DNA of 64,000 bases from Methanobrevibacter sp. YE315 (GTDB lineage: Archaea > Methanobacteriota > Methanobacteria > Methanobacteriales > Methanobacteriaceae), in NCBI RefSeq assembly GCF_001548675.1, contig NZ_CP010834.1, forward strand, positions 2,205,501 through 2,269,500. Reading direction: 5' to 3'. Of this stretch, positions 1-64,000 are shown piece by piece. The translations under genes were made by a program, and so were the position numbers. Within the stretch, counting starts at the first letter, position 1; every line of letters starts with the position of its first letter. Under the pieces are notes generated by a model. The model did no database searches, was not told where the DNA came from, and worked only from the letters and a program-made list of their open reading frames with translations.

Positions 1-29
1 TAAAACAGAATTAATCTCAAAACCACAAT

Positions 30-49
30 AAGTAGCTTAATTGCTACTT
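30..49 (+). terminator. Hairpin with T-rich tail ending an off-window gene
   Basis: A 7-bp stem (AAGTAGC at 30-36, GCTACTT at 43-49, six-base loop) is followed on the + strand by a long T-rich run to about 70. No gene lies between it and the left edge, so it most likely ends a + strand gene outside the window. It faces the hisB terminator. Confidence 0.5.
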
Positions 50-144
50 TCATTTTTTATTTTTTTTTACGAAGATAATGTAATATATTTTTTACAAGAG
101 TTTATAAAATATAACCCGACATGACTATAAAAAAATAAAATAAG

Positions 145-163
145 ATAGCTAATAATTAGCTAT
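145..163 (-). terminator. Terminator of hisB
   Basis: A perfect 9-bp inverted repeat (ATAGCTAAT / ATTAGCTAT, one-base loop) contains the hisB stop codon. Downstream on the - strand it is followed by a T-rich run. Stop codons buried in such hairpins recur across this window. Confidence 0.55.
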
Positions 164-738
164 AATACTCCTTTTGTAGAAGGAATCTGATCGTGCTCTA
201 TTTTAACGGCTTCTTTTAAAGATTTGGCAAATGCCTTAAAAATAGCTTCACATTTATGATGGTCATTTGCACCTTCAGCGGTAGCATAAATGTTTAGTTT
301 AGCGCTTGAAGAGAATGATTCGAAGAAGTGAATGACAACATCAGAGGTCATATCCCCTATCTTTTCATTTTTAAAATCAATATTCATATTACAATAACTA
401 CGCCCGCCAATATCTATTGCGACTGTAGCTACTGATTCGTCCATAGGAACGATTGCATGAGCCATTCTTTTTATTCCTTTCTTATCGCCGATAGCTTCGC
501 TGAATGCTTCACCAAGCAGTATTCCAACATCTTCAATTGTGTGGTGGTCGTCAATTTCAACATCCCCTGCAGCTTGAACATCCAAGTCAACCATACTGTG
601 CTTTGAAAATGATTCCAGCATGTGATTAAAGAAATTCACACCGGTGGAAATATCGTATTTGCCTGTTCCATCCAGATCCATTTTAATGTTGATGTCAGTT
701 TCTGTTGTTTTTCTTGAAACGTTTGCATTTCTAGTCAT
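160..738 (-). CDS. hisB: Imidazoleglycerol-phosphate dehydratase
   Basis: This enzyme dehydrates imidazole glycerol phosphate to imidazole acetol phosphate in histidine synthesis, in the cytoplasm. The 192-residue protein has the normal length of a monofunctional archaeal HisB. It shows both duplicated manganese-site motifs: DDHHTIED at residues 63-70 and NDHH at 158-161. No phosphatase domain is fused. The ATG start has a TA-rich leader without a strong ribosome binding site. A ferredoxin and a modE-like gene lie upstream on the same strand, but nothing ties them to histidine synthesis. hisD of the same pathway lies at 43.6 kb, so the his genes are scattered. Confidence 0.97.
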
Positions 739-777
739 GATTTAACCTATAAAATAATTAATTTAAGCTTAAAGTAT

Positions 778-978
778 TCAACCTTCTTCGCCAGGACGAA
801 TAATTTTAATACATTGTGTAGGGCATTCCATTGCACATAATGTGCAGACATGACAATATCTTAAATCCAATATATGTGCAACATTGGTTATCTTCCAAAT
901 TTTAGCTGCTTTTGGACAAATCTCATAGCAGTTACCGCAAGCAATACATTTATCCTCATCGACTAAAATTTGTAACAT
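778..978 (-). CDS. 2[4Fe-4S] ferredoxin
   Basis: A small cytoplasmic electron carrier of 66 residues. Two complete cluster motifs are visible: Cys11, 14, 17 and 21 (CxxCxxCxxxCP) and Cys42, 45, 48 and 52. An extra Cys56 follows the second motif. The two-motif layout is typical of bacterial-type ferredoxins that serve methanogen redox enzymes. It lies 14 bases downstream of the modE-like gene on the same strand, so the two are probably co-transcribed. The redox partner cannot be told from the sequence. A link to molybdenum or tungsten enzymes through the neighbouring regulator is only an inference. Confidence 0.9.
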   Translation of the reverse strand: MLQILVDEDKCIACGNCYEICPKAAKIWKITNVAHILDLRYCHVCTLCAMECPTQCIKIIRPGEEG

Positions 979-992
979 ATCATCACTCCAAA

Positions 993-1685
993 TTATAATT
1001 TCAATGTTGCAACAGACATTGCCTTAAATCCAACATATATTTCCTTGCCAATATTGAGATTTAATTCCTTTTCAGCAGATACTGTAATATCAGAACATAA
1101 AACAACATTACCAACATTGACCTTAACGCGGATTATTTCGTTTTTGAGTTTCATTTCAACGATTTGGCCTTTAAGTATATTACGAATGCTGGATGTTTGA
1201 GGTTCTAACATTAAAAAGATATTATCATAACTGATTAAAGCCAGTATTCTATCTCCAATTTTATATTTCCTATTTAATGGAGCATTGATTTCAAATTGAT
1301 TCATCTTAATTGTCATTACACCTTTAACATCATTAATGTCGACAATTTCGGCTTCAATTTCATTTACGTCTTTGTGAAGCTCCATAATAGCATTTATTTT
1401 CTTACATTCCTTCAAGATGGAGTAACCTTCTTCTGTGAGTGAAGTTCCTCCGCCTCCACCTTTTCCCCCTTTAGTCGTATTTACAATTTTTACATCAAGT
1501 GTTGATTCCATTTTTTCAATGTAATTTAATGCGGTTCTATATGAAACCTTAATTTCTTTGGCGGCATTTGTTAAAGAACCAGTAACTAAAATTGATTCTA
1601 ACAATTGATATTTCTTACTGTCGAGTAAAAAAGAGTTGCCATCTACATTGATTTTATATTCAACACCCGCTTTTACATCAGCCAT
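993..1685 (-). CDS. modE: ModE-type molybdate/tungstate-responsive regulator
   Basis: A 230-residue DNA-binding regulator with the ModE layout. A LysR-like winged helix spans about residues 25-90 and contains the glycine-rich wing KGGKGGGGG (72-80) followed by SLTEEGY. Two TOBE/Mop-like oxyanion-binding domains follow, at about 107-163 and 166-230. The SSIRNILKG stretch near 165-173 is characteristic of TOBE domains. In characterised homologues the bound oxyanion controls molybdate uptake and molybdoenzyme genes. The ATG is preceded by GGGGGAT, a strong ribosome binding site. No molybdate transporter is in the window, so the targets lie elsewhere. The ferredoxin gene follows directly. Confidence 0.88.
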   Translation of the reverse strand: MADVKAGVEYKINVDGNSFLLDSKKYQLLESILVTGSLTNAAKEIKVSYRTALNYIEKMESTLDVKIVNTTKGGKGGGGGTSLTEEGYSILKECKKINAIMELHKDVNEIEAEIVDINDVKGVMTIKMNQFEINAPLNRKYKIGDRILALISYDNIFLMLEPQTSSIRNILKGQIVEMKLKNEIIRVKVNVGNVVLCSDITVSAEKELNLNIGKEIYVGFKAMSVATLKL

Positions 1686-1746
1686 TATAAATCCCCCGAA
1701 TTATAATATACATATTTATATAGTTTAATATTAAATAATTTTTCCA

Positions 1747-3306
1747 TTAATTCCTAAATTCCATTTTTTCGACAAAGTCCATTAATTTGTTTACAATTTT
1801 TGCTAAAGGACCTAATTTAGAACCATAATCCCTCAATGTTTCAATGTCTTCTTTTGTGAAGAACTTAAGTAAAATCAATGCAAAGAAATAGACTATCATA
1901 CAGAGTATGATTCCTGGAAATAGCCATAATGTTGTTTTTGGTATGAAATAACCGAATACTCCCATTATTGCAGTTGCAGCCAATATTTTTAAAACCGGCA
2001 CCTTAGGAGCTTTAGTTTTTGTTAGTTTAAATACAAAATAAACGCACGGAACCATCATTAAAAAGCAGGCAATGGTGGTTGCGGTAGCTCCCCCTGCAAT
2101 ACCTAAAAAAGGAACAAGATACCAACAGAGACTTGCGGTAGTAATGGAACCGAGTATCAAAATATACATTGGAATCTTAGGATTTCCAATACCTTGAACG
2201 ATACTGGTGGATATTGCAAATATTGAATAAAATGTCATGCCTATGGATAAAATTGCCAAAGCTGTAGCACCTGCAACATAAGCGGGATTCTTGAAATAAA
2301 GTAAACGTAAAGTAGGTGCAGAAAACAATGCAAGTCCAATGCACATCGGCACTACAAATAATAATGATATCTTATATGCCTGACTTACATATTTTTGAAG
2401 AGTAGGAATGTCCTTAACCTTAAAAGCTTCAGAAGAAGCAGGCAAAATTGTAGTTGCAACAGAAATGGAAATCATTAAAGGCAACCTTGCAATCGGATCG
2501 GCCGCTGTGAAAAAACCAATATCAGTCAATGTTAAAAATTTACCCATTACAATAGTACAGATATTATATATGAGCATTTCCGCAATAGCTGTTATAATTA
2601 CAGGAATGGAGAATCTTACTAAAGTTACGGCCAATTTCAATTCATCGAGATGGGAAAATTCAAAGTCTTCGCTAGGTTCAGGAATGTATTTCGGCATTAA
2701 AAACTTGAATATCAACACCGCAGAAAATGCGGCAAGAGAATAACCGATGACAGTACCCCATAATGCACCAACAACTGACAAACCCATTAAAACAAATGCT
2801 GTTGCACATAAAATCATGAATACCTGCTCAATAGCACGGGTATAGATGATATATTCCATTTTATATACTCCCTGAAATGCCCCTCTAAACGCGCCTAAAA
2901 CAACACTAAAAGGGGTAATGAGACCAATAATCTGTAATGGAACCATCACTTCAGGTTTTCCCATATACTCGATAGCAATATACGGAGCAATGACAAAAAT
3001 CATCAGGACCCCTAAGAACAATCCCAAAAAGACCATGATTTTTAAAGCCGTATAAATTGTCTGCCTAGCCATATCATGATTACCGACAGCCTCATATTCA
3101 GCAATGTATTTGGCTATAGCCGGCGGAAGTCCTCCTGATGCAAGGGTTTGGAAAATACCTTGGTATGATAAGGTTGTTCCAAGAATACCATTTGCAGTAG
3201 GACCCAATAAGGTAGCCATTAAAAAACGATATAAATATCCTCCAATACGGAAGATTATATTTCCAATGAATATTATCAAACTACCTCTTACTAACTTATT
3301 CGCCAT
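1747..3306 (-). CDS. Polysaccharide flippase of the MATE/MurJ-Wzx superfamily
   Basis: A 519-residue integral membrane protein with about fourteen hydrophobic segments. It opens with the MOP-superfamily pattern RGSLIIFIGNIIFRIGGYLYR, matching lipid-linked oligosaccharide flippases (PST/MurJ/SpoVB type). It probably moves undecaprenyl- or dolichol-linked precursors across the cytoplasmic membrane. In a pseudomurein-walled methanogen, pseudomurein precursors or a surface glycan are candidate substrates, which is inference. The gene stands alone between the modE-like gene and an iron-sulfur flavoprotein on the same strand. The start is ATG with GGGTATATT upstream. It is not a drug exporter of the kind at 33.7 kb, from which it clearly differs. 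Confidence 0.85.
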   Translation of the reverse strand: MANKLVRGSLIIFIGNIIFRIGGYLYRFLMATLLGPTANGILGTTLSYQGIFQTLASGGLPPAIAKYIAEYEAVGNHDMARQTIYTALKIMVFLGLFLGVLMIFVIAPYIAIEYMGKPEVMVPLQIIGLITPFSVVLGAFRGAFQGVYKMEYIIYTRAIEQVFMILCATAFVLMGLSVVGALWGTVIGYSLAAFSAVLIFKFLMPKYIPEPSEDFEFSHLDELKLAVTLVRFSIPVIITAIAEMLIYNICTIVMGKFLTLTDIGFFTAADPIARLPLMISISVATTILPASSEAFKVKDIPTLQKYVSQAYKISLLFVVPMCIGLALFSAPTLRLLYFKNPAYVAGATALAILSIGMTFYSIFAISTSIVQGIGNPKIPMYILILGSITTASLCWYLVPFLGIAGGATATTIACFLMMVPCVYFVFKLTKTKAPKVPVLKILAATAIMGVFGYFIPKTTLWLFPGIILCMIVYFFALILLKFFTKEDIETLRDYGSKLGPLAKIVNKLMDFVEKMEFRN

Positions 3307-3355
3307 AATATACCCTTAAAAATTAACTATTATTAATTTAACTTGATTTTGATAT

Positions 3356-3940
3356 TTAAATATATTTATTTAGGAAATTTTTAAATTCGAATAAAGTCCT
3401 ATTTAATGACTCCATTCCATAATCATCATTTTTTATATCATCTAAAGAATCATTAGACCAAAAAGAAGCTCCTAAATTAGAACCGAACGGCCCTCCACTT
3501 ACAGGGATAATTCCATGAATCATGAAATATGTTACATTTTTCAGATGAGCGAAGTCCTGACCTCCGGTTCTGTCGCCACCGACGGCGATGCTCATTCCGA
3601 TTTTACCTCTTAACAGATTATAATCTATTGCCTCCAAAGCTCTAGTTCTATCCATAATAGATGATAAATTGCTGCTTATGCCTCCGCTTTGAATAGGAGT
3701 TGCCAGTATAATTCCATCAGCGCTTTGAAGACCTTCATAAACATATCCCATGTCATCATCAATAATACATCTTTTGTTTTCCAAACAATAGTCACAATGC
3801 ATGCACGGCTTAATATCCTTACCTTGGCATGTGAAAATTTCAGTTTCAAAACCATCCTTATTGAGTTCATCAAGAGCATATGACAAAACATATTCTGTTG
3901 TATTGTTTCTTGGGCTAGCACAAATACCAAAAACTTTCAT
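3356..3940 (-). CDS. Iron-sulfur flavoprotein (NADPH-dependent FMN reductase fold)
   Basis: A 194-residue flavodoxin-like protein. It starts with the FMN phosphate-loop pattern GICASPRNNTTEYV. It contains the compact cysteine motif C46-x2-C49-x2-C52-x5-C58, which is the cluster-binding signature of methanogen iron-sulfur flavoproteins (Isf). These homodimers carry FMN and a [4Fe-4S] cluster and accept electrons from ferredoxin; a role in handling oxygen or peroxide has been proposed. The TPIQSGGISSNLSSIMDRT segment is the usual flavin-site and dimer region. It is on the same strand as the ExbB/FmdE cluster ending at 4003, but a hairpin lies between, so it is likely transcribed separately. Confidence 0.88.
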   Translation of the reverse strand: MKVFGICASPRNNTTEYVLSYALDELNKDGFETEIFTCQGKDIKPCMHCDYCLENKRCIIDDDMGYVYEGLQSADGIILATPIQSGGISSNLSSIMDRTRALEAIDYNLLRGKIGMSIAVGGDRTGGQDFAHLKNVTYFMIHGIIPVSGGPFGSNLGASFWSNDSLDDIKNDDYGMESLNRTLFEFKNFLNKYI

Positions 3941-3992
3941 AAAAATAGTATATTTGCTTTAATTAAAATAGTTTTAGAAAAATAAAAAAAAT

Positions 3993-4012
3993 ATTGAAGG
4001 CATTAACCTTCA
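3993..4012 (-). terminator. Terminator of the ExbB/ExbD-like operon
   Basis: TTGAAGG and CCTTCAA form a 7-bp stem with a six-base loop across the stop codon of the DUF2149 gene. An A-rich stretch on the + strand (T-rich on the - strand) lies just downstream. Confidence 0.45.
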
Positions 4013-4341
4013 ACCATAATCAATTTGCCCGTCTCGGTATCACGATACACCTTACCCATTTCAGTGAACCCGCTACCTGAAGACTGACTTATATCCGGAG
4101 TATCGTTTAATTCCTGACCTTGGTCTAGCTGTGAAACTTCATTAATTGCATTTTTAACTTTTTGTCTTTGTTGTTCATCCATATTTTCATTAAATACGAT
4201 ATTCTGCATATTCCATGAAATAACTAGAAATACCAATAACCCCACTGCAATCACTAACATTGCATCAACCAAATTGGATGTTCCGGCCATAGGGTCTTCT
4301 TCACCCTGATTAAGAAATTTTCCTTTTCTTCTGCGAATCAT
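4003..4341 (-). CDS. DUF2149 protein, ExbD/TolR-like
   Basis: A 112-residue protein with one N-terminal membrane segment (about 27-44) and an external, hydrophilic C-terminus. The segment NLVDAMLVIAVGLLVFLV closely resembles the single transmembrane helix of ExbD/TolR/MotB, including an aspartate (Asp26) at its start. In that family the equivalent aspartate carries the proton. Pfam names the family only as DUF2149. The gene follows the ExbB-like gene by ten bases and has a strong AGGAGG site. This pairing supports a role as the second subunit of a proton-driven stator. That function is inference; no archaeal homologue of this type is known to me to be characterised. Confidence 0.8.
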   Translation of the reverse strand: MIRRRKGKFLNQGEEDPMAGTSNLVDAMLVIAVGLLVFLVISWNMQNIVFNENMDEQQRQKVKNAINEVSQLDQGQELNDTPDISQSSGSGFTEMGKVYRDTETGKLIMVEG

Positions 4342-4351
4342 AAAAAACCTC

Positions 4352-5005
4352 CTATTCAGCTAAGTTCTCCAATACAGCATTCACAAACAATTGGAGATTT
4401 GAAGAATACTCCTCATACCATCTGCGCCTGACTTTAGAAATTACATATGCAACAGCGCCAGATCCAATCCCTACAACGGTTGTGTCAAATGCTACAATAA
4501 TCGCATTAGCCAAAGTTGTGACATCACCTGCGCCTAATGCTGCAAGGCCAGGACCCATCGGAATCAATGTACCCATCAATCCTAAAGTAGGGCCTATACG
4601 GGTAACAATATCAACTTTTTCAAGAGATTTAGCCATCTCCACTTCTTCCTCTTCAATTAAATTCAATGCCCAAGCTTCACGAGATTCACCGGACAGTGAA
4701 TGTGCATTAATTATCTTTAACAAAACTTCTTTTTGATTATCATAAATTTTTGAATCATTAACAATATTTGTAAGTTCACCAACGCCATTGGCATTAACCA
4801 GGGAAAAAATCAATTTTTCCTTGTAATCCCTAGTCAATTTAATACGAGTCTTATAATCTGAAATAAGACCTCCAAAAGCAAATACTGCGAAAACCGCAAA
4901 TATAAGCAAGAATATAATTACGGGAATCTGCAAACTCTGAGATACAACATTCAAAGCCGCAGTTAAAAACTCACTACCTGGAATAGCTACCACATATATC
5001 ACCAC
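4352..5005 (-). CDS. MotA/TolQ/ExbB proton-channel family protein
   Basis: A 217-residue membrane protein with the ExbB/TolQ layout: a first membrane segment at about 27-47, a cytoplasmic stretch, and two segments at about 137-158 and 167-190. The signature RIGPTLGLMGTLIPMGPGL (136-154) matches the conserved region around the proton path of ExbB/TolQ. It probably forms a proton channel with the adjoining DUF2149 protein. The start is uncertain. The first in-frame GTG (5005) sits in a GGTGAT ribosome site, and the GTG at 4993 is better spaced from that site. The gene is one base downstream of a polytopic membrane protein gene, so translation is coupled. Confidence 0.88.
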   Translation of the reverse strand: MVIYVVAIPGSEFLTAALNVVSQSLQIPVIIFLLIFAVFAVFAFGGLISDYKTRIKLTRDYKEKLIFSLVNANGVGELTNIVNDSKIYDNQKEVLLKIINAHSLSGESREAWALNLIEEEEVEMAKSLEKVDIVTRIGPTLGLMGTLIPMGPGLAALGAGDVTTLANAIIVAFDTTVVGIGSGAVAYVISKVRRRWYEEYSSNLQLFVNAVLENLAE

Positions 5006-5006
5006 A

Positions 5007-5681
5007 TCATTTTAATAAAGTATTTTTTTTATAATATAATAAACCTAAAACAATAACTACTATCAACAAAGCAATAGTTGCCAAAATATATTCAATTGAA
5101 ACGATATTAATCGGTTTCATGTCTTTCATGTTCAAAGATATAATATTCGGAAGCAGTAATGAAACCATTAATGAATAAATTCCCAATATGAAATACATGC
5201 TTCCTAAGGAGTTATTGGTAATATTTATCAAATTAGATCTTTTACAAAAGTAAAATACTCCAATTATGATTAAATTGAATAAGATTGCTGTAAATAAACT
5301 GATAAATAAAGAATTTAGTCCCAATAAAGATTCTTTTGAACATATGCAAATCAAAGCCAACAGCATGAAAGACAAATAGGATAATAAAATAACTTTTTTA
5401 GTATTATTTTTCCCATTGTTAAATAAATATCCGCTAAACATCAAAAGCAGAGAAATCACAAACAATAAAAGAAAACTATAACTACCTATAGCTGAAATTA
5501 ATTGAACCTTAAAAATATTAATCGCATAAATCAATATGAATGTAAATATAAGGGAAACAATGGAAAATTTAGCCAAATCAATTTTGGAAATATTTTCATA
5601 ACTGATGATTAAACCGATTGCAACAGAAAATATCATTATTGAAATAATAAATCCTAAAGACCACAATAAACTAAAAGCCAT
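5007..5681 (-). CDS. Polytopic membrane protein, possible transporter
   Basis: A 224-residue, almost wholly hydrophobic protein with about seven predicted membrane segments and no obvious catalytic motif. It resembles in size and position the archaeal membrane family DUF2162, but I cannot confirm that by eye. It lies between the His/Ser-rich exported protein (11-base gap) and the ExbB-like gene (1-base gap), so it belongs to the same operon. By context it may be the permease or partner that the ExbB/ExbD-like pair energises; this is inference. The ATG is preceded by GGCGAT. Confidence 0.65.
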   Translation of the reverse strand: MAFSLLWSLGFIISIMIFSVAIGLIISYENISKIDLAKFSIVSLIFTFILIYAINIFKVQLISAIGSYSFLLLFVISLLLMFSGYLFNNGKNNTKKVILLSYLSFMLLALICICSKESLLGLNSLFISLFTAILFNLIIIGVFYFCKRSNLINITNNSLGSMYFILGIYSLMVSLLLPNIISLNMKDMKPINIVSIEYILATIALLIVVIVLGLLYYKKNTLLK

Positions 5682-5692
5682 GATATCGCCAT

Positions 5693-6202
5693 TTATTTTT
5701 TAGAGAATATTTTTGACAGAACAACAGGTATGGAAAATCCGCAGGCCAATGCAACCAATAACAATATGATGTTATTTACGCTAAATAACTCATTTTGATT
5801 ATTCCCATCATCTGAAACATTTGTATTATTAACGCTGCTATTTGTACTATTTACATTTTTAGTAGAATTGCCGCTTACTTCAGATACTGAAGATGAATCT
5901 GAAGAGGGATTTGCACTAGCAGAACCTGAAGATGAATCTGAAGATCCTGAACTAGACGAAGTGGAACCAGAACCACTAGAATAACTTGAACCACCAGAGG
6001 AACTGGAACCAGAACTGGAACTAGATTCACTAGAATAACTTGAACCACCAGATGAACCAGAACCACTTGAAGAAGATGGGACTTCAGATGTCACTTCTTC
6101 AACATATTCTGAACCGTGCCCCGGATGGGCACATACCGCCGTAGCGGCAAAAGATATTATGAAAATTATTGAAATAAATAAAGCTAATTTTTTATACTCC
6201 AT
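5693..6202 (-). CDS. Exported serine-rich protein with His-containing mature N-terminus
   Basis: The start is set at ATG 6202, because GGTGATTTG lies just before it and a signal peptide (MEYKKLALFISIIFIISF...CA) then begins at once. An upstream ATG at 6253 adds 17 unlikely residues. The predicted mature protein begins AHPGHGSEY, a small histidine cluster that could bind a metal. A low-complexity Ser/Gly linker of about 60 residues follows, then an Asn-rich stretch and a C-terminal membrane segment with a lysine tail. It looks like a membrane-anchored stalk carrying a short metal-binding head. It sits between the FmdE surface protein and the membrane components of the operon. The function is unknown. 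Confidence 0.7.
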   Translation of the reverse strand: MEYKKLALFISIIFIISFAATAVCAHPGHGSEYVEEVTSEVPSSSSGSGSSGGSSYSSESSSSSGSSSSGGSSYSSGSGSTSSSSGSSDSSSGSASANPSSDSSSVSEVSGNSTKNVNSTNSSVNNTNVSDDGNNQNELFSVNNIILLLVALACGFSIPVVLSKIFSKK

Positions 6203-6296
6203 CAAATCACCATTAAAACATTTTAATAAATTAAATTTAATTAAATAAATCACTAGAAACTTATTTAATTAAATTTAACTTAAAAAAATAAAAAAT

Positions 6297-6317
6297 AATA
6301 ACTCAAAAAGAGTTATT
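6297..6317 (-). terminator. Hairpin after the FmdE surface protein gene
   Basis: AATAACTC and GAGTTATT form an 8-bp stem with a five-base loop. It is followed by a T-rich - strand run in the gap before the next gene. Because the operon appears to continue, it may act as a partial terminator that lowers expression of the membrane components relative to the surface protein. Confidence 0.5.
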
Positions 6318-6325
6318 AATCAAAA

Positions 6326-9300
6326 CTATTTTTTACGTTTCATATATCCAACACCAAGTACTGCACCAATAGCTAAAACACCAACTAAAGCATAAATTAA
6401 GCTGTTAGAATCTGCAGATTTGGTTGCAGGAGATTTTGAAACTTCATATGATTTTGCAGCGCTTGGACTATCTTTTGAATCTTTAGATTTATCATCAGCG
6501 GATTCATCAACAGCCTCTTCAGCAGTTTGAGCGCTAGCAACTACTGGACTGGAAGTTCCAACACTACTGGAAGATGAATAACTACTTGTTGAACGGGATG
6601 CTGGAGCATATGAATTACTATTGGAATTACTATTAGAGTTAGAATTGCTATTAGAGTTAGTATTAGTGGAATTAGAGTTAGATTCACCACTAGCATCTCC
6701 TTGCATGGATTTTAATAAATCTTCTTTAGAGATGTCATCTAAACTCTTCAAGTAAGTTATAGCATTAAAGTCATCGCCAGCACCTTGTTTTAACATGTTA
6801 AATTGTTCTTCAGTAATCCATCTTTCATCATCTGTTGAAACAACAGGCATTGCTTTAATATGTTCATCTTCAATACCAGCATACATATTAATATATGCTC
6901 TGATTTGGTTAGCACGTGCAGCTTCAGAGGTACTATACATACTGTTGTCGATAGTTGCCCATTTGAAACTAACAGTAGATGCTTTACCTACTTTAAGATT
7001 GTCATCCCATACAACAAGAACACCTTGATAGTTTCCACCTTCAATATATGGAGATATTGTCTCATTGGAAGGTAATTTTTGTACATAAAAAGTACCTAAA
7101 CCTGGAGATAAATCTAATAAATAGGTTAAACTGTCATCTTTACAAAAGATGTTGGATGCAATGTATGTGTATGATTCATTTTCGCCTAACGGATATTTTT
7201 CTTGGATATAATCAGTTATGAAGAATCCTGGCTGTACACCTGGACATACGTGTGCATGGTATAGGAATGTTGCCATTTGATCAAATATAGGGTGTTCATT
7301 CCATGCATTGACAATAGTCTGTACATTAAACCAATTTCCATCAGGAACAAATGATTTTTCAATAGCTCTTAATTTAGTAGCGTTATTTAATGTATCAAAT
7401 CCAATATCAACAACCCTATCACCGTCAAGTTCTCCAACAAAGAAGTCTTTAGTATCCGGATTATATCTTAAATAGACCATATTTACTGCATCAGAGTCAG
7501 GATAACGGAGTGCAAATGCAAACCATAATGGTTTCCATACGGCTTGGTGAAGACTTAATACGTTTTGACTGTATAATGTTCCACCGAATACTTCATAAAG
7601 ACCATCACGTGCAATTACAGTATCTTGACCGTTTAAGAAAGCATAACCTGCATCAGTTAAAGCAAGGAAATCAACATCGTCTCTATCAATATCGATGCCC
7701 AATTCTTCGTTGAATATTTTTTTAGCTTCGTTTGCTGCATCGATACCTATTTGTTTTATTTCAGCATCGGATAATTTTGCTTGAGTATCAGCAGGAGTGG
7801 CTCTTGTAGCTTTATCAAGACCTAAAGATAAAATATATTCTAAATCTAGACCATGTCCGTCAAGACCATATTCTGCTGGTTCACCATCATAAGTTACGTT
7901 TTCAGTAGTTCCCATTAACCAATTGTATTGTTCTTGATTCAATCCTGTAAATTCATATAATATATCGACTAATTTTTCAGGATTCTTATTTATTTGGTCA
8001 ATCCACCAGGAACAGTATTTTAATTCTTCTAAACTACCATCATCAGGATTGATTCCGGTTTCTTTAGTGAACATGTTTTTAAGATTGGTTGAATTAAAGG
8101 TCATGATGATTAGATCACCTGTTTTAGTAGCACTATACCATCTAATAAAACCAATCATGTTTTCGGTAGCACCGGTATTGGTAGTGTTCATACCAGTATA
8201 ACCAGTTTTACCAATTGTATCATCTAAAAAGAATATTGCTGCATCATCATCAGACCCGCCAGGGACACCAAGTACTTTATAAGCAGTAACATCAGCAGGG
8301 GAACCTACTCCACCAGGGTTAGTTTCTTGCTCAGGAGGGTAGTATTTCAATAAAGCTTGAATGATGCTGTATCCGCCTAAAGTACCTTCACAAATATGGC
8401 CATGGAAAGCAGCTTCTTGGAGAATTTCTCTAGAAACACCCGCAGACCAACCATTTGCCAAACTTGCAAATGACCATGCGTTTTCACCAACAACAGCATT
8501 ATAATACTTATTCCAATCTGCTTTGGACATATCTTCAGATATAGTTCCTAAATAGGAATAACTAGTAGATCCGTTTTGGAAAACAATAGCGTTCAATTCT
8601 TTTCCATTTCTAGCAATAAAAGCAAAGTCAACCGGATCAGTAGCACTTTGACGTAGCATTATTACATTGCTGTAAGCTATGCAATTGTGGATGCTTCCGT
8701 AATTAACAATTGCCTCCATCGCGTCTTCACTAAGTTTACCGTTATATTTTGCAACTCCTGCGGTGGTAATTGCAAGAACATCATCTGCATTTTTAAAATC
8801 TAATTTGTTATCAGCAATTTCAGTAACAGTTCTTCCTAATTTATAAGCTTCACTAGCTTTTAAATCAAAGGTAACGATTTTGGATAAATCAGCACCATTA
8901 ATGATTTTTGCTTGGCTGCCATAACCTGCAGTCATGGCGGTAATATTCAATTTACCCCCATTAAAGTTATCTAAACTAAGAACATAATTTCTGTTGTTTA
9001 CATCGTATGTCTTAGTAAAATTAAGATAGGTATTATTTGAAATTAAATAGAAATCTGGAACTAATTCATATGCATCATCAGCATATTCGTAATTAACTTT
9101 TACACTTACTGAAGCAGAATTAGAAGCAGCCTCTACTGCATTTGAACCATCAGCTTGGATATCTGAGATACCATTACCTATAAGAAGACCATTTTGAGAA
9201 TCAAAAAGGGCATCTGTATCGCTTGCAGATACCGCACCAATTACAAGCATTAGACAAGCAATTAGCGTGATAAACAAAACAACCTGTTTTTTAATAATAT

Positions 9301-9328
9301 CGCCTCCAAAATTTGAAAAGATATTCAT
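6326..9328 (-). CDS. Surface-anchored protein with two FmdE-type metal-site motifs
   Basis: A 1000-codon exported protein with a signal peptide (KKQVVLFITLIACLMLVIGAVSA). Two FmdE-like signatures are visible: HGHICEG at 309-315 and HAHVCPG at 691-697. In the FmdE family HxHxC-type residues form a metal site. An Asn/Ser/Thr-rich linker (about 895-960) and a C-terminal membrane segment with tail YMKRKK follow. It is therefore an external two-domain protein, not a cytoplasmic formylmethanofuran dehydrogenase subunit, despite the family name. ATG 9328 has no ribosome site. A perfect GGAGGCGAT sits inside the frame before an ATT codon at 9295, which would give MKK... at once. The gene heads an operon with an ExbB/ExbD-like pair. 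Confidence 0.82.
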   Translation of the reverse strand: MNIFSNFGGDIIKKQVVLFITLIACLMLVIGAVSASDTDALFDSQNGLLIGNGISDIQADGSNAVEAASNSASVSVKVNYEYADDAYELVPDFYLISNNTYLNFTKTYDVNNRNYVLSLDNFNGGKLNITAMTAGYGSQAKIINGADLSKIVTFDLKASEAYKLGRTVTEIADNKLDFKNADDVLAITTAGVAKYNGKLSEDAMEAIVNYGSIHNCIAYSNVIMLRQSATDPVDFAFIARNGKELNAIVFQNGSTSYSYLGTISEDMSKADWNKYYNAVVGENAWSFASLANGWSAGVSREILQEAAFHGHICEGTLGGYSIIQALLKYYPPEQETNPGGVGSPADVTAYKVLGVPGGSDDDAAIFFLDDTIGKTGYTGMNTTNTGATENMIGFIRWYSATKTGDLIIMTFNSTNLKNMFTKETGINPDDGSLEELKYCSWWIDQINKNPEKLVDILYEFTGLNQEQYNWLMGTTENVTYDGEPAEYGLDGHGLDLEYILSLGLDKATRATPADTQAKLSDAEIKQIGIDAANEAKKIFNEELGIDIDRDDVDFLALTDAGYAFLNGQDTVIARDGLYEVFGGTLYSQNVLSLHQAVWKPLWFAFALRYPDSDAVNMVYLRYNPDTKDFFVGELDGDRVVDIGFDTLNNATKLRAIEKSFVPDGNWFNVQTIVNAWNEHPIFDQMATFLYHAHVCPGVQPGFFITDYIQEKYPLGENESYTYIASNIFCKDDSLTYLLDLSPGLGTFYVQKLPSNETISPYIEGGNYQGVLVVWDDNLKVGKASTVSFKWATIDNSMYSTSEAARANQIRAYINMYAGIEDEHIKAMPVVSTDDERWITEEQFNMLKQGAGDDFNAITYLKSLDDISKEDLLKSMQGDASGESNSNSTNTNSNSNSNSNSNSNSNSYAPASRSTSSYSSSSSVGTSSPVVASAQTAEEAVDESADDKSKDSKDSPSAAKSYEVSKSPATKSADSNSLIYALVGVLAIGAVLGVGYMKRKK

Positions 9329-9780
9329 GTGAGAATACCAATTAGTAGTATTTAGTAATACATATATAAATATAATTATTACAATAATTATAAAAAATTA
9401 GTAAAAAGTAATACTTTTTATATTAGTATTAATTTTATAAAAATAGGATATACTTTATTTTAATTCTCCATTAAGCTAAAAACAAATTTTATACCATCTA
9501 TTCGAATGGAAACTAAAATTAATATGTTAATAATATGCAACATAATAATTAACATTGTTATATAATTTTACTGTAAAGACATATTTTTTTAACAAATAAT
9601 ACAATATAATCAGTTCTGACATTTCAAAATAATTATTAAATTAAGGGAATCAAATACGAAAAAAAGCAAACCCTAAAAAATCTGGTACCTCCCATAAAAA
9701 CATTTATATAATTTTAAGAACAATATAAATACGAAAGCTTTTTTTAGGTAAACCTAAAAATCGCCTTCAAAATTTGAAAA

Positions 9781-9815
9781 GTGTTAAATTAGAACAGAAG
9801 ATTCTAGTTTAACAC
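9781..9815. other. Strong 14-bp stem-loop in the control region
   Basis: 9781-9794 pairs with 9802-9815 over 14 positions (13 Watson-Crick plus one G-T/U), with a seven-base loop. A second stem at 9741-9760 (TTTTTAGGT / ACCTAAAAA) lies 20 bases away. The duplicated ribosome-site segment lies between the two stems. The arrangement could be a structured RNA leader or a gene remnant. Confidence 0.45.
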
Positions 9816-10113
9816 AATAATAAAAATTACCGGCCTATTTTTTTTGAAATATGATAAAATAATAACAATCGATACAAAATAAGTATATTAACACTGTTAT
9901 ATTATTTTAATAGAAATATTACAAAATTGAAAAGTAATACCTATGCTATTTTTTGATATAAAAATAAGAATAAAGCCCTTTAATCAAAAAAGTTAATTTA
10001 AGAAGAAATATAAAATTATTACCTAAAAAAAATGATTAAAAAATATCTAAAAAATATTATAAAAATAAGATGCCTGTTCAATAAGTAATAATTTTATCAA
10101 GAAATAATGAAAA

Positions 10114-10147
10114 AAGTAATACGAAATGATATTATATGGTATTACTT
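10114..10147. promoter_or_regulatory. Candidate metal-regulator operator upstream of the cbiM-like gene
   Basis: AAGTAATAC (10114-10122) and GTATTACTT (10139-10147) are perfect inverted half-sites separated by 16 bases. The spacing and the GTA/TAC-type ends recall NikR operators, such as GTATGA-N16-TCATAC in E. coli. It ends 34 bases before the ATG of the cbiM-like gene, where a bound repressor would block transcription. Assignment to NikR is inference. Confidence 0.5.
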
Positions 10148-10181
10148 CAAAACTTATGATGAAACCAAATAAGGTGATAAA

Positions 10182-10805
10182 ATGCATTTGCCAGACGGAA
10201 TAATAAGTTTTGAACAAGCCATGATTTACTGGATTATTACATTAATAATCGTTTCAATATTCTTCTACAAATTCTCTAAAGATGAAAATAAAGAAAAGAG
10301 GATTATATCAATAGCCCTATTCAGCGTTTTTACAATAGTGGTTACCTCATTATCGATTCCATCACCTCTTGGCGTGCCAATCCATTTCTTTTTGATACCA
10401 TTAATAGCCATATTGCTTGGACCTCTTTCCAGCACAATAGTATCCTTTGTCACCTTAATTATGCAGGCATTGGCATTGAATATGGGTGGAATAACTTCCT
10501 TAGGTGCAAATTTTTTAGTAATGGGATTCATATTATCCATAGTCACATATGGATTTTATAAACTGTTCCTAAATATAAATGAAAAGCTTGCAATATTTGG
10601 ATCAACAATTATTGGCATTATCTTTGCTACATTTGGACAGGTAGCCATCTTAGTTATTTCAGGAGCAATGAACTTCGATATATTATTATCAACATTAGTT
10701 CCATTTTACCTATTCATCTCATTTATCGAGGGATTTGCAAATGTAATCATTATAACCGCTATTAAAAAAATAAAACCGGAAATAATAGAAATAAATAAAA
10801 TTTAG
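10182..10805 (+). CDS. CbiM/NikM-like substrate-capture membrane protein of a cobalt/nickel ECF transporter
   Basis: A 207-residue membrane protein that begins MHLPDG, the hallmark N-terminus of CbiM/NikM. There the amino terminus and His2 bind the metal. A second ligand candidate, His68, lies in SPLGVPIHFFLIPLIAILLGP, and the family segment GGITSLGANFLVMG follows. It has six or more membrane helices. The usual partners CbiQ and CbiO are absent from the window. The next gene encodes a small protein with the two-helix topology of CbiN/NikN. The ATG follows GGTGAT. Metal choice (Ni or Co) cannot be told from sequence; the NikR-like operator mildly favours nickel. Confidence 0.85.
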   Translation: MHLPDGIISFEQAMIYWIITLIIVSIFFYKFSKDENKEKRIISIALFSVFTIVVTSLSIPSPLGVPIHFFLIPLIAILLGPLSSTIVSFVTLIMQALALNMGGITSLGANFLVMGFILSIVTYGFYKLFLNINEKLAIFGSTIIGIIFATFGQVAILVISGAMNFDILLSTLVPFYLFISFIEGFANVIIITAIKKIKPEIIEINKI

Positions 10806-10813
10806 GTGATAAA

Positions 10814-11302
10814 ATGAAATATTTCAAAATTACAATATTGTTATTAATTTTCCTTTTAGGAATAACAGCCGTATCTTCACATGGAGTAGATGTAACTGCC
10901 GATACAATGGTTGTTGCTAATGACACCAATGGACAGATTGTTAAAAATATCGCAGATACAAACAATCTCAACATCAGTGTTTATAAATTCACATCCGAAG
11001 ATGAAGTTGCACACATCCTAGAACATAGCATAAACAACACAAACAAGAGAATACTATTTACTGCATATCAAAATACTGCTAACGATTTTCTAAAAGAACA
11101 TCCCGACATGTCAAAAAGAATAATCGTTGTTGACGACGTGAACAATGACACTATCCTAGAAGGGATTCACAATATTATGGATGCGCCAATTGGAAACGCA
11201 TCTAACGAAAACAGCTTCGGATTACCGCTGATAATAGGCATTATAATAGGTACCTTAATAGGAATCGGCTGTGGAATCTATATAATGAAAAAGAAGAATT
11301 AA
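10814..11302 (+). CDS. Small exported protein with N- and C-terminal membrane segments
   Basis: A 162-residue protein with a signal peptide or anchor (about 1-21, ending ITAVSSHG), an external domain of about 110 residues, and a C-terminal membrane helix ending in KKKN. The predicted mature end begins near SHGVDV, so a histidine lies close to the N-terminus, as in the exported protein at 5.7 kb. The gene starts eight bases after the cbiM-like gene with a GGTGAT site, so the two form an operon. The two-helix layout with an external middle resembles CbiN/NikN, the usual small partner of CbiM, but it is longer and I see no sequence match. It may be a functional analogue. Confidence 0.65.
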   Translation: MKYFKITILLLIFLLGITAVSSHGVDVTADTMVVANDTNGQIVKNIADTNNLNISVYKFTSEDEVAHILEHSINNTNKRILFTAYQNTANDFLKEHPDMSKRIIVVDDVNNDTILEGIHNIMDAPIGNASNENSFGLPLIIGIIIGTLIGIGCGIYIMKKKN

Positions 11303-11398
11303 GTTTTTTACTTAAATTCTTCCACTCTTTTTTTAAAAATACTACATAATATTTATAATACCTAAATACAAATATTATTGTATAATAACGGGATGATT

Positions 11399-12253
11399 AT
11401 GAAATTTGGAAAAGGGATTGTAAAAAAATATTCTAGGGAGTATAATAGGACATTAAAGAATGGTGAAAAAAAGAAGTACACCACAGAGCAAATCCAGATT
11501 ACCGTACCGAAAAATCAGGATATCTACACTAACCAGGAAGAAGTTCTAATTATTCCAAATAGCGAAATTGATGCGTTTAAAAGTAGAGAGGAAGAAAATG
11601 AGGCGCTTAAAATAGCTAATTATTTACATGTTGAGGAAGTGAAAAGATTGACCAGGCAATTAGAAGAAAACCTAAATCCATCTACTTTAGAATATGAAAA
11701 TGAAATCAGACAGCTAAAAGAAGAGTTGAACAAAAAGAATGATTCATTAAAAGAACTTGAAGAAAAATATAACACTTTACATAAAAGTAATATTGACGAA
11801 TTGAAAGAGGAAAACAACACCATCAAGGACAAGCATTCCAAATTGATTATTGAAAACGAAAACCTGAAAACCAAATTTGTCAATATGAAAACAGAAAACG
11901 AAAACCTGAAAACCAAGTATTCAAGCATTAAGGAAGAAAACAAAAACTTGAAAAATAAGTGCACAACATTAAGAGAAGAACAAACTTCCATTAAAGAAAG
12001 TTATGATCAAGTTTCAACAAAATATGACCAGTTGAAACAGGAAAACCTCAACACAAAAACTAGCTATGCCGAAATATATGAAATAAACGAAGGCCTGGAA
12101 AAAGATTACGATAACCTTATTTTAGAATATAATGAATTAGTTGATAAGTATAATGTTTTAGAAGAAGAGATTTACGCTCTCAAGACAACTAAAAACCACA
12201 ATGAATACATTGCAAACAAAGTTAAAGAATTTATTTTAAAAAGTGGAGATTAA
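11399..12253 (+). CDS. Coiled-coil protein of unknown function
   Basis: I take ATG 11399 as the start (284 residues), preceded by GGGATGAT. A TTG at 11378 and an ATG at 11393 are in frame but poorly placed. The first 75 residues are basic and not repetitive (KKYTTEQIQITVPKNQDIY...). From about residue 75 onward the protein is a long heptad-rich coil with internal repeats of the form ENENLKTKF. There is no signal peptide or membrane segment, so it is probably cytoplasmic. Coils of this kind occur in structural or SMC-like helper proteins, but I recognise no family. Its stop overlaps the convergent zinc-ribbon gene by four bases. Confidence 0.7.
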   Translation: MKFGKGIVKKYSREYNRTLKNGEKKKYTTEQIQITVPKNQDIYTNQEEVLIIPNSEIDAFKSREEENEALKIANYLHVEEVKRLTRQLEENLNPSTLEYENEIRQLKEELNKKNDSLKELEEKYNTLHKSNIDELKEENNTIKDKHSKLIIENENLKTKFVNMKTENENLKTKYSSIKEENKNLKNKCTTLREEQTSIKESYDQVSTKYDQLKQENLNTKTSYAEIYEINEGLEKDYDNLILEYNELVDKYNVLEEEIYALKTTKNHNEYIANKVKEFILKSGD

Positions 12254-12531
12254 AGAGTTTTATAATCATCTTGAAACTCTGGATTCCATCTTTTAAGTCC
12301 CGGAATAAACATCACTGTAATACCAGTAGCCTGTGTTTCGGGCAATCTTGGATTTTTTTCCATCATTTCTTTTGTTTTTCTCACAATCATTTCTTCTAAA
12401 GTGATATCAGGTTCTGTATATTCGCCATCCTGATAACAGTCACGGCAAAATTCAGGATTTAGGCTGCCGTCTTTGTTAGTACCATAATCCTCTTTTACAA
12501 TTGGCCTACCACATGAATTGCAAAATCCCAT
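12250..12531 (-). CDS. Small zinc-ribbon protein
   Basis: A 93-residue protein with one treble-clef or zinc-ribbon-like site: Cys4, Cys7, Cys29 and Cys32 (CxxC...CxxC). A short acidic helical region follows, then the tail TGITVMFIPGLKRWNPEFQ. It matches the general form of small putative zinc-ribbon proteins found in methanogens and anaerobic bacteria. Its role, possibly nucleic-acid or protein binding, is unknown. The ATG is preceded by AAAAGGAG. It overlaps the end of the coiled-coil gene by four bases, tail to tail, and is on the same strand as fae-hps upstream. Confidence 0.7.
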   Translation of the reverse strand: MGFCNSCGRPIVKEDYGTNKDGSLNPEFCRDCYQDGEYTEPDITLEEMIVRKTKEMMEKNPRLPETQATGITVMFIPGLKRWNPEFQDDYKTL

Positions 12532-12562
12532 GAAAAAAACTCCTTTTAAAAAAAAAATAGTT

Positions 12563-12587
12563 GTAAATTAGAATTAATCTAATTTAC
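12563..12587 (-). terminator. Terminator of fae-hps
   Basis: GTAAATTAG and CTAATTTAC form a perfect 9-bp stem with a seven-base loop, touching the fae-hps stop codon. A + strand A-run (T-run on the - strand) lies directly downstream. Confidence 0.55.
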
Positions 12588-13837
12588 TAGTCATCTTTTA
12601 CTTCAATGTTTTCGTCTTCATCCATAGCAAGTCTCATATTGTCTGGATCTGGGTCGAAATGTTCTAAGAAGTCTTGTGCAGCTCTTCTTACATCTCTAGA
12701 ACCGATAATGTATCTACCAGCGATGATGATATTGGCACCTTTCTCAATAGCTTCTTCAACATTATTAGGTTTAATACCACCAGCAACAGCAACAAGACCT
12801 TTTTCACCGAGGAGTTTTTTGATATCTTTAATATTACCCCATTCGGTCATGTCACTAGTGTCCTCACCATGTTCAGCCCTGTAGGTTTCCATATCCACAT
12901 TTCTGTGTAATAAGACAATATCAGGTTTTAAATCATCAGGAAGTTTAGCCAATTTCTTTTCAAATCCGGCAACATTCATCATATCGAGGATGGAATAAAT
13001 ACCTTGCTTTTGAGTTTCATGAATAGCTTTTGCGATGGATTCAACAGTACCGAGTCCGGAAATAGCAACTGCATCTGCAGTTTCATCTGCTGCCATTTTA
13101 ACTTCTACACGACCAACGTCTAAAGTTTTTAAGTCAGCAATAATGAATGCATCAGGACGTAAGCTTCTGATTTTTCCAATAATTCCAACACCGAATTTTT
13201 TAACAAGAGGTGTTCCTGCTTCAAGAAGAATTCTGTCATTGTCTGGTAAATCATTGATAATTCTTTCCATTGCAGCTTCATTATCCAAGTCAAGTGCAAC
13301 TTGCAAGTATGGTGGTGACCAAAGTTTTTTGACTTTGAATCCCATGATTGGGTGAGTTCCACGATCTTTTTCTGCGAGTACTTTTTCGATAGATGGGTAT
13401 CCTTCCATTGCTCTTCTGATTGCTAATTTTGTTGCTCCGTAGTTATATTGATAGATTTTTCTGTAGTCTTTTGCAGAAGGGTCTATGAATACACTTACGT
13501 TGATTACAATATCCTCTACAATCTCTTTTGGGATATATCCATCTTCCACTGCATCAGCTACAGCCCTTGCAACTGCAGTTTGTGCAGGTCCAAATATTTT
13601 ACTAGCATCATCTAAATCACCAACGGTTACTTTAGGAATGATTAAAGTAGCAGGCTTGGTCATTAGGTTAGGTCTGATTACACTTGTCAAAGGAGTGTGG
13701 CCTACAGAAAGGTTAGATAAACCATTTGCGAAAGCTTGGCCAACAGGTCCGAATTTGTCACCAATCAATAAATCGATGTGTGCTAATTCAGGGCCGTCTC
13801 CAATAAGAGCTTCTCCTATTTTATACATTGGGTCCAT
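12587..13837 (-). CDS. fae-hps: Bifunctional formaldehyde-activating enzyme / 3-hexulose-6-phosphate synthase
   Basis: A 416-residue fusion. Residues 1 to about 160 are a Fae domain ([30 protein letters not shown] is typical), which joins formaldehyde to tetrahydromethanopterin. Residues from about 165 onward are an HPS domain with the OMP-decarboxylase-like barrel and the motif [24 protein letters not shown]. In methanogens lacking an oxidative pentose pathway, HPS runs backwards to supply pentose phosphates for nucleotides, and Fae traps the released formaldehyde. The ATG 13837 follows GGAGGAAATTTA, and a second in-frame ATG is four codons on. A stem-loop lies across the stop. Confidence 0.96.
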
Positions 13838-13893
13838 TAAATTTCCTCCGTTATTAATAACATTTTATAATATATTTTAATTTGTAAATATAA

Positions 13894-15720
13894 TTATTGG
13901 AAGTTAATCCTTCTTGAAATATCCTTAGGCAAAGGCAATCTTCTGAAAGGTTTTCCTTCACATTTCTCATTTATCTCAGCAATCAATTCTTCAACTGTCA
14001 TTTCGACCTTTTCACCGGTTTCACGGACAGTCACTTGGAATTTTCCAGATTCCATTTCCTTATCTCCAACTACAAAAGTGTATGGAATCCATTCTTTTGC
14101 CGCATTTCTGATTTTTTTACCAACGCTTTCATCTCTATCATCAATATCTACACGAATGCTGGAAGCGTTGATCTTTTCATACAATCCTTCTGCGAATTCC
14201 TTGTGGTTTTCACCAACGGTTAAAATCCTTGCTTGGATTGGACTTAACCAAGTCGGCAACATTGGAGCGCGTTCATTGATTTCCAATGCGGTCTTTTCAA
14301 GCATTGCACATAAAACCCTTTCAATACTTCCAGTCGGTGAAGTGTGCAGGATTGTTGGATTGTGCTGTTCGCCGTCTTCACCTAAATATGTAATTCCAAA
14401 TCTTTTACCGCTTTCAACATCGATTTGTACAGTTGGGTTTTCAATTGGACGACCTAAAGCGTCAATATTGGCCAAATCGATTTTGCATACCCAGTAATGA
14501 TGTCTTTCCGGTAAGATTTCTAAAAGGATTGGTTTGCCAAATTTTTTGGCAATTTCATACATCCATTCTTCATTGTCATCAAAGAAGTCTTGAGTTGCTC
14601 TGAAGATTACTTCAAAGTCCAATTCCAGATCCTTACCGGTTTGCATACACATGTCAGTCTGGTTAGAGAATTCTTCAAGAGATGAAGGAACATCTGCACA
14701 GAATGAATGACAATCAGGCATGGTGAATGCTCTTAATCTTTTAAGACCTACAACTTCTCCTTTTTTCTCATAACGGAAACTGTAGGTAGACAATTCATAG
14801 ATTTTTGCAGGGAAGTTTTTCCAAGTCAGATATGAGTCGGCCATTATTCTGAATGCACCGAAACAGCATGCGAATCTAAGCATCAAGTTCTTTTTGGTGT
14901 CGGTTCTGTATTGCCTTTCACCGAACTTGTATGCATGCTGATAGATAGCTTCATTATCCAAATCATAAAAGATTGGAGTTTCAACAGGCATTGCTCCACG
15001 TTCAACTGTAAGATTGTATACATAATCAGCGAGCAAATCCCTTATTAAACGTCCTTTAGGATACCATCTGAGGTTTCCAACGTCAGATGCAGGTTCATAA
15101 TCACAAATTTCCTTTTCTCTCATCAATTTGACATGTGGAGGTTCACCTTCGTCAGATGCACCTTGGCCAAGTTCATAATCAACGAGCTGCTTGAAAGCCT
15201 TGTTGTCAAATTTGAAGTCTTCGATTTGAGTGATCTTGTCTCCTTCAAGAATCTGCCAGGTGGAAGGTTTTCTTTCAGCTTTTTCTTCTTCAGCATCATC
15301 GGCAGTGATGGTTCTTGAAAGTTCGCTTAAAGGATGTCCTTTACAGGAAATCTCAAATGCCTTATACCATCCGAAAGGTACCCTTTTAACATTGAAGTCT
15401 TCAGCAAGCAAAGCTTCTTCTGCATCTTTCAATATTTGAACAGCTACTTTTGGAGAACTTAATGATGAAGATAAGTGAGCATATGGATACAACACAATAT
15501 TTTCAGCCTTAACTTGATCATTAGTCTTTTTGACTTCGCTGACTAAATTTTTAACAATGCCTTCTGGATTATTTTCATCATCTTTTTCAACAGCTGTAAA
15601 CACTACTAAAGAGTCATCGAAGGAACCTTCTTTTTTAGCTTCCTCGATATCTTCAGCTACAGGTGTTTTATTTTTTACATTATAATTTAAATAATCAGAA
15701 TGAATTAATAAAATTCTCAT
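13894..15720 (-). CDS. thrS: Threonyl-tRNA synthetase, archaeal type
   Basis: A 608-residue class II synthetase. The N-terminus ([14 protein letters not shown]..., about 1-140) is the archaeal DTD-like editing domain that removes mischarged serine, not the bacterial TGS/editing form. A catalytic core follows, with motif 2-type [26 protein letters not shown] and a motif 3 region near [16 protein letters not shown]. The C-terminal anticodon-binding domain begins near [16 protein letters not shown]. The ATG is preceded by GGTGATTAA. It stands alone, 56 bases upstream of fae-hps on the same strand, with a 540-base gap on its other side. Confidence 0.97.
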
Positions 15721-16264
15721 TTAATCACCATATATTATGATTTAAAATTTATTTTTAATGTTATATATAAATTAGGAATTATAATTTTAGGTGATTTTTC
15801 CAAGACAATTAAGTTATTAAATACATGAAATGTTTATTGATTAAACTGATATTTTTGATTGTAAACATTAAAATTAATTAGCGTATTTTGAAAATAATAG
15901 TTTTTTGTTATAAAACCGGCCGTTTTGTTCGGATAATCGTATATGAAAAAATAAAAAAGTAGAAAACAAAGAGAAAATGGTTGTAGAAAAATAAGTGCTT
16001 AGTCTACAATAATGACAAACTTACCTTAGGGCCATCAGACATTACGAGATTTTTGACAAACTTAACTGTGCGAAGATTGGTATATTAACGATATACAATA
16101 TGTAAAAGATTTTTTAAGATATCAATCCTGGAATTCATGTTAAAAAAAGATGTCATGTTCGGAAATACTTTAAAGAATTAAAATTTATAAGCCTGCCAAA
16201 TTTTAAAAAATTAACACCGACACATTACATTAAACATATATTTACTCATAAATAATATAATATC
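15721..16264. other. Gap of 544 bases with a possible gene remnant
   Basis: Apart from the thrS and cfbB promoters, no intact gene is seen. Around 16005-16110 the base composition is less AT-rich. The - strand can be read as a stop-bounded fragment (...KFVKNLVMSDGPKVSLSLL*) that looks protein-like but has a stop shortly before it. TGACAAACTTA occurs twice (16013-16023 and 16054-16064). A TATA-like ACATATATTTA near 16232-16242 lies about 25-30 bases before the cfbB ATG, which would make that mRNA leaderless. Confidence 0.35.
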
Positions 16265-17620
16265 ATGAGAATTATTTTAGCAGGAACCGGTAGTGCAGTC
16301 GGAAAAACAACAATAGCTACCGGAATAATGAAAGCATTAAGTGAAAAGTATAACGTTCAACCTTTTAAAGTGGGACCTGACTACATCGACCCTTCATATC
16401 ACACATTAGCTACCGGGAACACCTCAAGAAACCTAGATTCGTTTTTTATGCAAAAGGGGCAAGTGAGAGACTCTTTCCTTAAAGGTATGGAAGGCAAGGA
16501 TATAGCCGTGATTGAAGGAGTAAGGGGTCTTTATGAAGGAATTGACTCAATCAACGATATAGGAAGTACAGCCTCCGTAGCCAAATCATTGGATGCGCCT
16601 GTTATTTTAATCATCAATTCCAGAAGCTTAGTGAAAAGTGCTGCCGCACTTGTCTTAGGCTTTAAGGCATTGGACCCTGAAATAAACATTGCAGGAGTTA
16701 TCTTGAACAAGGTCAAGAACAAAGCACACTATGAAAAGACAAAAAGGTCAATTGAAGAGATTACTAAAACCGAAGTCATTGGCGGAATAATTCGTGACGA
16801 CAATATTTCAATCGAACAAAGGCATTTGGGACTTGTTCCCGCCCGTGAAAGGGAAAATTCACTTAAGTTCATTGACTTATGGTCCGAAGTCATTAAAAAC
16901 TCAATTGATTTGGATAGGCTGGTTGAAATTGCTAAAAGTGCACCGAAAATCTCTTCTGAAATCATACCGATTTGGAATAAGCTTAACAAACAGCCTGTAA
17001 AGATTGGCGTCGCTTATGATGAAGTGTTTAACTTCTATTATAAAGAAAACATCGAATCATTAGAAGCGAATAATGCTAAAATAGAATATTTCTCACCTTT
17101 AAACGATGAAAATCTTCCTGATGTTGACGGACTATACATCGGAGGAGGATACCCCGAACTATTTTCAAAAGAGCTCAGTGCAAATGAAGATATGCTTTCA
17201 CAAATCAAGAACTTCCACTTGGAAAACAGACCAATATTTGCGGAATGCGGCGGCTTAATGTATCTTATGAATTCCATACATGATGATAAGGTGGTAAACA
17301 TATATCCTTACAAGTCAATCCTAACAGACAGGGTTCAGGCATTGAAATATACAATAGCTGAAGTGACCGAAGACAACATCATCTCCAAAAAGGGCGAAAG
17401 ATTCCACGGGCATGAATTCCACTATTCAAAAGTCATTGTTGACGAACACAATATCAAGCATGACCTGGCATTCAAAATCCTAAGGGGAAAAGGCTCCTAC
17501 AACAATCAGGACGGATTCATGGAAAGAAATACGCTTGCAAGCTATGTTCACACCCATGTGGCCGCAATGCCTAACTTCGGCGGAAATCTGGCCATTTCAA
17601 GTTATGAGCTTGGAGGATAA
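16265..17620 (+). CDS. cfbB: Cobyrinate / Ni-sirohydrochlorin a,c-diamide synthase (CbiA/CfbB family)
   Basis: A 451-residue ATP-dependent amidase. The N-terminal domain has the P-loop [10 protein letters not shown] (7-16) and [10 protein letters not shown]. The C-terminal class I glutamine amidotransferase domain has GGGYPELF, the nucleophile Cys328 in [10 protein letters not shown] and the histidine region [10 protein letters not shown]. The family amidates the a and c side chains of cobyrinate for cobamides, or of Ni-sirohydrochlorin for coenzyme F430; in methanogens one protein may do both. No ribosome site precedes the ATG, and a TATA-like box at about -30 suggests a leaderless transcript. 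A polysaccharide polymerase gene follows after two bases. Confidence 0.93.
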
Positions 17621-17622
17621 AG

Positions 17623-18684
17623 ATGGACTTTAAAAAAATCGATTTTTTCAGCCCTCCTATTTTGGTCGTGGCAATACTGGCATTTCTAGCTATGGGCTAC
17701 ATTGGATCATTCAATTATAGGTTTGAAGACCCGCTTGATTTAGAAGTGATTTTAACAGTGATATTCGCATGCATAATATTCATAATTGGAGTAGTCATCG
17801 TAAAATATAAAATAACAGTAGAGAATACAAAGGAAATTTCTTTTTTATCTGAAAAACTGCTTGTAGCTCTGGTTATTATTGCCCTGATTCTGCAGGCTCT
17901 GAACTTGGTACTTCTCGGAGGGATACCGCTTTTCAACAGCGTTTTGAAATCAAATGCAACAACAAACATTTGGAGAATAGCTTATCCGTTGTTCCTAATC
18001 ATGATTAACATTTTGCTTGCAAAATTCTACAATAGAAAATACCTATTGCTGGTTGTACTTGGAGCACTTATTTTCGGCCTGAACGGATACAGAACATCTG
18101 TCCTGGGAATTTTGGGAAGCACATTCATTACCCTTTATTATCTTGACAAAATATCTCAAAAAGTAGGAATGGCATTTGTCCTGATTATTGCTGTTGGAAT
18201 AATGGGTATCGGATACATCGCATCCCAGTCAATTGCAACACAGCACTGGACATTGAATCCTATCGAATTGATATTCTACAGAGCCGCCTTTACATTGGAA
18301 GTATTTGAAAAAATCCTTCCTCTTGGAGCCACCACACACGGACATATCCTTAGCATGATCTTCTCATCAGGAAGCCCAAGAACATTCATTGGAGAATACG
18401 TATTAAAATATACGGTCTGCTTAACATCAACACTGTTCGGACCTGTCTATCTTGATTTTGGAATGATCGGCCTTGCAATTCAAATGCTGTTTATGGGAAT
18501 GTTTCTGGAATTGCTTTATAAATTAAAAAAAGGAATTGGAGTTGGGATTTACTCCATCATATTAACACACACATTAATCTGGGTGGAAACCGGACCAACC
18601 GATATCATGATTTGGTTTTTATATTTGCTTGGAGTGATTTTAGTAATAATTAATTTTAATTATATTAAATTAAACAAAAATTAA
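17623..18684 (+). CDS. Oligosaccharide repeat-unit polymerase-like membrane protein
   Basis: A 353-residue protein with about ten membrane helices. It resembles the oligosaccharide repeat-unit polymerase (Wzy/EpsG-like) proteins of methanogens, judging from its helix pattern and segments such as LNGYRTSVLGILGSTFITLYYLDK. It would join lipid-linked sugar repeats outside the membrane, and the flippase at 1.7 kb could feed it. That link is inference. Its ribosome site GGAGGATAAAG overlaps the end of cfbB, so translation is probably coupled, although the functions look unrelated. Its 3' end overlaps the Mrr-like gene by 15 bases, tail to tail. Confidence 0.75.
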   Translation: MDFKKIDFFSPPILVVAILAFLAMGYIGSFNYRFEDPLDLEVILTVIFACIIFIIGVVIVKYKITVENTKEISFLSEKLLVALVIIALILQALNLVLLGGIPLFNSVLKSNATTNIWRIAYPLFLIMINILLAKFYNRKYLLLVVLGALIFGLNGYRTSVLGILGSTFITLYYLDKISQKVGMAFVLIIAVGIMGIGYIASQSIATQHWTLNPIELIFYRAAFTLEVFEKILPLGATTHGHILSMIFSSGSPRTFIGEYVLKYTVCLTSTLFGPVYLDFGMIGLAIQMLFMGMFLELLYKLKKGIGVGIYSIILTHTLIWVETGPTDIMIWFLYLLGVILVIINFNYIKLNKN

Positions 18685-19596
18685 TATAATCAATATAATT
18701 AATGAAATAAAGAATACAAATGTTCCTTTAATGATAAAATCACTGTTTCTATCTGTGTAAAGTGCTAAACCATAGGAAAGTAACAATGCCACACCCATTT
18801 CAATCAATCCACTTATTCCAGGATCCATTTTCAAAAGATTGCCTGCAATGAAAGAAAGGATATAAGCAACAATTACCACTAAAATGATTAAGATTATTGG
18901 ATTTTCGACTAATTTAAAGAATAATGAACCTCTTCCGAAAGTGCTAGGTTGGGAATTATAGTTATATAGGGTTGTATTTGAACGTGATGCTGTCCTATTA
19001 ATTTTTCCAAGTTTAAGGTTATTCAGAAATCCGAATATTCCTTTTGGCTTGTCTTCATTTATTTGCCTGTATAATGTATTCTTATATACCATAGGGTTTT
19101 GGTCTCTTCTCTGCATGAAATATTCCATGTCGGAAGCGTCATAGGTATATTCAGGATATTCCTCTTCAATATATGCAGAAGCCCCTCCATCATAAGGGGT
19201 GTTATCCAAAGTAGTTTGTGAAGTTCTATCCTGATATTTTTTAGCCAATTCAAGCAAACCGTCCCTATCAACTAATTTAATGTTTTTTCTAAGAGCATAA
19301 TTCTTTGCCTGTTCAGAAAAATAAGAAGAAGAGACAATGGTTACTTTAGAAGCCTTTAAGCTTTCTTGGACCTCTTCCATTTCTTTTAGGACATCCACAC
19401 CAATCTGAAAATCTTTATCATAATTTTTACATGCTACAACTACACCAAAATCCCCGATTGTTGTAGGTAAGATAGCATATATATCTATAACCCTTTGTGA
19501 AGTCTTAAAATTCTTGTAAACTTTAAAACCTGAGTCCTCCATCACCTTAGCTATAAAATTAATCAATTGTGGTTTCTCCAAATTACCCACCCGCAT
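18670..19596 (-). CDS. Membrane-anchored Mrr-like (restriction endonuclease fold) protein
   Basis: A 308-residue protein. Residues about 5-125 follow the Mrr-cat fold: RVIDIYA carries the catalytic-type aspartate, VVVACKNYD the core lysine, and VTIVSSSYFSEQAKNYALRKNIKLVD the typical tail. The Q/E two residues before the lysine in active (Q/E)xK enzymes is alanine here, so cleavage may be lost. The C-terminal third has three or four membrane helices. A similar layout occurs in other archaeal membrane-bound Mrr-like proteins. The ATG 19596 lacks a ribosome site. A TTG at 19581 after GGTGGG would give a start just before EKPQLINFI. The role is unknown. Confidence 0.72.
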   Translation of the reverse strand: MRVGNLEKPQLINFIAKVMEDSGFKVYKNFKTSQRVIDIYAILPTTIGDFGVVVACKNYDKDFQIGVDVLKEMEEVQESLKASKVTIVSSSYFSEQAKNYALRKNIKLVDRDGLLELAKKYQDRTSQTTLDNTPYDGGASAYIEEEYPEYTYDASDMEYFMQRRDQNPMVYKNTLYRQINEDKPKGIFGFLNNLKLGKINRTASRSNTTLYNYNSQPSTFGRGSLFFKLVENPIILIILVVIVAYILSFIAGNLLKMDPGISGLIEMGVALLLSYGLALYTDRNSDFIIKGTFVFFISLIILIILIFV

Positions 19597-19709
19597 GTTT
19601 TTATTAAATTATTACTATTATATTTTATAAATGAAATTGTTATTAAAGTTTATTATAATTTGAATATAACAAAAAATTATTTTAACAATAAATCAACTTA
19701 ATAAATAAT

Positions 19710-20486
19710 ATGAAAGCATTACTAAGTAACGATGATGGCATAACTGCATCAGGCATCTTAGCTTCAAAAAAAGCTGTTGAAAATCTATGTGATACCTATG
19801 TTGTGGCGCCGGAAACGCAGCAAAGTGGAATAGGTCATGCATTAACATTATATGAGCCTTTAAGAGTGAATGAATATACTTTGCGTGATGGAAGTATCGG
19901 CTACGGCGTGAGCGGAACACCGACCGATGCCGTGACTATAGCATTATTTGAAATAATGGATGAAAAACCTGATTTGATGATTTCCGGCATAAATACAGGA
20001 TATAATCTGGGAAAAGCCGAACTAACAACATCAGGAACATTGGGAGCTGCAATTGAAGCTGCAAGCTTTGGAATCCCAACAATAGCCATATCACAGGAAG
20101 TTACAAGAGATGACATCAAATTTGAAAAGGGCAAAATAGAAATTGATTTTGATTTTGCAAGCAAAATGCTTAACAAATTGGCAAAAATTGTATTGAAAAA
20201 AGGATTACCTGAAGGAATTGACCTGTTGAATGTTAATATTCCTGCAAACCCTTCAGATGAGGAATTTGAAGTTGTAAGACTGGGAGATAGGATGTACTCT
20301 CCGATAATTCAAAAAAGACAGGACCCACGTGGAAAACCATACTACTGGATAAATGGTGAACCCTATGAATTAGATGGTCCTGGAAGTGATGGTTACGAAT
20401 TACGCAGAGAACAAAAAACTACAATAACACCGATTAAAATAGATTTAACCAGTGATATGAGCTCATTAAAGGAATGGTTGAAGTAA
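19710..20486 (+). CDS. surE: 5'-nucleotidase SurE
   Basis: A 258-residue metal-dependent phosphatase that removes phosphate from nucleoside monophosphates and other small substrates. The N-terminus MKALLSNDDG carries the signature S-N-D-D-G, where the paired aspartates bind the metal. VSGTPTDAV and SGINTGYNLG are the other active-site segments of the family. Length fits archaeal SurE. The ATG has no ribosome binding site and an AT-rich upstream stretch, suggesting a leaderless message. It is divergent from the Mrr-like gene. A 47-codon gene lies convergent to its 3' end. Confidence 0.95.
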   Translation: MKALLSNDDGITASGILASKKAVENLCDTYVVAPETQQSGIGHALTLYEPLRVNEYTLRDGSIGYGVSGTPTDAVTIALFEIMDEKPDLMISGINTGYNLGKAELTTSGTLGAAIEAASFGIPTIAISQEVTRDDIKFEKGKIEIDFDFASKMLNKLAKIVLKKGLPEGIDLLNVNIPANPSDEEFEVVRLGDRMYSPIIQKRQDPRGKPYYWINGEPYELDGPGSDGYELRREQKTTITPIKIDLTSDMSSLKEWLK

Positions 20487-20491
20487 AATAC

Positions 20492-20635
20492 TTATAAATT
20501 TAAATCTTTAAGTATTTTTTCTCTTTCTTCCCTAAGCTCGTTTAAAATTTTCTCATCAGTACAACCGTCTTTTTTTAACTGAGCTAATGTACGAGTAATA
20601 GCTTCTAAATTACTTTCTAATTGATTAATTGCCAT
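20492..20635 (-). CDS. 47-residue helical protein, below usual length cut-offs
   Basis: An intact small reading frame encodes MAINQLESNLEAITRTLAQL...ILKDLNL, 47 residues with regular heptad-like leucines and many charges, as expected of a short coiled coil. The ATG lies about 25 bases downstream of a TATA-like element (about 20657-20666) that may also serve the divergent LSm gene. That would make this mRNA leaderless. It is convergent with surE, ending six bases from the surE stop. The composition (E, K, L, N) is like real proteins of this genome, not random AT-rich translation. The function is unknown. Confidence 0.65.
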   Translation of the reverse strand: MAINQLESNLEAITRTLAQLKKDGCTDEKILNELREEREKILKDLNL

Positions 20636-20712
20636 GGTATATACTATAAATGTCAAACTATATAAAGATGAAACATCAAAATAGAAGTAGAATTATCAAG
20701 GATTTGAAAAAA

Positions 20713-20916
20713 ATGAGTAAAGAAAAAGAAAACGTGAATAAACTTTTTAGACAATTTAAAAATAAATACGTAACTGTTGATTTGAGAGGAGACTATCAAA
20801 GCGAAGGAAAAATAATAGCAATTGACAATTACTTAAATCTCGTCCTTGAAAATGAAAATGGTTTGGAAACCGTTAAAGGCGGAAATATCATATTTATAAG
20901 TTTAAAAGAAGATTAG
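20713..20916 (+). CDS. LSm/Sm-like archaeal protein (SmAP)
   Basis: An LSm-fold protein that would form a ring and bind U-rich RNA. The core KYVTVDLRGDYQSEGKIIAIDNYLNLVLENENG...VKGGNIIFISL matches Sm1 (RGxxxxGxLxxxDxxxNLVL) and Sm2 (RGxNIxxI-like; here GGNIIFI). I set the start at ATG 20713 (67 residues), the usual size, with AAGGAT upstream and a TATA box about 50 bases before. An in-frame ATG at 20650 overlaps that TATA box and would add 21 basic residues. The first residue of the Sm2 motif is G rather than R. It overlaps the methanogenesis marker 12 gene by four bases, tail to tail. Confidence 0.85.
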   Translation: MSKEKENVNKLFRQFKNKYVTVDLRGDYQSEGKIIAIDNYLNLVLENENGLETVKGGNIIFISLKED

Positions 20917-21926
20917 ATATTAACTTCAATACCTAATATTTCTTTTTCACCATTATAAACATCCATTGCTATTTGAGCTGCACCAATAGCTCCTGATTCT
21001 TTAGATATTACTTTTAAAGGATACTTATTTTTGAAATACTTATTGATTTCATCTTCAAAATTAAACGGTTCGGTTGCACTTCCAATAGAACCTGTCAAAA
21101 CAATACCATCTATTTCATTTTCACATACAATATCTAGACCGGCGATTTCCATAGCAACAGTCATGATTAAAGTATCGATGGCCAGTTTAGCCTTTTCATC
21201 ACCATTCCTATAATTTTCCAGAAGCTGATCCTTCATATTAGCTACTTTTCCATCAATTTCTGCGATTTTAATAGCTCCAGCATGTGAAAAACATTCGTTT
21301 GCAGATACATTGTTTTCATCAATGTCCCTAATCATCTCCAAATCAAGAGGTCCGTGAACAACACCCATAGCACCAAGGCAAGCATCGATAGCACCTTTGA
21401 TTTTGCCGTCTTCTATTAAAATATCAACACTATTAGAGGAAATATCCGCTACAATAAAATTAGACCATCCAGTTTCCTTAATTGCATTGTATGAGATGCT
21501 GACCTTTTCAGGGCTGGCCTGATGGGAATAAGCTGCCCTAAACAATTTATCTAATGATTCTGAATTTTTATGAAGACCTGGAATCATGATTGAATCAATA
21601 TTCAATGCCTCCAATTCACTAAATACTGATGTTCCGCCACCAGTCACCTTTCCAGCGCCGCTGATTGATAAAATTCCCCTGTCTTTAACTTGGGATGTCG
21701 GCAGAATCTTGCTAATTCCATCACCCATTGCATAAGTTATGGCCATCAGCTTTACAGAATCCAAATCAACACGCTTTTGTAACTCTTCTGTTGCAGAAAC
21801 CAAACCTTTCTTACTTTCTTCTCTTCCAATTTTAAAAATATCAATAATCTTGCCTTCATCAGACATTATGCAGAAAGAGATTCCAGTAGTTCCATGGTCC
21901 ATACCAATAAATGCCACAATTACCAC
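20913..21926 (-). CDS. Methanogenesis marker protein 12
   Basis: A 337-residue protein of the UPF0285/methanogenesis marker 12 family, found across methanogens. It starts AFIGMDHGTTGISFCIM, the phosphate-1 loop of the sugar-kinase/Hsp70/actin fold. IVLTGSIGSA (about residue 275) and GAIGAAQIA near the end are further nucleotide-site segments. The fold implies ATP binding, but the reaction is not established. Its presence is good evidence that the organism is a methanogen. It is transcribed away from the LSm gene's end, and ilvC lies upstream on the same strand. Confidence 0.93.
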   Translation of the reverse strand: MVIVAFIGMDHGTTGISFCIMSDEGKIIDIFKIGREESKKGLVSATEELQKRVDLDSVKLMAITYAMGDGISKILPTSQVKDRGILSISGAGKVTGGGTSVFSELEALNIDSIMIPGLHKNSESLDKLFRAAYSHQASPEKVSISYNAIKETGWSNFIVADISSNSVDILIEDGKIKGAIDACLGAMGVVHGPLDLEMIRDIDENNVSANECFSHAGAIKIAEIDGKVANMKDQLLENYRNGDEKAKLAIDTLIMTVAMEIAGLDIVCENEIDGIVLTGSIGSATEPFNFEDEINKYFKNKYPLKVISKESGAIGAAQIAMDVYNGEKEILGIEVNI

Positions 21927-21964
21927 ACTAAAAATATAATTTAAAAAAAAATAGTAAAGGGATT

Positions 21965-21986
21965 AAAAAGACTTAATCGTCTTTTT
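21965..21986 (-). terminator. Terminator of ilvC
   Basis: AAAAAGAC and GTCTTTTT form an 8-bp stem with a six-base loop that includes the end of ilvC. A T-rich - strand stretch follows downstream. Confidence 0.5.
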
Positions 21987-22965
21987 GTAATCCGCAAGCT
22001 TTTCTTAATCTTTCACCAACAATTTCGATTTCTTTTTGACCTTCGGCAGCTCTCATTTCTTTTAAGTTAGCTCCGTCGGTAGCGTTTTCATCAGCCCATT
22101 GTTTTTTGAAAGTTCCATCTTGGATTTCTTTTAAAACTGCTTTCATACCGTCTTTAGCTTCTTGAGTAATGATTCTTTTTCCTCTAGTTAAACCACCGTA
22201 TTCTGCAGTGTTACTTACATCAGTCCACATTCCGGCAAAACCTTTTTCATAGATTAAATCTACGATGAGTTTTACTTCGTGGCAAGTTTCGAAGTAAGCG
22301 ATTTCAGGTTGGTAACCTGCTTCAACTAAAGTAGTGAAACCAGCATTAATCAATTCGGTAATTCCACCACATAAAACTGTTTGTTCACCGAATAAATCAG
22401 TTTCAGTTTCTTCTTGGAAAGTAGTTTCTAAAACACCAGCTTTGGTTAATCCGCATGCTTTTGCCATACCTAATGCAAGTTGCAAAGCATCACCGGTAGC
22501 ATCCTGTTCAACAGCAACGAGTCCAGGAATACCGAATCCTTCTTCGAAAGTTCTTCTTACCATGGATCCAGGGCCTTTTGGTGCAAACATTACTATGTTT
22601 ACATCTTCACCAGGTTTAATTAATCCAAAGTGGATGTTGTAACCGTGAGAGAATGAGATAGTGTTTCCAGCTTCAACATATTCTGCGATTTGTCCGTTGT
22701 ATACTTTTTCTTGGATTTCATCTGGAAGCAAAATGTGAATAATATCAGCTTCTTTAGCTGCATCTTCAATAGTTTTTACAGTCATGCCATCTTCTTTAGC
22801 TAAGTTCCAAGAGCTTCCGTTTTCTCTTAAACCAACAATAACGTTAGCTCCACTGTCAGCCATATTTCTGGATTGTGCCCTTCCTTGTGAACCATAACCG
22901 ATTACAGCAATGGTTTTACCTTCAAGAGCATCTGTATTTACATCATCGTCGTAATACATTTTCAT
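21973..22965 (-). CDS. ilvC: Ketol-acid reductoisomerase (NADP+)
   Basis: This enzyme isomerises and reduces acetolactate or acetohydroxybutyrate to the dihydroxy acids of valine and isoleucine synthesis. At 330 residues it is a class I enzyme. The N-terminal Rossmann loop reads [15 protein letters not shown]. The C-terminal knotted domain carries the metal-binding acidic residues in [10 protein letters not shown] and the ECxxxxK-type region [15 protein letters not shown]. The ATG follows GAGATGATTTTAA. The substrate-supplying ilvB-ilvN pair is at 27.5-29.7 kb and the next enzyme, ilvD, at 44.8 kb, all on the same strand but in separate transcripts. Confidence 0.97.
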
Positions 22966-23127
22966 TTAAAATCATCTCTTTTAAATAATTTGATAAAAAT
23001 TATAGATATATAATAAAATATCACTTAATAAGTATGATTTTTAATATTTATAAAAGTAACCTAATATATTAGATATTTTTTACATGATATAAAAAAAAAG
23101 AAAAAAAGTTAAGAGTATCAGATACCC

Positions 23128-24138
23128 TTATTTTTTATATTTTTTCCAAATTAAATATCCGCCAATAACCAACAATATCAACAATAACCAAAGGAAATTA
23201 AAGTTGCTGTTTGATTGGTTGTCGATTGATTTAACTGGAACAGTACTTGATTTGTTTGCTAAATCATTGTTTGATGCTGTTCCATTAGCCATGTCATCAT
23301 TATTAAAATCAGACTCAGCATGACCACCGGATAAATAAAGCGGATTAAATGAATTACCTGCACCGGACATTCCATTTGATTTATTATCCAAAGATTGTTG
23401 ACTATCTCCATCATTTAATTCCGCGCCAAATTTTGGAAGAATTCCAACGGAAAATGTAGCGTTTTCTTTAGTTAACAGATTAAATACTGTAATATTATGC
23501 TCACCTACATCCAATGAAGAAACATCTATGTCAAAAAGACCTTCATCGTTTAAAATAGGTGAATATTTAGTGCGGAGATTATCAATTTGGTAACCTATTA
23601 ATTTTCCCATTGTCAAGTATTGGCCAGTCTTATCAGTGAATGATACAGTGAACGGAGAATCCAGACCATATTGTCTAACAACATCTTCTGCAATAATTGT
23701 TGATAAAACATTGACTGTTGAAGTAGAATAAACGCCATAAACCTCTGTTGAAATATTATATTTGCCTGGAGATGCAGGAACATTATTAATCAATATGATT
23801 GCATCACCATTTTCATCACTGTATTCAAGATAATTTTTCAAATTAAATAAAACATTAATCGGTTTTTTTGAAATGACGTTTTTATTTCCTTCAAGATGCA
23901 CTTTAAAAGTTTGAGATCCTCCAGAGTAAGTTGTTATTTCAGGGTCGATTATATCAATGCCTAAAACATTCAATGTTTTTGATAAATTATAATAATCACA
24001 TAAACTGGCGGAAATTAGATATTTTCCTTCATTTTCACCTGCGCACTGTACAAATGAAGACACTACATTAGAACCTTGGCTAATAAATTTAAGGCCTGAA
24101 GCAAGTTTATAAGAAAATAAATTATCATATATATATAT
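23128..24138 (-). pseudogene. C-terminal part of a frame-split adhesin-like protein
   Basis: This open frame continues the adhesin-like gene upstream after a two-base phase change in an (AT)6 tract at 24127-24138. Reading through in this frame gives ...PYIYDNLFSYKLASGLKFISQG, which joins smoothly onto SSFVQCAGENEGKYLISASL. It holds one or two Ig-like domains, an Asn/Ser-rich linker and a C-terminal membrane helix (FNFLWLLLILLVIGGYLIW) with tail KKYKK. It thus carries the anchor that the first part lacks. An internal ATG at 24063 has no ribosome site, so I do not believe it is a separate gene. The piece is dead, phase-variable, or split by a sequencing error. Confidence 0.75.
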
Positions 24139-26552
24139 GGATCAATGAAATAACTTCCATCAGAGTTATAAAGGCTAACCAATCCAGTAACAATTTCATT
24201 TACTAAAGAACAATCCTCATCTAATTCAAATTTAATGCTTAAAGGATTTTTATCGGTGTGATGTTCATTTGAGAGTGGTGCAGGATGCCATTCAATCAAT
24301 TGACTATTGCTTTTACTAGGATTTTTTCCTCCCCAGAAATTACCGCTAACTGTATCATAGTGACCGCAGTTAAATACGCTATCACCCTGATCGCCGGCAC
24401 TATTGTCAATGAAGATGTTATTTTTTAAAGTTAAATAAGAAGAAGAACTGTCCAAATAAATGGCTCCACCCTCATCACCACAATGATTCTTTATGAATAC
24501 GCAATCTGAGAAAGTAATTTTATTTTTATTATCTATATAAATTGCACCACCATCATCATTTGCATTTACTCTATTACCAATGAATGTGGCATATTTCACA
24601 TCTTTTCTGAATTTGTTAACCCAAATTGCTCCACCTTGATTATCCTTTGCAGTATTGTATTCGAAATAGGAAGGAGTTTGTTTTAATTCTAAAGTATCAG
24701 CATAAATAGCTCCACCGTAATCATAAGCAAAATTATTCCTAAATGTACAATTATCGACAGTCAAATCATCTTTACAGTGTATAGCACCACCTTCATTTTG
24801 AGCATAATCCGCCCCATCCCCTTTATTATTCTCAAACAGACAATGGGCCAAGTATGCATTATCACAACAGAAAATAGCTCCACCATCTTCATATGCAGTG
24901 TTTCCAGAAAATACGCAATTCAATGCATACAAATCATAATATGCATAAACTGCTCCACCATCATTGTCTTTTACCTTATTATTAATGAAGAAAGAGCTGA
25001 AAGGTTGTGTGCCGCTATTGTAGTTAATTTTAATGGTGTCTCCATAAATTGCACCACCATAATCATTAGCATAATTATCCTTAAATGTACAATTGTCAAC
25101 GCTTATATCATCTTTAGCATATATTGCACCACCATAACATTGCATAATAGCAGCTCCATCAGCTTTATTGGATTCAAACAAGCAATGAGTGACATGTGCA
25201 TCACTACAAGCTAAAATTGCACCACCATCCTCATTTGCACTATTTCCAGAAAATACTGCGTTTACCACACGTGCATTATCTGAATAAATTGCACCACCGT
25301 CGAGATCGTCTGCATCATTGTTGATGAAGAAAGAGCTGAAAGGTCCGCTAGGATCCTGATTAACATTGACGTTTACATTTCTTAAAGTATATATTGCTCC
25401 ACCTTGGTCTCCATTATTGTCTTCAAATGTTGAATTAACAACTGTGACCTCCTCACTACTACGTATTGCACCACCATACCAATGTGCTTTGTTAGATTTG
25501 AATGTGGAACCGACTACATTAACTTTTCCAGGACTATAAATTGCGCCACCGTGACTGTCGTCTACTTTATTAGACTGGAATAAAGAATTAGTAACATTAA
25601 CGCACTGTTCAGTGAAGATTGCTCCACCCCTGTCTTCGGCAGAATTATCCATAAAAACAGAATCTTCAACAATTACATTGCCTAAAGAGTATATTGCTCC
25701 ACCGTCAAAATCAGCTGCCTCGTTATCTATGAATTGACAATTCTTGATTGTAAGTGGATTATTTGCTCCATTATAAATTGCTCCACCATAATCGTCACCA
25801 TAATTATTAACGAATAAGGAACCTGTAATGGTTGTTTTTCCTTTACAATATATTGCTCCTCCTCTGGCGCGATCTGTATTTTTCACTTTATTATCGCTGA
25901 AAATGGAATTTTCAATAATTAACTCTCCTGTAGAGTATATTGCACCTCCATCCTGATCATCAGCCTTATTGGATATAAATTGGCAATTTTTAATTGTAAG
26001 AGGTTTATTTGACTCATGGTATATTGCTCCACCATAATCGTCTGCAAAATTATCTTTAAATGTACAGTTGTCTATGATGTAGCGTGCTGAACCACTAATT
26101 TTGATAGCACCGCCTTTATAATTATCATCTAAAGGAATATTGCCGTCATTTTTTCCATTGATAATGTTAAGATTTTTTAGGATTATGGTTCCGCTATCTG
26201 AAGTGAATGCAAAGCAACCTTTCTTATCCAAACAATTTATAGTGTGGCCTTGCCCGTCGATAGTTAAATCCTTGTTTACAGTGACTACTAAACCGTTTTC
26301 ACCGTTATAATCCTGAGTCAAATTTAAAACGGAGCCTGAAGGCGCATTGATAACTTCCATTTGAAGTTCATGAAAATTGCCTGGCAAAGCACTTAACTTT
26401 TCAGAATCTTGAATTTCCAAAGATTCTACAAAAGAATCATCAGCATCTGATGATTCAGCTAAGATAGTATTGTCTATATCAGCAGCTGAAACAGCCGTGA
26501 GTGATAAAACCAATACCATTAATGAAATAAGTATTATCCTTTTATAATTCAT
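24063..26552 (-). CDS. Adhesin-like beta-helix protein, N-terminal part (frame-split)
   Basis: This 829-codon frame encodes a signal peptide (MNYKRIILISLMVLVLSLTAVSA). About twenty polymorphic beta-helix turns follow, marked by GGAIY and NxxF/CxF(K/E)xN patterns (residues about 90-740), as in pectin-lyase-like surface proteins. Frame is lost at an (AT)6 tract, and the last 23 residues (MIIYFLINLLQALNL...) are out-of-frame sequence. Removing one AT pair would restore a single protein of about 1140 residues ending in a membrane anchor. As it stands, the product would be secreted without its anchor. Such proteins are thought to mediate contact with hosts or partner microbes. Confidence 0.85.
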   Translation of the reverse strand: MNYKRIILISLMVLVLSLTAVSAADIDNTILAESSDADDSFVESLEIQDSEKLSALPGNFHELQMEVINAPSGSVLNLTQDYNGENGLVVTVNKDLTIDGQGHTINCLDKKGCFAFTSDSGTIILKNLNIINGKNDGNIPLDDNYKGGAIKISGSARYIIDNCTFKDNFADDYGGAIYHESNKPLTIKNCQFISNKADDQDGGAIYSTGELIIENSIFSDNKVKNTDRARGGAIYCKGKTTITGSLFVNNYGDDYGGAIYNGANNPLTIKNCQFIDNEAADFDGGAIYSLGNVIVEDSVFMDNSAEDRGGAIFTEQCVNVTNSLFQSNKVDDSHGGAIYSPGKVNVVGSTFKSNKAHWYGGAIRSSEEVTVVNSTFEDNNGDQGGAIYTLRNVNVNVNQDPSGPFSSFFINNDADDLDGGAIYSDNARVVNAVFSGNSANEDGGAILACSDAHVTHCLFESNKADGAAIMQCYGGAIYAKDDISVDNCTFKDNYANDYGGAIYGDTIKINYNSGTQPFSSFFINNKVKDNDGGAVYAYYDLYALNCVFSGNTAYEDGGAIFCCDNAYLAHCLFENNKGDGADYAQNEGGAIHCKDDLTVDNCTFRNNFAYDYGGAIYADTLELKQTPSYFEYNTAKDNQGGAIWVNKFRKDVKYATFIGNRVNANDDGGAIYIDNKNKITFSDCVFIKNHCGDEGGAIYLDSSSSYLTLKNNIFIDNSAGDQGDSVFNCGHYDTVSGNFWGGKNPSKSNSQLIEWHPAPLSNEHHTDKNPLSIKFELDEDCSLVNEIVTGLVSLYNSDGSYFIDPYIYMIIYFLINLLQALNLLAKVLM
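24127..24138. repeat. (AT)6 dinucleotide tract at the frame break
   Basis: Six AT units lie exactly where the adhesin-like frame breaks. Five units would fuse the two frames, while six give an early stop at 24063. Slipped-strand mispairing at such tracts is a known source of phase variation and of sequencing errors. Confidence 0.7.
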
Positions 26553-27017
26553 ATTTATCTACCTTTCTTTCATGAATTTGTCCATAATATTTTAATGTTT
26601 ATCCTGGATTATATATGTGTTTTTCCGCGTGTAAGCACTTACTTGCATTGTTTTTTAATAAAAACAATCAAAGATTCGTGAAATAAAAAAACAAAGAAAA
26701 ATAGTGAGTATAATATTATACAAACTCCTCTTTACTCACCATACCTTGTTTGGCCACTGAATTATAATTAAAACTTCTAGTTAAAACACAACCCATTTTA
26801 TGAAATCAATACAATTTTCCCATTATATTAATAATGCCAATGTTATAATTTCAATTTAAAATATTATATATATCTTTATATTTTATGCCATATTCTCAAA
26901 TAGAATACCAATATCAATAAAAAAAAGTTTATATTGATGAATTATATTCAAAAGATTAAAATCAAATAATTCTACCTAAAACACTTTAAAAATAAAAAAA
27001 ATAAGAAAAATAGATGA
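26553..27017. other. Gap with adhesin promoter and an inverted repeat
   Basis: No gene is seen in these 465 bases. For the adhesin-like gene, a TATA-like box lies near 26611-26619 on the - strand. An almost palindromic GTAAG-CA-CTTAC (26631-26642), a possible regulator site, lies just upstream. GTGAGTA (26704-26710) and TACTCAC (26733-26739) form a second inverted repeat. The rest is AT-rich sequence leading to the carbonic anhydrase stop. Confidence 0.4.
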
Positions 27018-27545
27018 TTAGTAACCATCTACTAAAACTTTCAACTCACCGGTTACAATATCGATTATAAGACCGTGGACAGGTACGTCTGGAATCAATG
27101 GGTGATTTTTGATTTTTTCAACAACGTTTTTGACGTTTTCCTCTTCATCTTCAAATCCGCCAATCCATTCAGCCAAATCATATTTTGCAATGTCCTCTTC
27201 AGCAATGCCGCGAGCGAGCATTTTTTCCTTTAAAGCTTCAGCATCTGCACCAGCCATACCACATTCAGTGTGACCTACAACCAATACTTCTTCACAGCCT
27301 AAATTATAAAGAGCAGCACCAATTGATCTGATTGCATCTTCTCCGACAATGGAGTTTCCTGCATTTCTTACAATTTTTGCATCTCCTCTTTCAAGACCTA
27401 AAGCTGGTTCAAAGAAATCGATTAATCTGCAGTCCATACAAGTTAAGATAGCTAACTTTTTTTGTGCATGGTGAGACATTTCTTCGCCTTCAAAGTTTTC
27501 AACAAATTTCTTATTATCTTCTAAAACATTTTCTAATATAGTCAT
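27018..27545 (-). CDS. cab: Beta-class carbonic anhydrase (Cab type)
   Basis: A 175-residue zinc enzyme that interconverts CO2 and bicarbonate. Zinc ligands are visible: Cys36 in CMDCR with the Asp38-Arg40 dyad, and His92 and Cys95 in GHTECG. This is the small cab-type beta class described from Methanothermobacter. The gene starts two bases after the ilvN stop, with AAGGGGAG as its ribosome site, so it is the third gene of an ilvB-ilvN-cab operon. Acetolactate synthase releases CO2 and methanogens fix CO2, so a CO2-handling link is plausible but is inference. The lack of a signal peptide places it in the cytoplasm. Confidence 0.94.
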   Translation of the reverse strand: MTILENVLEDNKKFVENFEGEEMSHHAQKKLAILTCMDCRLIDFFEPALGLERGDAKIVRNAGNSIVGEDAIRSIGAALYNLGCEEVLVVGHTECGMAGADAEALKEKMLARGIAEEDIAKYDLAEWIGGFEDEEENVKNVVEKIKNHPLIPDVPVHGLIIDIVTGELKVLVDGY

Positions 27546-27547
27546 TT

Positions 27548-28033
27548 TTATACTCCCCTTGCCATTGCTGTTAGGCCGGTACGTGAAATCTTTTTGATTC
27601 CAAAACCTTCTATTAAAGATATAAATGCATTTATCTTCTTATTATCTCCAGTAATCTCTATCATTAATGTTTCTTCACTAACATCAACAATATTAGCTCT
27701 GAAAATGTTTGTATATTGGATTATTTCTGCTCTTGCATTTGGATTGGGAACATTTACCTTAACTAAGCATAATTCCCTTTGAACAGAAATCTTAGTAATA
27801 TCTTTAATCTTGACAACATCAACTAATTTATTTAATTGTTTTGTAACCTGTTCTAAGCCTCTTTCATCAGCATGAACTGAAATAACCATACGGGATAAGC
27901 CATCTACCTCGGAATTGCCAACTGTAATACTGTCAATGTTGAAACCTCTCCTATTGAATAATCCGGCAACTTTCTGTAAAACACCTGGCTTATCTTCAAC
28001 TAATGTGGAAATAACATGATAATTCTGAGTCAT
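27548..28033 (-). CDS. ilvN: Acetolactate synthase small (regulatory) subunit
   Basis: A 161-residue regulatory subunit. The N-terminal ACT domain (YHVISTLVEDKPGVLQKVAGLFNRRGFNI) binds valine for feedback control in homologues. The C-terminal ALS_ss_C domain includes ELCLVKVN and the end ISRTGLTAMARG. It stimulates the IlvB catalytic subunit and makes it valine-sensitive. The start codon comes immediately after the ilvB stop (TAA-ATG), a tight coupling that fits equal synthesis of the two subunits. Confidence 0.96.
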   Translation of the reverse strand: MTQNYHVISTLVEDKPGVLQKVAGLFNRRGFNIDSITVGNSEVDGLSRMVISVHADERGLEQVTKQLNKLVDVVKIKDITKISVQRELCLVKVNVPNPNARAEIIQYTNIFRANIVDVSEETLMIEITGDNKKINAFISLIEGFGIKKISRTGLTAMARGV

Positions 28034-29728
28034 TTAAATCACATCCTTTTCGAGTTTATATTCACCAATCATTTCATTAATTCCAGCTCCAGGAGGAAGC
28101 ATAGGCAATGCTTCTTCAGAATCAATTACAACATTTAATAAAATTGGTTCATTATCCTTAATTGCTGAAGCTAAAGCTTCTTTGGTTTCACCAGGTTTTG
28201 TAATTTTAACTGCATTTACTCCAAAACTTTCAGCCAGTTTAACAAAGTCTGGACTATTTCCAAGCAAAGTTTGTGAATGTCTGTTGTCATACAATAAGCT
28301 TTGCCATTGGTATACCATTCCCAAAGTCCTGTTTTCTAAAACAATAGCTACAACAGGCAAATCATATTCTTTAACTGTAGCTAACTCTTGGCAAACCATT
28401 AAAAATCCACCGTCACCATTTATTGATATGACAGGATCGTCAGGACAGGCCACTTTAGCACCGATAGCTGATGGGAACCCGAATCCCATGGTTCCAAGCC
28501 CACCGGATGAAATAAATTTGCGTGGCTTTTGTGTATCATAGAAATGTGCAGCCCACATCTGGTTTTGGCCAACATCAGTTGTCAATATTGATTCTGGAGT
28601 CAATACTTCTGAAATCTCCTTTATAACGCTTTGCGGTTTTAATGGTACATCATCGTAAGTTACTCTTGGAATCAAGTCTTGTTTTCTCTGTTTAATCATT
28701 TCTGTCCATTTGTTAACCTCTTCAGAAGCTTTATAATCGTTTAAAACCTTATTTAATGATGATAAAACATTGCGGGCATCTCCTACAATAGGCAAATCAA
28801 CACAAACATTCTTGCCGATTTCAGCAGGATCTATATCGATATGGATAACCTTTGTATCAGGGACAAAACTATCCAATCTGCCTGTAGTTCTATCTGAAAA
28901 CCTAATTCCAATAGCTATTAACAAATCAGATTCATTAATTGAATCATTTGATACTTTTCTTCCATGCATTCCAAGCATTCCTAATGCCAAATCATCAGTT
29001 TCATCAAATGCTCCTTTACCTAAAAGTGAAGTCATTACGGGAGCATTGATAGTTTCAGCAAGTTTTTTTAACTCACAGCATGCATTGGATATTATTACAC
29101 CGGCACCGGCTAAAATCAATGGCCTTTTAGCTTCTTTAATCAAATCACGAGCTTTCTTAATTTGCCTAATATTACCTTTGGTGGTTGGATTGTAACCCGG
29201 TGTTTGTATTAATGAGTCATCAAATTTAGTTAATTCTCCTTCCTGAACCTCTTTAGGAACATCAATTAAAACAGGACCTGGCCTTCCACTGGCAGCAATT
29301 TCAAAACTTGACTTAACCATAGAAGGAATTAAATCCGGACTTTTTGGCTGATAACTATGTTTGGTAACCGGCATGGTTATTCCAATTATATCCGCTTCTT
29401 GAAACGCGTCATTTCCAATCAAATGAGTAGGAACTTGTCCTGTAATAGCTACAATTGGAGAAGAATCCATATATGCTGTAGCAATACCAGTTACAAGGTT
29501 TGTTGCACCTGGACCTGAAGTTGCCAAACACACCCCTACTTTACCTGAAGCTCTTGCATATCCATCTGCTGCATGAGCTGCGCATTGTTCGTGTCTAACC
29601 AATATATGCTCCATATCTGAGTCATATAACATATCATAGAAGGGTATGGTTTGTCCACCAGGATAACCAAATATTGTCTTAACCCCCATATTTTTAAGGG
29701 ATTCAATTATCGCTTCTCCGCCTCTCAT
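28034..29728 (-). CDS. ilvB: Acetolactate synthase large (catalytic) subunit
   Basis: A 564-residue thiamine-diphosphate enzyme that condenses two pyruvates to acetolactate, or pyruvate with 2-oxobutyrate, in branched-chain amino acid synthesis. The N-terminal domain has GYPGGQTIPFYD and the catalytic glutamate in VRHEQCAAHAADGYARASG. The central domain has the FAD-type segments of the family. The C-terminal ThDP-binding motif runs from INGDGGFLMVCQELAT to about 30 residues later near ENRTLGMV. The ATG is preceded by AAAGG. It leads the ilvB-ilvN-cab operon and is divergent from a DUF2085 gene. Confidence 0.97.
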   Translation of the reverse strand: MRGGEAIIESLKNMGVKTIFGYPGGQTIPFYDMLYDSDMEHILVRHEQCAAHAADGYARASGKVGVCLATSGPGATNLVTGIATAYMDSSPIVAITGQVPTHLIGNDAFQEADIIGITMPVTKHSYQPKSPDLIPSMVKSSFEIAASGRPGPVLIDVPKEVQEGELTKFDDSLIQTPGYNPTTKGNIRQIKKARDLIKEAKRPLILAGAGVIISNACCELKKLAETINAPVMTSLLGKGAFDETDDLALGMLGMHGRKVSNDSINESDLLIAIGIRFSDRTTGRLDSFVPDTKVIHIDIDPAEIGKNVCVDLPIVGDARNVLSSLNKVLNDYKASEEVNKWTEMIKQRKQDLIPRVTYDDVPLKPQSVIKEISEVLTPESILTTDVGQNQMWAAHFYDTQKPRKFISSGGLGTMGFGFPSAIGAKVACPDDPVISINGDGGFLMVCQELATVKEYDLPVVAIVLENRTLGMVYQWQSLLYDNRHSQTLLGNSPDFVKLAESFGVNAVKITKPGETKEALASAIKDNEPILLNVVIDSEEALPMLPPGAGINEMIGEYKLEKDVI

Positions 29729-29827
29729 TGTAAAAACCTTTTTATTTATTATGCATTTAGTTATGAATATAAAAATATATATAATTAATCTTTACAAGTA
29801 TTATTGTACTTAACTTGTGATGATAGC

Positions 29828-30160
29828 ATGGAATTAACAAAATATATTTGTCACAGAAAGCCAGAGAGAAGCTTCTTCATTAAAGGCCATCAATTTCCGG
29901 TTTGTTCCAGATGCACTGGATTTTATACTGGATTGATCGTTTATTTAATCTTCAGTTGCTTTTATAAGCACAGTTATGACATTAATATGCTTCTGATATC
30001 AATGATATTGATGATTCCTGTGGCTGTCGATGGCCTAACACAATATTTCGGTCCAAGAGAAAGTACAAATACAATAAGATTCATTACAGGTTTTGTTGGT
30101 GGAATAGGCTTAATAATATTTCTAAAAATAGTTATAAGGTGGATTATAAATGTTTTGTAG
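29828..30160 (+). CDS. DUF2085 family membrane protein
   Basis: I set the start at ATG 29828 (110 residues), with GTGATGA just upstream; an in-frame TTG at 29804 is less likely. The first 40 residues hold the family pattern CHRKPERSF...HQFPVCSRCTGFYTG, with one His and three Cys that could bind a metal. Three membrane helices follow. The DUF2085 family is small, found in archaea and bacteria, and has no assigned function that I know of. Its 3' end overlaps the next zinc-ribbon gene by 11 bases, so the two are co-translated. Confidence 0.78.
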   Translation: MELTKYICHRKPERSFFIKGHQFPVCSRCTGFYTGLIVYLIFSCFYKHSYDINMLLISMILMIPVAVDGLTQYFGPRESTNTIRFITGFVGGIGLIIFLKIVIRWIINVL

Positions 30161-30413
30161 ATATTGCGGCGAAGAAAACCTAGAAGAGGCAGTATACTGT
30201 AAAAATTGCGGAAAAAAATTAAAAGAAGACATTAAAACAGCAGAAATAATTGAAACACCCGTGGTTAATCAAAACAACAATAATCAGCAGAACAATACTC
30301 AAAGCACAACTACAACAAGCAGTTCATCAAATACTGATGGCTCAGATTGGCTTAGCTGCTGCTTATGCTTAATCGGGATATTTATAATATTTGCAATAAT
30401 CGGTTCACTTTAA
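30150..30413 (+). CDS. Zinc-ribbon protein with C-terminal membrane segment
   Basis: An 87-residue protein. The N-terminus MFCRYCGEENLEEAVYCKNCGKKL is a double-CxxC zinc ribbon (Cys3, 6, 17, 20). A Gln/Asn/Ser/Thr-rich linker (about 40-65) leads to a hydrophobic C-terminus, WLSCCLCLIGIFIIFAIIGSL, probably a membrane helix with several cysteines. Such tail-anchored zinc-ribbon proteins are common in Methanobrevibacter, but their role is unknown. It overlaps the DUF2085 gene, which also has a cysteine-rich motif, so the two may act together at the membrane. Confidence 0.72.
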   Translation: MFCRYCGEENLEEAVYCKNCGKKLKEDIKTAEIIETPVVNQNNNNQQNNTQSTTTTSSSSNTDGSDWLSCCLCLIGIFIIFAIIGSL

Positions 30414-30426
30414 AAATAGAGAGTGA

Positions 30427-30442
30427 AGAGTTTTAAAACTCT
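30427..30442. terminator. Bidirectional terminator between the zinc-ribbon gene and argF
   Basis: AGAGTTTT and AAAACTCT make a perfect 16-base palindrome between two convergent genes, reaching into the argF stop codon. It could end transcription from both sides. Confidence 0.45.
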
Positions 30443-31349
30443 AATCCTTCATGAAATAATATAAAACAGCTTTTTGAGCATGCAATCTGTTTTCTGCTTC
30501 ATCATAGATTACAGACTGAGGACCGTCAATAACCTCGCCGGTTACCTCCTGGCCCCTAATTGCAGGAAGGCAATGCATGAAAATAGCTCCGTCATTTGCA
30601 ATGCTCATCAAATCAGAATTTACCTGGAATGGAGCTAAATCAATTTCTCTTTGTTTTGCTTCAGCTTCATCACCCATGCTTACCCAGACATCAGTGTAAA
30701 CCACATCTACATTTTCTAAGGCAACGCCAATATCATCACTGATAATAATTTGTGTATCGTTTTCATCTGCATATTCTTGGGCGATTTTTAAAATTTTATC
30801 AGCAGGTTCATATCCTTTAGGACAGGCAACAGACATGTCCATTCCTAAAAGGGGAGCGATTAATAAAAGGGAATTGCAGACATTATTTCCGTCACCTACA
30901 AAACAGATTTTTTTACCTTTCCAGTCACCTAAATGCTCTTTAATTGTTAGCATATCAGCCAATGCCTGACAAGGATGTTCAAGGTCTGTTAATCCACTGA
31001 TAACAGGTACATCAGAATGTTCGGCCAATTCTTCGACATCGGAATGTTTTATTGCACGAATCATTATTCCATCAACAAAACGGCTTAAAACCTTTGCAGT
31101 ATCCGAAATAGGTTCACCTCTACCCATTTGCAAATCATTGGAAGACAAAAAGATCGCTCTTCCGCCTAACTGGTACATTCCAACATCAAAGGAGATTCTT
31201 GTCCTTGTTGATGATTTTTGGAAAATCATTGCTAATGTTTTACCTTCAAGAGGTTTTTCTTCCATCTCGCCTGCTTTGATTTTGCTAGCCAAATCTAAAA
31301 TGCATGTTACATTATCTTTGATGTCAGCTATTGACAATAAACTACCCAT
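30441..31349 (-). CDS. argF: Ornithine carbamoyltransferase
   Basis: I set the start at ATG 31349 (302 residues), behind AAGGGGAT and at the usual family length; the frame is open for 25 more codons upstream, but those encode an unlikely hydrophobic leader. The enzyme makes citrulline from ornithine and carbamoyl phosphate in arginine synthesis. The carbamoyl-phosphate motif is KSSTRTRISFDVG. The ornithine-side motif HCLPA is near residue 265, and HPCQALAD lies between. It stands alone, upstream of a convergent membrane-associated zinc ribbon, and the TMEM175-like gene lies behind it on the same strand. Confidence 0.96.
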   Translation of the reverse strand: MGSLLSIADIKDNVTCILDLASKIKAGEMEEKPLEGKTLAMIFQKSSTRTRISFDVGMYQLGGRAIFLSSNDLQMGRGEPISDTAKVLSRFVDGIMIRAIKHSDVEELAEHSDVPVISGLTDLEHPCQALADMLTIKEHLGDWKGKKICFVGDGNNVCNSLLLIAPLLGMDMSVACPKGYEPADKILKIAQEYADENDTQIIISDDIGVALENVDVVYTDVWVSMGDEAEAKQREIDLAPFQVNSDLMSIANDGAIFMHCLPAIRGQEVTGEVIDGPQSVIYDEAENRLHAQKAVLYYFMKD

Positions 31350-31411
31350 TAAAATCCCCTTTAAATACTTTATAAAAAAGAATATATGTAGGATATATTT
31401 ATTAAAGTTTT

Positions 31412-32248
31412 CTATGATTTCCATTTAAATACAATATCACTGAGTGTAGATATCACAGGAATCAATAGGAACAGGAATATGAAATTGCCTGAAACGTTGA
31501 AGTCCAGAAGATTTACAATGATTGTCAATGCCATTATTATTAAAAATGTATTCAAGACATGCCTTTTTTCCTTTTTGCTTGGTTTATTTTCAAGGAAATC
31601 CTTTTTATATGCATAAAGATACAACAATAAGAATGAAACAATGTTCAATAAAATATTTATTCCAAATAAAACTTCAGATAAGAAGAAATGAGAATATTTT
31701 CCGATTAATGATGTTGTAAATGGAACAAAGGATACACAAATCAAAAATATGATATTTAACCATATATACAGGAGATTGAAGTTTTTAATTTTTAAGAACT
31801 CATGGTGGTAAATCCAAAAGGAACTTAATATAACAAAACTGACAATTGTTGTTGCAATAGTGGGAATTAAGGCAGTGATGAAAGATATGAAATGGGAATA
31901 GGAGTTCATTTCTATATTGGGAGCAGCAATACCGAATACCAAAAGAGTCATTACAATTGAAAAAACCCCATCAGTCAAACCAGCCAAACGGCCAGGATCA
32001 ATATTAACATCCCTTTGAATCCCATCAACCAAATCCTGGAATACTACCAAACCCTTATTGATTAAACTTATCCCTTCTGCCTTTTTTTCATCATCGTCAC
32101 TTTGGGCATCCATATCTGATAAATAATCTATGAATTTATTCAAATTTTCCAAATCCTCTTCAGATTCAACATTTTCCTTTAAAATTTGAATATTATTATG
32201 CAAGTCGGATTTCAACTTTTCCAAATCATCAGGATTATAATCGCTCAT
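31412..32248 (-). CDS. TMEM175-family (DUF1211) putative potassium channel with N-terminal helical extension
   Basis: A 278-residue protein. Residues 1-80 are charged and helical. From Arg87 the sequence RLAGLTDGVFSIVMTLLVFGI matches the TMEM175/DUF1211 signature (RxxxFSDGVxxIxxTLL), with leucine in place of the usual phenylalanine. Six membrane helices follow, the normal count for the prokaryotic form, which assembles as a tetrameric K+ leak channel. The charged N-terminus is longer than in most prokaryotic members and might regulate the channel or bind a partner. It ends 62 bases before the argF start. Confidence 0.82.
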   Translation of the reverse strand: MSDYNPDDLEKLKSDLHNNIQILKENVESEEDLENLNKFIDYLSDMDAQSDDDEKKAEGISLINKGLVVFQDLVDGIQRDVNIDPGRLAGLTDGVFSIVMTLLVFGIAAPNIEMNSYSHFISFITALIPTIATTIVSFVILSSFWIYHHEFLKIKNFNLLYIWLNIIFLICVSFVPFTTSLIGKYSHFFLSEVLFGINILLNIVSFLLLYLYAYKKDFLENKPSKKEKRHVLNTFLIIMALTIIVNLLDFNVSGNFIFLFLLIPVISTLSDIVFKWKS

Positions 32249-32269
32249 ATTATCAAAAAAAAAAGAAAT

Positions 32270-33580
32270 TTATTTTAAAATTTCTTTCATATGTTCAACA
32301 CGTTTGTTAACGAGTTCTGTTGTTCCCACATCTCTTCTGTGGTAAACATTACCTTTAACAAACTCACATGCTTTTTCAGCAATTTTTTCAGCTTCTTCAA
32401 TGCTTTCGCCACTAGCTACAATACCTAATGCTCTTGAACCGGATAAGTGAATTCCATCTTCTTCTTGACTTACTGCAGCATAAAATACTTTGGCGCCAAG
32501 TTCTTCAATAGCTTCCTCATCAACTTCAATCAGTTCACCGGCATACTGGGTTTCAGGATATCCGTCAGGCACAATGTATTTGCATACGCTAGCTTTATCT
32601 TCAAATTCAGCCTTATCCAAGTTGCCGTCCACAATAGCCTGACATATATCAGCTAATGGAGTTTTTAAAAGTGGTAAAACATTCATTGCTTCAGGATCAC
32701 CGAATCTTGCATTGTATTCTATCAGTCTTGGTCCATCAGCAGTCAACATGAATTGGCCATATAGAATACCTTTGTACGGTTCGGCTTCTTCAGCAATAGC
32801 TTTTAAGGTAGCCTGCATTATTTCAACTGCTTTATCATAATCTTCTTGAGTTAAAAACGGCAATAATCCGCCAACGTCAGAGTAAGAACCCATACCTCCA
32901 GTAATTGCACCGACATCTCCTTCAAATGCATGAGGATGGTCTTGTGCTGCAGGCATCGGAGCCAAGTTTTCACCATCACAGAAAGCCTGAATGGTAAATT
33001 CCTCTCCAATCAATCTTTCTTCAATAATTACTTGAGCAAAACCACCCATTTCATTATCAATGACTTCGCATGAGTATTCTTTTGCCTCTTCATTATCCTT
33101 TAAGTGGTCTCCGACAATTTTAACTCCTTTACCACCGGTCAATCCCACAGGTTTTACTACAACGTCTTTATCGAATTCATCCAAAAATGCGGATACATCT
33201 TCAGAGTTATCAAATACCTTATAGACAAGGGATCCTTCAATATTATAATCTTCAAAGAGTTTTCTCATGAATGATTTGTCGGTTTCAATTCTAGCTGCAC
33301 TTTGAGTTGGTCCAACACAACTAATTCCATTCTTTTGAAGCTCATCCACAATTCCTTTTCCAAGGGGAGCTTCAGGACCAATAAATGCAATATCAATTTC
33401 ATTTTCAACAGCGTATTCTGCTACTTTTTCAACTTCCCCTTCATCCCCTTGCTTAAATTCGGCAATTCTTGACATTCCAGGGTTAATTTTACTCATATAA
33501 CAATATAATTCTACATCATCTTTAAGAGCATCAGCGATAGCATGTTCACGGGCACCAGTTCCAACTACTAAAACTTTCAT
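32270..33580 (-). CDS. purD: Phosphoribosylamine-glycine ligase
   Basis: A 436-residue ATP-grasp enzyme of purine synthesis that joins glycine to phosphoribosylamine. The N-terminus reads [19 protein letters not shown]. The ATP-grasp core includes [20 protein letters not shown], and [13 protein letters not shown] carries the metal-binding residues. Length is normal for GARS. A stem-loop (AAGAAATTT / AAATTTCTT, near 32261-32284) covers its stop. It is divergent from the MATE-MarR operon, and the two share a 103-base control region. Confidence 0.97.
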
Positions 33581-33635
33581 AATATAGTCTCCTATTGGTT
33601 AAGATTATGTTTTTAAAAATATTTATATATTAACA

Positions 33636-33669
33636 CTTGCATATACAAGAGTATAATTGCATATGCAAG
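33636..33669. promoter_or_regulatory. Two palindromic operators in the MATE-marR promoter
   Basis: CTTGCATATACAAG (33636-33649) and ATTGCATATGCAAG (33656-33669) are near-identical palindromes whose centres lie 20 bases apart, two helical turns. A TATA-like stretch ends at about 33630, so the sites cover the likely transcription start. Autoregulation by the MarR protein encoded downstream is the natural reading. The same region lies upstream of divergent purD. Confidence 0.7.
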
Positions 33670-33683
33670 AATGAGGTAAAATT

Positions 33684-35054
33684 ATGGAAAAGAACGAGAA
33701 TATTGAAATGATTACAGGAGACCCAAAAAATGCAATAAACAAGCTATCATTACCAATTATAGCAAGTATGTTTCTGATATTTGCAAACAACATTATTGAC
33801 AGTATTTGGGTTGCAGGACTCGGTCCGGAACCATTAGCCGCACTCGGATACATTACACCGTTATTCATGATTTTAGTCGGTTTCGGAAACGGCCTTGGAG
33901 CCGGTGGTAATTCACTTATTTCAAGATATATTGGAGCTGAAGACAAACACTCAGCAAATAATGCTGCAATACACAATTTCATCCTAAGCTTTATCTTTTC
34001 GGTTTTTATCTCAATTGTCTTTCTTGCATTAATGGAACCCATGCTTAAAATGATGGGGGCAAGCAGCGTAATAAACTACGCAACAGATTACGGATTCATC
34101 ATATTCGCCTGGACATTTGCAATATTAATGCCACCAATTGTAGGTGGAGCATTCAGAGCAGAAGGAGACATTAAGCGAGCCACATTGCCAATAGCTATTG
34201 CCGCCATCATCAACATGATTCTGGATCCGATATTCATCTACACACTGGGAATGGGAATTAAGGGAGCTGCATGGGCAACAGTAGCCGGCCCTCTTATAAG
34301 TCTGCTTGTAATGTTTTACTGGATTTTTGTCAAAAAGGACACATACCTTTCATATAACAGAAAAGACTTCCATAATAATCTTAAAATGTATAAGGACATT
34401 TTAGTTGTAGGTATTCCGGCCAGTTTGGAACAACTGGTGCTGTCAGTTTTAACAATATTTGTAAACTATATGCTCACCATCGTATCCGGACCAATAGCCG
34501 TGGCGGTTTATACAGCCGGTTGGAGAATAATAAACATAGGAATGCTTCCGGCAATAGGAGTAGGAACAGCAGCAATATCTGTGGCCGGAGTTGCCTACGG
34601 AGCAAGAAAATACGAAAACCTGAGAGTCACCGCTAGATATGCGGTTAAAGTAGCATTGGCGGCTTCAATAATTGTATGCATAATATTGAATGTGTTTGCA
34701 AATCAAATTGCATTCATTTTCTCATACTCAGAAAGCAGCGCCCAGTTGGCACCATTGATTGCAAGCTTCTTGCAGTTAATGTGTTTATTCATTTTATACG
34801 TTCCGTTTGGGGCCAGTGCGGGTAACGTATTCCAAGGGGTTGGAAAAGGAACTATATCATTTATATTAACAGCGTTTAGGGAATTCATACTCGTGTTGAT
34901 ATTCGCATATCTTTTAGGGTTCACATTCAATATGGGCGAATTTGGAATATACTGCGGAATGCTTCTTGGAGGAGGAATAGGTTCCCTCATATGTTATGCA
35001 TGTATTGAGCTTTACATCAACAAATTAATAAGGAGTAGGGACAATGCCATTTGA
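33684..35054 (+). CDS. MATE family multidrug/cation efflux protein
   Basis: A 456-residue transporter with twelve membrane helices in two halves, as is typical of the MATE family, which exports cationic compounds in exchange for Na+ or H+. The start ITGDPKNAINKLSLPIIASMFLIFANNIIDSIWVAGLGPEPLAALGY is characteristic. The ATG follows GAGGTAAAATT. It heads a three-gene operon: its end overlaps a MarR-type regulator by 11 bases, which in turn overlaps a nitroreductase by four. The palindromic operators before it suggest induction by a toxic ligand that the MarR protein senses. The substrate is unknown. Confidence 0.92.
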   Translation: MEKNENIEMITGDPKNAINKLSLPIIASMFLIFANNIIDSIWVAGLGPEPLAALGYITPLFMILVGFGNGLGAGGNSLISRYIGAEDKHSANNAAIHNFILSFIFSVFISIVFLALMEPMLKMMGASSVINYATDYGFIIFAWTFAILMPPIVGGAFRAEGDIKRATLPIAIAAIINMILDPIFIYTLGMGIKGAAWATVAGPLISLLVMFYWIFVKKDTYLSYNRKDFHNNLKMYKDILVVGIPASLEQLVLSVLTIFVNYMLTIVSGPIAVAVYTAGWRIINIGMLPAIGVGTAAISVAGVAYGARKYENLRVTARYAVKVALAASIIVCIILNVFANQIAFIFSYSESSAQLAPLIASFLQLMCLFILYVPFGASAGNVFQGVGKGTISFILTAFREFILVLIFAYLLGFTFNMGEFGIYCGMLLGGGIGSLICYACIELYINKLIRSRDNAI

Positions 35055-35457
35055 AGATATCCCTACAGCTCCATTCATCTCAATAATCTACAGAGAGCAT
35101 GCAAAATACATCAATGAAAATGTAAAGCAGGAGGAATTGAGTTTTGGCCTCCATCCGCTTTTAATTATAATATATAGAAACGATGGAATAAGTCAGGAGC
35201 AATTGGCTGAAGCGCTTCATTTAAATGAAAGTACAATTACAAGAAACCTCAAAAAGCTTGAAGACAAAGGACTGATTGAAAAGATTAAGGACAAAAGAAA
35301 AAAAATAATAAAAGTAACACCAAAGGGTGGAAACATTGCTCAAAAAGTGATGAATTACGACGCAATGTGGGATGAAAAGATTAAGGAAAATCTAACAGAT
35401 GAAGAATACGATAACTTTTTAAAAATACTTAGAAAAATCAGCGAGGATTTAATATGA
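35044..35457 (+). CDS. MarR family transcriptional regulator
   Basis: A 137-residue winged-helix regulator. The central GISQEQLAEALHLNESTITRNLKKLEDKGLIEKIKDKRKKIIKVTPKG is the MarR helix-turn-helix and wing (about residues 45-100), flanked by dimerisation helices. It is encoded between the MATE exporter, whose end it overlaps by 11 bases, and a nitroreductase. Two matched palindromes in the operon promoter are its probable binding sites. Members of this family usually repress exporter genes and let go on binding a drug-like ligand or on oxidation. No cysteine is visible, so a thiol switch is unlikely. Confidence 0.93.
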   Translation: MPFEDIPTAPFISIIYREHAKYINENVKQEELSFGLHPLLIIIYRNDGISQEQLAEALHLNESTITRNLKKLEDKGLIEKIKDKRKKIIKVTPKGGNIAQKVMNYDAMWDEKIKENLTDEEYDNFLKILRKISEDLI

Positions 35458-35987
35458 ACCAAACAATAGAAGATTTGAAAACAAGAAGAAGTATCAGAAA
35501 ATTCAAAGACGAACAAATCTCAGATGAAGATTTAAAAACCATTTTGGAAACAGGAACATATGCTCCAACAGGGCGTGGTGCACAATCTCCTAAAATTGTT
35601 GTAATTCAAAATCCCGAAACAATAAAAGAGTTTTCAGCATGGAACAGAAGTTTTTTCCCTGTTCCGGTTCCGGATGACATGGACCCCTTTTACGGTGCAA
35701 AAACCCTCTTAATCGTACTGGCCAACAGCGAATTTCCAACATATGTTGAAGATGGAGCAAGCGTACTAGCTGTGCTTGTAAATGCGGCACATGCAGTTGG
35801 AGTTGGGTCCTGCTGGATTCACAGAGCACGTGACGAATTTGCATCTGAAAAAGGAAAAGCCCTTTTAAAAGAGTGGGGAATTCCTGAAACCTACGAAGGA
35901 ATAGGTCATGTGGTTTTAGGATATCCTGATATGGAAGCTCCAGAACCGCTGCCAAGAAAAGAGGATTACATCCACTATGTGGATTAA
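35454..35987 (+). CDS. Nitroreductase family FMN-dependent protein
   Basis: A 177-residue flavoprotein. The N-terminus DLKTRRSIRKFKDEQISDEDLKTILETGTYAPTGRGAQSPKIVVI is the FMN-binding signature of the nitroreductase family. GSCWIHRARDEF and IGHVVLGYP lie in the second half. These enzymes reduce nitro groups, quinones or flavins with NAD(P)H. The start codon overlaps the marR stop by four bases (ATGA), so the gene belongs to the exporter operon and may detoxify the same compounds. The physiological substrate cannot be seen from sequence. Confidence 0.92.
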   Translation: MNQTIEDLKTRRSIRKFKDEQISDEDLKTILETGTYAPTGRGAQSPKIVVIQNPETIKEFSAWNRSFFPVPVPDDMDPFYGAKTLLIVLANSEFPTYVEDGASVLAVLVNAAHAVGVGSCWIHRARDEFASEKGKALLKEWGIPETYEGIGHVVLGYPDMEAPEPLPRKEDYIHYVD

Positions 35988-36001
35988 TTTCCTTTAAAGA
36001 A

Positions 36002-36331
36002 TCAATCCATCATCATTTTTAACTCATTGAAATTCAATTCAACGAATTCCTTATATTTAGGATTAGCCAATACCTTAAAATGCTTATCATTTGTCTTTTT
36101 ATAAGCTTCACCCATAACAACCTGCAATTCATCAATATCTGTATTTAATACTCTTCTGATTTTATTTAAGTCTTCTTCGCTTGCTGAATTCAAATATGCG
36201 CGAATAGTGGATTCAAACTTTTTAGTCAGATTTTTTTTCTTTTTAGCCACGCCTTCAAATACAAATGCCGGCATCAATGAAAAAATACCTTGAAACTCCA
36301 TAACGTCATCGACAGTAATTTCATTTCCCAT
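36002..36331 (-). CDS. Conserved-looking protein of unknown function
   Basis: A 109-residue, charged, probably all-helical soluble protein (VDDVMEFQGIFSLMPAFVFEGVAKKKKNLTKKFESTIRAYL...). I recognise no family and see no metal-binding or catalytic motif. There is a lysine-rich stretch at about 30-38 and a methionine-rich end (ELKMMMD). The ATG follows AGAGGGATATT. It lies just downstream of argS on the same strand, but a perfect hairpin after argS separates them. It is convergent with the nitroreductase gene, 14 bases away. Confidence 0.6.
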   Translation of the reverse strand: MGNEITVDDVMEFQGIFSLMPAFVFEGVAKKKKNLTKKFESTIRAYLNSASEEDLNKIRRVLNTDIDELQVVMGEAYKKTNDKHFKVLANPKYKEFVELNFNELKMMMD

Positions 36332-36355
36332 AATATCCCTCTTAATATAAATTTA

Positions 36356-36376
36356 AGATGAGTTAATAACTCATCT
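36356..36376 (-). terminator. Terminator of argS
   Basis: AGATGAGTT and AACTCATCT form a perfect 9-bp stem with a three-base loop that includes the argS stop. It separates argS from the small unknown gene downstream. Confidence 0.5.
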
Positions 36377-38075
36377 ACATTTTTTCAGGTGCAGCAACAC
36401 CCAAAATATCTAAAGCATTTTTAATAGTTGTTTTAGCTCTATCAACTAAAATCAATCTAGTATCCTCCACATCAGAACCTATTACCTGTTCTGATTTGTA
36501 GAATTTGTTAAATGAACCGGCCAAATCATGACAGTATTGTGTGATATTGTGAACCCTTTTCTTATTTGCACAATCTTCAACAACCTGCGGGAATTTGGCT
36601 ATCTGTCTTACAAGATCCTGTTCCACTTCATTAGGTGCCCAATCATCACTGACACTTAAAGAGCTGATGTCCTTGCCTGATTTTTCAAGTAATTTGCATG
36701 CTCTTGCATGTGCATACTGAATTGAAGCACATCCTCTCTCAAAGCTTAACGCTTCGTCCCATTTGAAAGTCAAGTGCTTTTCAGGGGATAGCTTGGCAAT
36801 GAAAAATCTAATAGCTCCAACACCAATATCTTCAGCCATCGGTGCGATTTCCTCTTCAGTCAAATCAGGATTTCTTGATTTGATTTCATCATGAGCTCGT
36901 GAAACCGCCTCATCTATCAATTCATCAACAGAAACAAACTTGCCTCTTCTTGTAGACATTGAACCTTCCGGAAGTGTAATGAATTCATAAAAGATTACTT
37001 CAGGAGCTTTTTGCCTGAATATCTCTTCGAAGATTATTTTTATCTGTTTGGCAGCCAATTTATGGTCTGAACCTAAAACGTCAAGAACTGTATCACCTAA
37101 AGTAGCTTTATATTTGTGATAAGCCAAATCTCTTGTAGAGTAAAGTGATGTTCCATTGGATCTTCTTAAAACAAACTCCTTTTCAATATTGAAGTCTGTT
37201 AAATCAATGTACAACACCTCATTTTCCCTTGTAAATCCTTCTCTTGTAATGTAGTTTACAAGCTCATCGACTTCACCGTTCCTTACAAACTGGCCTTCCC
37301 ATACGAAATCATCATGGGAAATGTTCATTCTCAAAAGAGATTCCTTCATTCCGGAAATGCACTTGGATACGACATCTTCAAAGACCTTATTCAATTCTTC
37401 ATCATTGCCTTCTTCGTATTTTTGAATCAATTCGTCGACTTTTGCATTCAATGCATCGTCCTCTTCAACGGCCTTATTTGCATCAAAGTACAATTTTCCA
37501 ATCTTGTGGTCGATTTTATCTCCTTCGTAATCGTCAATGTTCAAGCCGCATTCGGTTATTCCGCAAACGATGATGGCAATTTGCCTTCCCATATCATTTA
37601 CATAATACTGAGTGATAACTTCCCTGCCGGCTAGCTTTAATAGTCTTGCAAGGGAATCTCCGAAAATGGAATTTCTAATGTGTCCAATGTGCAATGGTCC
37701 GTTTGGATTTGCTGAAGTGTGTTCCAATACAATCTTTTCACCATATGCAGGAAGCTTACCGTAATCCTCATCTACCTTATCTAAAAGCAGTTTAGAGAAT
37801 TTGTCATAATCAATGAAAAAATTGACATAGGGCCCGAAATTTTGAACTTTGGTGAAAATTTCCGGGACTTCAATCTTTTCAACCAAGTCTTTTGCAACTT
37901 CCGGAGGGGAAGTCCTTAACTTTTTAGTAAGTGCAAAAGCAATGGTACTGGCCAAATCCCCTAATTCCGGATTAGGTGGAAATTCCAATTTAAAATTCCT
38001 GTCTATTTCCTCATCATATTGATCCAATGCCTTATTGATAGCATCAATCGCCTGTTTTTCAATTTCAAAATACAT
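36375..38075 (-). CDS. argS: Arginyl-tRNA synthetase
   Basis: A 566-residue class I synthetase that charges tRNA-Arg. The HIGH motif is within SANPNGPLHIGHIRNSIFGD (about residue 118-137). As in many ArgRS proteins the KMSK motif is degenerate. An N-terminal Add-1 domain recognises the tRNA D-loop, and a DALR anticodon-binding domain ends the protein. The ATG follows AAGGTGAG. Upstream on the same strand are a signal peptidase gene (19 bases away) and hemL, so the three may share a transcript. Confidence 0.97.
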   Translation of the reverse strand: MYFEIEKQAIDAINKALDQYDEEIDRNFKLEFPPNPELGDLASTIAFALTKKLRTSPPEVAKDLVEKIEVPEIFTKVQNFGPYVNFFIDYDKFSKLLLDKVDEDYGKLPAYGEKIVLEHTSANPNGPLHIGHIRNSIFGDSLARLLKLAGREVITQYYVNDMGRQIAIIVCGITECGLNIDDYEGDKIDHKIGKLYFDANKAVEEDDALNAKVDELIQKYEEGNDEELNKVFEDVVSKCISGMKESLLRMNISHDDFVWEGQFVRNGEVDELVNYITREGFTRENEVLYIDLTDFNIEKEFVLRRSNGTSLYSTRDLAYHKYKATLGDTVLDVLGSDHKLAAKQIKIIFEEIFRQKAPEVIFYEFITLPEGSMSTRRGKFVSVDELIDEAVSRAHDEIKSRNPDLTEEEIAPMAEDIGVGAIRFFIAKLSPEKHLTFKWDEALSFERGCASIQYAHARACKLLEKSGKDISSLSVSDDWAPNEVEQDLVRQIAKFPQVVEDCANKKRVHNITQYCHDLAGSFNKFYKSEQVIGSDVEDTRLILVDRAKTTIKNALDILGVAAPEKM

Positions 38076-38094
38076 TAACTCACCTTAATAAAAA

Positions 38095-38517
38095 TTATAA
38101 CCCTCTTAACCAAAGGGAAAGATAACCTACTTTTGGAATAACGACTAAATTGTCACCTAATGTTACAACCTTTTCCCTGATCTGGCCTGCTGTAACGTAA
38201 TACGGGTCAGGAGAATTATTATTGTCCCCTTTTATAACATACATCGTAGTTCCGTTAATATCTGTAATATTAATAACTCTATGAATTACAGGTTGTTCAA
38301 ACCAAGCCGCATCATAAACAACTACATCGCCAATCTGAACATCATTGGGATCGAACTCATGAATCCCAATGAAATCCGCCTTTTCAACCAGGACAATGTC
38401 ACCCCTATAAAATGCAGGCTCCATACTTCCTGAAACAACTACATTCAAATGTTGGGCGGCAACTAAAACTATTATTAGAATAACTGCATATGATGCTATT
38501 TCTTTCCAGTCCACCAT
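38095..38517 (-). CDS. Signal peptidase I (archaeal/Sec11 type)
   Basis: A 140-residue membrane protease that removes signal peptides outside the membrane. An N-terminal membrane helix (about 5-27) is followed by the catalytic serine in VSGSMEPAFYRGD. The histidine in VIHRVINI replaces the bacterial lysine, as in archaeal and eukaryotic enzymes. The aspartate box is VIKGDNNNSPDP. It would process the many exported proteins encoded here. The ATG follows AAGGTGAGGTC, and the gene is nine bases downstream of hemL. Confidence 0.94.
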   Translation of the reverse strand: MVDWKEIASYAVILIIVLVAAQHLNVVVSGSMEPAFYRGDIVLVEKADFIGIHEFDPNDVQIGDVVVYDAAWFEQPVIHRVINITDINGTTMYVIKGDNNNSPDPYYVTAGQIREKVVTLGDNLVVIPKVGYLSLWLRGL

Positions 38518-38526
38518 GACCTCACC

Positions 38527-39804
38527 TTAAAATCTTCTTCTTTTTTTAAATGCCGCTTCCAAAGCGATTTCAATAGCTTCAGAAGTCTTCTGTAAATCTT
38601 CCATACTATGAGCGTTAGAAATGAAATTACACTCAAACTGGGAAGGCGGAATAAACACGCCTTGCTTTAACAATGATTTAAAGTATCTTAAGAATTGCTT
38701 TCTATCTGATTCCTGAGCATCGGCATAATCATAAACCGGTGCCGGATTGAAATAAATCTGAAACATTGATGCGAGTCCAACCGGCTGGATGTTATATCCT
38801 TCATCATCTATAATAGATTGAATATTGCTTCTAAGGAAGTTACCCTTTCTCTCCAATTCCTTATAGAATGCGTCATCCAATTGAGTCAAAGTAGAAATTC
38901 CCGCCTGGACAGATACCGGATTTCCTGAAAATGTACCTGCCTGATAAACCGGGCCGTTTGGAGCAATCAATTCCATTATTTCCTTTTTACCGCAAAATGC
39001 TCCCATCGGAAGGCCCCCTCCTACAATCTTACCAAGAGTGGTCAGGTCGGGAGTGACACCATAATACTGTTGAGCTCCACCTCTTGAAGCCCTGAATCCG
39101 GTGATGACTTCATCAAATATTAAAACGATATCGTTTTCTTCAGTTATTTTTCTTATGAATTCCAAAAATCCTGGTTTTGGTTCAATACAGCCAACATTAC
39201 CCATAACAACTTCCATGATGATACAAGCAATGTTTTCTCCTTCTTTTTCTATCAATTCGGTTAAAGCCTCTTCATCGTTGAATGGAACAGACAAAGTATT
39301 TTTTGTGGTATCAACCGGGATGCCTGGAGAATCCGGCAAAGTTGCTGCACCGGAACCGCCTTTCACCAATACATAGTCATGGGCTCCATGATAAGCTCCT
39401 TCAAATTTAACTATCTTATCCCTGCCGGTAAAACCACGTGCCAATCTGATTGCACTCATAGTAGCTTCAGTACCACTATTACAAAACCTTACCATTTCAG
39501 CAGCAGGAATCCGATCAACAACTTCTTTTGCAAGAGTAATCTCATTTTCTGTTGGAGTACCATATGCGGTTCCAATAGTCAATTGATTAGAAACTTCCCT
39601 TACAACTTTAGGATCAGCATGCCCCAATATTAATGGACCATAAGCTAAACAATAGTCAATATATGTTTGTCCATCTACATCAGTGAGCTTTGAACCACCA
39701 GCGCTTTTAACAAAAAACGGATATGGTTTAAAAGCACGGACAGGAGAATTTACTCCACCGGGAAAATAATTTTTAGATTCATTGAACAGTTCTTCGGAAT
39801 ACAT
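38527..39804 (-). CDS. hemL: Glutamate-1-semialdehyde 2,1-aminomutase
   Basis: A 425-residue PLP enzyme that makes 5-aminolevulinate from glutamate-1-semialdehyde, the second step of tetrapyrrole synthesis and thus needed for F430, cobamides and siroheme. The start [20 protein letters not shown] is typical. [21 protein letters not shown] and [10 protein letters not shown] hold PLP-site residues, and the Schiff-base lysine is in [16 protein letters not shown]. It follows cbiC by ten bases on the same strand, so two tetrapyrrole genes are paired. The ATG follows GTGATAAA. Confidence 0.97.
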
Positions 39805-39814
39805 TTTATCACAC

Positions 39815-40444
39815 TTATAAATGTTGGATTAATGAATTTACGCAAGCAACAGCAATTGGTGTACCGCCTTTAGGTCCTTCAACAATAATATTCGGAATGT
39901 TTGAATTATGCAGAGCCTCTTTTGAATCAGCCGCTCCGACAAAACCAACAGGAACACCTACAATAGCTTTAAGATTCATTTCACCTTTTTGATATAAATC
40001 CATTGCTTCAAAAACAGCAGTCGGAGCATTACCAGAAACGACTATACCTTCAAAGTCATTTTGAGCTGCGAAACGCATTGCAGCTGCCGCTCTTGTAATT
40101 TGATGCTCTTTAGCTATTTTTACAACTTCTTCGTTTTTGATATAACACTCAACTTCCCCTTCATATCTTGTAATTCCATATTTAACCATGTTAATGTCTG
40201 TTAAAATGGTTTCTTTATTTCTAAGGGACGCCATAGCTGCATCTACAAAATCATTACTCATTTTGACTAATTTTGCATATTCAGGATCGGCAGTTGAGTG
40301 AACAATTCTCTCAACGATGTCTCTTTCTATAGGTTTTAAATCTTTGACATCATCACCAATAAGGCCACGGATAATCTCTCTGCTTTTATTTGCAATATCC
40401 AAACCTTGTTTAGTTGATGCACCCATGAACATTTTGTCTGTCAT
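39815..40444 (-). CDS. cbiC: Cobalt-precorrin-8 methylmutase
   Basis: A 209-residue enzyme that moves a methyl group from C-11 to C-12 to give cobyrinate in anaerobic cobamide synthesis. The conserved histidine that acts as acid/base is in [18 protein letters not shown], and [14 protein letters not shown] and [14 protein letters not shown] are family segments. The gene is ten bases upstream of hemL, and the two are likely one operon. Together with cfbB/cbiA at 16.3 kb and the cbiM-like gene at 10.2 kb, it shows investment in cobalt and nickel tetrapyrroles. Confidence 0.95.
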
Positions 40445-40614
40445 AAACTACTTTTTGAATTAAATATATGTTAAATATTTTGTTATATTAGGAAAATTTT
40501 TCATATTTTACCTTAAAAAAAAAAATTGTAACATAAGTTATTGCCTTGGAATTGAAAAAAAAGTACTAAAAATTTTTAACTTTGCAGAAGTTCTGTTAAC
40601 TCAGTATCCAAAAA

Positions 40615-41820
40615 TCATTTTTCACTAGCTGAAAGCCCAGCCAAATAACCGGTTGAAAAAGCAATTTTCAGATTATATCCTCCGGTAGGCCCATGCAAAT
40701 CCAGGACTTCCCCTGCAAAATAAAGGTTTGGTGTTAATGATGATTCCATTGTTTTTGGATTTACATCATCCAAATTGATTCCACCGATTGTAACTTTAGC
40801 CAGATTCTTATTGAAAGCTGTGATTTCAAATGTAAACCTTTTTAAGTTTTCAATCAATCTGTTTTTGCTTTTCTTATCAATCCTTGACAGCTGGGTTTCG
40901 CCGTCAATGTTTATTTCATCCAAAAAGAAATCAATGAAATTGCTTGTCAGGAATAGTCTCAAGTAATTCTTAACCATGGTTTTCCCCTTAGCCTGAAAAT
41001 CTATTGTAAATTTATCCTGTAGATTTTCACGTGTGAAATCCGGACATAGATCAATAGCTATTTCAACATCAATTTCGGGATTGTCGTTTTCCAATAGGTT
41101 GTAATTTATATCTTCAGATATTTCATTGCTCAAATTAATAATTCCCGGCCCAGTCAGACCAACATGTGAGAACAAAACATTCCCTTTTGTTTTTGATTTC
41201 CCATAGCTTGCAATAACATCGTATAATGTAATTCCTGCAATATCCGATAAATCCTTTTTAGTGATTAAAGGAACAAGACCATACCTGATATCAGTCAATG
41301 GGTGGGATGTAAGGGTATAGTTTTCAATACTACAGCCGGTTTGCGGGTATGTTGCACCACCTGTTGCAATTATAATTTTACCTGCCTTGATTTCATCATT
41401 GATTATGAAATTTTCTACAATAGATTTAACTTCAAAGTCATACCTTATAGTAACATCATCCAAATAATCAATTAAAATGTTTAGGATATCACTGGATTTC
41501 TCGGTTTCTGGAAAAATCCTATTGTCATCCTCTTCAATGAAGGATAAACCTTTCTCTTCAAAAAACGAAAGAAGCTTTTCATTGGTAAGCGTGTAAAAAG
41601 AGTGTTTTAAAAAGTTTTTTTGAGGATAGAAATTCAATAGCTTTTTTATTGGCTTTCGGTTGGTGATATTGCACCTTCCGCCACCGGTCATCAAGAGCTT
41701 GCGTCCTAATTTAGGGTTTTTTTCAAGCAATACAACTTTTGAGGAATTCCTACTTGCGGCAATTGCAGCCATCATTCCCGCCGGTCCGCCGCCAATAACA
41801 GCTATATCATATTCTTCCAT
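40615..41820 (-). CDS. HI0933-family NAD(P)/FAD-dependent oxidoreductase
   Basis: A 401-residue flavoprotein of the HI0933/BaiN family. The N-terminal dinucleotide motif is YDIAVIGGGPAGMMAAIAASRN, and the family segment GRKLLMTGGGRCNITN follows (about residues 39-54). A second nucleotide-contacting stretch, IIATGGATYPQTGC, and the C-terminal FAGEVLDLHGPTGGYNLKIAFSTG complete the pattern. Such proteins are widespread, but the substrate in archaea is unknown. It lies 27 bases downstream of aspS on the same strand, and its stop overlaps no other gene. Confidence 0.9.
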   Translation of the reverse strand: MEEYDIAVIGGGPAGMMAAIAASRNSSKVVLLEKNPKLGRKLLMTGGGRCNITNRKPIKKLLNFYPQKNFLKHSFYTLTNEKLLSFFEEKGLSFIEEDDNRIFPETEKSSDILNILIDYLDDVTIRYDFEVKSIVENFIINDEIKAGKIIIATGGATYPQTGCSIENYTLTSHPLTDIRYGLVPLITKKDLSDIAGITLYDVIASYGKSKTKGNVLFSHVGLTGPGIINLSNEISEDINYNLLENDNPEIDVEIAIDLCPDFTRENLQDKFTIDFQAKGKTMVKNYLRLFLTSNFIDFFLDEINIDGETQLSRIDKKSKNRLIENLKRFTFEITAFNKNLAKVTIGGINLDDVNPKTMESSLTPNLYFAGEVLDLHGPTGGYNLKIAFSTGYLAGLSASEK

Positions 41821-41846
41821 ATTATCTTAAAAAAAAAGAAAAGAGA

Positions 41847-43166
41847 TTAAGGGGTTAATCTGTGTCTGTCCCTTGGGAAGAGTACACATTCACGGATGTT
41901 TTCAGATCCGGTTAGCACCATGGTCAACCTGTCTGCACCAAGACCCCAACCTGCGTGAGGAGGCATACCGTATTCAAACGCTTTGAGATAGCTTCCAAAT
42001 CCTGCAGGGTTCAAGCCTCTTTCTTCGATTTGTTTTACAAGCAAGTCATATTGGTGAACACGGGTTGCACCTGAAGACAACTCCAAGTTGTTGTACATCA
42101 AATCGAATGCGTGAGAGTATTTTTCATCCCCTTCTTTAGGCATTACATAGAACGGTTTGATTTCGGTCGGCCATTCAGTCAAGAAGTAGAATCCTCCCAT
42201 AGTGTCTCCTAATGCCTTTTCAGCTTCACGGGACAAGTCTTCTCCCCATTGCATTTCAACGTCACGGGAGTTTACAATGTCAACCGCTTCATCATAAGTA
42301 ACAACCGGGAAATCTCCACTAGGCACTTCGAGTTCATGACCTAAAATGTCCAATTCATCAGCGCAGTTTTCATTTATGTCCTTCAATACTTGAATAAGCA
42401 TGTCATTTAGGATTTTCATTACATCAACATCTTCCATGAATGACGCTTCTGCATCGATGGAAACCGCTTCGTTCAAGTGTCTTAAGGTATCGTGCTCTTC
42501 TGCTCTGAAAATCTGGCCGATTTCAAATACCTTATCCATTCCAGCTCCCATCATCATTTGTTTGTATAATTGAGGGGATTGGCCTAAGAATGCTTCTTTT
42601 TCAAAGTAAGTAATTGGGAATAATTCTGTTCCTCCTTCAGTAGCGGATGCTACAAGTTTAGGAGTGTTAATTTCATAAAATCCGTTGTCATAGAAGAAAT
42701 CTCTGATAGTATGGAACATTTGACCTTTGATTTTGAAAATTGCTGAAACGTTTTCTTTTCTGATATCAAGGAATCTTGAATCTAATCTTGTGTCGATTCC
42801 AGCCTGAACCTTTTCGGTAGGATCCATTGGTAAAGGCTGATTAGCTAAGTTTAATACTCTGATTTCTTTAGGAATAATTTCAACACCATTTGGTGCTTTT
42901 GGAGCTTCCTGTACTGCACCTTTAATGGCAACAACTGATTCTTTTCTAAATGATCTTAAATCTTCTAATATTTCTGCTTCTACTTTTTTACTTGGAGCTG
43001 TAATTTGAACTCTGCCGGTTACATCTCTGATGATTACAAAGATGATACCACCCAAATCACGGATTTCATGTACCCAACCCATGATTGTGACATCGCTTCC
43101 TGCAATTTCAGGTGTAGCGTCTTTTGCATAGTGAGTTCTTCTCCAATCGTTTAATAAACCTTGCAA
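41847..43166 (-). CDS. aspS: Aspartyl-tRNA synthetase, probably non-discriminating (Asp/Asn)
   Basis: A class II synthetase of about 439 residues. I choose TTG 43166 as the start, because a GTG at 43175 lies inside the GAGGTGA ribosome site. The N-terminal OB fold reads [13 protein letters not shown], with His where discriminating archaeal enzymes have Trp. KAPNGVEI has Pro where they have Lys. Both residues are those of non-discriminating AspRS, which also charges tRNA-Asn for later amidation by GatCAB. The core has [19 protein letters not shown] (motif 2) and GWGLGADRL (motif 3). The flavoprotein gene follows on the same strand. Confidence 0.95.
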
Positions 43167-43540
43167 ATTATTCACCTCGAGGTCTGTAAAAATTAATGAA
43201 TTTTAAAAGTGAAAATTAAATAATACTTTTAAAAGAAGTGTTGTCTAAGTTTATGGAAATCCCTATAAACTACCGAAAGATTAGACAACTGTTTATTACC
43301 TAATTTCTTTTTTTGTATAGAAAGTACAGAATATGAAAAACATATTCTTGAATATAATATTATAGAAACATAATATATAAAGTTAACTAAACTATGTGAA
43401 TCTTCTTTTATTTTAAAAAATAAGCATTAAAAATGGTCTAAAATAAAGTTGAGATGAGTAACTCAAAAATTCAGGCTTGCGGGCCTTGAAAAATCACGAA
43501 CCCACATTGCAAAAATAGAGAATTGATGTTAAATAAAAAA
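43167..43540. other. Gap with nested inverted repeats and a GC-rich segment; candidate RNA or mobile remnant
   Basis: No open gene is seen. GTTGTCTAA (43240-43248) pairs with TTAGACAAC (43281-43289) and encloses a second stem (GTTTAT / ATAAAC, 43249-43270). Around 43452-43530 is a patch richer in G and C than other gaps here, with short stems TTGAG/CTCAA and a bulged TTCA-GGC/GCC-TTGAA. Neither half matches a tRNA. The aspS promoter is also expected in this gap. Confidence 0.4.
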
Positions 43541-43567
43541 AATAATAGTTAATGATTAACTATTATT
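43541..43567 (-). terminator. Terminator of hisD
   Basis: A perfect 13-bp inverted repeat (43541-43553 with 43555-43567, one-base loop) covers the hisD stop codon. It is followed by a T-rich - strand run. Confidence 0.6.
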
Positions 43568-44834
43568 CCAAACGTTTTTTAAAGGAATTTGCATGGGCAA
43601 AGAATCCTTCATATTCGGCAATAGGAACTGAAGTTTTGGACAATTCCTTTAACCCTTCTTTTGTAATTCTTTGAACAGTCGGCTTTTTGATGAACGCTTC
43701 TGTTGACAGGCCGGAATACATCTTTGCCCCACCGCCAGTAGGAAGTACATGGTTAGTTCCGGATCCATAGTCTCCTGCCGCAACCGGTGAGTATGCGCCC
43801 AAGAATATTGAGCCTGCATTGTTGACGTGTGATAATGTTTCATCATCATCTGCAGTGGATATGATTAAATGTTCAGGAGCATATTCATTTGTAACATGAA
43901 TCGCCTCTTCAAATGTGTCAGTGATAATGATTTTTCCACTTTTTGATAATGATTCCTCAATGATTTCACGTCTTGGAGCAATTTCAGTAAGTTCCTTTAC
44001 AAATTCATCAGTTTTGATTGCTAAATCCTGTGAATCGGTTACTAAAAAGCATGATGCATTAGGGTCATGCTCTGCCTGTGCCAAGATGTCTGTTGCCAAA
44101 AATTCAGGGTTTGCAGTTTCATCCGCCAGAATCAACACTTCGGACGGGCCTGCCGGAAACTCGATATCTACTTGACCATAGACCAACTTCTTGGCAGCTG
44201 TAACGAATATGTTTCCCGGACCGACAATCTTTTCGACACATGGAATTGATTCTGTTCCATATGCAAGTCCGGCTATTGCCTGAGCTCCTCCGACCTTATA
44301 AATTTCATCGGCTCCTGCAATGTCAGCTGCAACAAGAATCGCATCAAGGATTTTGCCATCCTTTTGAGGAGGTGTAACACATACGACCTTTTCAACACCT
44401 GCGATTTTTGCAGGTATTACAGTCATCAGTATTGATGAAGGATAAGCCGCCCTTCCTCCAGGGATGTAGCAGCCTGCAGAGTTGATTGGCCTTACAATCT
44501 GGCCTGCAACAATGCCAGGGTTTACTTCGATTTCCCATTCTGATGGAATTTGCTTTTTATGGAATTTTTCAATGTTCGCCGCAGCCTGTCTTAAGGCAAC
44601 AAGCAATTCATCATCCAAGGTATCGTAGGCCTCTTTGATCTCATCTTCAGAGACTTTCAGATTTTCTATTGTAACACCGTCAAATTTCTCTGTATATTGC
44701 CTAATTGCGCTGTCCTTGTTTATTCGAACATTATCTAAAATCTCGGAAACTGTGCCTAAAACATTGTTAACATCCTGTTCTGAACGCTTAACGGTTTCAT
44801 CCAAATCAATTTCAGAGTATTTTAATATTTCCAT
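43563..44834 (-). CDS. hisD: Histidinol dehydrogenase
   Basis: A 423-residue zinc enzyme that oxidises L-histidinol to histidine with two NAD+. The family signature is [35 protein letters not shown], whose Gln-Ala-Glu-His part binds zinc. [26 protein letters not shown] lies in the second half. Length is normal. It follows ilvD by seven bases on the same strand, so these two genes of different amino acid pathways share a transcript. hisB at the left edge is in a separate unit. A long hairpin ends it. Confidence 0.97.
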
Positions 44835-44841
44835 TATAACA

Positions 44842-46491
44842 CTACCTTAGAATAGCGCCGGTGTCAGCTGAATGAACCAATTTCTGATATATCGCCAGCC
44901 ATCCGTCCACATCGCTTTCTGGATGTTTGACCTCTTTTAATCTGGCTTCGATTTCTTCATCGGACAATTCAACATTGATGAATCTGTTTTCGATGTCTAT
45001 TTCAATGATGTCACCGTTTTGGATTGCAGCAATCGGACCGTCCTCTCTTGCTTCAGGTGATACGTGTCCTATGCAAGGTCCTCTGGTTCCTCCGGAGAAT
45101 CTTCCATCGGTTATCAAACCTACGTCCTTGATGTTCATTCCAGCAAGGGCAGAGGTAGGATTCAACATTTCGCGCATTCCAGGACCTCCTTTCGGTCCTT
45201 CATATCTGATTACAACAATGTCGCCCTCTTCAATTTCATGGTCAAAGATTGCCTTTGTGACATCTTCCTCTGAGTCATATACCTTTGCAGGTCCTTTGAG
45301 ATGCATCAGGTGGTCTGCAACTGCACCTTTTTTGACTACACTGCCGTTAGGTGCCAAATTACCTTTAAGTATTGCAATACCTCCGTCTTCATGAACCGGA
45401 TTGTCAAGGGTATGAATAACATCGGTGTTTTTGTTTTCAACATTTTCCAGGTTTTCCCTGATTGTTTTTCCGGTGACTGTTAACTGGTCTGTATCGATTT
45501 TGTCACCTAAGGTCTTAAGCACTGCCTGGATACCTCCTGCAAGATGTAAATCCATCATTGAATCTTCCCCGGCTGGGGAAATGAGTGCAATGTGGGGCAC
45601 GTTTCTTGAAATCTCATCAAACAATTCCAAATTCACATCGACACCTTCGACTTCACTTGCCAAAGCAGGTATGTGCAATGCTGTATTTGATGATCCGCCC
45701 AATGCCATGTCGACTGCAATGGCATTGTTGAATGCTTCCTGAGTCATGATATCGGAAGGCTTGATGTCATCTTCAACAAGCTTTATAATCTGTTTGCCTG
45801 ATTCATATGCAATTTCGTCATTCTCCTTAGTTCTTGCATGGGTTGTTGCACATGTCGGAAGTGATAATCCCAATGTTTCTGTTATGCATGCCATTGTATT
45901 TGCTGTAAAGAGCCCGGAACAGCTTCCGGCTCCAGGACAGGCGCATTTTTCAAGCTCATAAACCTCTTCTTCAGACATTGTTCCTGCAGAATATGAGCCG
46001 ACCGCTTCAAAAACAGTGATTAAGTCAGCAGGCTTACCCTTATAGGAACCGGCAGCCATCGGTCCGCCTGTAACAACGATTGACGGAACATTTACTCTTG
46101 CTGCACCCATTATCATTCCCGGAACAATTTTGTCACAGCTTGGAATCAATACCAATCCATCGAAAGCGTGGCCTTTTGTCATGCTTTCCACTGTTGCTGC
46201 AATGATTTCCCTTGAAGGCAGGGAATATTTCATGCCCTCATGGTTCATGCTGATTCCATCACAGATTGCCATTGTATCAAATTCGAATGGAATACCTCCG
46301 GCAGCAATGATTCCTTCCTTTACGAATTCCACAAGATCTCTTAAATGGATGTGACCCGGCACAATGTCTGTAAAACTGTTTGCTATACCGATGAAAGGTT
46401 TTTTAAAATCTTCATCGTCAAGACCACAGGCCCTTAAAAGTGACCTATGTGGTGCTCTTTGAATTCCTTTTTTTACACTATCACTTTTCAT
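44842..46491 (-). CDS. ilvD: Dihydroxy-acid dehydratase
   Basis: A 549-residue iron-sulfur dehydratase, third enzyme common to valine and isoleucine synthesis. Cluster-type cysteines are in [27 protein letters not shown] and [18 protein letters not shown]. The C-terminal segment [22 protein letters not shown] carries the catalytic serine region. Length fits. It leads an ilvD-hisD operon. The other ilv genes of the window (ilvC, ilvB, ilvN) are on the same strand but dispersed. Confidence 0.97.
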
Positions 46492-46743
46492 TTAATCACA
46501 CAATTTAATCAAATCAGTATTATATATTTCATTAATAACTTTTATAATGTTTGAAAATTTTGAAATTATAAAATTTAGTAAGAGTAATGTATATGATTAA
46601 GATTGCTTTTGAAAGATAGTGCTGACGGATCAATTTATTTCAATATAACCTTCATGAAAATAATGGTTAAAAAAAATAGTGCTGAATTTTAAAATGGAAA
46701 TTTCATTATATTGAATTGAAAATTTTAGTAAAAAATAAAAAAT

Positions 46744-46765
46744 ATGGGAAAATTGAATTTCCCAT
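46744..46765 (-). terminator. Terminator of the giant adhesin gene
   Basis: ATGGGAAA and TTTCCCAT form an 8-bp stem with a six-base loop. It lies just after the stop codon and is followed by a T-rich - strand run. Nearly the same hairpin ends the adhesin gene at 63.4 kb. Confidence 0.65.
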
Positions 46766-46775
46766 AAAAACGTGT

Positions 46776-49700
46776 TTAACTTTTCCTTTTTAATGACAAA
46801 CCAACGATTGCAAGTAATGATAATAGCACCATTACAATCGGGTTACCTGTTGCATGCATTTTTGGAGTTATTGGAACGTTTACAGGAGGTTCTGTTTCAT
46901 TTCCTGCAGGTTCAATTACATTAACTGTAGCATTATCATAGTTATTGGTTAAATCGCTTTCGTAAGTGTCACAGTAAGTGAGTGCTTCAACAACGATTTC
47001 GCCAGCCACTAATGCTTTGGTGTTGAGTAAGAGTGTAACTTCTTCACCAGGAGCTAAATCTCCAATAGTCCAAATTCCAGTATCTGGGTCATAAGTGCCT
47101 TTAGACGGTTCGAATCCTAAAAGTTGGAGTTCGTCAGGTACAGCTACCAATGCAGTAGAATTAATCGCTGTATCAGGTCCTTGATTAACAACAGTAATAG
47201 TCCAGACTATGTTTTCACCAACAAGGGCTTCAGTGACATCCGGTTCCACACTGATTACTAAATCAGCTTCTGGAGGAACAGTAGTTGAATTGTTACATTT
47301 GTTGTTAGTTTCATTTGGATCGAATGTATCAGAGGTAACGTTTGCAATGTTAATAATGGTTTTATTTGTTGTGTCTACTAAAGTTACGATATTTAAGGTA
47401 GCGGATGCTCCACTAGTAAGATTGCCCACATTCCAGATTCCTAATTCGGAATCATAAGCTCCATTGGAATCATCGCTGAGATACACTACGCCGGCAGGTA
47501 ATTTTTCACTGACAACGGCATTGACTGCAGTATCTCTGCCGTTGTTTGTAACAATGATTGTCCAAGTAATTTTGTCGTTTTTGTGAGGAGTTGAATTAGA
47601 TACCAATTTAATAATCTCTAAGTCAGCTTCAGCAACGACATTTACAGAGCTATTATCCTTATTATTTGTTTCATTAGGATCGTAAGTGTCGGATGTAACG
47701 TTTACAGGGTTTGTAATATTAACATTTGAATCGTTTATAATAGTTACAATATGTAAGGTTACGGATGCTCCACTAGTAAGATTGCCCACATTCCAAACAC
47801 CGGTTTCAGGGTCATATGCTCCATCAGAATCATCAGAAACATATTCCACACCATCTGGCAATTTATCGGTAACGATAGCATTTATGGCATCATTAGGACC
47901 GTGGTTAATGACGGTTATATCCCAATTAAGAGGATCGCCATAATAACATTTTTCTCCTTCATGATCGTTTGATTTGATTACTTCCAAATCAGCTTCAGGA
48001 GGAATTACTAAAGAACTGTTGTCATAATTATTGGATAAGTCTGGATCATAAGTATCGGATGAAACAGAAACGTTTCTATAAACTGTTGCATCTGTAGTAT
48101 TTGCTGTAGTTGTAATCTTTAATGTTACGGTTTCGCCGACAGGCAAGTCTCCAATAGTCCAAACGGCAGTCTCATTATTATAAGCGCCATCGGAATCATC
48201 GGAAACGTAAATCATGCCATCAGGTAAAACGTCTTTAAGAATACTGTTAACAGCGGTGTTTGGGCCGTTGTTAGTAACAGTAATAGTCCAAACCACAGTA
48301 TCACCATTATGACAAGTGTCAGTTGAATTCTCAAAGTTGTTTGTAATAGTAACTGCCAAATCAGCCTCAGGAGGAATGACTAAAGAACTGTTGTCATAAT
48401 TATTAGATAAATCTGGATCATAAGTATCAGATGAAACAGAAACATTTCTATAAACGGTAGCGTTTGTGGTATTTGCTATAGTAGTAATAGTCAAAGTAAC
48501 AGTCTCACCAACAGGCAAGTCACCAATACTCCAAACAGCACTCACATTATCATAAGTACCGTTAGCATTATCATGACTTACATAAATCACGCCATCAGGT
48601 AAAACATCTTCAAGAATACTATTAACAGCAGTGTCAGGACCATTATTAGTAACAGTAATAGTCCAAACCACAGTATCACCATTATGACAAGTAGTATTGG
48701 AATCCTCAAAGTTATTAGTAATAGTAACTGCCAAATCAGCCTCAGGAGGAATGACTAAAGAACTGTTGTCATAATTATTAGATAAATCTGGATCATAAGT
48801 ATCAGATGAAACAGAAACATTTCTATAAACGGTAGCGTTTGTGGTATTTGCTATAGTAGTAATAGTCAAAGTAACAGTCTCACCAACAGGCAAGTCACCA
48901 ATACTCCAAACAGCACTCACATTATCATAAGTACCGTTAGCATTATCATGACTTACATAAATCACGCCATCAGGTAAAACATCTTCAAGAATACTATTAA
49001 CAGCAGTGTCAGGACCATTATTAGTAACAGTAATAGTCCAAACCACAGTATCACCATTATGACAAGTATCAGTGGAATTTTCAAAGTTATTAGTAATAGT
49101 AACCGCTAAATCAGCCTCAGGAGGAACGAAAGTATTGTTAGTTCCATTGTTATTGGACTCATTAGGATCGTAAGTGTCGGAAGTAGTATTGACATTATTA
49201 ACGATAGTAGCATTAGTGGCATTAATGAGTGTTTCGATGATTAAAGTGGCAGATTCACCGAGGGTAAGATTACCTACAGTCCAAATATTATTGGCAAACT
49301 TACCACCACTAACATTAACAACAGCTAAACCACTAGGGATAACATCATTTACAACGACATTCACAGCAGTATCAGGACCATTATTTGTAACGACAATAGT
49401 CCAATTTACCACATCACCTTTATGAGCAGTAACATTAGAAACAGTCTTAATAATACTCAAATCGGCCTCAGGAGGAATGACAATAACATCAGAATCATTA
49501 TTATTACTCATATTAGGATCATAAGTAACACTGGAAACATTTGCCTCATTTACTAGAGACATGTTAGTAGCATTCACTATAGTCCTAATGACTAAAATTT
49601 CAACTTGTTTAAAAGTCATATTGCCAATAGTCCAAGTCTTTCCATCAGCAGACAATTTGCCAGCTGTAATATTAACAACACCATTATAAATCAACTCATC

Positions 49701-52700
49701 TGGTAAAACATCATCAAGAACCGCATCAACTGCAGTATCCGGACCATGATTAACAACAACAATAATCCAATTAACAACATCTCCTTTATGAGCAGACTCG
49801 TTTAATACAGCCTTAATAACTTCCAAATCAGCTTCAGGAGGAATAACAGTATTATTAGTACCGTTATTATTATCCTCATCAGGATCATAAGTATCAGAAG
49901 TCACATTCACATTATTAACAATAGTAGCGTTAGTAGCATTAACAGTAGTTTTAATAACTAAAACTACGGTATCACCACTAGCAACCTCATCAATAAACCA
50001 AATTTCACCATCAAATGAACCATCATCAATACTGACCACACCATCATAAATCAACTCATCAGGGATGACATCAACTACAGTAACATTAACTGCAGCGTTA
50101 GGACCATTGTTATGAACAGTAATAGTCCACTCTACAACATCGCCTTTATGAGCGGAATCATTAGACACAGTCTTATTAATTTCTAAATCAGCAACTGAAA
50201 TGACGAATGTAGTGTTGTTAGCTTCATTATTGGAATGATCTGATTCGTTAGTGGTTGTGTTTACAACGACAAAGTTAGTGTTGTTTCCTTCAGTCATTAA
50301 CTGGGTAACGAATTTAAGAACTTTAGAAGTGTAAGGATCCATGTCACCAACATTCCAAATCAAGATTCCACCACTAACAGTACAATTATCATATTTGCCA
50401 ATGACAGTAGCGTCAACTGGTAATGTATCAGTAACAACTACATCTTCAGCAACACTAGGACCATCATTAGTAACGGTAATAGTCCATTCTACGGATTCGC
50501 CATAGAGCACTTGAGAAGCATTTACTTCTTTTGTGATTGTTACGTCACAAATAGGGTCTACTTGAGTACTGTTTGAAGCGTTGTTATTAGTTGTGTTAGT
50601 TTCGTTAGTAGATGTAACAACATAGACTTTATTGGTTAAATTACCTTCTTTAATTGCTTTAGTAACAACAGTCAAGGTAACATTAGTATACGGTGCAATT
50701 TCACCAATATTCCAAACAAAGCCATCAGCAGTTCTAGTAACATTCTCATAACTACCAACCAAGTCAAGATCTACATCCAAAGTGTCAAAGACATAAACAT
50801 CTTTAGCAACACTAGGACCAAGGTTAGAAACAACAATAGTCCAGGAAACAGACTCATTCAAATTAATAACACTAGCATTAACAGTCTTATTGATCACCAA
50901 ATCACAAATAGGATCAACCTGAGTAGTATTGTTAGCATCATTATTAGTCTTATTAGTCTCATTAGTAGAAGTCACAACAACAACAGTATTGTTCAATTTA
51001 CCCTCTTTAATTGCTTTAGTAACAACAGTCAAGGTAACATTAGTATACGGTGCAATTTCACCAATATTCCAAACAAAACCATTAGCAGCTCTAGTAACAT
51101 TCTCATAATCACCAACTAACACAAGACCATCAACCCAAGTATCAGTCACATTAACATCATATGCAACACTAGGACCAAGGTTAGAAACAACAATAGTCCA
51201 GGAAACAGACTCATTCAAATTAATAACACTAGCATTAACAGTCTTATTGATCACCAAATCACAAATAGGATCAACCTGAGTAGTATTGTTAGCATCATTA
51301 TTAGTCTTATTAGTCTCATTAGTAGAAGTCACAACAACAACAGTATTGTTCAATTTACCCTCTTTAATTGCTTTAGTAACAACAGTCAAGGTAACATTAG
51401 TATACGGTGCAATTTCACCAATATTCCAAACAAAACCATTAGCAGCTCTAGTGACATTCTCATAATCACCAACTAACACAAGACCATCAACCCAAGTATC
51501 AGTCACATTAACATCATATGCAACACTAGGACCAAGGTTAGAAACAACAATAGTCCAGGAAACAGACTCATTCAAATTAATAACACTAGCATTAACAGTC
51601 TTATTGATCACCAAATCACAAATAGGATCAACCTGAGTAGTATTGTTAGCATCATTATTAGTCTTATTAGTCTCATTAGTAGAAGTCACAACAACAACAG
51701 TATTGTTCAATTTACCCTCTTTAGTCGCTTTAGTAACAACAGTCAAGGTAACATTAGTATACGGTGCAATTTCACCAATATTCCAAACAAAACCATTAGC
51801 AGCTCTAGTAACATTCTCATAATCACCAACTAACACAAGACCATCAACCCAAGTATCAGTCACATTAACATCATATGCAACACTAGGACCAAGGTTAGAA
51901 ACAACAATAGTCCAGGAAACAGACTCATTCAAATTAATAACACTAGCATTAACAGTCTTATTGATCACCAAATCACAAATAGGATCAACCTGAGTAGTAT
52001 TGTTAGCATCATTATTAGTCTTATTAGTCTCATTAGTAGAAGTCACAACAACAACAGTATTGTTCAATTTACCCTCTTTAGTCGCTTTAGTAACAACAGT
52101 CAAGGTAACATTAGTATACGGTGCAATTTCACCAATATTCCAAACAAAACCATTAGCAGCTCTAGTGACATTCTCATAATCACCAACTAACACAAGACCA
52201 TCAACCCAAGTATCAGTCACATTAACATCATATGCAACACTAGGACCAAGGTTAGAAACAACAATAGTCCAGGAAACAGACTCATTCAAATTAATAACAC
52301 TAGCATTAACAGTCTTATTGATCACCAAATCACAAATAGGATCAACCTGAGTAGTATTGTTAGCATCATTATTAGTCTTATTAGTCTCATTAGTAGAAGT
52401 CACAACAACAACAGTATTGTTCAATTTACCCTCTTTAGTCGCTTTAGTAACAACAGTCAAGGTAACATTAGTATACGGTGCAATTTCACCAATATTCCAA
52501 ACAAAACCATTAGCAGCTCTAGTAACATTCTCATAATCACCAACTAACACAAGACCATCAACCCAAGTATCAGTCACATTAACATCATATGCAACACTAG
52601 GACCAAGGTTAGAAACAACAATAGTCCAGGAAACAGACTCATTCAAATTAATAACACTAGCATTAACAGTCTTATTGATCACCAAATCACAAATAGGATC

Positions 52701-55700
52701 AACCTGAGTAGTATTGTTAGCATCATTATTAGTCTTATTAGTCTCATTAGTAGAAGTCACAACAACAACAGTATTGTTCAATTTACCCTCTTTAGTCGCT
52801 TTAGTAACAACAGTCAAGGTAACATTAGTATACGGTGCAATTTCACCAATATTCCAAACAAAACCATTAGCAGCTCTAGTGACATTCTCATAATCACCAA
52901 CTAACACAAGACCATCAACCCAAGTATCAGTCACATTAACATCATATGCAACACTAGGACCAAGGTTAGAAACAACAATAGTCCAGGAAACAGACTCATT
53001 CAAATTAATAACACTAGCATTAACAGTCTTATTGATCACCAAATCACAAATAGGATCAACCTGAGTAGTATTGTTAGCATCATTATTAGTCTTATTAGTC
53101 TCATTAGTAGAAGTCACAACAACAACAGTATTGTTCAATTTACCCTCTTTAGTCGCTTTAGTAACAACAGTCAAGGTAACATTAGTATACGGTGCAATTT
53201 CACCAATATTCCAAACAAAACCATTAGCAGCTCTAGTGACATTCTCATAATCACCAACTAACACAAGACCATCAACCCAAGTATCAGTCACATTAACATC
53301 ATATGCAACACTAGGACCAAGGTTAGAAACAACAATAGTCCAGGAAACAGACTCATTCAAATTAATAACACTAGCATTAACAGTCTTATTGATCACCAAA
53401 TCACAAATAGGATCAACCTGAGTAGTATTGTTAGCATCATTATTAGTCTTATTAGTCTCATTAGTAGAAGTCACAACAACAACAGTATTGTTCAATTTAC
53501 CCTCTTTAGTCGCTTTAGTAACAACAGTCAAGGTAACATTAGTATACGGTGCAATTTCACCAATATTCCAAACAAAACCATTAGCAGCTCTAGTGACATT
53601 CTCATAATCACCAACTAACACAAGACCATCAACCCAAGTATCAGTCACATTAACATCATATGCAACACTAGGACCAAGGTTAGAAACAACAATAGTCCAG
53701 GAAACAGACTCATTCAAATTAATAACACTAGCATTAACAGTCTTATTGATCACCAAATCACAAATAGGATCAACCTGAGTAGTATTGTTAGCATCATTAT
53801 TAGTCTTATTAGTCTCATTAGTAGAAGTCACAACAACAACAGTATTGTTCAATTTACCCTCTTTAGTCGCTTTAGTAACAACAGTCAAGGTAACATTAGT
53901 ATACGGTGCAATTTCACCAATATTCCAAACAAAACCATTAGCAGCTCTAGTGACATTCTCATAATCACCAACTAACACAAGACCATCAACCCAAGTATCA
54001 GTCACATTAACATCATATGCAACACTAGGACCAAGGTTAGAAACAACAATAGTCCAGGAAACAGACTCATTCAAATTAATAACACTAGCATTAACAGTCT
54101 TATTGATCACCAAATCACAAATAGGATCAACCTGAGTAGTATTGTTAGCATCATTATTAGTCTTATTAGTCTCATTAGTAGAAGTCACAACAACAACAGT
54201 ATTGTTCAATTTACCCTCTTTAATTGCTTTAGTAACAACAGTCAAGGTAACATTAGTATACGGTGCAATTTCACCAATATTCCAAACAAAACCATTAGCA
54301 GCTCTAGTAACATTCTCATAATCACCAACTAACACAAGACCATCAACCCAAGTATCAGTCACATTAACATCATATGCAACACTAGGACCAAGGTTAGAAA
54401 CAACAATAGTCCAGGAAACAGACTCATTCAAATTAATAACACTAGCATTAACAGTCTTATTGATCACCAAATCACAAATAGGATCAACCTGAGTAGTATT
54501 GTTAGCATCATTATTAGTCTTATTAGTCTCATTAGTAGAAGTCACAACAACAACAGTATTGTTCAATTTACCCTCTTTAGTCGCTTTAGTAACAACAGTC
54601 AAGGTAACATTAGTATACGGTGCAATTTCACCAATATTCCAAACAAAACCATTAGCAGCTCTAGTGACATTCTCATAATCACCAACTAACACAAGACCAT
54701 CAACCCAAGTATCAGTCACATTAACATCATATGCAACACTAGGACCAAGGTTAGAAACAACAATAGTCCAGGAAACAGACTCATTCAAATTAATAACACT
54801 AGCATTAACAGTCTTATTGATCACCAAATCACAAATAGGATCAACCTGAGTAGTATTGTTAGCATCATTATTAGTCTTATTAGTCTCATTAGTAGAAGTC
54901 ACAACAACAACAGTATTGTTCAATTTACCCTCTTTAGTCGCTTTAGTAACAACAGTCAAGGTAACATTAGTATACGGTGCAATTTCACCAATATTCCAAA
55001 CAAAACCATTAGCAGCTCTAGTGACATTCTCATAATCACCAACTAACACAAGACCATCAACCCAAGTATCAGTCACATTAACATCATATGCAACACTAGG
55101 ACCAAGGTTAGAAACAACAATAGTCCAGGAAACAGACTCATTCAAATTAATAACACTAGCATTAACAGTCTTATTGATCACCAAATCACAAATAGGATCA
55201 ACCTGAGTAGTATTGTTAGCATCATTATTAGTCTTATTAGTCTCATTAGTAGAAGTCACAACAACAACAGTATTGTTCAATTTACCCTCTTTAGTCGCTT
55301 TAGTAACAACAGTCAAGGTAACATTAGTATACGGTGCAATTTCACCAATATTCCAAACAAAACCATTAGCAGCTCTAGTGACATTCTCATAATCACCAAC
55401 TAACACAAGACCATCAACCCAAGTATCAGTCACATTAACATCATATGCAACACTAGGACCAAGGTTAGAAACAACAATAGTCCAGGAAACAGACTCATTC
55501 AAATTAATAACACTAGCATTAACAGTCTTATTGATCACCAAATCACAAATAGGATCAACCTGAGTAGTATTGTTAGCATCATTATTAGTCTTATTAGTCT
55601 CATTAGTAGAAGTCACAACAACAACAGTATTGTTCAATTTACCCTCTTTAGTCGCTTTAGTAACAACAGTCAAGGTAACATTAGTATACGGTGCAATTTC

Positions 55701-58700
55701 ACCAATATTCCAAACAAAACCATTAGCAGCTCTAGTGACATTCTCATAATCACCAACTAACACAAGACCATCAACCCAAGTATCAGTCACATTAACATCA
55801 TATGCAACACTAGGACCAAGGTTAGAAACAACAATAGTCCAGGAAACAGACTCATTCAAATTAATAACACTAGCATTAACAGTCTTATTGATCACCAAAT
55901 CACAAATAGGATCAACCTGAGTAGTATTGTTAGCATCATTATTAGTCTTATTAGTCTCATTAGTAGAAGTCACAACAACAACAGTATTGTTCAATTTACC
56001 CTCTTTAATTGCTTTAGTAACAACAGTCAAGGTAACATTAGTATACGGTGCAATTTCACCAATATTCCAAACAAAACCATTAGCAGCTCTAGTGACATTC
56101 TCATAATCACCAACTAACACAAGACCATCAACCCAAGTATCAGTCACATTAACATCATATGCAACACTAGGACCAAGGTTAGAAACAACAATAGTCCAGG
56201 AAACAGACTCATTCAAATTAATAACACTAGCATTAACAGTCTTATTGATCACCAAATCACAAATAGGATCAACCTGAGTAGTATTGTTAGCATCATTATT
56301 AGTCTTATTAGTCTCATTAGTAGAAGTCACAACAACAACAGTATTGTTCAATTTACCCTCTTTAATTGCTTTAGTAACAACAGTCAAGGTAACATTAGTA
56401 TACGGTGCAATTTCACCAATATTCCAAACAAAACCATTAGCAGCTCTAGTGACATTCTCATAATCACCAACTAACACAAGACCATCAACCCAAGTATCAG
56501 TCACATTAACATCATATGCAACACTAGGACCAAGGTTAGAAACAACAATAGTCCAGGAAACAGACTCATTCAAATTAATAACACTAGCATTAACAGTCTT
56601 ATTGATCACCAAATCACAAATAGGATCAACCTGAGTAGTATTGTTAGCATCATTATTAGTCTTATTAGTCTCATTAGTAGAAGTCACAACAACAACAGTA
56701 TTGTTCAATTTACCCTCTTTAGTCGCTTTAGTAACAACAGTCAAGGTAACATTAGTATACGGTGCAATTTCACCAATATTCCAAACAAAACCATTAGCAG
56801 CTCTAGTGACATTCTCATAATCACCAACTAACACAAGACCATCAACCCAAGTATCAGTCACATTAACATCATATGCAACACTAGGACCAAGGTTAGAAAC
56901 AACAATAGTCCAGGAAACAGACTCATTCAAATTAATAACACTAGCATTAACAGTCTTATTGATCACCAAATCACAAATAGGATCAACCTGAGTAGTATTG
57001 TTAGCATCATTATTAGTCTTATTAGTCTCATTAGTAGAAGTCACAACAACAACAGTATTGTTCAATTTACCCTCTTTAGTCGCTTTAGTAACAACAGTCA
57101 AGGTAACATTAGTATACGGTGCAATTTCACCAATATTCCAAACAAAACCATTAGCAGCTCTAGTGACATTCTCATAATCACCAACTAACACAAGACCATC
57201 AACCCAAGTATCAGTCACATTAACATCATATGCAACACTAGGACCAAGGTTAGAAACAACAATAGTCCAGGAAACAGACTCATTCAAATTAATAACACTA
57301 GCATTAACAGTCTTATTGATCACCAAATCACAAATAGGATCAACCTGAGTAGTATTGTTAGCATCATTATTAGTCTTATTAGTCTCATTAGTAGAAGTCA
57401 CAACAACAACAGTATTGTTCAATTTACCCTCTTTAGTCGCTTTAGTAACAACAGTCAAGGTAACATTAGTATACGGTGCAATTTCACCAATATTCCAAAC
57501 AAAACCATTAGCAGCTCTAGTGACATTCTCATAATCACCAACTAACACAAGACCATCAACCCAAGTATCAGTCACATTAACATCATATGCAACACTAGGA
57601 CCAAGGTTAGAAACAACAATAGTCCAGGAAACAGACTCATTCAAATTAATAACACTAGCATTAACAGTCTTATTGATCACCAAATCACAAATAGGATCAA
57701 CCTGAGTAGTATTGTTAGCATCATTATTAGTCTTATTAGTCTCATTAGTAGAAGTCACAACAACAACAGTATTGTTCAATTTACCCTCTTTAGTCGCTTT
57801 AGTAACAACAGTCAAGGTAACATTAGTATACGGTGCAATTTCACCAATATTCCAAACAAAACCATTAGCAGCTCTAGTGACATTCTCATAATCACCAACT
57901 AACACAAGACCATCAACCCAAGTATCAGTCACATTAACATCATATGCAACACTAGGACCAAGGTTAGAAACAACAATAGTCCAGGAAACAGACTCATTCA
58001 AATTAATAACACTAGCATTAACAGTCTTATTGATCACCAAATCACAAATAGGATCAACCTGAGTAGTATTGTTAGCATCATTATTAGTCTTATTAGTCTC
58101 ATTAGTAGAAGTCACAACAACAACAGTGTTATTCAATTTACCTTCTTTAACAGCCTTAGTGACAATACTAAGCACTTTAGAAGTGTAAGGATCAATATCA
58201 CCAACAGTCCAAGTTAAAACTTGACCATTAACAACAACACCTTCAGAAGTGTAATCACCAACTAACTCAAGACCATCATCCAAAGTATCAGTCACAACAA
58301 CATCTTTAGCAACACTAGGACCAAGGTTAGTAACATTAATAGTCCAAGAAACAGACTCATTCAAATTAATAACACTAGCATTAACAGTCTTGTTAATCAC
58401 CAAATCACAAATAGGATCAACAGTGACATTAGCAGTATCATTGGTTTCATTAGTCCTATTTGATTTAGCAGTAACATTATTAACTAAAGTACCATTAGTT
58501 AAAACTTTAAACCAAATAGTAAAAGTAGCATTAGTACCGTTGACAAGAGTAGGACCATAAGTGAAAACATTACTGCTGTTAGTCCAACCTTCACCAGTAG
58601 CCTTGAGATACTTTAACTCAGTAGAATTAAATAACTCGGTAACAGTCACATTAGTAAGATTACAATCACCAGTGTTAGTTACAGTAATATTAAACGCAAC

Positions 58701-61700
58701 AGTTTCGTTTACATTAACATTAGTAGTATTTAAACTAACTTTAACAACTGTCATGTTAGGATTGTAAACAGTGACATTAGCACTACTATTATCTTCATTA
58801 GCTTCATTTGACTTAACTGTAACATTATTAACTAAAGTACCATTAGTCAAAGCCTTAAACCAAATTGTGAAAGAGGATGTCTCATTTGCATGTAATGGGA
58901 ATGTAGTGTTCATTAATCTTGTTTCGACTGCAACATTAGCCTGATCAACTACAGGAGTATTAATGTTTAAATTGCCATCAACCAAATTCTTTAGCCAAAT
59001 TCTTAAAACACGAGTTTGACCAGCACCCAGAGTGCCGTTGAGCAAGAATTCATTATTGGTCTTAATATCATTAATCCATTCTTTATCATCAGAATGGCTG
59101 ACATATTTCAGTATATCAGGATCAAAAATGTCGCTGAGAGTTACATTTACCAAATCAGAACTTCCGGTATTAGTCACATTAATCTCATATGCATATATGT
59201 CGCCAGCACCCATTCCGGTATTATTGAAACTGAAAGTGAGATTGCCTGTATTATTTCCTGTCAAATTCCAGGTTATATTATTGGAATGTCCAATATATTG
59301 CAATTCACTTGCATTGAAAACATCATTTACTGTAATATTACTAATAAACCAGTCCCCTGTGTTATTTACAGTAATGTTAAATGCAACAGTATCATTGATA
59401 ACAACGAAGTCTGTGCTGTTTAAGTCTACTTTGTTAATAGTAATACCCGCTTCATATACCCTGAATTTTGAGGTACTATTTATATATTTATAGTTCCAAT
59501 CCTCTGGGTGTTCAGCATACACGGTGTAAGTACCTTTTTTAATAGGTTTTTTAAGTGTAAGTCTGATTTCCCCGATAATATTGGTGAGATTGTCATATCC
59601 ATTAGGATAATCATCCGCAAGTATATTGTTGCCATCTTCATCTAAGATTTTAGTAATGTTTATTAGTTGAAGATATTCGCGGTCGTCTTGATATGCTATT
59701 GTACCACCCTGACTTGCTTCTGCACCATTTACAGGATGTTCATTATTTCCAGTATGTGCCTCTCCACCTTGACTGTTTTTGTAAGTAACATCAGTGAAGG
59801 TTATCTGATTATTATCTGCAGTATTGTGAATTGCATTAATAATGTTGTCTCCACCAATGTGGCAAACAGTAATATTAACATCACTAGTATTGTAGTAACT
59901 ATCTTCAGGTCTAGGAGTAATGATTAAAAGGTAACTCCATGCCTGATTCTCAAAGAATGTATCATGTGCCAAATTGAAGTTATTACCGTCAGTGTAGATT
60001 GCAGAACCGTTACGAGCCTTATTGTGACTAAATTCATTTGTATCTGTGTAAGTATTGTCACCTTTTACATAGATTGCTCCACCAAGACCTGTAGTTCCTT
60101 CAGCACTGGCAGGCACAGCTTCATTGTATGTGAAAATATTCTGTTTAATATCTGTTCCACTTCCCTCAATGTAGACTGCACCACCCTGATTGGTTACGTT
60201 GTTGTGGTCAAAGGTGTTTAAAATGATATCAGCATAATAACCATCCATATATACGGCCCCACCGTTTGAAGCATTGTTGTACTCGAAAGTGGAACCTGAA
60301 ATTAGGGAAGTATCACCCTCAATGTAAGCACCTGCACCATCTTCAGCAACATTATTCCTAAATGTAGAATCAGTAATGTTTGTATCATGACCTTCAATGT
60401 ATACACCAGCACCATCAATAGCCCTGTTATCTTCAAAAGTAGAATCATCAATTACTGAATCATCCCCTTCAACGAAAACACCAGCACCGTTTACTGCATC
60501 ATTGTTTTTAAAAGTAGAACCACTGATTACAGTATTCTGCCCATCAATATAGACACCAGCACCATCAGTAGCCTCGTTATCTTCAAAAGTAGAATCATCA
60601 ATTACTGAATCATTCCCTTCAACGAAAACACCAGCACCGTTTACTGCATCATTGTTTTTAAAAGTAGAACTGCTGATTACAGTATTCTGCCCATCAATAT
60701 AGACACCAGCACCATCGTATTTAGCTGTATTATCCTCAAATGTAGAGCCTCTGATTTCAGTACGGTTTCCTTCTACATAAATACCAGCACCATGATCAGC
60801 ATCGTTGTCGTGGAACTGAGAATCAATAACTTTAGTACCGCTACCAAGGATATAAACAGTACCATTAACAGATTCATGATTTTTAAACTCAGTATCTTGA
60901 ATTGTAGTATCTTGACCGGATATATAAACTGCAGCACCGTTACCACTACCTGCAACATTACTGTCAAATACAGAATCGCGAATAATGGTACGATTACCTA
61001 TAACGAAAACTGCACCGGCATCTCCAGTCGGAGCGTAAGTAGCTCCACCATGGCCAGGACTATAAGATGTAGATTGGCCATCAATTTTAGCAACATTTCC
61101 AATAAAGTTACAATTGTCAATTATTACATCGTTACCAAACTCATTATGACCGTTGAATGCATCGTGGTCTCTAGGTATACCACCGACCATTATTGCACCA
61201 CCTTTTCCGCCAGTACAATTAATGAAATCAGAATTATAGACCTGTACTCCATCGTGACTGATTCCAAGACCGCCTGAGTATTCCCCAGTTCCTACACAAT
61301 TGATAAACTTACAGTTATCAAGTATTTGAGGAGTGCTAAGACCACCTGTTGAAGTACTGAATTTTCCGTGAACATAAACTGCAAACCATCTGGATGTAAC
61401 ATTTATAAAATTGGTATTGATAAACTGAGAAGCAATATTACCTGGTCCCCAATCAGATTCATCAGCAACACATAAAGCACCACCGTGGTTAGCTGAACTT
61501 GTATTGATAAAATTACAATTTTCCATGTAGACACCAGCTACATTACCCATTTGACCATGACCATCAGAAATGCTATCATCAGTTTGATGACATTCTATAA
61601 AGTCACAATCGATAATTCTCTTTGGATTACCATTAGCGCCTGTAATCCAATACATATGATTAAAAGATTCACAGTTGATAAAATCAACATTGGTCCATGA

Positions 61701-62318
61701 ACCGCCACCGGTATCCCATATACCAGAAGCAGTAAATCTTATATTCTTAAACAGGACATTGGTCATAGAAACGCCATTTAGAGTCCAAGTATAACCACCA
61801 TTCTGGAATGTAGCCATTCGAGTATCATCTGGAGAACTTCCACCATATACAGTTATGCCATTTAAATCATTAGACTGCCACCACTGATGACTGCCTCCGT
61901 TAGTGAATGTTCTACCATCAAGATAGATTACATCACCCGGGCTAGCACTGAACAGTCCATCGATAAAATCTTGTGTAGACTGCCAATTTTCTTGACTAGC
62001 ATGGATATCTCTGCCAAGAATAGGTTCATCATTACTAACTCCCAAAACAGGAGCTTTATTCACATAAGTTAAACAACCGTCATTTCCAATTTCATCCGTG
62101 TTTCGTGCATCATCTGCAAGGCCCGCTGCAGAATCTGATGACTCATTAATTGAATCCAATTTTAAAGTATCTTCATCAATCACGCTTTGATCCGAAGCGG
62201 AAAGCGTATACCCGTTCGTATCGGTATGTGTTAAGTTCTCATTTGCACTTACAAACGAAGTTGAAAAAATTATCAAAAATAGTATTAAAATGAAAAGCAA
62301 ACTTCGCGTATTTTTCAT
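46776..62318 (-). CDS. Giant adhesin-like surface protein (beta-helix head, DUF11 repeat stalk)
   Basis: This intact 5180-codon frame has GTGAGGTAAATTT before the ATG. The signal peptide is residues 1-25. About residues 95-790 form a pectin-lyase-like beta-helix with repeated (S/N)xFxxNxAxxGAGVYIxG turns. After a linker, DUF11-type beta-sandwich repeats begin near 960. Residues about 1423-3803 are 20 almost identical 119-residue units. More diverged DUF11 units run to about 5130, several also near-duplicates of 125 residues. The C-terminus is MHATGNPIVMVLLSLLAIVG plus LKRKS, a membrane anchor or sorting signal. The layout suggests a sticky head on a very long stalk. The binding partner is unknown. 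Confidence 0.93.
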   Translation of the reverse strand: MKNTRSLLFILILFLIIFSTSFVSANENLTHTDTNGYTLSASDQSVIDEDTLKLDSINESSDSAAGLADDARNTDEIGNDGCLTYVNKAPVLGVSNDEPILGRDIHASQENWQSTQDFIDGLFSASPGDVIYLDGRTFTNGGSHQWWQSNDLNGITVYGGSSPDDTRMATFQNGGYTWTLNGVSMTNVLFKNIRFTASGIWDTGGGSWTNVDFINCESFNHMYWITGANGNPKRIIDCDFIECHQTDDSISDGHGQMGNVAGVYMENCNFINTSSANHGGALCVADESDWGPGNIASQFINTNFINVTSRWFAVYVHGKFSTSTGGLSTPQILDNCKFINCVGTGEYSGGLGISHDGVQVYNSDFINCTGGKGGAIMVGGIPRDHDAFNGHNEFGNDVIIDNCNFIGNVAKIDGQSTSYSPGHGGATYAPTGDAGAVFVIGNRTIIRDSVFDSNVAGSGNGAAVYISGQDTTIQDTEFKNHESVNGTVYILGSGTKVIDSQFHDNDADHGAGIYVEGNRTEIRGSTFEDNTAKYDGAGVYIDGQNTVISSSTFKNNDAVNGAGVFVEGNDSVIDDSTFEDNEATDGAGVYIDGQNTVISGSTFKNNDAVNGAGVFVEGDDSVIDDSTFEDNRAIDGAGVYIEGHDTNITDSTFRNNVAEDGAGAYIEGDTSLISGSTFEYNNASNGGAVYMDGYYADIILNTFDHNNVTNQGGAVYIEGSGTDIKQNIFTYNEAVPASAEGTTGLGGAIYVKGDNTYTDTNEFSHNKARNGSAIYTDGNNFNLAHDTFFENQAWSYLLIITPRPEDSYYNTSDVNITVCHIGGDNIINAIHNTADNNQITFTDVTYKNSQGGEAHTGNNEHPVNGAEASQGGTIAYQDDREYLQLINITKILDEDGNNILADDYPNGYDNLTNIIGEIRLTLKKPIKKGTYTVYAEHPEDWNYKYINSTSKFRVYEAGITINKVDLNSTDFVVINDTVAFNITVNNTGDWFISNITVNDVFNASELQYIGHSNNITWNLTGNNTGNLTFSFNNTGMGAGDIYAYEINVTNTGSSDLVNVTLSDIFDPDILKYVSHSDDKEWINDIKTNNEFLLNGTLGAGQTRVLRIWLKNLVDGNLNINTPVVDQANVAVETRLMNTTFPLHANETSSFTIWFKALTNGTLVNNVTVKSNEANEDNSSANVTVYNPNMTVVKVSLNTTNVNVNETVAFNITVTNTGDCNLTNVTVTELFNSTELKYLKATGEGWTNSSNVFTYGPTLVNGTNATFTIWFKVLTNGTLVNNVTAKSNRTNETNDTANVTVDPICDLVINKTVNASVINLNESVSWTINVTNLGPSVAKDVVVTDTLDDGLELVGDYTSEGVVVNGQVLTWTVGDIDPYTSKVLSIVTKAVKEGKLNNTVVVVTSTNETNKTNNDANNTTQVDPICDLVINKTVNASVINLNESVSWTIVVSNLGPSVAYDVNVTDTWVDGLVLVGDYENVTRAANGFVWNIGEIAPYTNVTLTVVTKATKEGKLNNTVVVVTSTNETNKTNNDANNTTQVDPICDLVINKTVNASVINLNESVSWTIVVSNLGPSVAYDVNVTDTWVDGLVLVGDYENVTRAANGFVWNIGEIAPYTNVTLTVVTKATKEGKLNNTVVVVTSTNETNKTNNDANNTTQVDPICDLVINKTVNASVINLNESVSWTIVVSNLGPSVAYDVNVTDTWVDGLVLVGDYENVTRAANGFVWNIGEIAPYTNVTLTVVTKATKEGKLNNTVVVVTSTNETNKTNNDANNTTQVDPICDLVINKTVNASVINLNESVSWTIVVSNLGPSVAYDVNVTDTWVDGLVLVGDYENVTRAANGFVWNIGEIAPYTNVTLTVVTKATKEGKLNNTVVVVTSTNETNKTNNDANNTTQVDPICDLVINKTVNASVINLNESVSWTIVVSNLGPSVAYDVNVTDTWVDGLVLVGDYENVTRAANGFVWNIGEIAPYTNVTLTVVTKAIKEGKLNNTVVVVTSTNETNKTNNDANNTTQVDPICDLVINKTVNASVINLNESVSWTIVVSNLGPSVAYDVNVTDTWVDGLVLVGDYENVTRAANGFVWNIGEIAPYTNVTLTVVTKAIKEGKLNNTVVVVTSTNETNKTNNDANNTTQVDPICDLVINKTVNASVINLNESVSWTIVVSNLGPSVAYDVNVTDTWVDGLVLVGDYENVTRAANGFVWNIGEIAPYTNVTLTVVTKATKEGKLNNTVVVVTSTNETNKTNNDANNTTQVDPICDLVINKTVNASVINLNESVSWTIVVSNLGPSVAYDVNVTDTWVDGLVLVGDYENVTRAANGFVWNIGEIAPYTNVTLTVVTKATKEGKLNNTVVVVTSTNETNKTNNDANNTTQVDPICDLVINKTVNASVINLNESVSWTIVVSNLGPSVAYDVNVTDTWVDGLVLVGDYENVTRAANGFVWNIGEIAPYTNVTLTVVTKATKEGKLNNTVVVVTSTNETNKTNNDANNTTQVDPICDLVINKTVNASVINLNESVSWTIVVSNLGPSVAYDVNVTDTWVDGLVLVGDYENVTRAANGFVWNIGEIAPYTNVTLTVVTKATKEGKLNNTVVVVTSTNETNKTNNDANNTTQVDPICDLVINKTVNASVINLNESVSWTIVVSNLGPSVAYDVNVTDTWVDGLVLVGDYENVTRAANGFVWNIGEIAPYTNVTLTVVTKAIKEGKLNNTVVVVTSTNETNKTNNDANNTTQVDPICDLVINKTVNASVINLNESVSWTIVVSNLGPSVAYDVNVTDTWVDGLVLVGDYENVTRAANGFVWNIGEIAPYTNVTLTVVTKATKEGKLNNTVVVVTSTNETNKTNNDANNTTQVDPICDLVINKTVNASVINLNESVSWTIVVSNLGPSVAYDVNVTDTWVDGLVLVGDYENVTRAANGFVWNIGEIAPYTNVTLTVVTKATKEGKLNNTVVVVTSTNETNKTNNDANNTTQVDPICDLVINKTVNASVINLNESVSWTIVVSNLGPSVAYDVNVTDTWVDGLVLVGDYENVTRAANGFVWNIGEIAPYTNVTLTVVTKATKEGKLNNTVVVVTSTNETNKTNNDANNTTQVDPICDLVINKTVNASVINLNESVSWTIVVSNLGPSVAYDVNVTDTWVDGLVLVGDYENVTRAANGFVWNIGEIAPYTNVTLTVVTKATKEGKLNNTVVVVTSTNETNKTNNDANNTTQVDPICDLVINKTVNASVINLNESVSWTIVVSNLGPSVAYDVNVTDTWVDGLVLVGDYENVTRAANGFVWNIGEIAPYTNVTLTVVTKATKEGKLNNTVVVVTSTNETNKTNNDANNTTQVDPICDLVINKTVNASVINLNESVSWTIVVSNLGPSVAYDVNVTDTWVDGLVLVGDYENVTRAANGFVWNIGEIAPYTNVTLTVVTKATKEGKLNNTVVVVTSTNETNKTNNDANNTTQVDPICDLVINKTVNASVINLNESVSWTIVVSNLGPSVAYDVNVTDTWVDGLVLVGDYENVTRAANGFVWNIGEIAPYTNVTLTVVTKATKEGKLNNTVVVVTSTNETNKTNNDANNTTQVDPICDLVINKTVNASVINLNESVSWTIVVSNLGPSVAYDVNVTDTWVDGLVLVGDYENVTRAANGFVWNIGEIAPYTNVTLTVVTKAIKEGKLNNTVVVVTSTNETNKTNNDANNTTQVDPICDLVINKTVNASVINLNESVSWTIVVSNLGPSVAYDVNVTDTWVDGLVLVGDYENVTRAANGFVWNIGEIAPYTNVTLTVVTKAIKEGKLNNTVVVVTSTNETNKTNNDANNTTQVDPICDLVINKTVNASVINLNESVSWTIVVSNLGPSVAKDVYVFDTLDVDLDLVGSYENVTRTADGFVWNIGEIAPYTNVTLTVVTKAIKEGNLTNKVYVVTSTNETNTTNNNASNSTQVDPICDVTITKEVNASQVLYGESVEWTITVTNDGPSVAEDVVVTDTLPVDATVIGKYDNCTVSGGILIWNVGDMDPYTSKVLKFVTQLMTEGNNTNFVVVNTTTNESDHSNNEANNTTFVISVADLEINKTVSNDSAHKGDVVEWTITVHNNGPNAAVNVTVVDVIPDELIYDGVVSIDDGSFDGEIWFIDEVASGDTVVLVIKTTVNATNATIVNNVNVTSDTYDPDEDNNNGTNNTVIPPEADLEVIKAVLNESAHKGDVVNWIIVVVNHGPDTAVDAVLDDVLPDELIYNGVVNITAGKLSADGKTWTIGNMTFKQVEILVIRTIVNATNMSLVNEANVSSVTYDPNMSNNNDSDVIVIPPEADLSIIKTVSNVTAHKGDVVNWTIVVTNNGPDTAVNVVVNDVIPSGLAVVNVSGGKFANNIWTVGNLTLGESATLIIETLINATNATIVNNVNTTSDTYDPNESNNNGTNNTFVPPEADLAVTITNNFENSTDTCHNGDTVVWTITVTNNGPDTAVNSILEDVLPDGVIYVSHDNANGTYDNVSAVWSIGDLPVGETVTLTITTIANTTNATVYRNVSVSSDTYDPDLSNNYDNSSLVIPPEADLAVTITNNFEDSNTTCHNGDTVVWTITVTNNGPDTAVNSILEDVLPDGVIYVSHDNANGTYDNVSAVWSIGDLPVGETVTLTITTIANTTNATVYRNVSVSSDTYDPDLSNNYDNSSLVIPPEADLAVTITNNFENSTDTCHNGDTVVWTITVTNNGPNTAVNSILKDVLPDGMIYVSDDSDGAYNNETAVWTIGDLPVGETVTLKITTTANTTDATVYRNVSVSSDTYDPDLSNNYDNSSLVIPPEADLEVIKSNDHEGEKCYYGDPLNWDITVINHGPNDAINAIVTDKLPDGVEYVSDDSDGAYDPETGVWNVGNLTSGASVTLHIVTIINDSNVNITNPVNVTSDTYDPNETNNKDNSSVNVVAEADLEIIKLVSNSTPHKNDKITWTIIVTNNGRDTAVNAVVSEKLPAGVVYLSDDSNGAYDSELGIWNVGNLTSGASATLNIVTLVDTTNKTIINIANVTSDTFDPNETNNKCNNSTTVPPEADLVISVEPDVTEALVGENIVWTITVVNQGPDTAINSTALVAVPDELQLLGFEPSKGTYDPDTGIWTIGDLAPGEEVTLLLNTKALVAGEIVVEALTYCDTYESDLTNNYDNATVNVIEPAGNETEPPVNVPITPKMHATGNPIVMVLLSLLAIVGLSLKRKS
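48371..49120. repeat. Two near-identical 375-bp tandem units in the giant adhesin
   Basis: Two successive 125-residue DUF11 units (AVTITNNF...DTYDPDLSNNYDNSSLVIPPEADL) are nearly identical at the DNA level, with a period of 375 bases (for example 48371 and 48746). They diverge mainly at the FENSTDTC / FEDSNTTC segment. A third, more diverged copy lies on the low-coordinate side. They form a second, smaller expansion apart from the 357-bp array. Confidence 0.75.
50911..58050. repeat. 20 head-to-tail units of 357 bp (119 residues) in the giant adhesin
   Basis: The same positions recur every 357 bases exactly from 50911 to 58051, giving 20 units in 7140 bases. Each encodes one DUF11 domain, from DPICDLVINKTVNAS to TNNDANNTTQV. 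Units differ at very few sites. One is a non-synonymous pair, TTAGTCGC versus TTAATTGC (Thr or Ile before KEGKLNN). Another is synonymous, GTAACATTC versus GTGACATTC. Diverged units flank both ends. Such uniformity points to recent expansion or gene conversion. Confidence 0.92.
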
Positions 62319-62396
62319 AAATTTACCTCACATTTAAAACAATTTTATTCTGTTTAACTTTTTTTTAATGAAAAAGTTTTTATCAAAAAAATCTAG

Positions 62397-62433
62397 TATA
62401 AAAAGTTGTAATGAAATTGCTACATAGTAGCAA
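62397..62433 (-). promoter_or_regulatory. Promoter and candidate operator of the giant adhesin gene
   Basis: The TATA-like element predicts a start near 62372 and a leader of about 55 bases. The 17-base inverted repeat TTGCTAC-ATA-GTAGCAA ends 12 bases upstream of the TATA box, where an activator could assist factor B binding. The role is inferred from position only. Confidence 0.4.
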
Positions 62434-63370
62434 ATTAAAGGTAAGATTTTCAATGCATATAAATTTATTTATTTTCCTCTGAAAACTAAAAAAAAGCACA
62501 ATAAAAAAAGTAGAAAAATACTCCAAAACAAGGAAATAAAATAAATAACTATTAATCAGCCATGTAAAAACCAAAAATGATTTAGAATAACTGATGCGAA
62601 CGAATCGATGCATAGTTATTTAAATTATTCTATATCCAACCGTTAAAATGGACCATTACTTCAACAGCCGAATAATGTTTTTTAGCTAGGTTTTGTAATC
62701 CTAGAAACTGAATCATGACTAAATCAAGATTAAGACTATTGGTTAAAAGCCTCACATTCCTAAACGAGTCAGGAATGATTTATTTCATTAAATTTCATTT
62801 TATACTTTTTTCAATAAATTTTTCATTAACACATACATCCGATTATATTCTCTATAATCTAACATACATGTAGACATAACTTTTTTAATTTAACGAATAA
62901 ATAGTTTACTATTTGAATAATTCGCCAATTTCTAAAAAAATTATGGGATTATTCAAAAAAATCTAAATGAAATTTAAAAAAAACTTTAAAAAGAAAACAT
63001 TCATTCAAAATCGATAGTCGCATTTTTAAACGAAAAATTAAAATAAAAGATTGGAATTTCTTAAATGAAAATCAGAAATTGCCATCATTTCAGATAATGC
63101 AAACAGAAGCCAAAAAAAATTAATTTTTTTACAGACATCACGACTCAAATTCCATCAAGGACATATGGCAAAATATATGGATCAGTGAAAAATTCTACAA
63201 AACAGTTGTTTGATGTATATGGCTGATGTACATTCAGGTAGAAAAATCTGATATACCACCATATTGAAAAGTATGTCTTATTAGAGTAATACTTTTTTGG
63301 AAAAAATATAAAATTTTAAAAGATTAATCACAATAAATCGAATCAAAAATTTCAGCAAAAAATAAAAAAA

Positions 63371-63395
63371 TATGGGAAAAATTAATTTTCCCATA
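63371..63395 (-). terminator. Terminator of the right-edge adhesin gene
   Basis: TATGGGAAAA and TTTTCCCATA form a 10-bp stem with a five-base loop right after the stop codon, with a T-rich - strand tail. It matches the hairpin at 46744-46765. Confidence 0.65.
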
Positions 63396-63401
63396 GCGTG
63401 T

Positions 63402-64000
63402 TTAAAATTTTCTTCTTGTAGCCACACCAACTATTGCGAGTAATGATAAGAGTACCATTACAATTGGGTTTCCTGTAGGATGTTTTTCAAGAGTGTTTGG
63501 AACAGGAGGTTCAGAAGGCTCTTCTACAGTCACATTAGCATAGTCATAGTTGTTTGTTAAATCAGGGTCGTAAGTATCACTTACAGCATAAGCCTCGTTA
63601 ACAAAGCGACCAGTTCTTAATGCTTGAGCAACTATAGTAAGATATGCTCCTTCATCTTTCTTCAAGTCACCTATAGTCCAAATTCCTGTTACAGGATCGT
63701 AACTTCCCATGGATGCATTCCAGCTGATGAATTTAAGTCCATCAGGTAAAACATCGTATGCACGAGTGTTTATAGCATCGTCCGGTCCTAAATTGGTAAC
63801 AATAATTACAAATGTAACGTTTTCTCCAACTTTAGCATGATACTTATCAACATCTTTAATAAGTATTAAGTCAGCTTCAGGAGGAACTTCTGTTGAATTG
63901 TTACATTTATTGTTAGTCTCATTAGGATCCGGTGTATCGGAAGTGACGTTTGCGAAGTTGATTATAGTTTTATTAGTAACTTTTACAATGGTATCAATCT
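63402..64000 (-). CDS. Adhesin-like protein, C-terminal part (gene runs off the right edge)
   Basis: The frame is open from the right edge to the stop at 63402, about 199 codons. The in-frame ATG at 63710 is internal, because upstream codons read GLKFISWNAS without a stop. It encodes the end of one DUF11 unit (GPDDAINTRAYDVLPDGLKF...VSDTYDPDLTNNYDY) and part of another before it. A proline-rich spacer and the anchor HPTGNPIVMVLLSLLAIVG plus ATRRKF follow. It closely resembles the C-terminus of the giant adhesin and is probably a tandem paralogue. Its N-terminal head is outside the window. Confidence 0.85.
   Translation of the reverse strand, partial: IDTIVKVTNKTIINFANVTSDTPDPNETNNKCNNSTEVPPEADLILIKDVDKYHAKVGENVTFVIIVTNLGPDDAINTRAYDVLPDGLKFISWNASMGSYDPVTGIWTIGDLKKDEGAYLTIVAQALRTGRFVNEAYAVSDTYDPDLTNNYDYANVTVEEPSEPPVPNTLEKHPTGNPIVMVLLSLLAIVGVATRRKF

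Follow-up and report, generated by a model that had tools for sequence, protein, structure and literature searches.

Proton-driven membrane motors of the ExbB/ExbD kind are most familiar from bacteria that have two membranes. A locus of Methanobrevibacter sp. YE315, a gut methanogen that should have one membrane, raises the question of whether such a motor might drive the acquisition of metal at the surface of the cell. Methane cannot be formed without nickel, and how methanogens take this metal up is poorly understood (PMC10617489). We addressed this question by analyzing a set of seven genes at 4003–11302 of the window, by which we mean the whole stretch of 64,000 nucleotides. The initial annotation had read these genes as a system for proton-driven capture or release of nickel or cobalt, which would be handed to CbiM, and this interpretation was partly supported by our results. 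All seven genes were recovered at the positions given in table 1, and the families claimed for them were matched well above the curated (Pfam) cut-offs.

Table 1. Genes and candidate regulatory sites of the locus (positions in the window)
Feature	Position	Strand	Basis
DUF2149 protein, HmuV-like, in ExbD position, one membrane helix with Asp26	4003..4341	-	Pfam 78 bits
ExbB/TolQ/MotA-type channel protein, HmuU-like	4352..5005	-	PF01618 41.3 bits vs cut-off 22.9
DUF2162 multi-helix membrane protein, PCPCC motif absent here	5007..5681	-	Pfam 54 bits
HisSer, exported, Ser-rich, C-terminal anchor, mature N-terminus HPGHG	5693..6202	-	homologue alignment
FmdE2, 1000-aa exported, C-anchored, two FmdE domains, juxtamembrane YEVSK	6326..9328	-	Pfam FmdE PF02663 62 bits, two stretches
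Two GTAATAC half-sites (9355, 9408), FmdE2 promoter region	9355..9414	.	half-site scan
Another GTAATAC half-site, intergenic	9934..9940	.	half-site scan
Perfect palindrome GTAATAC-N16-GTATTAC, candidate NikR-type operator, -66 of CbiM	10116..10145	.	sole perfect copy in 2.27 Mb genome
CbiM/NikM-type Ni/Co permease subunit	10182..10805	+	Pfam CbiM PF01891 145.5 bits
N162, small, two predicted membrane segments, mature N-terminus HGVD	10814..11302	+	topology same as CbiN/NikN; no family

The Candidate Metal-Handling Genes and Their Conservation

The five minus-strand genes form a tight row, with intergenic gaps of 72, 11, 1, and 10 bp, and the divergent plus-strand pair of CbiM and N162, separated by 8 bp, constitutes a conserved unit with this row in relatives. 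The listed HisSer reading frame (186 aa, GTG start, extending to 6253) is probably 17 codons too long, because homologues start at an internal ATG near 6202. All seven genes lie in a single same-strand run in Methanosphaera-type loci; such runs were read at L058, L079, L111, L175, L176, and others. The linkage to metal genes assumed in the initial annotation was borne out, as in 25 of the 37 FmdE2 loci CbiM lay no more than 5 kb from FmdE2; its extension to the motor genes held for the seven-gene runs but failed at six FmdE2-CbiM loci (L096, L101, L103, L105, L106, and L110), which have no local motor. Chance co-location was ruled out because the gene set recurs in several genera, and there is strong evidence that FmdE2-HisSer and CbiM-N162 form one unit.

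Two HxHxC FmdE-type motifs had been ascribed to FmdE2, and one of them belongs to a complete set of the four known FmdE metal ligands. The four ligands of domain 2 (H691/H693/C695/C729) were invariant in 30 sequences and correspond to the Ni/Zn ligands of 2GLZ (comparison with PMC2954224), whereas domain 1 retained three (H309/H311/C313), likewise invariant in the 30 sequences, with Ser359 in place of the fourth Cys, a departure from the solved FmdE proteins. A structure model of FmdE2 gave 2glz as its first match, and a profile search against solved structures returned low-complexity matches only. Alignment and model together support the view that a site of the Ni/Zn type has been retained in the FmdE domains. 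Domain 2 resembles the FmdE family PF02663 (2GLZ, 2GVI) in its HxHxC motif and fourth Cys; however, the solved members are small proteins of one or two domains, whereas FmdE2 carries two domains within an exported, anchored protein of 1000 aa. Most FmdE genes adjoin metal transporters (PMC2954224).

HisSer and N162 had no curated family match, and both are conserved in sequence and in position in relatives: HPGH was present in 33/33 HisSer homologues, and HG followed the first hydrophobic segment in 26/26 N162 homologues, with N162 adjoining CbiM in the loci read. Alignment with the two other CbiM/NikM proteins of the genome, whose loci carry N-like and Q-like genes, showed that the Met-His at the N-terminus of CbiM is kept, as is its second conserved His. 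In these residues, and in a two-helix partner resembling CbiN/NikN, the locus is like NikMNQO/NikKMLQO and CbiMNQO, and it likewise has exported helpers, as proposed for NikK/NikL of NikKMLQO (PMC545781). It differs from NikMNQO/CbiMNQO in that no Q or O gene was found among the reading frames around the locus, in that its helpers match no known family, and in the addition of FmdE2 and the motor.

In L090, L091, L094, and L100, the palindrome recurs at -58 to -68 relative to CbiM; in all, it is conserved at five CbiM loci. In the half-site scan, its half-sites were also observed at the NikM locus of the genome and were absent from the cobalt-type CbiM (CbiMNQO) locus. A genome-wide operator search at two mismatches was at or below background, and only the perfect site and its conservation were counted. 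No riboswitch was found in the intergenic region against Rfam. NikR would be the regulator acting through this candidate operator, although its sequence is unlike that of known NikR boxes, and NikR in Methanobacteriales might respond to zinc (PMC3087415), which counts against nickel.

A Putative Motor with Many Partners

The proposed ExbB-like channel was corroborated by its family match and by T146 and T176, which align with the pore threonines T148 and T181 of E. coli ExbB; across 26 sequences, T146 never varied and T176 hardly did. Furthermore, a model of the close homologue L094 matched the E. coli ExbB fold (ExbB chains, E 3.8e-5). This model was built from a fused ExbB-DUF2149 reading with TAG taken as Gln, a modeling device that makes no claim about the organism, and the ExbB fold match alone was used. 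The suggestion that the DUF2149 helix mimics ExbD fared less evenly. Asp26 pairs with D25, the essential Asp of E. coli ExbD, and N23, D26, M28, L29, and V30 were invariant in 30 sequences, giving the DxMLV core of ExbD; however, the pairwise similarity is confined to one helix (E 0.012), Pfam assigned the protein to DUF2149 and not to ExbD, and a DUF2149 profile search against solved structures gave no ExbD/TolR chains up to E 10. The locus is like the ExbB/ExbD, TolQ/TolR, and MotA/MotB motors in the ExbB fold, the pore threonines, and this helix core. It departs from them in that DUF2149 exposes no more than about 70 residues beyond the membrane and in that the host should have a single membrane. 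DUF2149 also carries a conserved C-terminal tail (VYxDxxTGKLIMV).

The initial annotation had tied this motor to the Ni/Co genes. The unit itself is conserved, but the motor is not specific to the FmdE2-CbiM system, because genomes carry one to six copies of the DUF2162-ExbB-DUF2149 trio, with many different partners. Among plasmids, no relative of DUF2162 was found. The gene order is FmdE2-CobN-motor in Methanothermobacter and FmdE2-HisSer-CbiM-N162-CobN-motor at L097, and Methanobrevibacter has one chromosomal site that is occupied either by CobN or by FmdE2-HisSer, in both cases upstream of the same motor and of a string of FMN reductase, flippase, and ModE genes. In the motor tree, the FmdE2 label changes at least five times. 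The PCPCC motif of DUF2162 tracks CobN.

The same order of membrane protein, ExbB-family, and DUF2149 genes behind an exported metal-handling protein is found in the hmuYRSTUV haem operon of Bacteroidota (PMC10434189, PMC12583661), in which HmuV is annotated as DUF2149 (PMC10434189). CobN-type archaeal loci repeat the hmu S-T-U-V order, and DUF2162 may be likened to HmuT by gene position. Unlike hmuYRSTUV, the locus described here has no outer membrane, TonB receptor, or HmuY to work with; FmdE2-HisSer stands in place of CobN, and CbiM-N162 is added. The trio is a modular, HmuTUV-like unit that would be the archaeal counterpart of HmuTUV, and it often lies beside surface CobN/HmuS-like chelatases.

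A YEV-type motif precedes the C-terminal anchor in FmdE2, CobN, and other neighbors of the motor. Among 15 C-anchored secreted proteins in 0.91 of the 2.27 Mb of this genome, only FmdE2 and the sole CobN carried it, and full-length FmdE2 proteins kept YE[VI] in nearly every case; in-locus Fisher tests for the motif outside FmdE2 and CobN were not significant (p 0.78 in one of them), and the scan of this genome is the informative result. This YEV box may be the coupling site between the motor and the surface protein.

Proposed Nickel Acquisition and Competing Explanations

We proposed that the whole locus is an extracytoplasmic acquisition system for nickel, less likely cobalt, driven by a proton motor, and we put the chances of this at about even. 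FmdE2, anchored outside the membrane, would use its complete FmdE site to bind metal or to take it from an external ligand, and HisSer could act as a tethered flexible arm whose N-terminal HPGHG relays the metal. CbiM and N162, the latter acting like CbiN/NikN, would then move it across the membrane, with an ECF energy module probably shared from another locus. The ExbB-DUF2149 proton motor with DUF2162 would drive capture or release, acting on FmdE2 through the YEV segment by the anchor. In this scheme, we infer the identity of the metal, the direction of its transfer, and all energy coupling; since six FmdE2-CbiM loci have no motor beside them, the energization of FmdE2 is an assumption of the scheme.

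Those six loci bear on an unlikely alternative, in which FmdE2-HisSer-CbiM-N162 is a complete Ni/Co uptake system that needs no energization and the motor is a mere neighbor, left after loss of CobN and serving CobN-type proteins in trans. The occupation of the same site by CobN and motor in relatives fits this explanation, as does the sole CobN of the genome, which carries a YEL motif and is encoded about 90 kb from here, far from all three DUF2149 genes of the genome. A motor gene was found somewhere in the genome for nine of the ten FmdE2 genomes checked; none was found in the tenth, G060, which bears L096. However, the motor tree shows linkage to FmdE2 in several separate places, the motor clade of the window is exclusively FmdE2-linked (9/9 rows), and the near-universal YE[VI] of full-length FmdE2 also argues against a mere neighbor. 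It is a good deal less probable that the locus serves tetrapyrrole (F430 or corrinoid) salvage, with the motor powering a surface de-chelatase and FmdE2 extracting the metal or receiving it from CobN. In Bacteroidota, HmuS has been shown to act as a haem de-chelatase (PMC12583661), and FmdE2 adjoins surface CobN and motor in Methanothermobacter and at L097, but the locus in the window has no CobN, and according to PMC12583661 it is not known what the archaeal CobN homologues act on.

Acquisition of molybdenum or tungsten, with FmdE2 binding Mo/W species, the neighboring ModE as regulator, and CbiM carrying a cargo other than Ni/Co, appears very improbable. The ModE and FMN-reductase neighbors could point to Mo/W and count against nickel: there is a ModE-TOBE gene at 993-1685, such a gene is again found near FmdE2 loci, L106 and L110 among them, and the other FmdE protein of the genome clusters with an ABC transporter, ModE-like, FdhD-like, FdhC, and a formate dehydrogenase subunit. 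To our knowledge, however, CbiM/NikM S components are known for Ni/Co only, and the palindrome half-sites of this locus are shared with the NikM locus. Moreover, the hisB-Fd-ModE-flippase string flanks CobN loci too and may therefore be plain gene order.

Returning to the proposed proton-driven nickel system, the locus suggests that proton power may also serve archaea with a single membrane in collecting scarce metals at their surface. More tentatively, and as less likely than not, we propose that Methanobacteriales possess a general, partner-swapping DUF2162-ExbB-DUF2149 proton motor at their single membrane. Its surface partners would be of unrelated fold (CobN/HmuS-like, FmdE2, Ig-like, and beta-helix), many would be recognized by an anchor-proximal YE[VIL] box, and proton flow would strip metals or pass them on. 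Both the YEV box and the association of PCPCC with CobN lend themselves to direct mutational tests. At present, HmuTUV is drawn as the power source of a TonB receptor, and the function of archaeal HmuS/CobN homologues is called unclear (PMC12583661). Should archaea with one membrane have an ExbB-type motor that surface CobN and FmdE proteins exchange between them, the reading of HmuTUV in gut Bacteroidota would change, and a role would be suggested for these archaeal homologues. If the general motor is real, the TonB role at an outer membrane would be a single application of a broader device for handling metals.

Conservation of the seven-gene unit

The genome of Methanobrevibacter sp. YE315 forms one contig of 2,273,296 bp, and a single membrane and a pseudomurein wall are expected of the organism from its order. 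All seven ORFs of the initial annotation were recovered, with the family matches listed in the table.

Features of the window around the FmdE2 locus and beyond
Feature	Position	Strand	Remarks
ModE-type regulator	993-1685		TOBE domain; in hisB-ferredoxin-ModE-flippase-FMN reductase string
DUF2149 ORF	4003-4341	minus	Pfam-family match
MotA_ExbB ORF	4352-5005	minus	Pfam-family match
DUF2162 ORF	5007-5681	minus	Pfam-family match
HisSer ORF (exported, Ser-rich, His-headed, C-anchored)	5693-6253	minus	no family match
FmdE2 ORF (exported, C-anchored)	6326-9328	minus	FmdE family matched twice
GTAATAC-N16-GTATTAC palindrome	10116-10145		candidate operator; only perfect copy in host genome
CbiM ORF	10182-10805	plus	CbiM family match
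N162 ORF (small, two membrane segments)	10814-11302	plus	no family match
5183-codon open frame	46779-62327	minus	secreted C-anchored adhesin-like protein, without YEV motif

When profiles of the window genes were used to read the neighbourhoods of relatives, the suspected adjacency of FmdE2 and CbiM proved to be conserved, with CbiM lying within 5 kb at 25 of the 37 FmdE2 loci, some of which are near-copies of each other. Among the other 12, three were Methanothermobacter-type, five ran into the end of the contig within 0.6 kb on one flank and one was a short contig, leaving CbiM truly absent near FmdE2 at three of the 37 (L109, L153, L157). Because this linkage recurs across loci, we regard CbiM and N162 as genuine members of the unit. 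The divergent layout of the window was found in L044, L048, L090, L091, and L094, and all seven genes ran in the same direction in L058, L079, L111, L175, and L176, and likewise in L104, L112, L113, and L166; L112, L113, and L166 each carry two FmdE2 genes close together. Linkage of the DUF2162-ExbB-DUF2149 trio (the motor) held in part: seven-gene runs occurred in relatives, but six FmdE2-CbiM loci (L096, L101, L103, L105, L106, L110) lacked a local motor by the same profiles. The closest named FmdE2 relatives were from Methanobrevibacter, and whole-FmdE2 relatives were confined to Methanobacteriales except for two MAGs labelled bacterial (L104, L109), which look mis-binned; their contigs, labelled Bacillales and actinobacterium, bear the FmdE2 operon or a relative, so that mis-binning is likely, or else transfer.

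Metal sites, motor parts, and candidate operator

Across 30 sequences, FmdE2 residues H309/H311/C313 and H691/H693/C695/C729 were invariant, as was Ser359 at the fourth ligand position of domain 1. In 2GLZ, the top structural match of the FmdE2 AlphaFold model (pTM 0.75; E 1.5e-3), the equivalent His15, His17, Cys19, and Cys55 bind mixed Zn and Ni (PMC2954224). Thus, both proposed HxHxC motifs stood, but only domain 2 has all four ligand equivalents, whereas domain 1 has three, with Ser359 replacing the fourth Cys. HPGH followed the hydrophobic N-terminus in 33/33 HisSer homologues, and HG occupied the equivalent place in N162 (26/26); signal cleavage of both was assessed by eye.

The proposed ExbB-like channel was borne out: the window protein retains residues aligned with E. 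coli ExbB T148 and T181, and ExbB chains were the top structural hits for a close homologue's model (E 3.8e-5). The likeness of DUF2149 to ExbD was less complete. It retains NxxDxMLV, and D26 aligned with ExbD D25, but over only 20 columns at E 0.012, and a DUF2149 profile search of solved structures found no ExbD; DUF2149 may nevertheless work like ExbD.

In L090, L091, L094, and L100 the palindrome again precedes CbiM, at -58 to -68, and L110 has it near FmdE2; perfect copies in 41 genomes of the genus numbered five, three of them at these CbiM sites. The 853-bp intergenic region contained five GTAATAC-type half-sites (0.14 expected), and the NikM-type locus of the host had four around its start; a half-site scan found none at its cobalt-type CbiM locus. 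The host has one NikR gene, and delta-proteobacterial NikR boxes include GTAACAC-N13-GTGTTAC (PMC545781), which differs from the palindrome in sequence and spacer. NikR can only be inferred as the regulator, because Methanothermobacter NikR may instead sense zinc (PMC3087415).

Motor distribution and surface partners

DUF2149 genes were present in 89 of the 96 Methanobacteriota genomes searched, with up to six copies per genome and three in the host, and were accompanied by DUF2162 and ExbB in the loci read. In one motor group the large neighbour was an exported, C-anchored CobN/Mg-chelatase relative (Pfam), and this CobN-DUF2162-ExbB-DUF2149 order parallels Bacteroidota HmuS-T-U-V (PMC10434189, PMC12583661); complete hmu operons are reported to be absent from archaea, where the role of HmuS/CobN homologues is called unclear (PMC12583661). 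Combined orders were FmdE2-CobN-motor in Methanothermobacter-type genomes and FmdE2-HisSer-CbiM-N162-CobN-motor in L097. In relatives, the hisB-ferredoxin-ModE-flippase-FMN reductase string adjoins motor loci of the FmdE2 kind as well as those of the CobN kind. Within Methanobrevibacter, FmdE2-HisSer-motor (window, L157, L044, L048) occupies the same place before FMN reductase-flippase-ModE as CobN-motor (L152, with extra intervening ORFs, L154, L156). In the ExbB+DUF2149 tree, the window clade comprised nine FmdE2 rows (support 100) with a CobN clade as sister, and well supported branches forced at least five FmdE2-label changes. In two Methanothermobacter-type genomes (L144 11670-16593, L146 11609-16486), CobN was broken into several same-strand ORFs, through frame damage or sequence errors.

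The DUF2162 motif PCPCC occurred at 23/23 loci with CobN vs 3/18 FmdE2 loci that lack it (Fisher p 1e-8, with rows related by descent). Because it was retained at L097 and L180, where CbiM and CobN occur together, PCPCC tracks the presence of CobN and not the lack of CbiM; that it works with CobN in redox chemistry or in passing on metal is our guess.

An x-YE[VIL] box lies 12-19 residues ahead of the C-terminal anchor in FmdE2 and in most surface CobN proteins; other surface CobN have IEIN, AEIN, VEVT, or HEL variants. Among 15 C-anchored secreted proteins in 0.91 Mb of the host genome, the box was found in exactly FmdE2 and the single CobN, a choice expected by chance about 1 time in 105. 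It also occurred in unrelated motor-near surface proteins (L164; L060, Ig-like; L062; L072, DUF11; L080, beta-helix; L069/L173/L181); it was absent from NosD-type partners adjoining motors, and an in-locus test outside FmdE2 and CobN was not significant. We hypothesize that the box could have a TonB-box-like role.

The only CobN of the host (L089 766-5682; about 2.117-2.121 Mb) is surface-anchored with a YEL box, and a trans motor is likely for it because no motor gene adjoins it. The third motor copy of the host (L033 8146-17208; about 196-205 kb) shares its locus with genes for a BtuFCD-type ABC transporter, an FmdE protein, and a formate dehydrogenase subunit and with ModE-like, FdhD-like, and FdhC genes, possibly a Mo/W cluster.

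Taken together, these genes probably constitute a conserved unit of the Ni/Co type for metal capture and uptake; that it would be energised by a local or trans motor, we judged an evenly balanced proposition.
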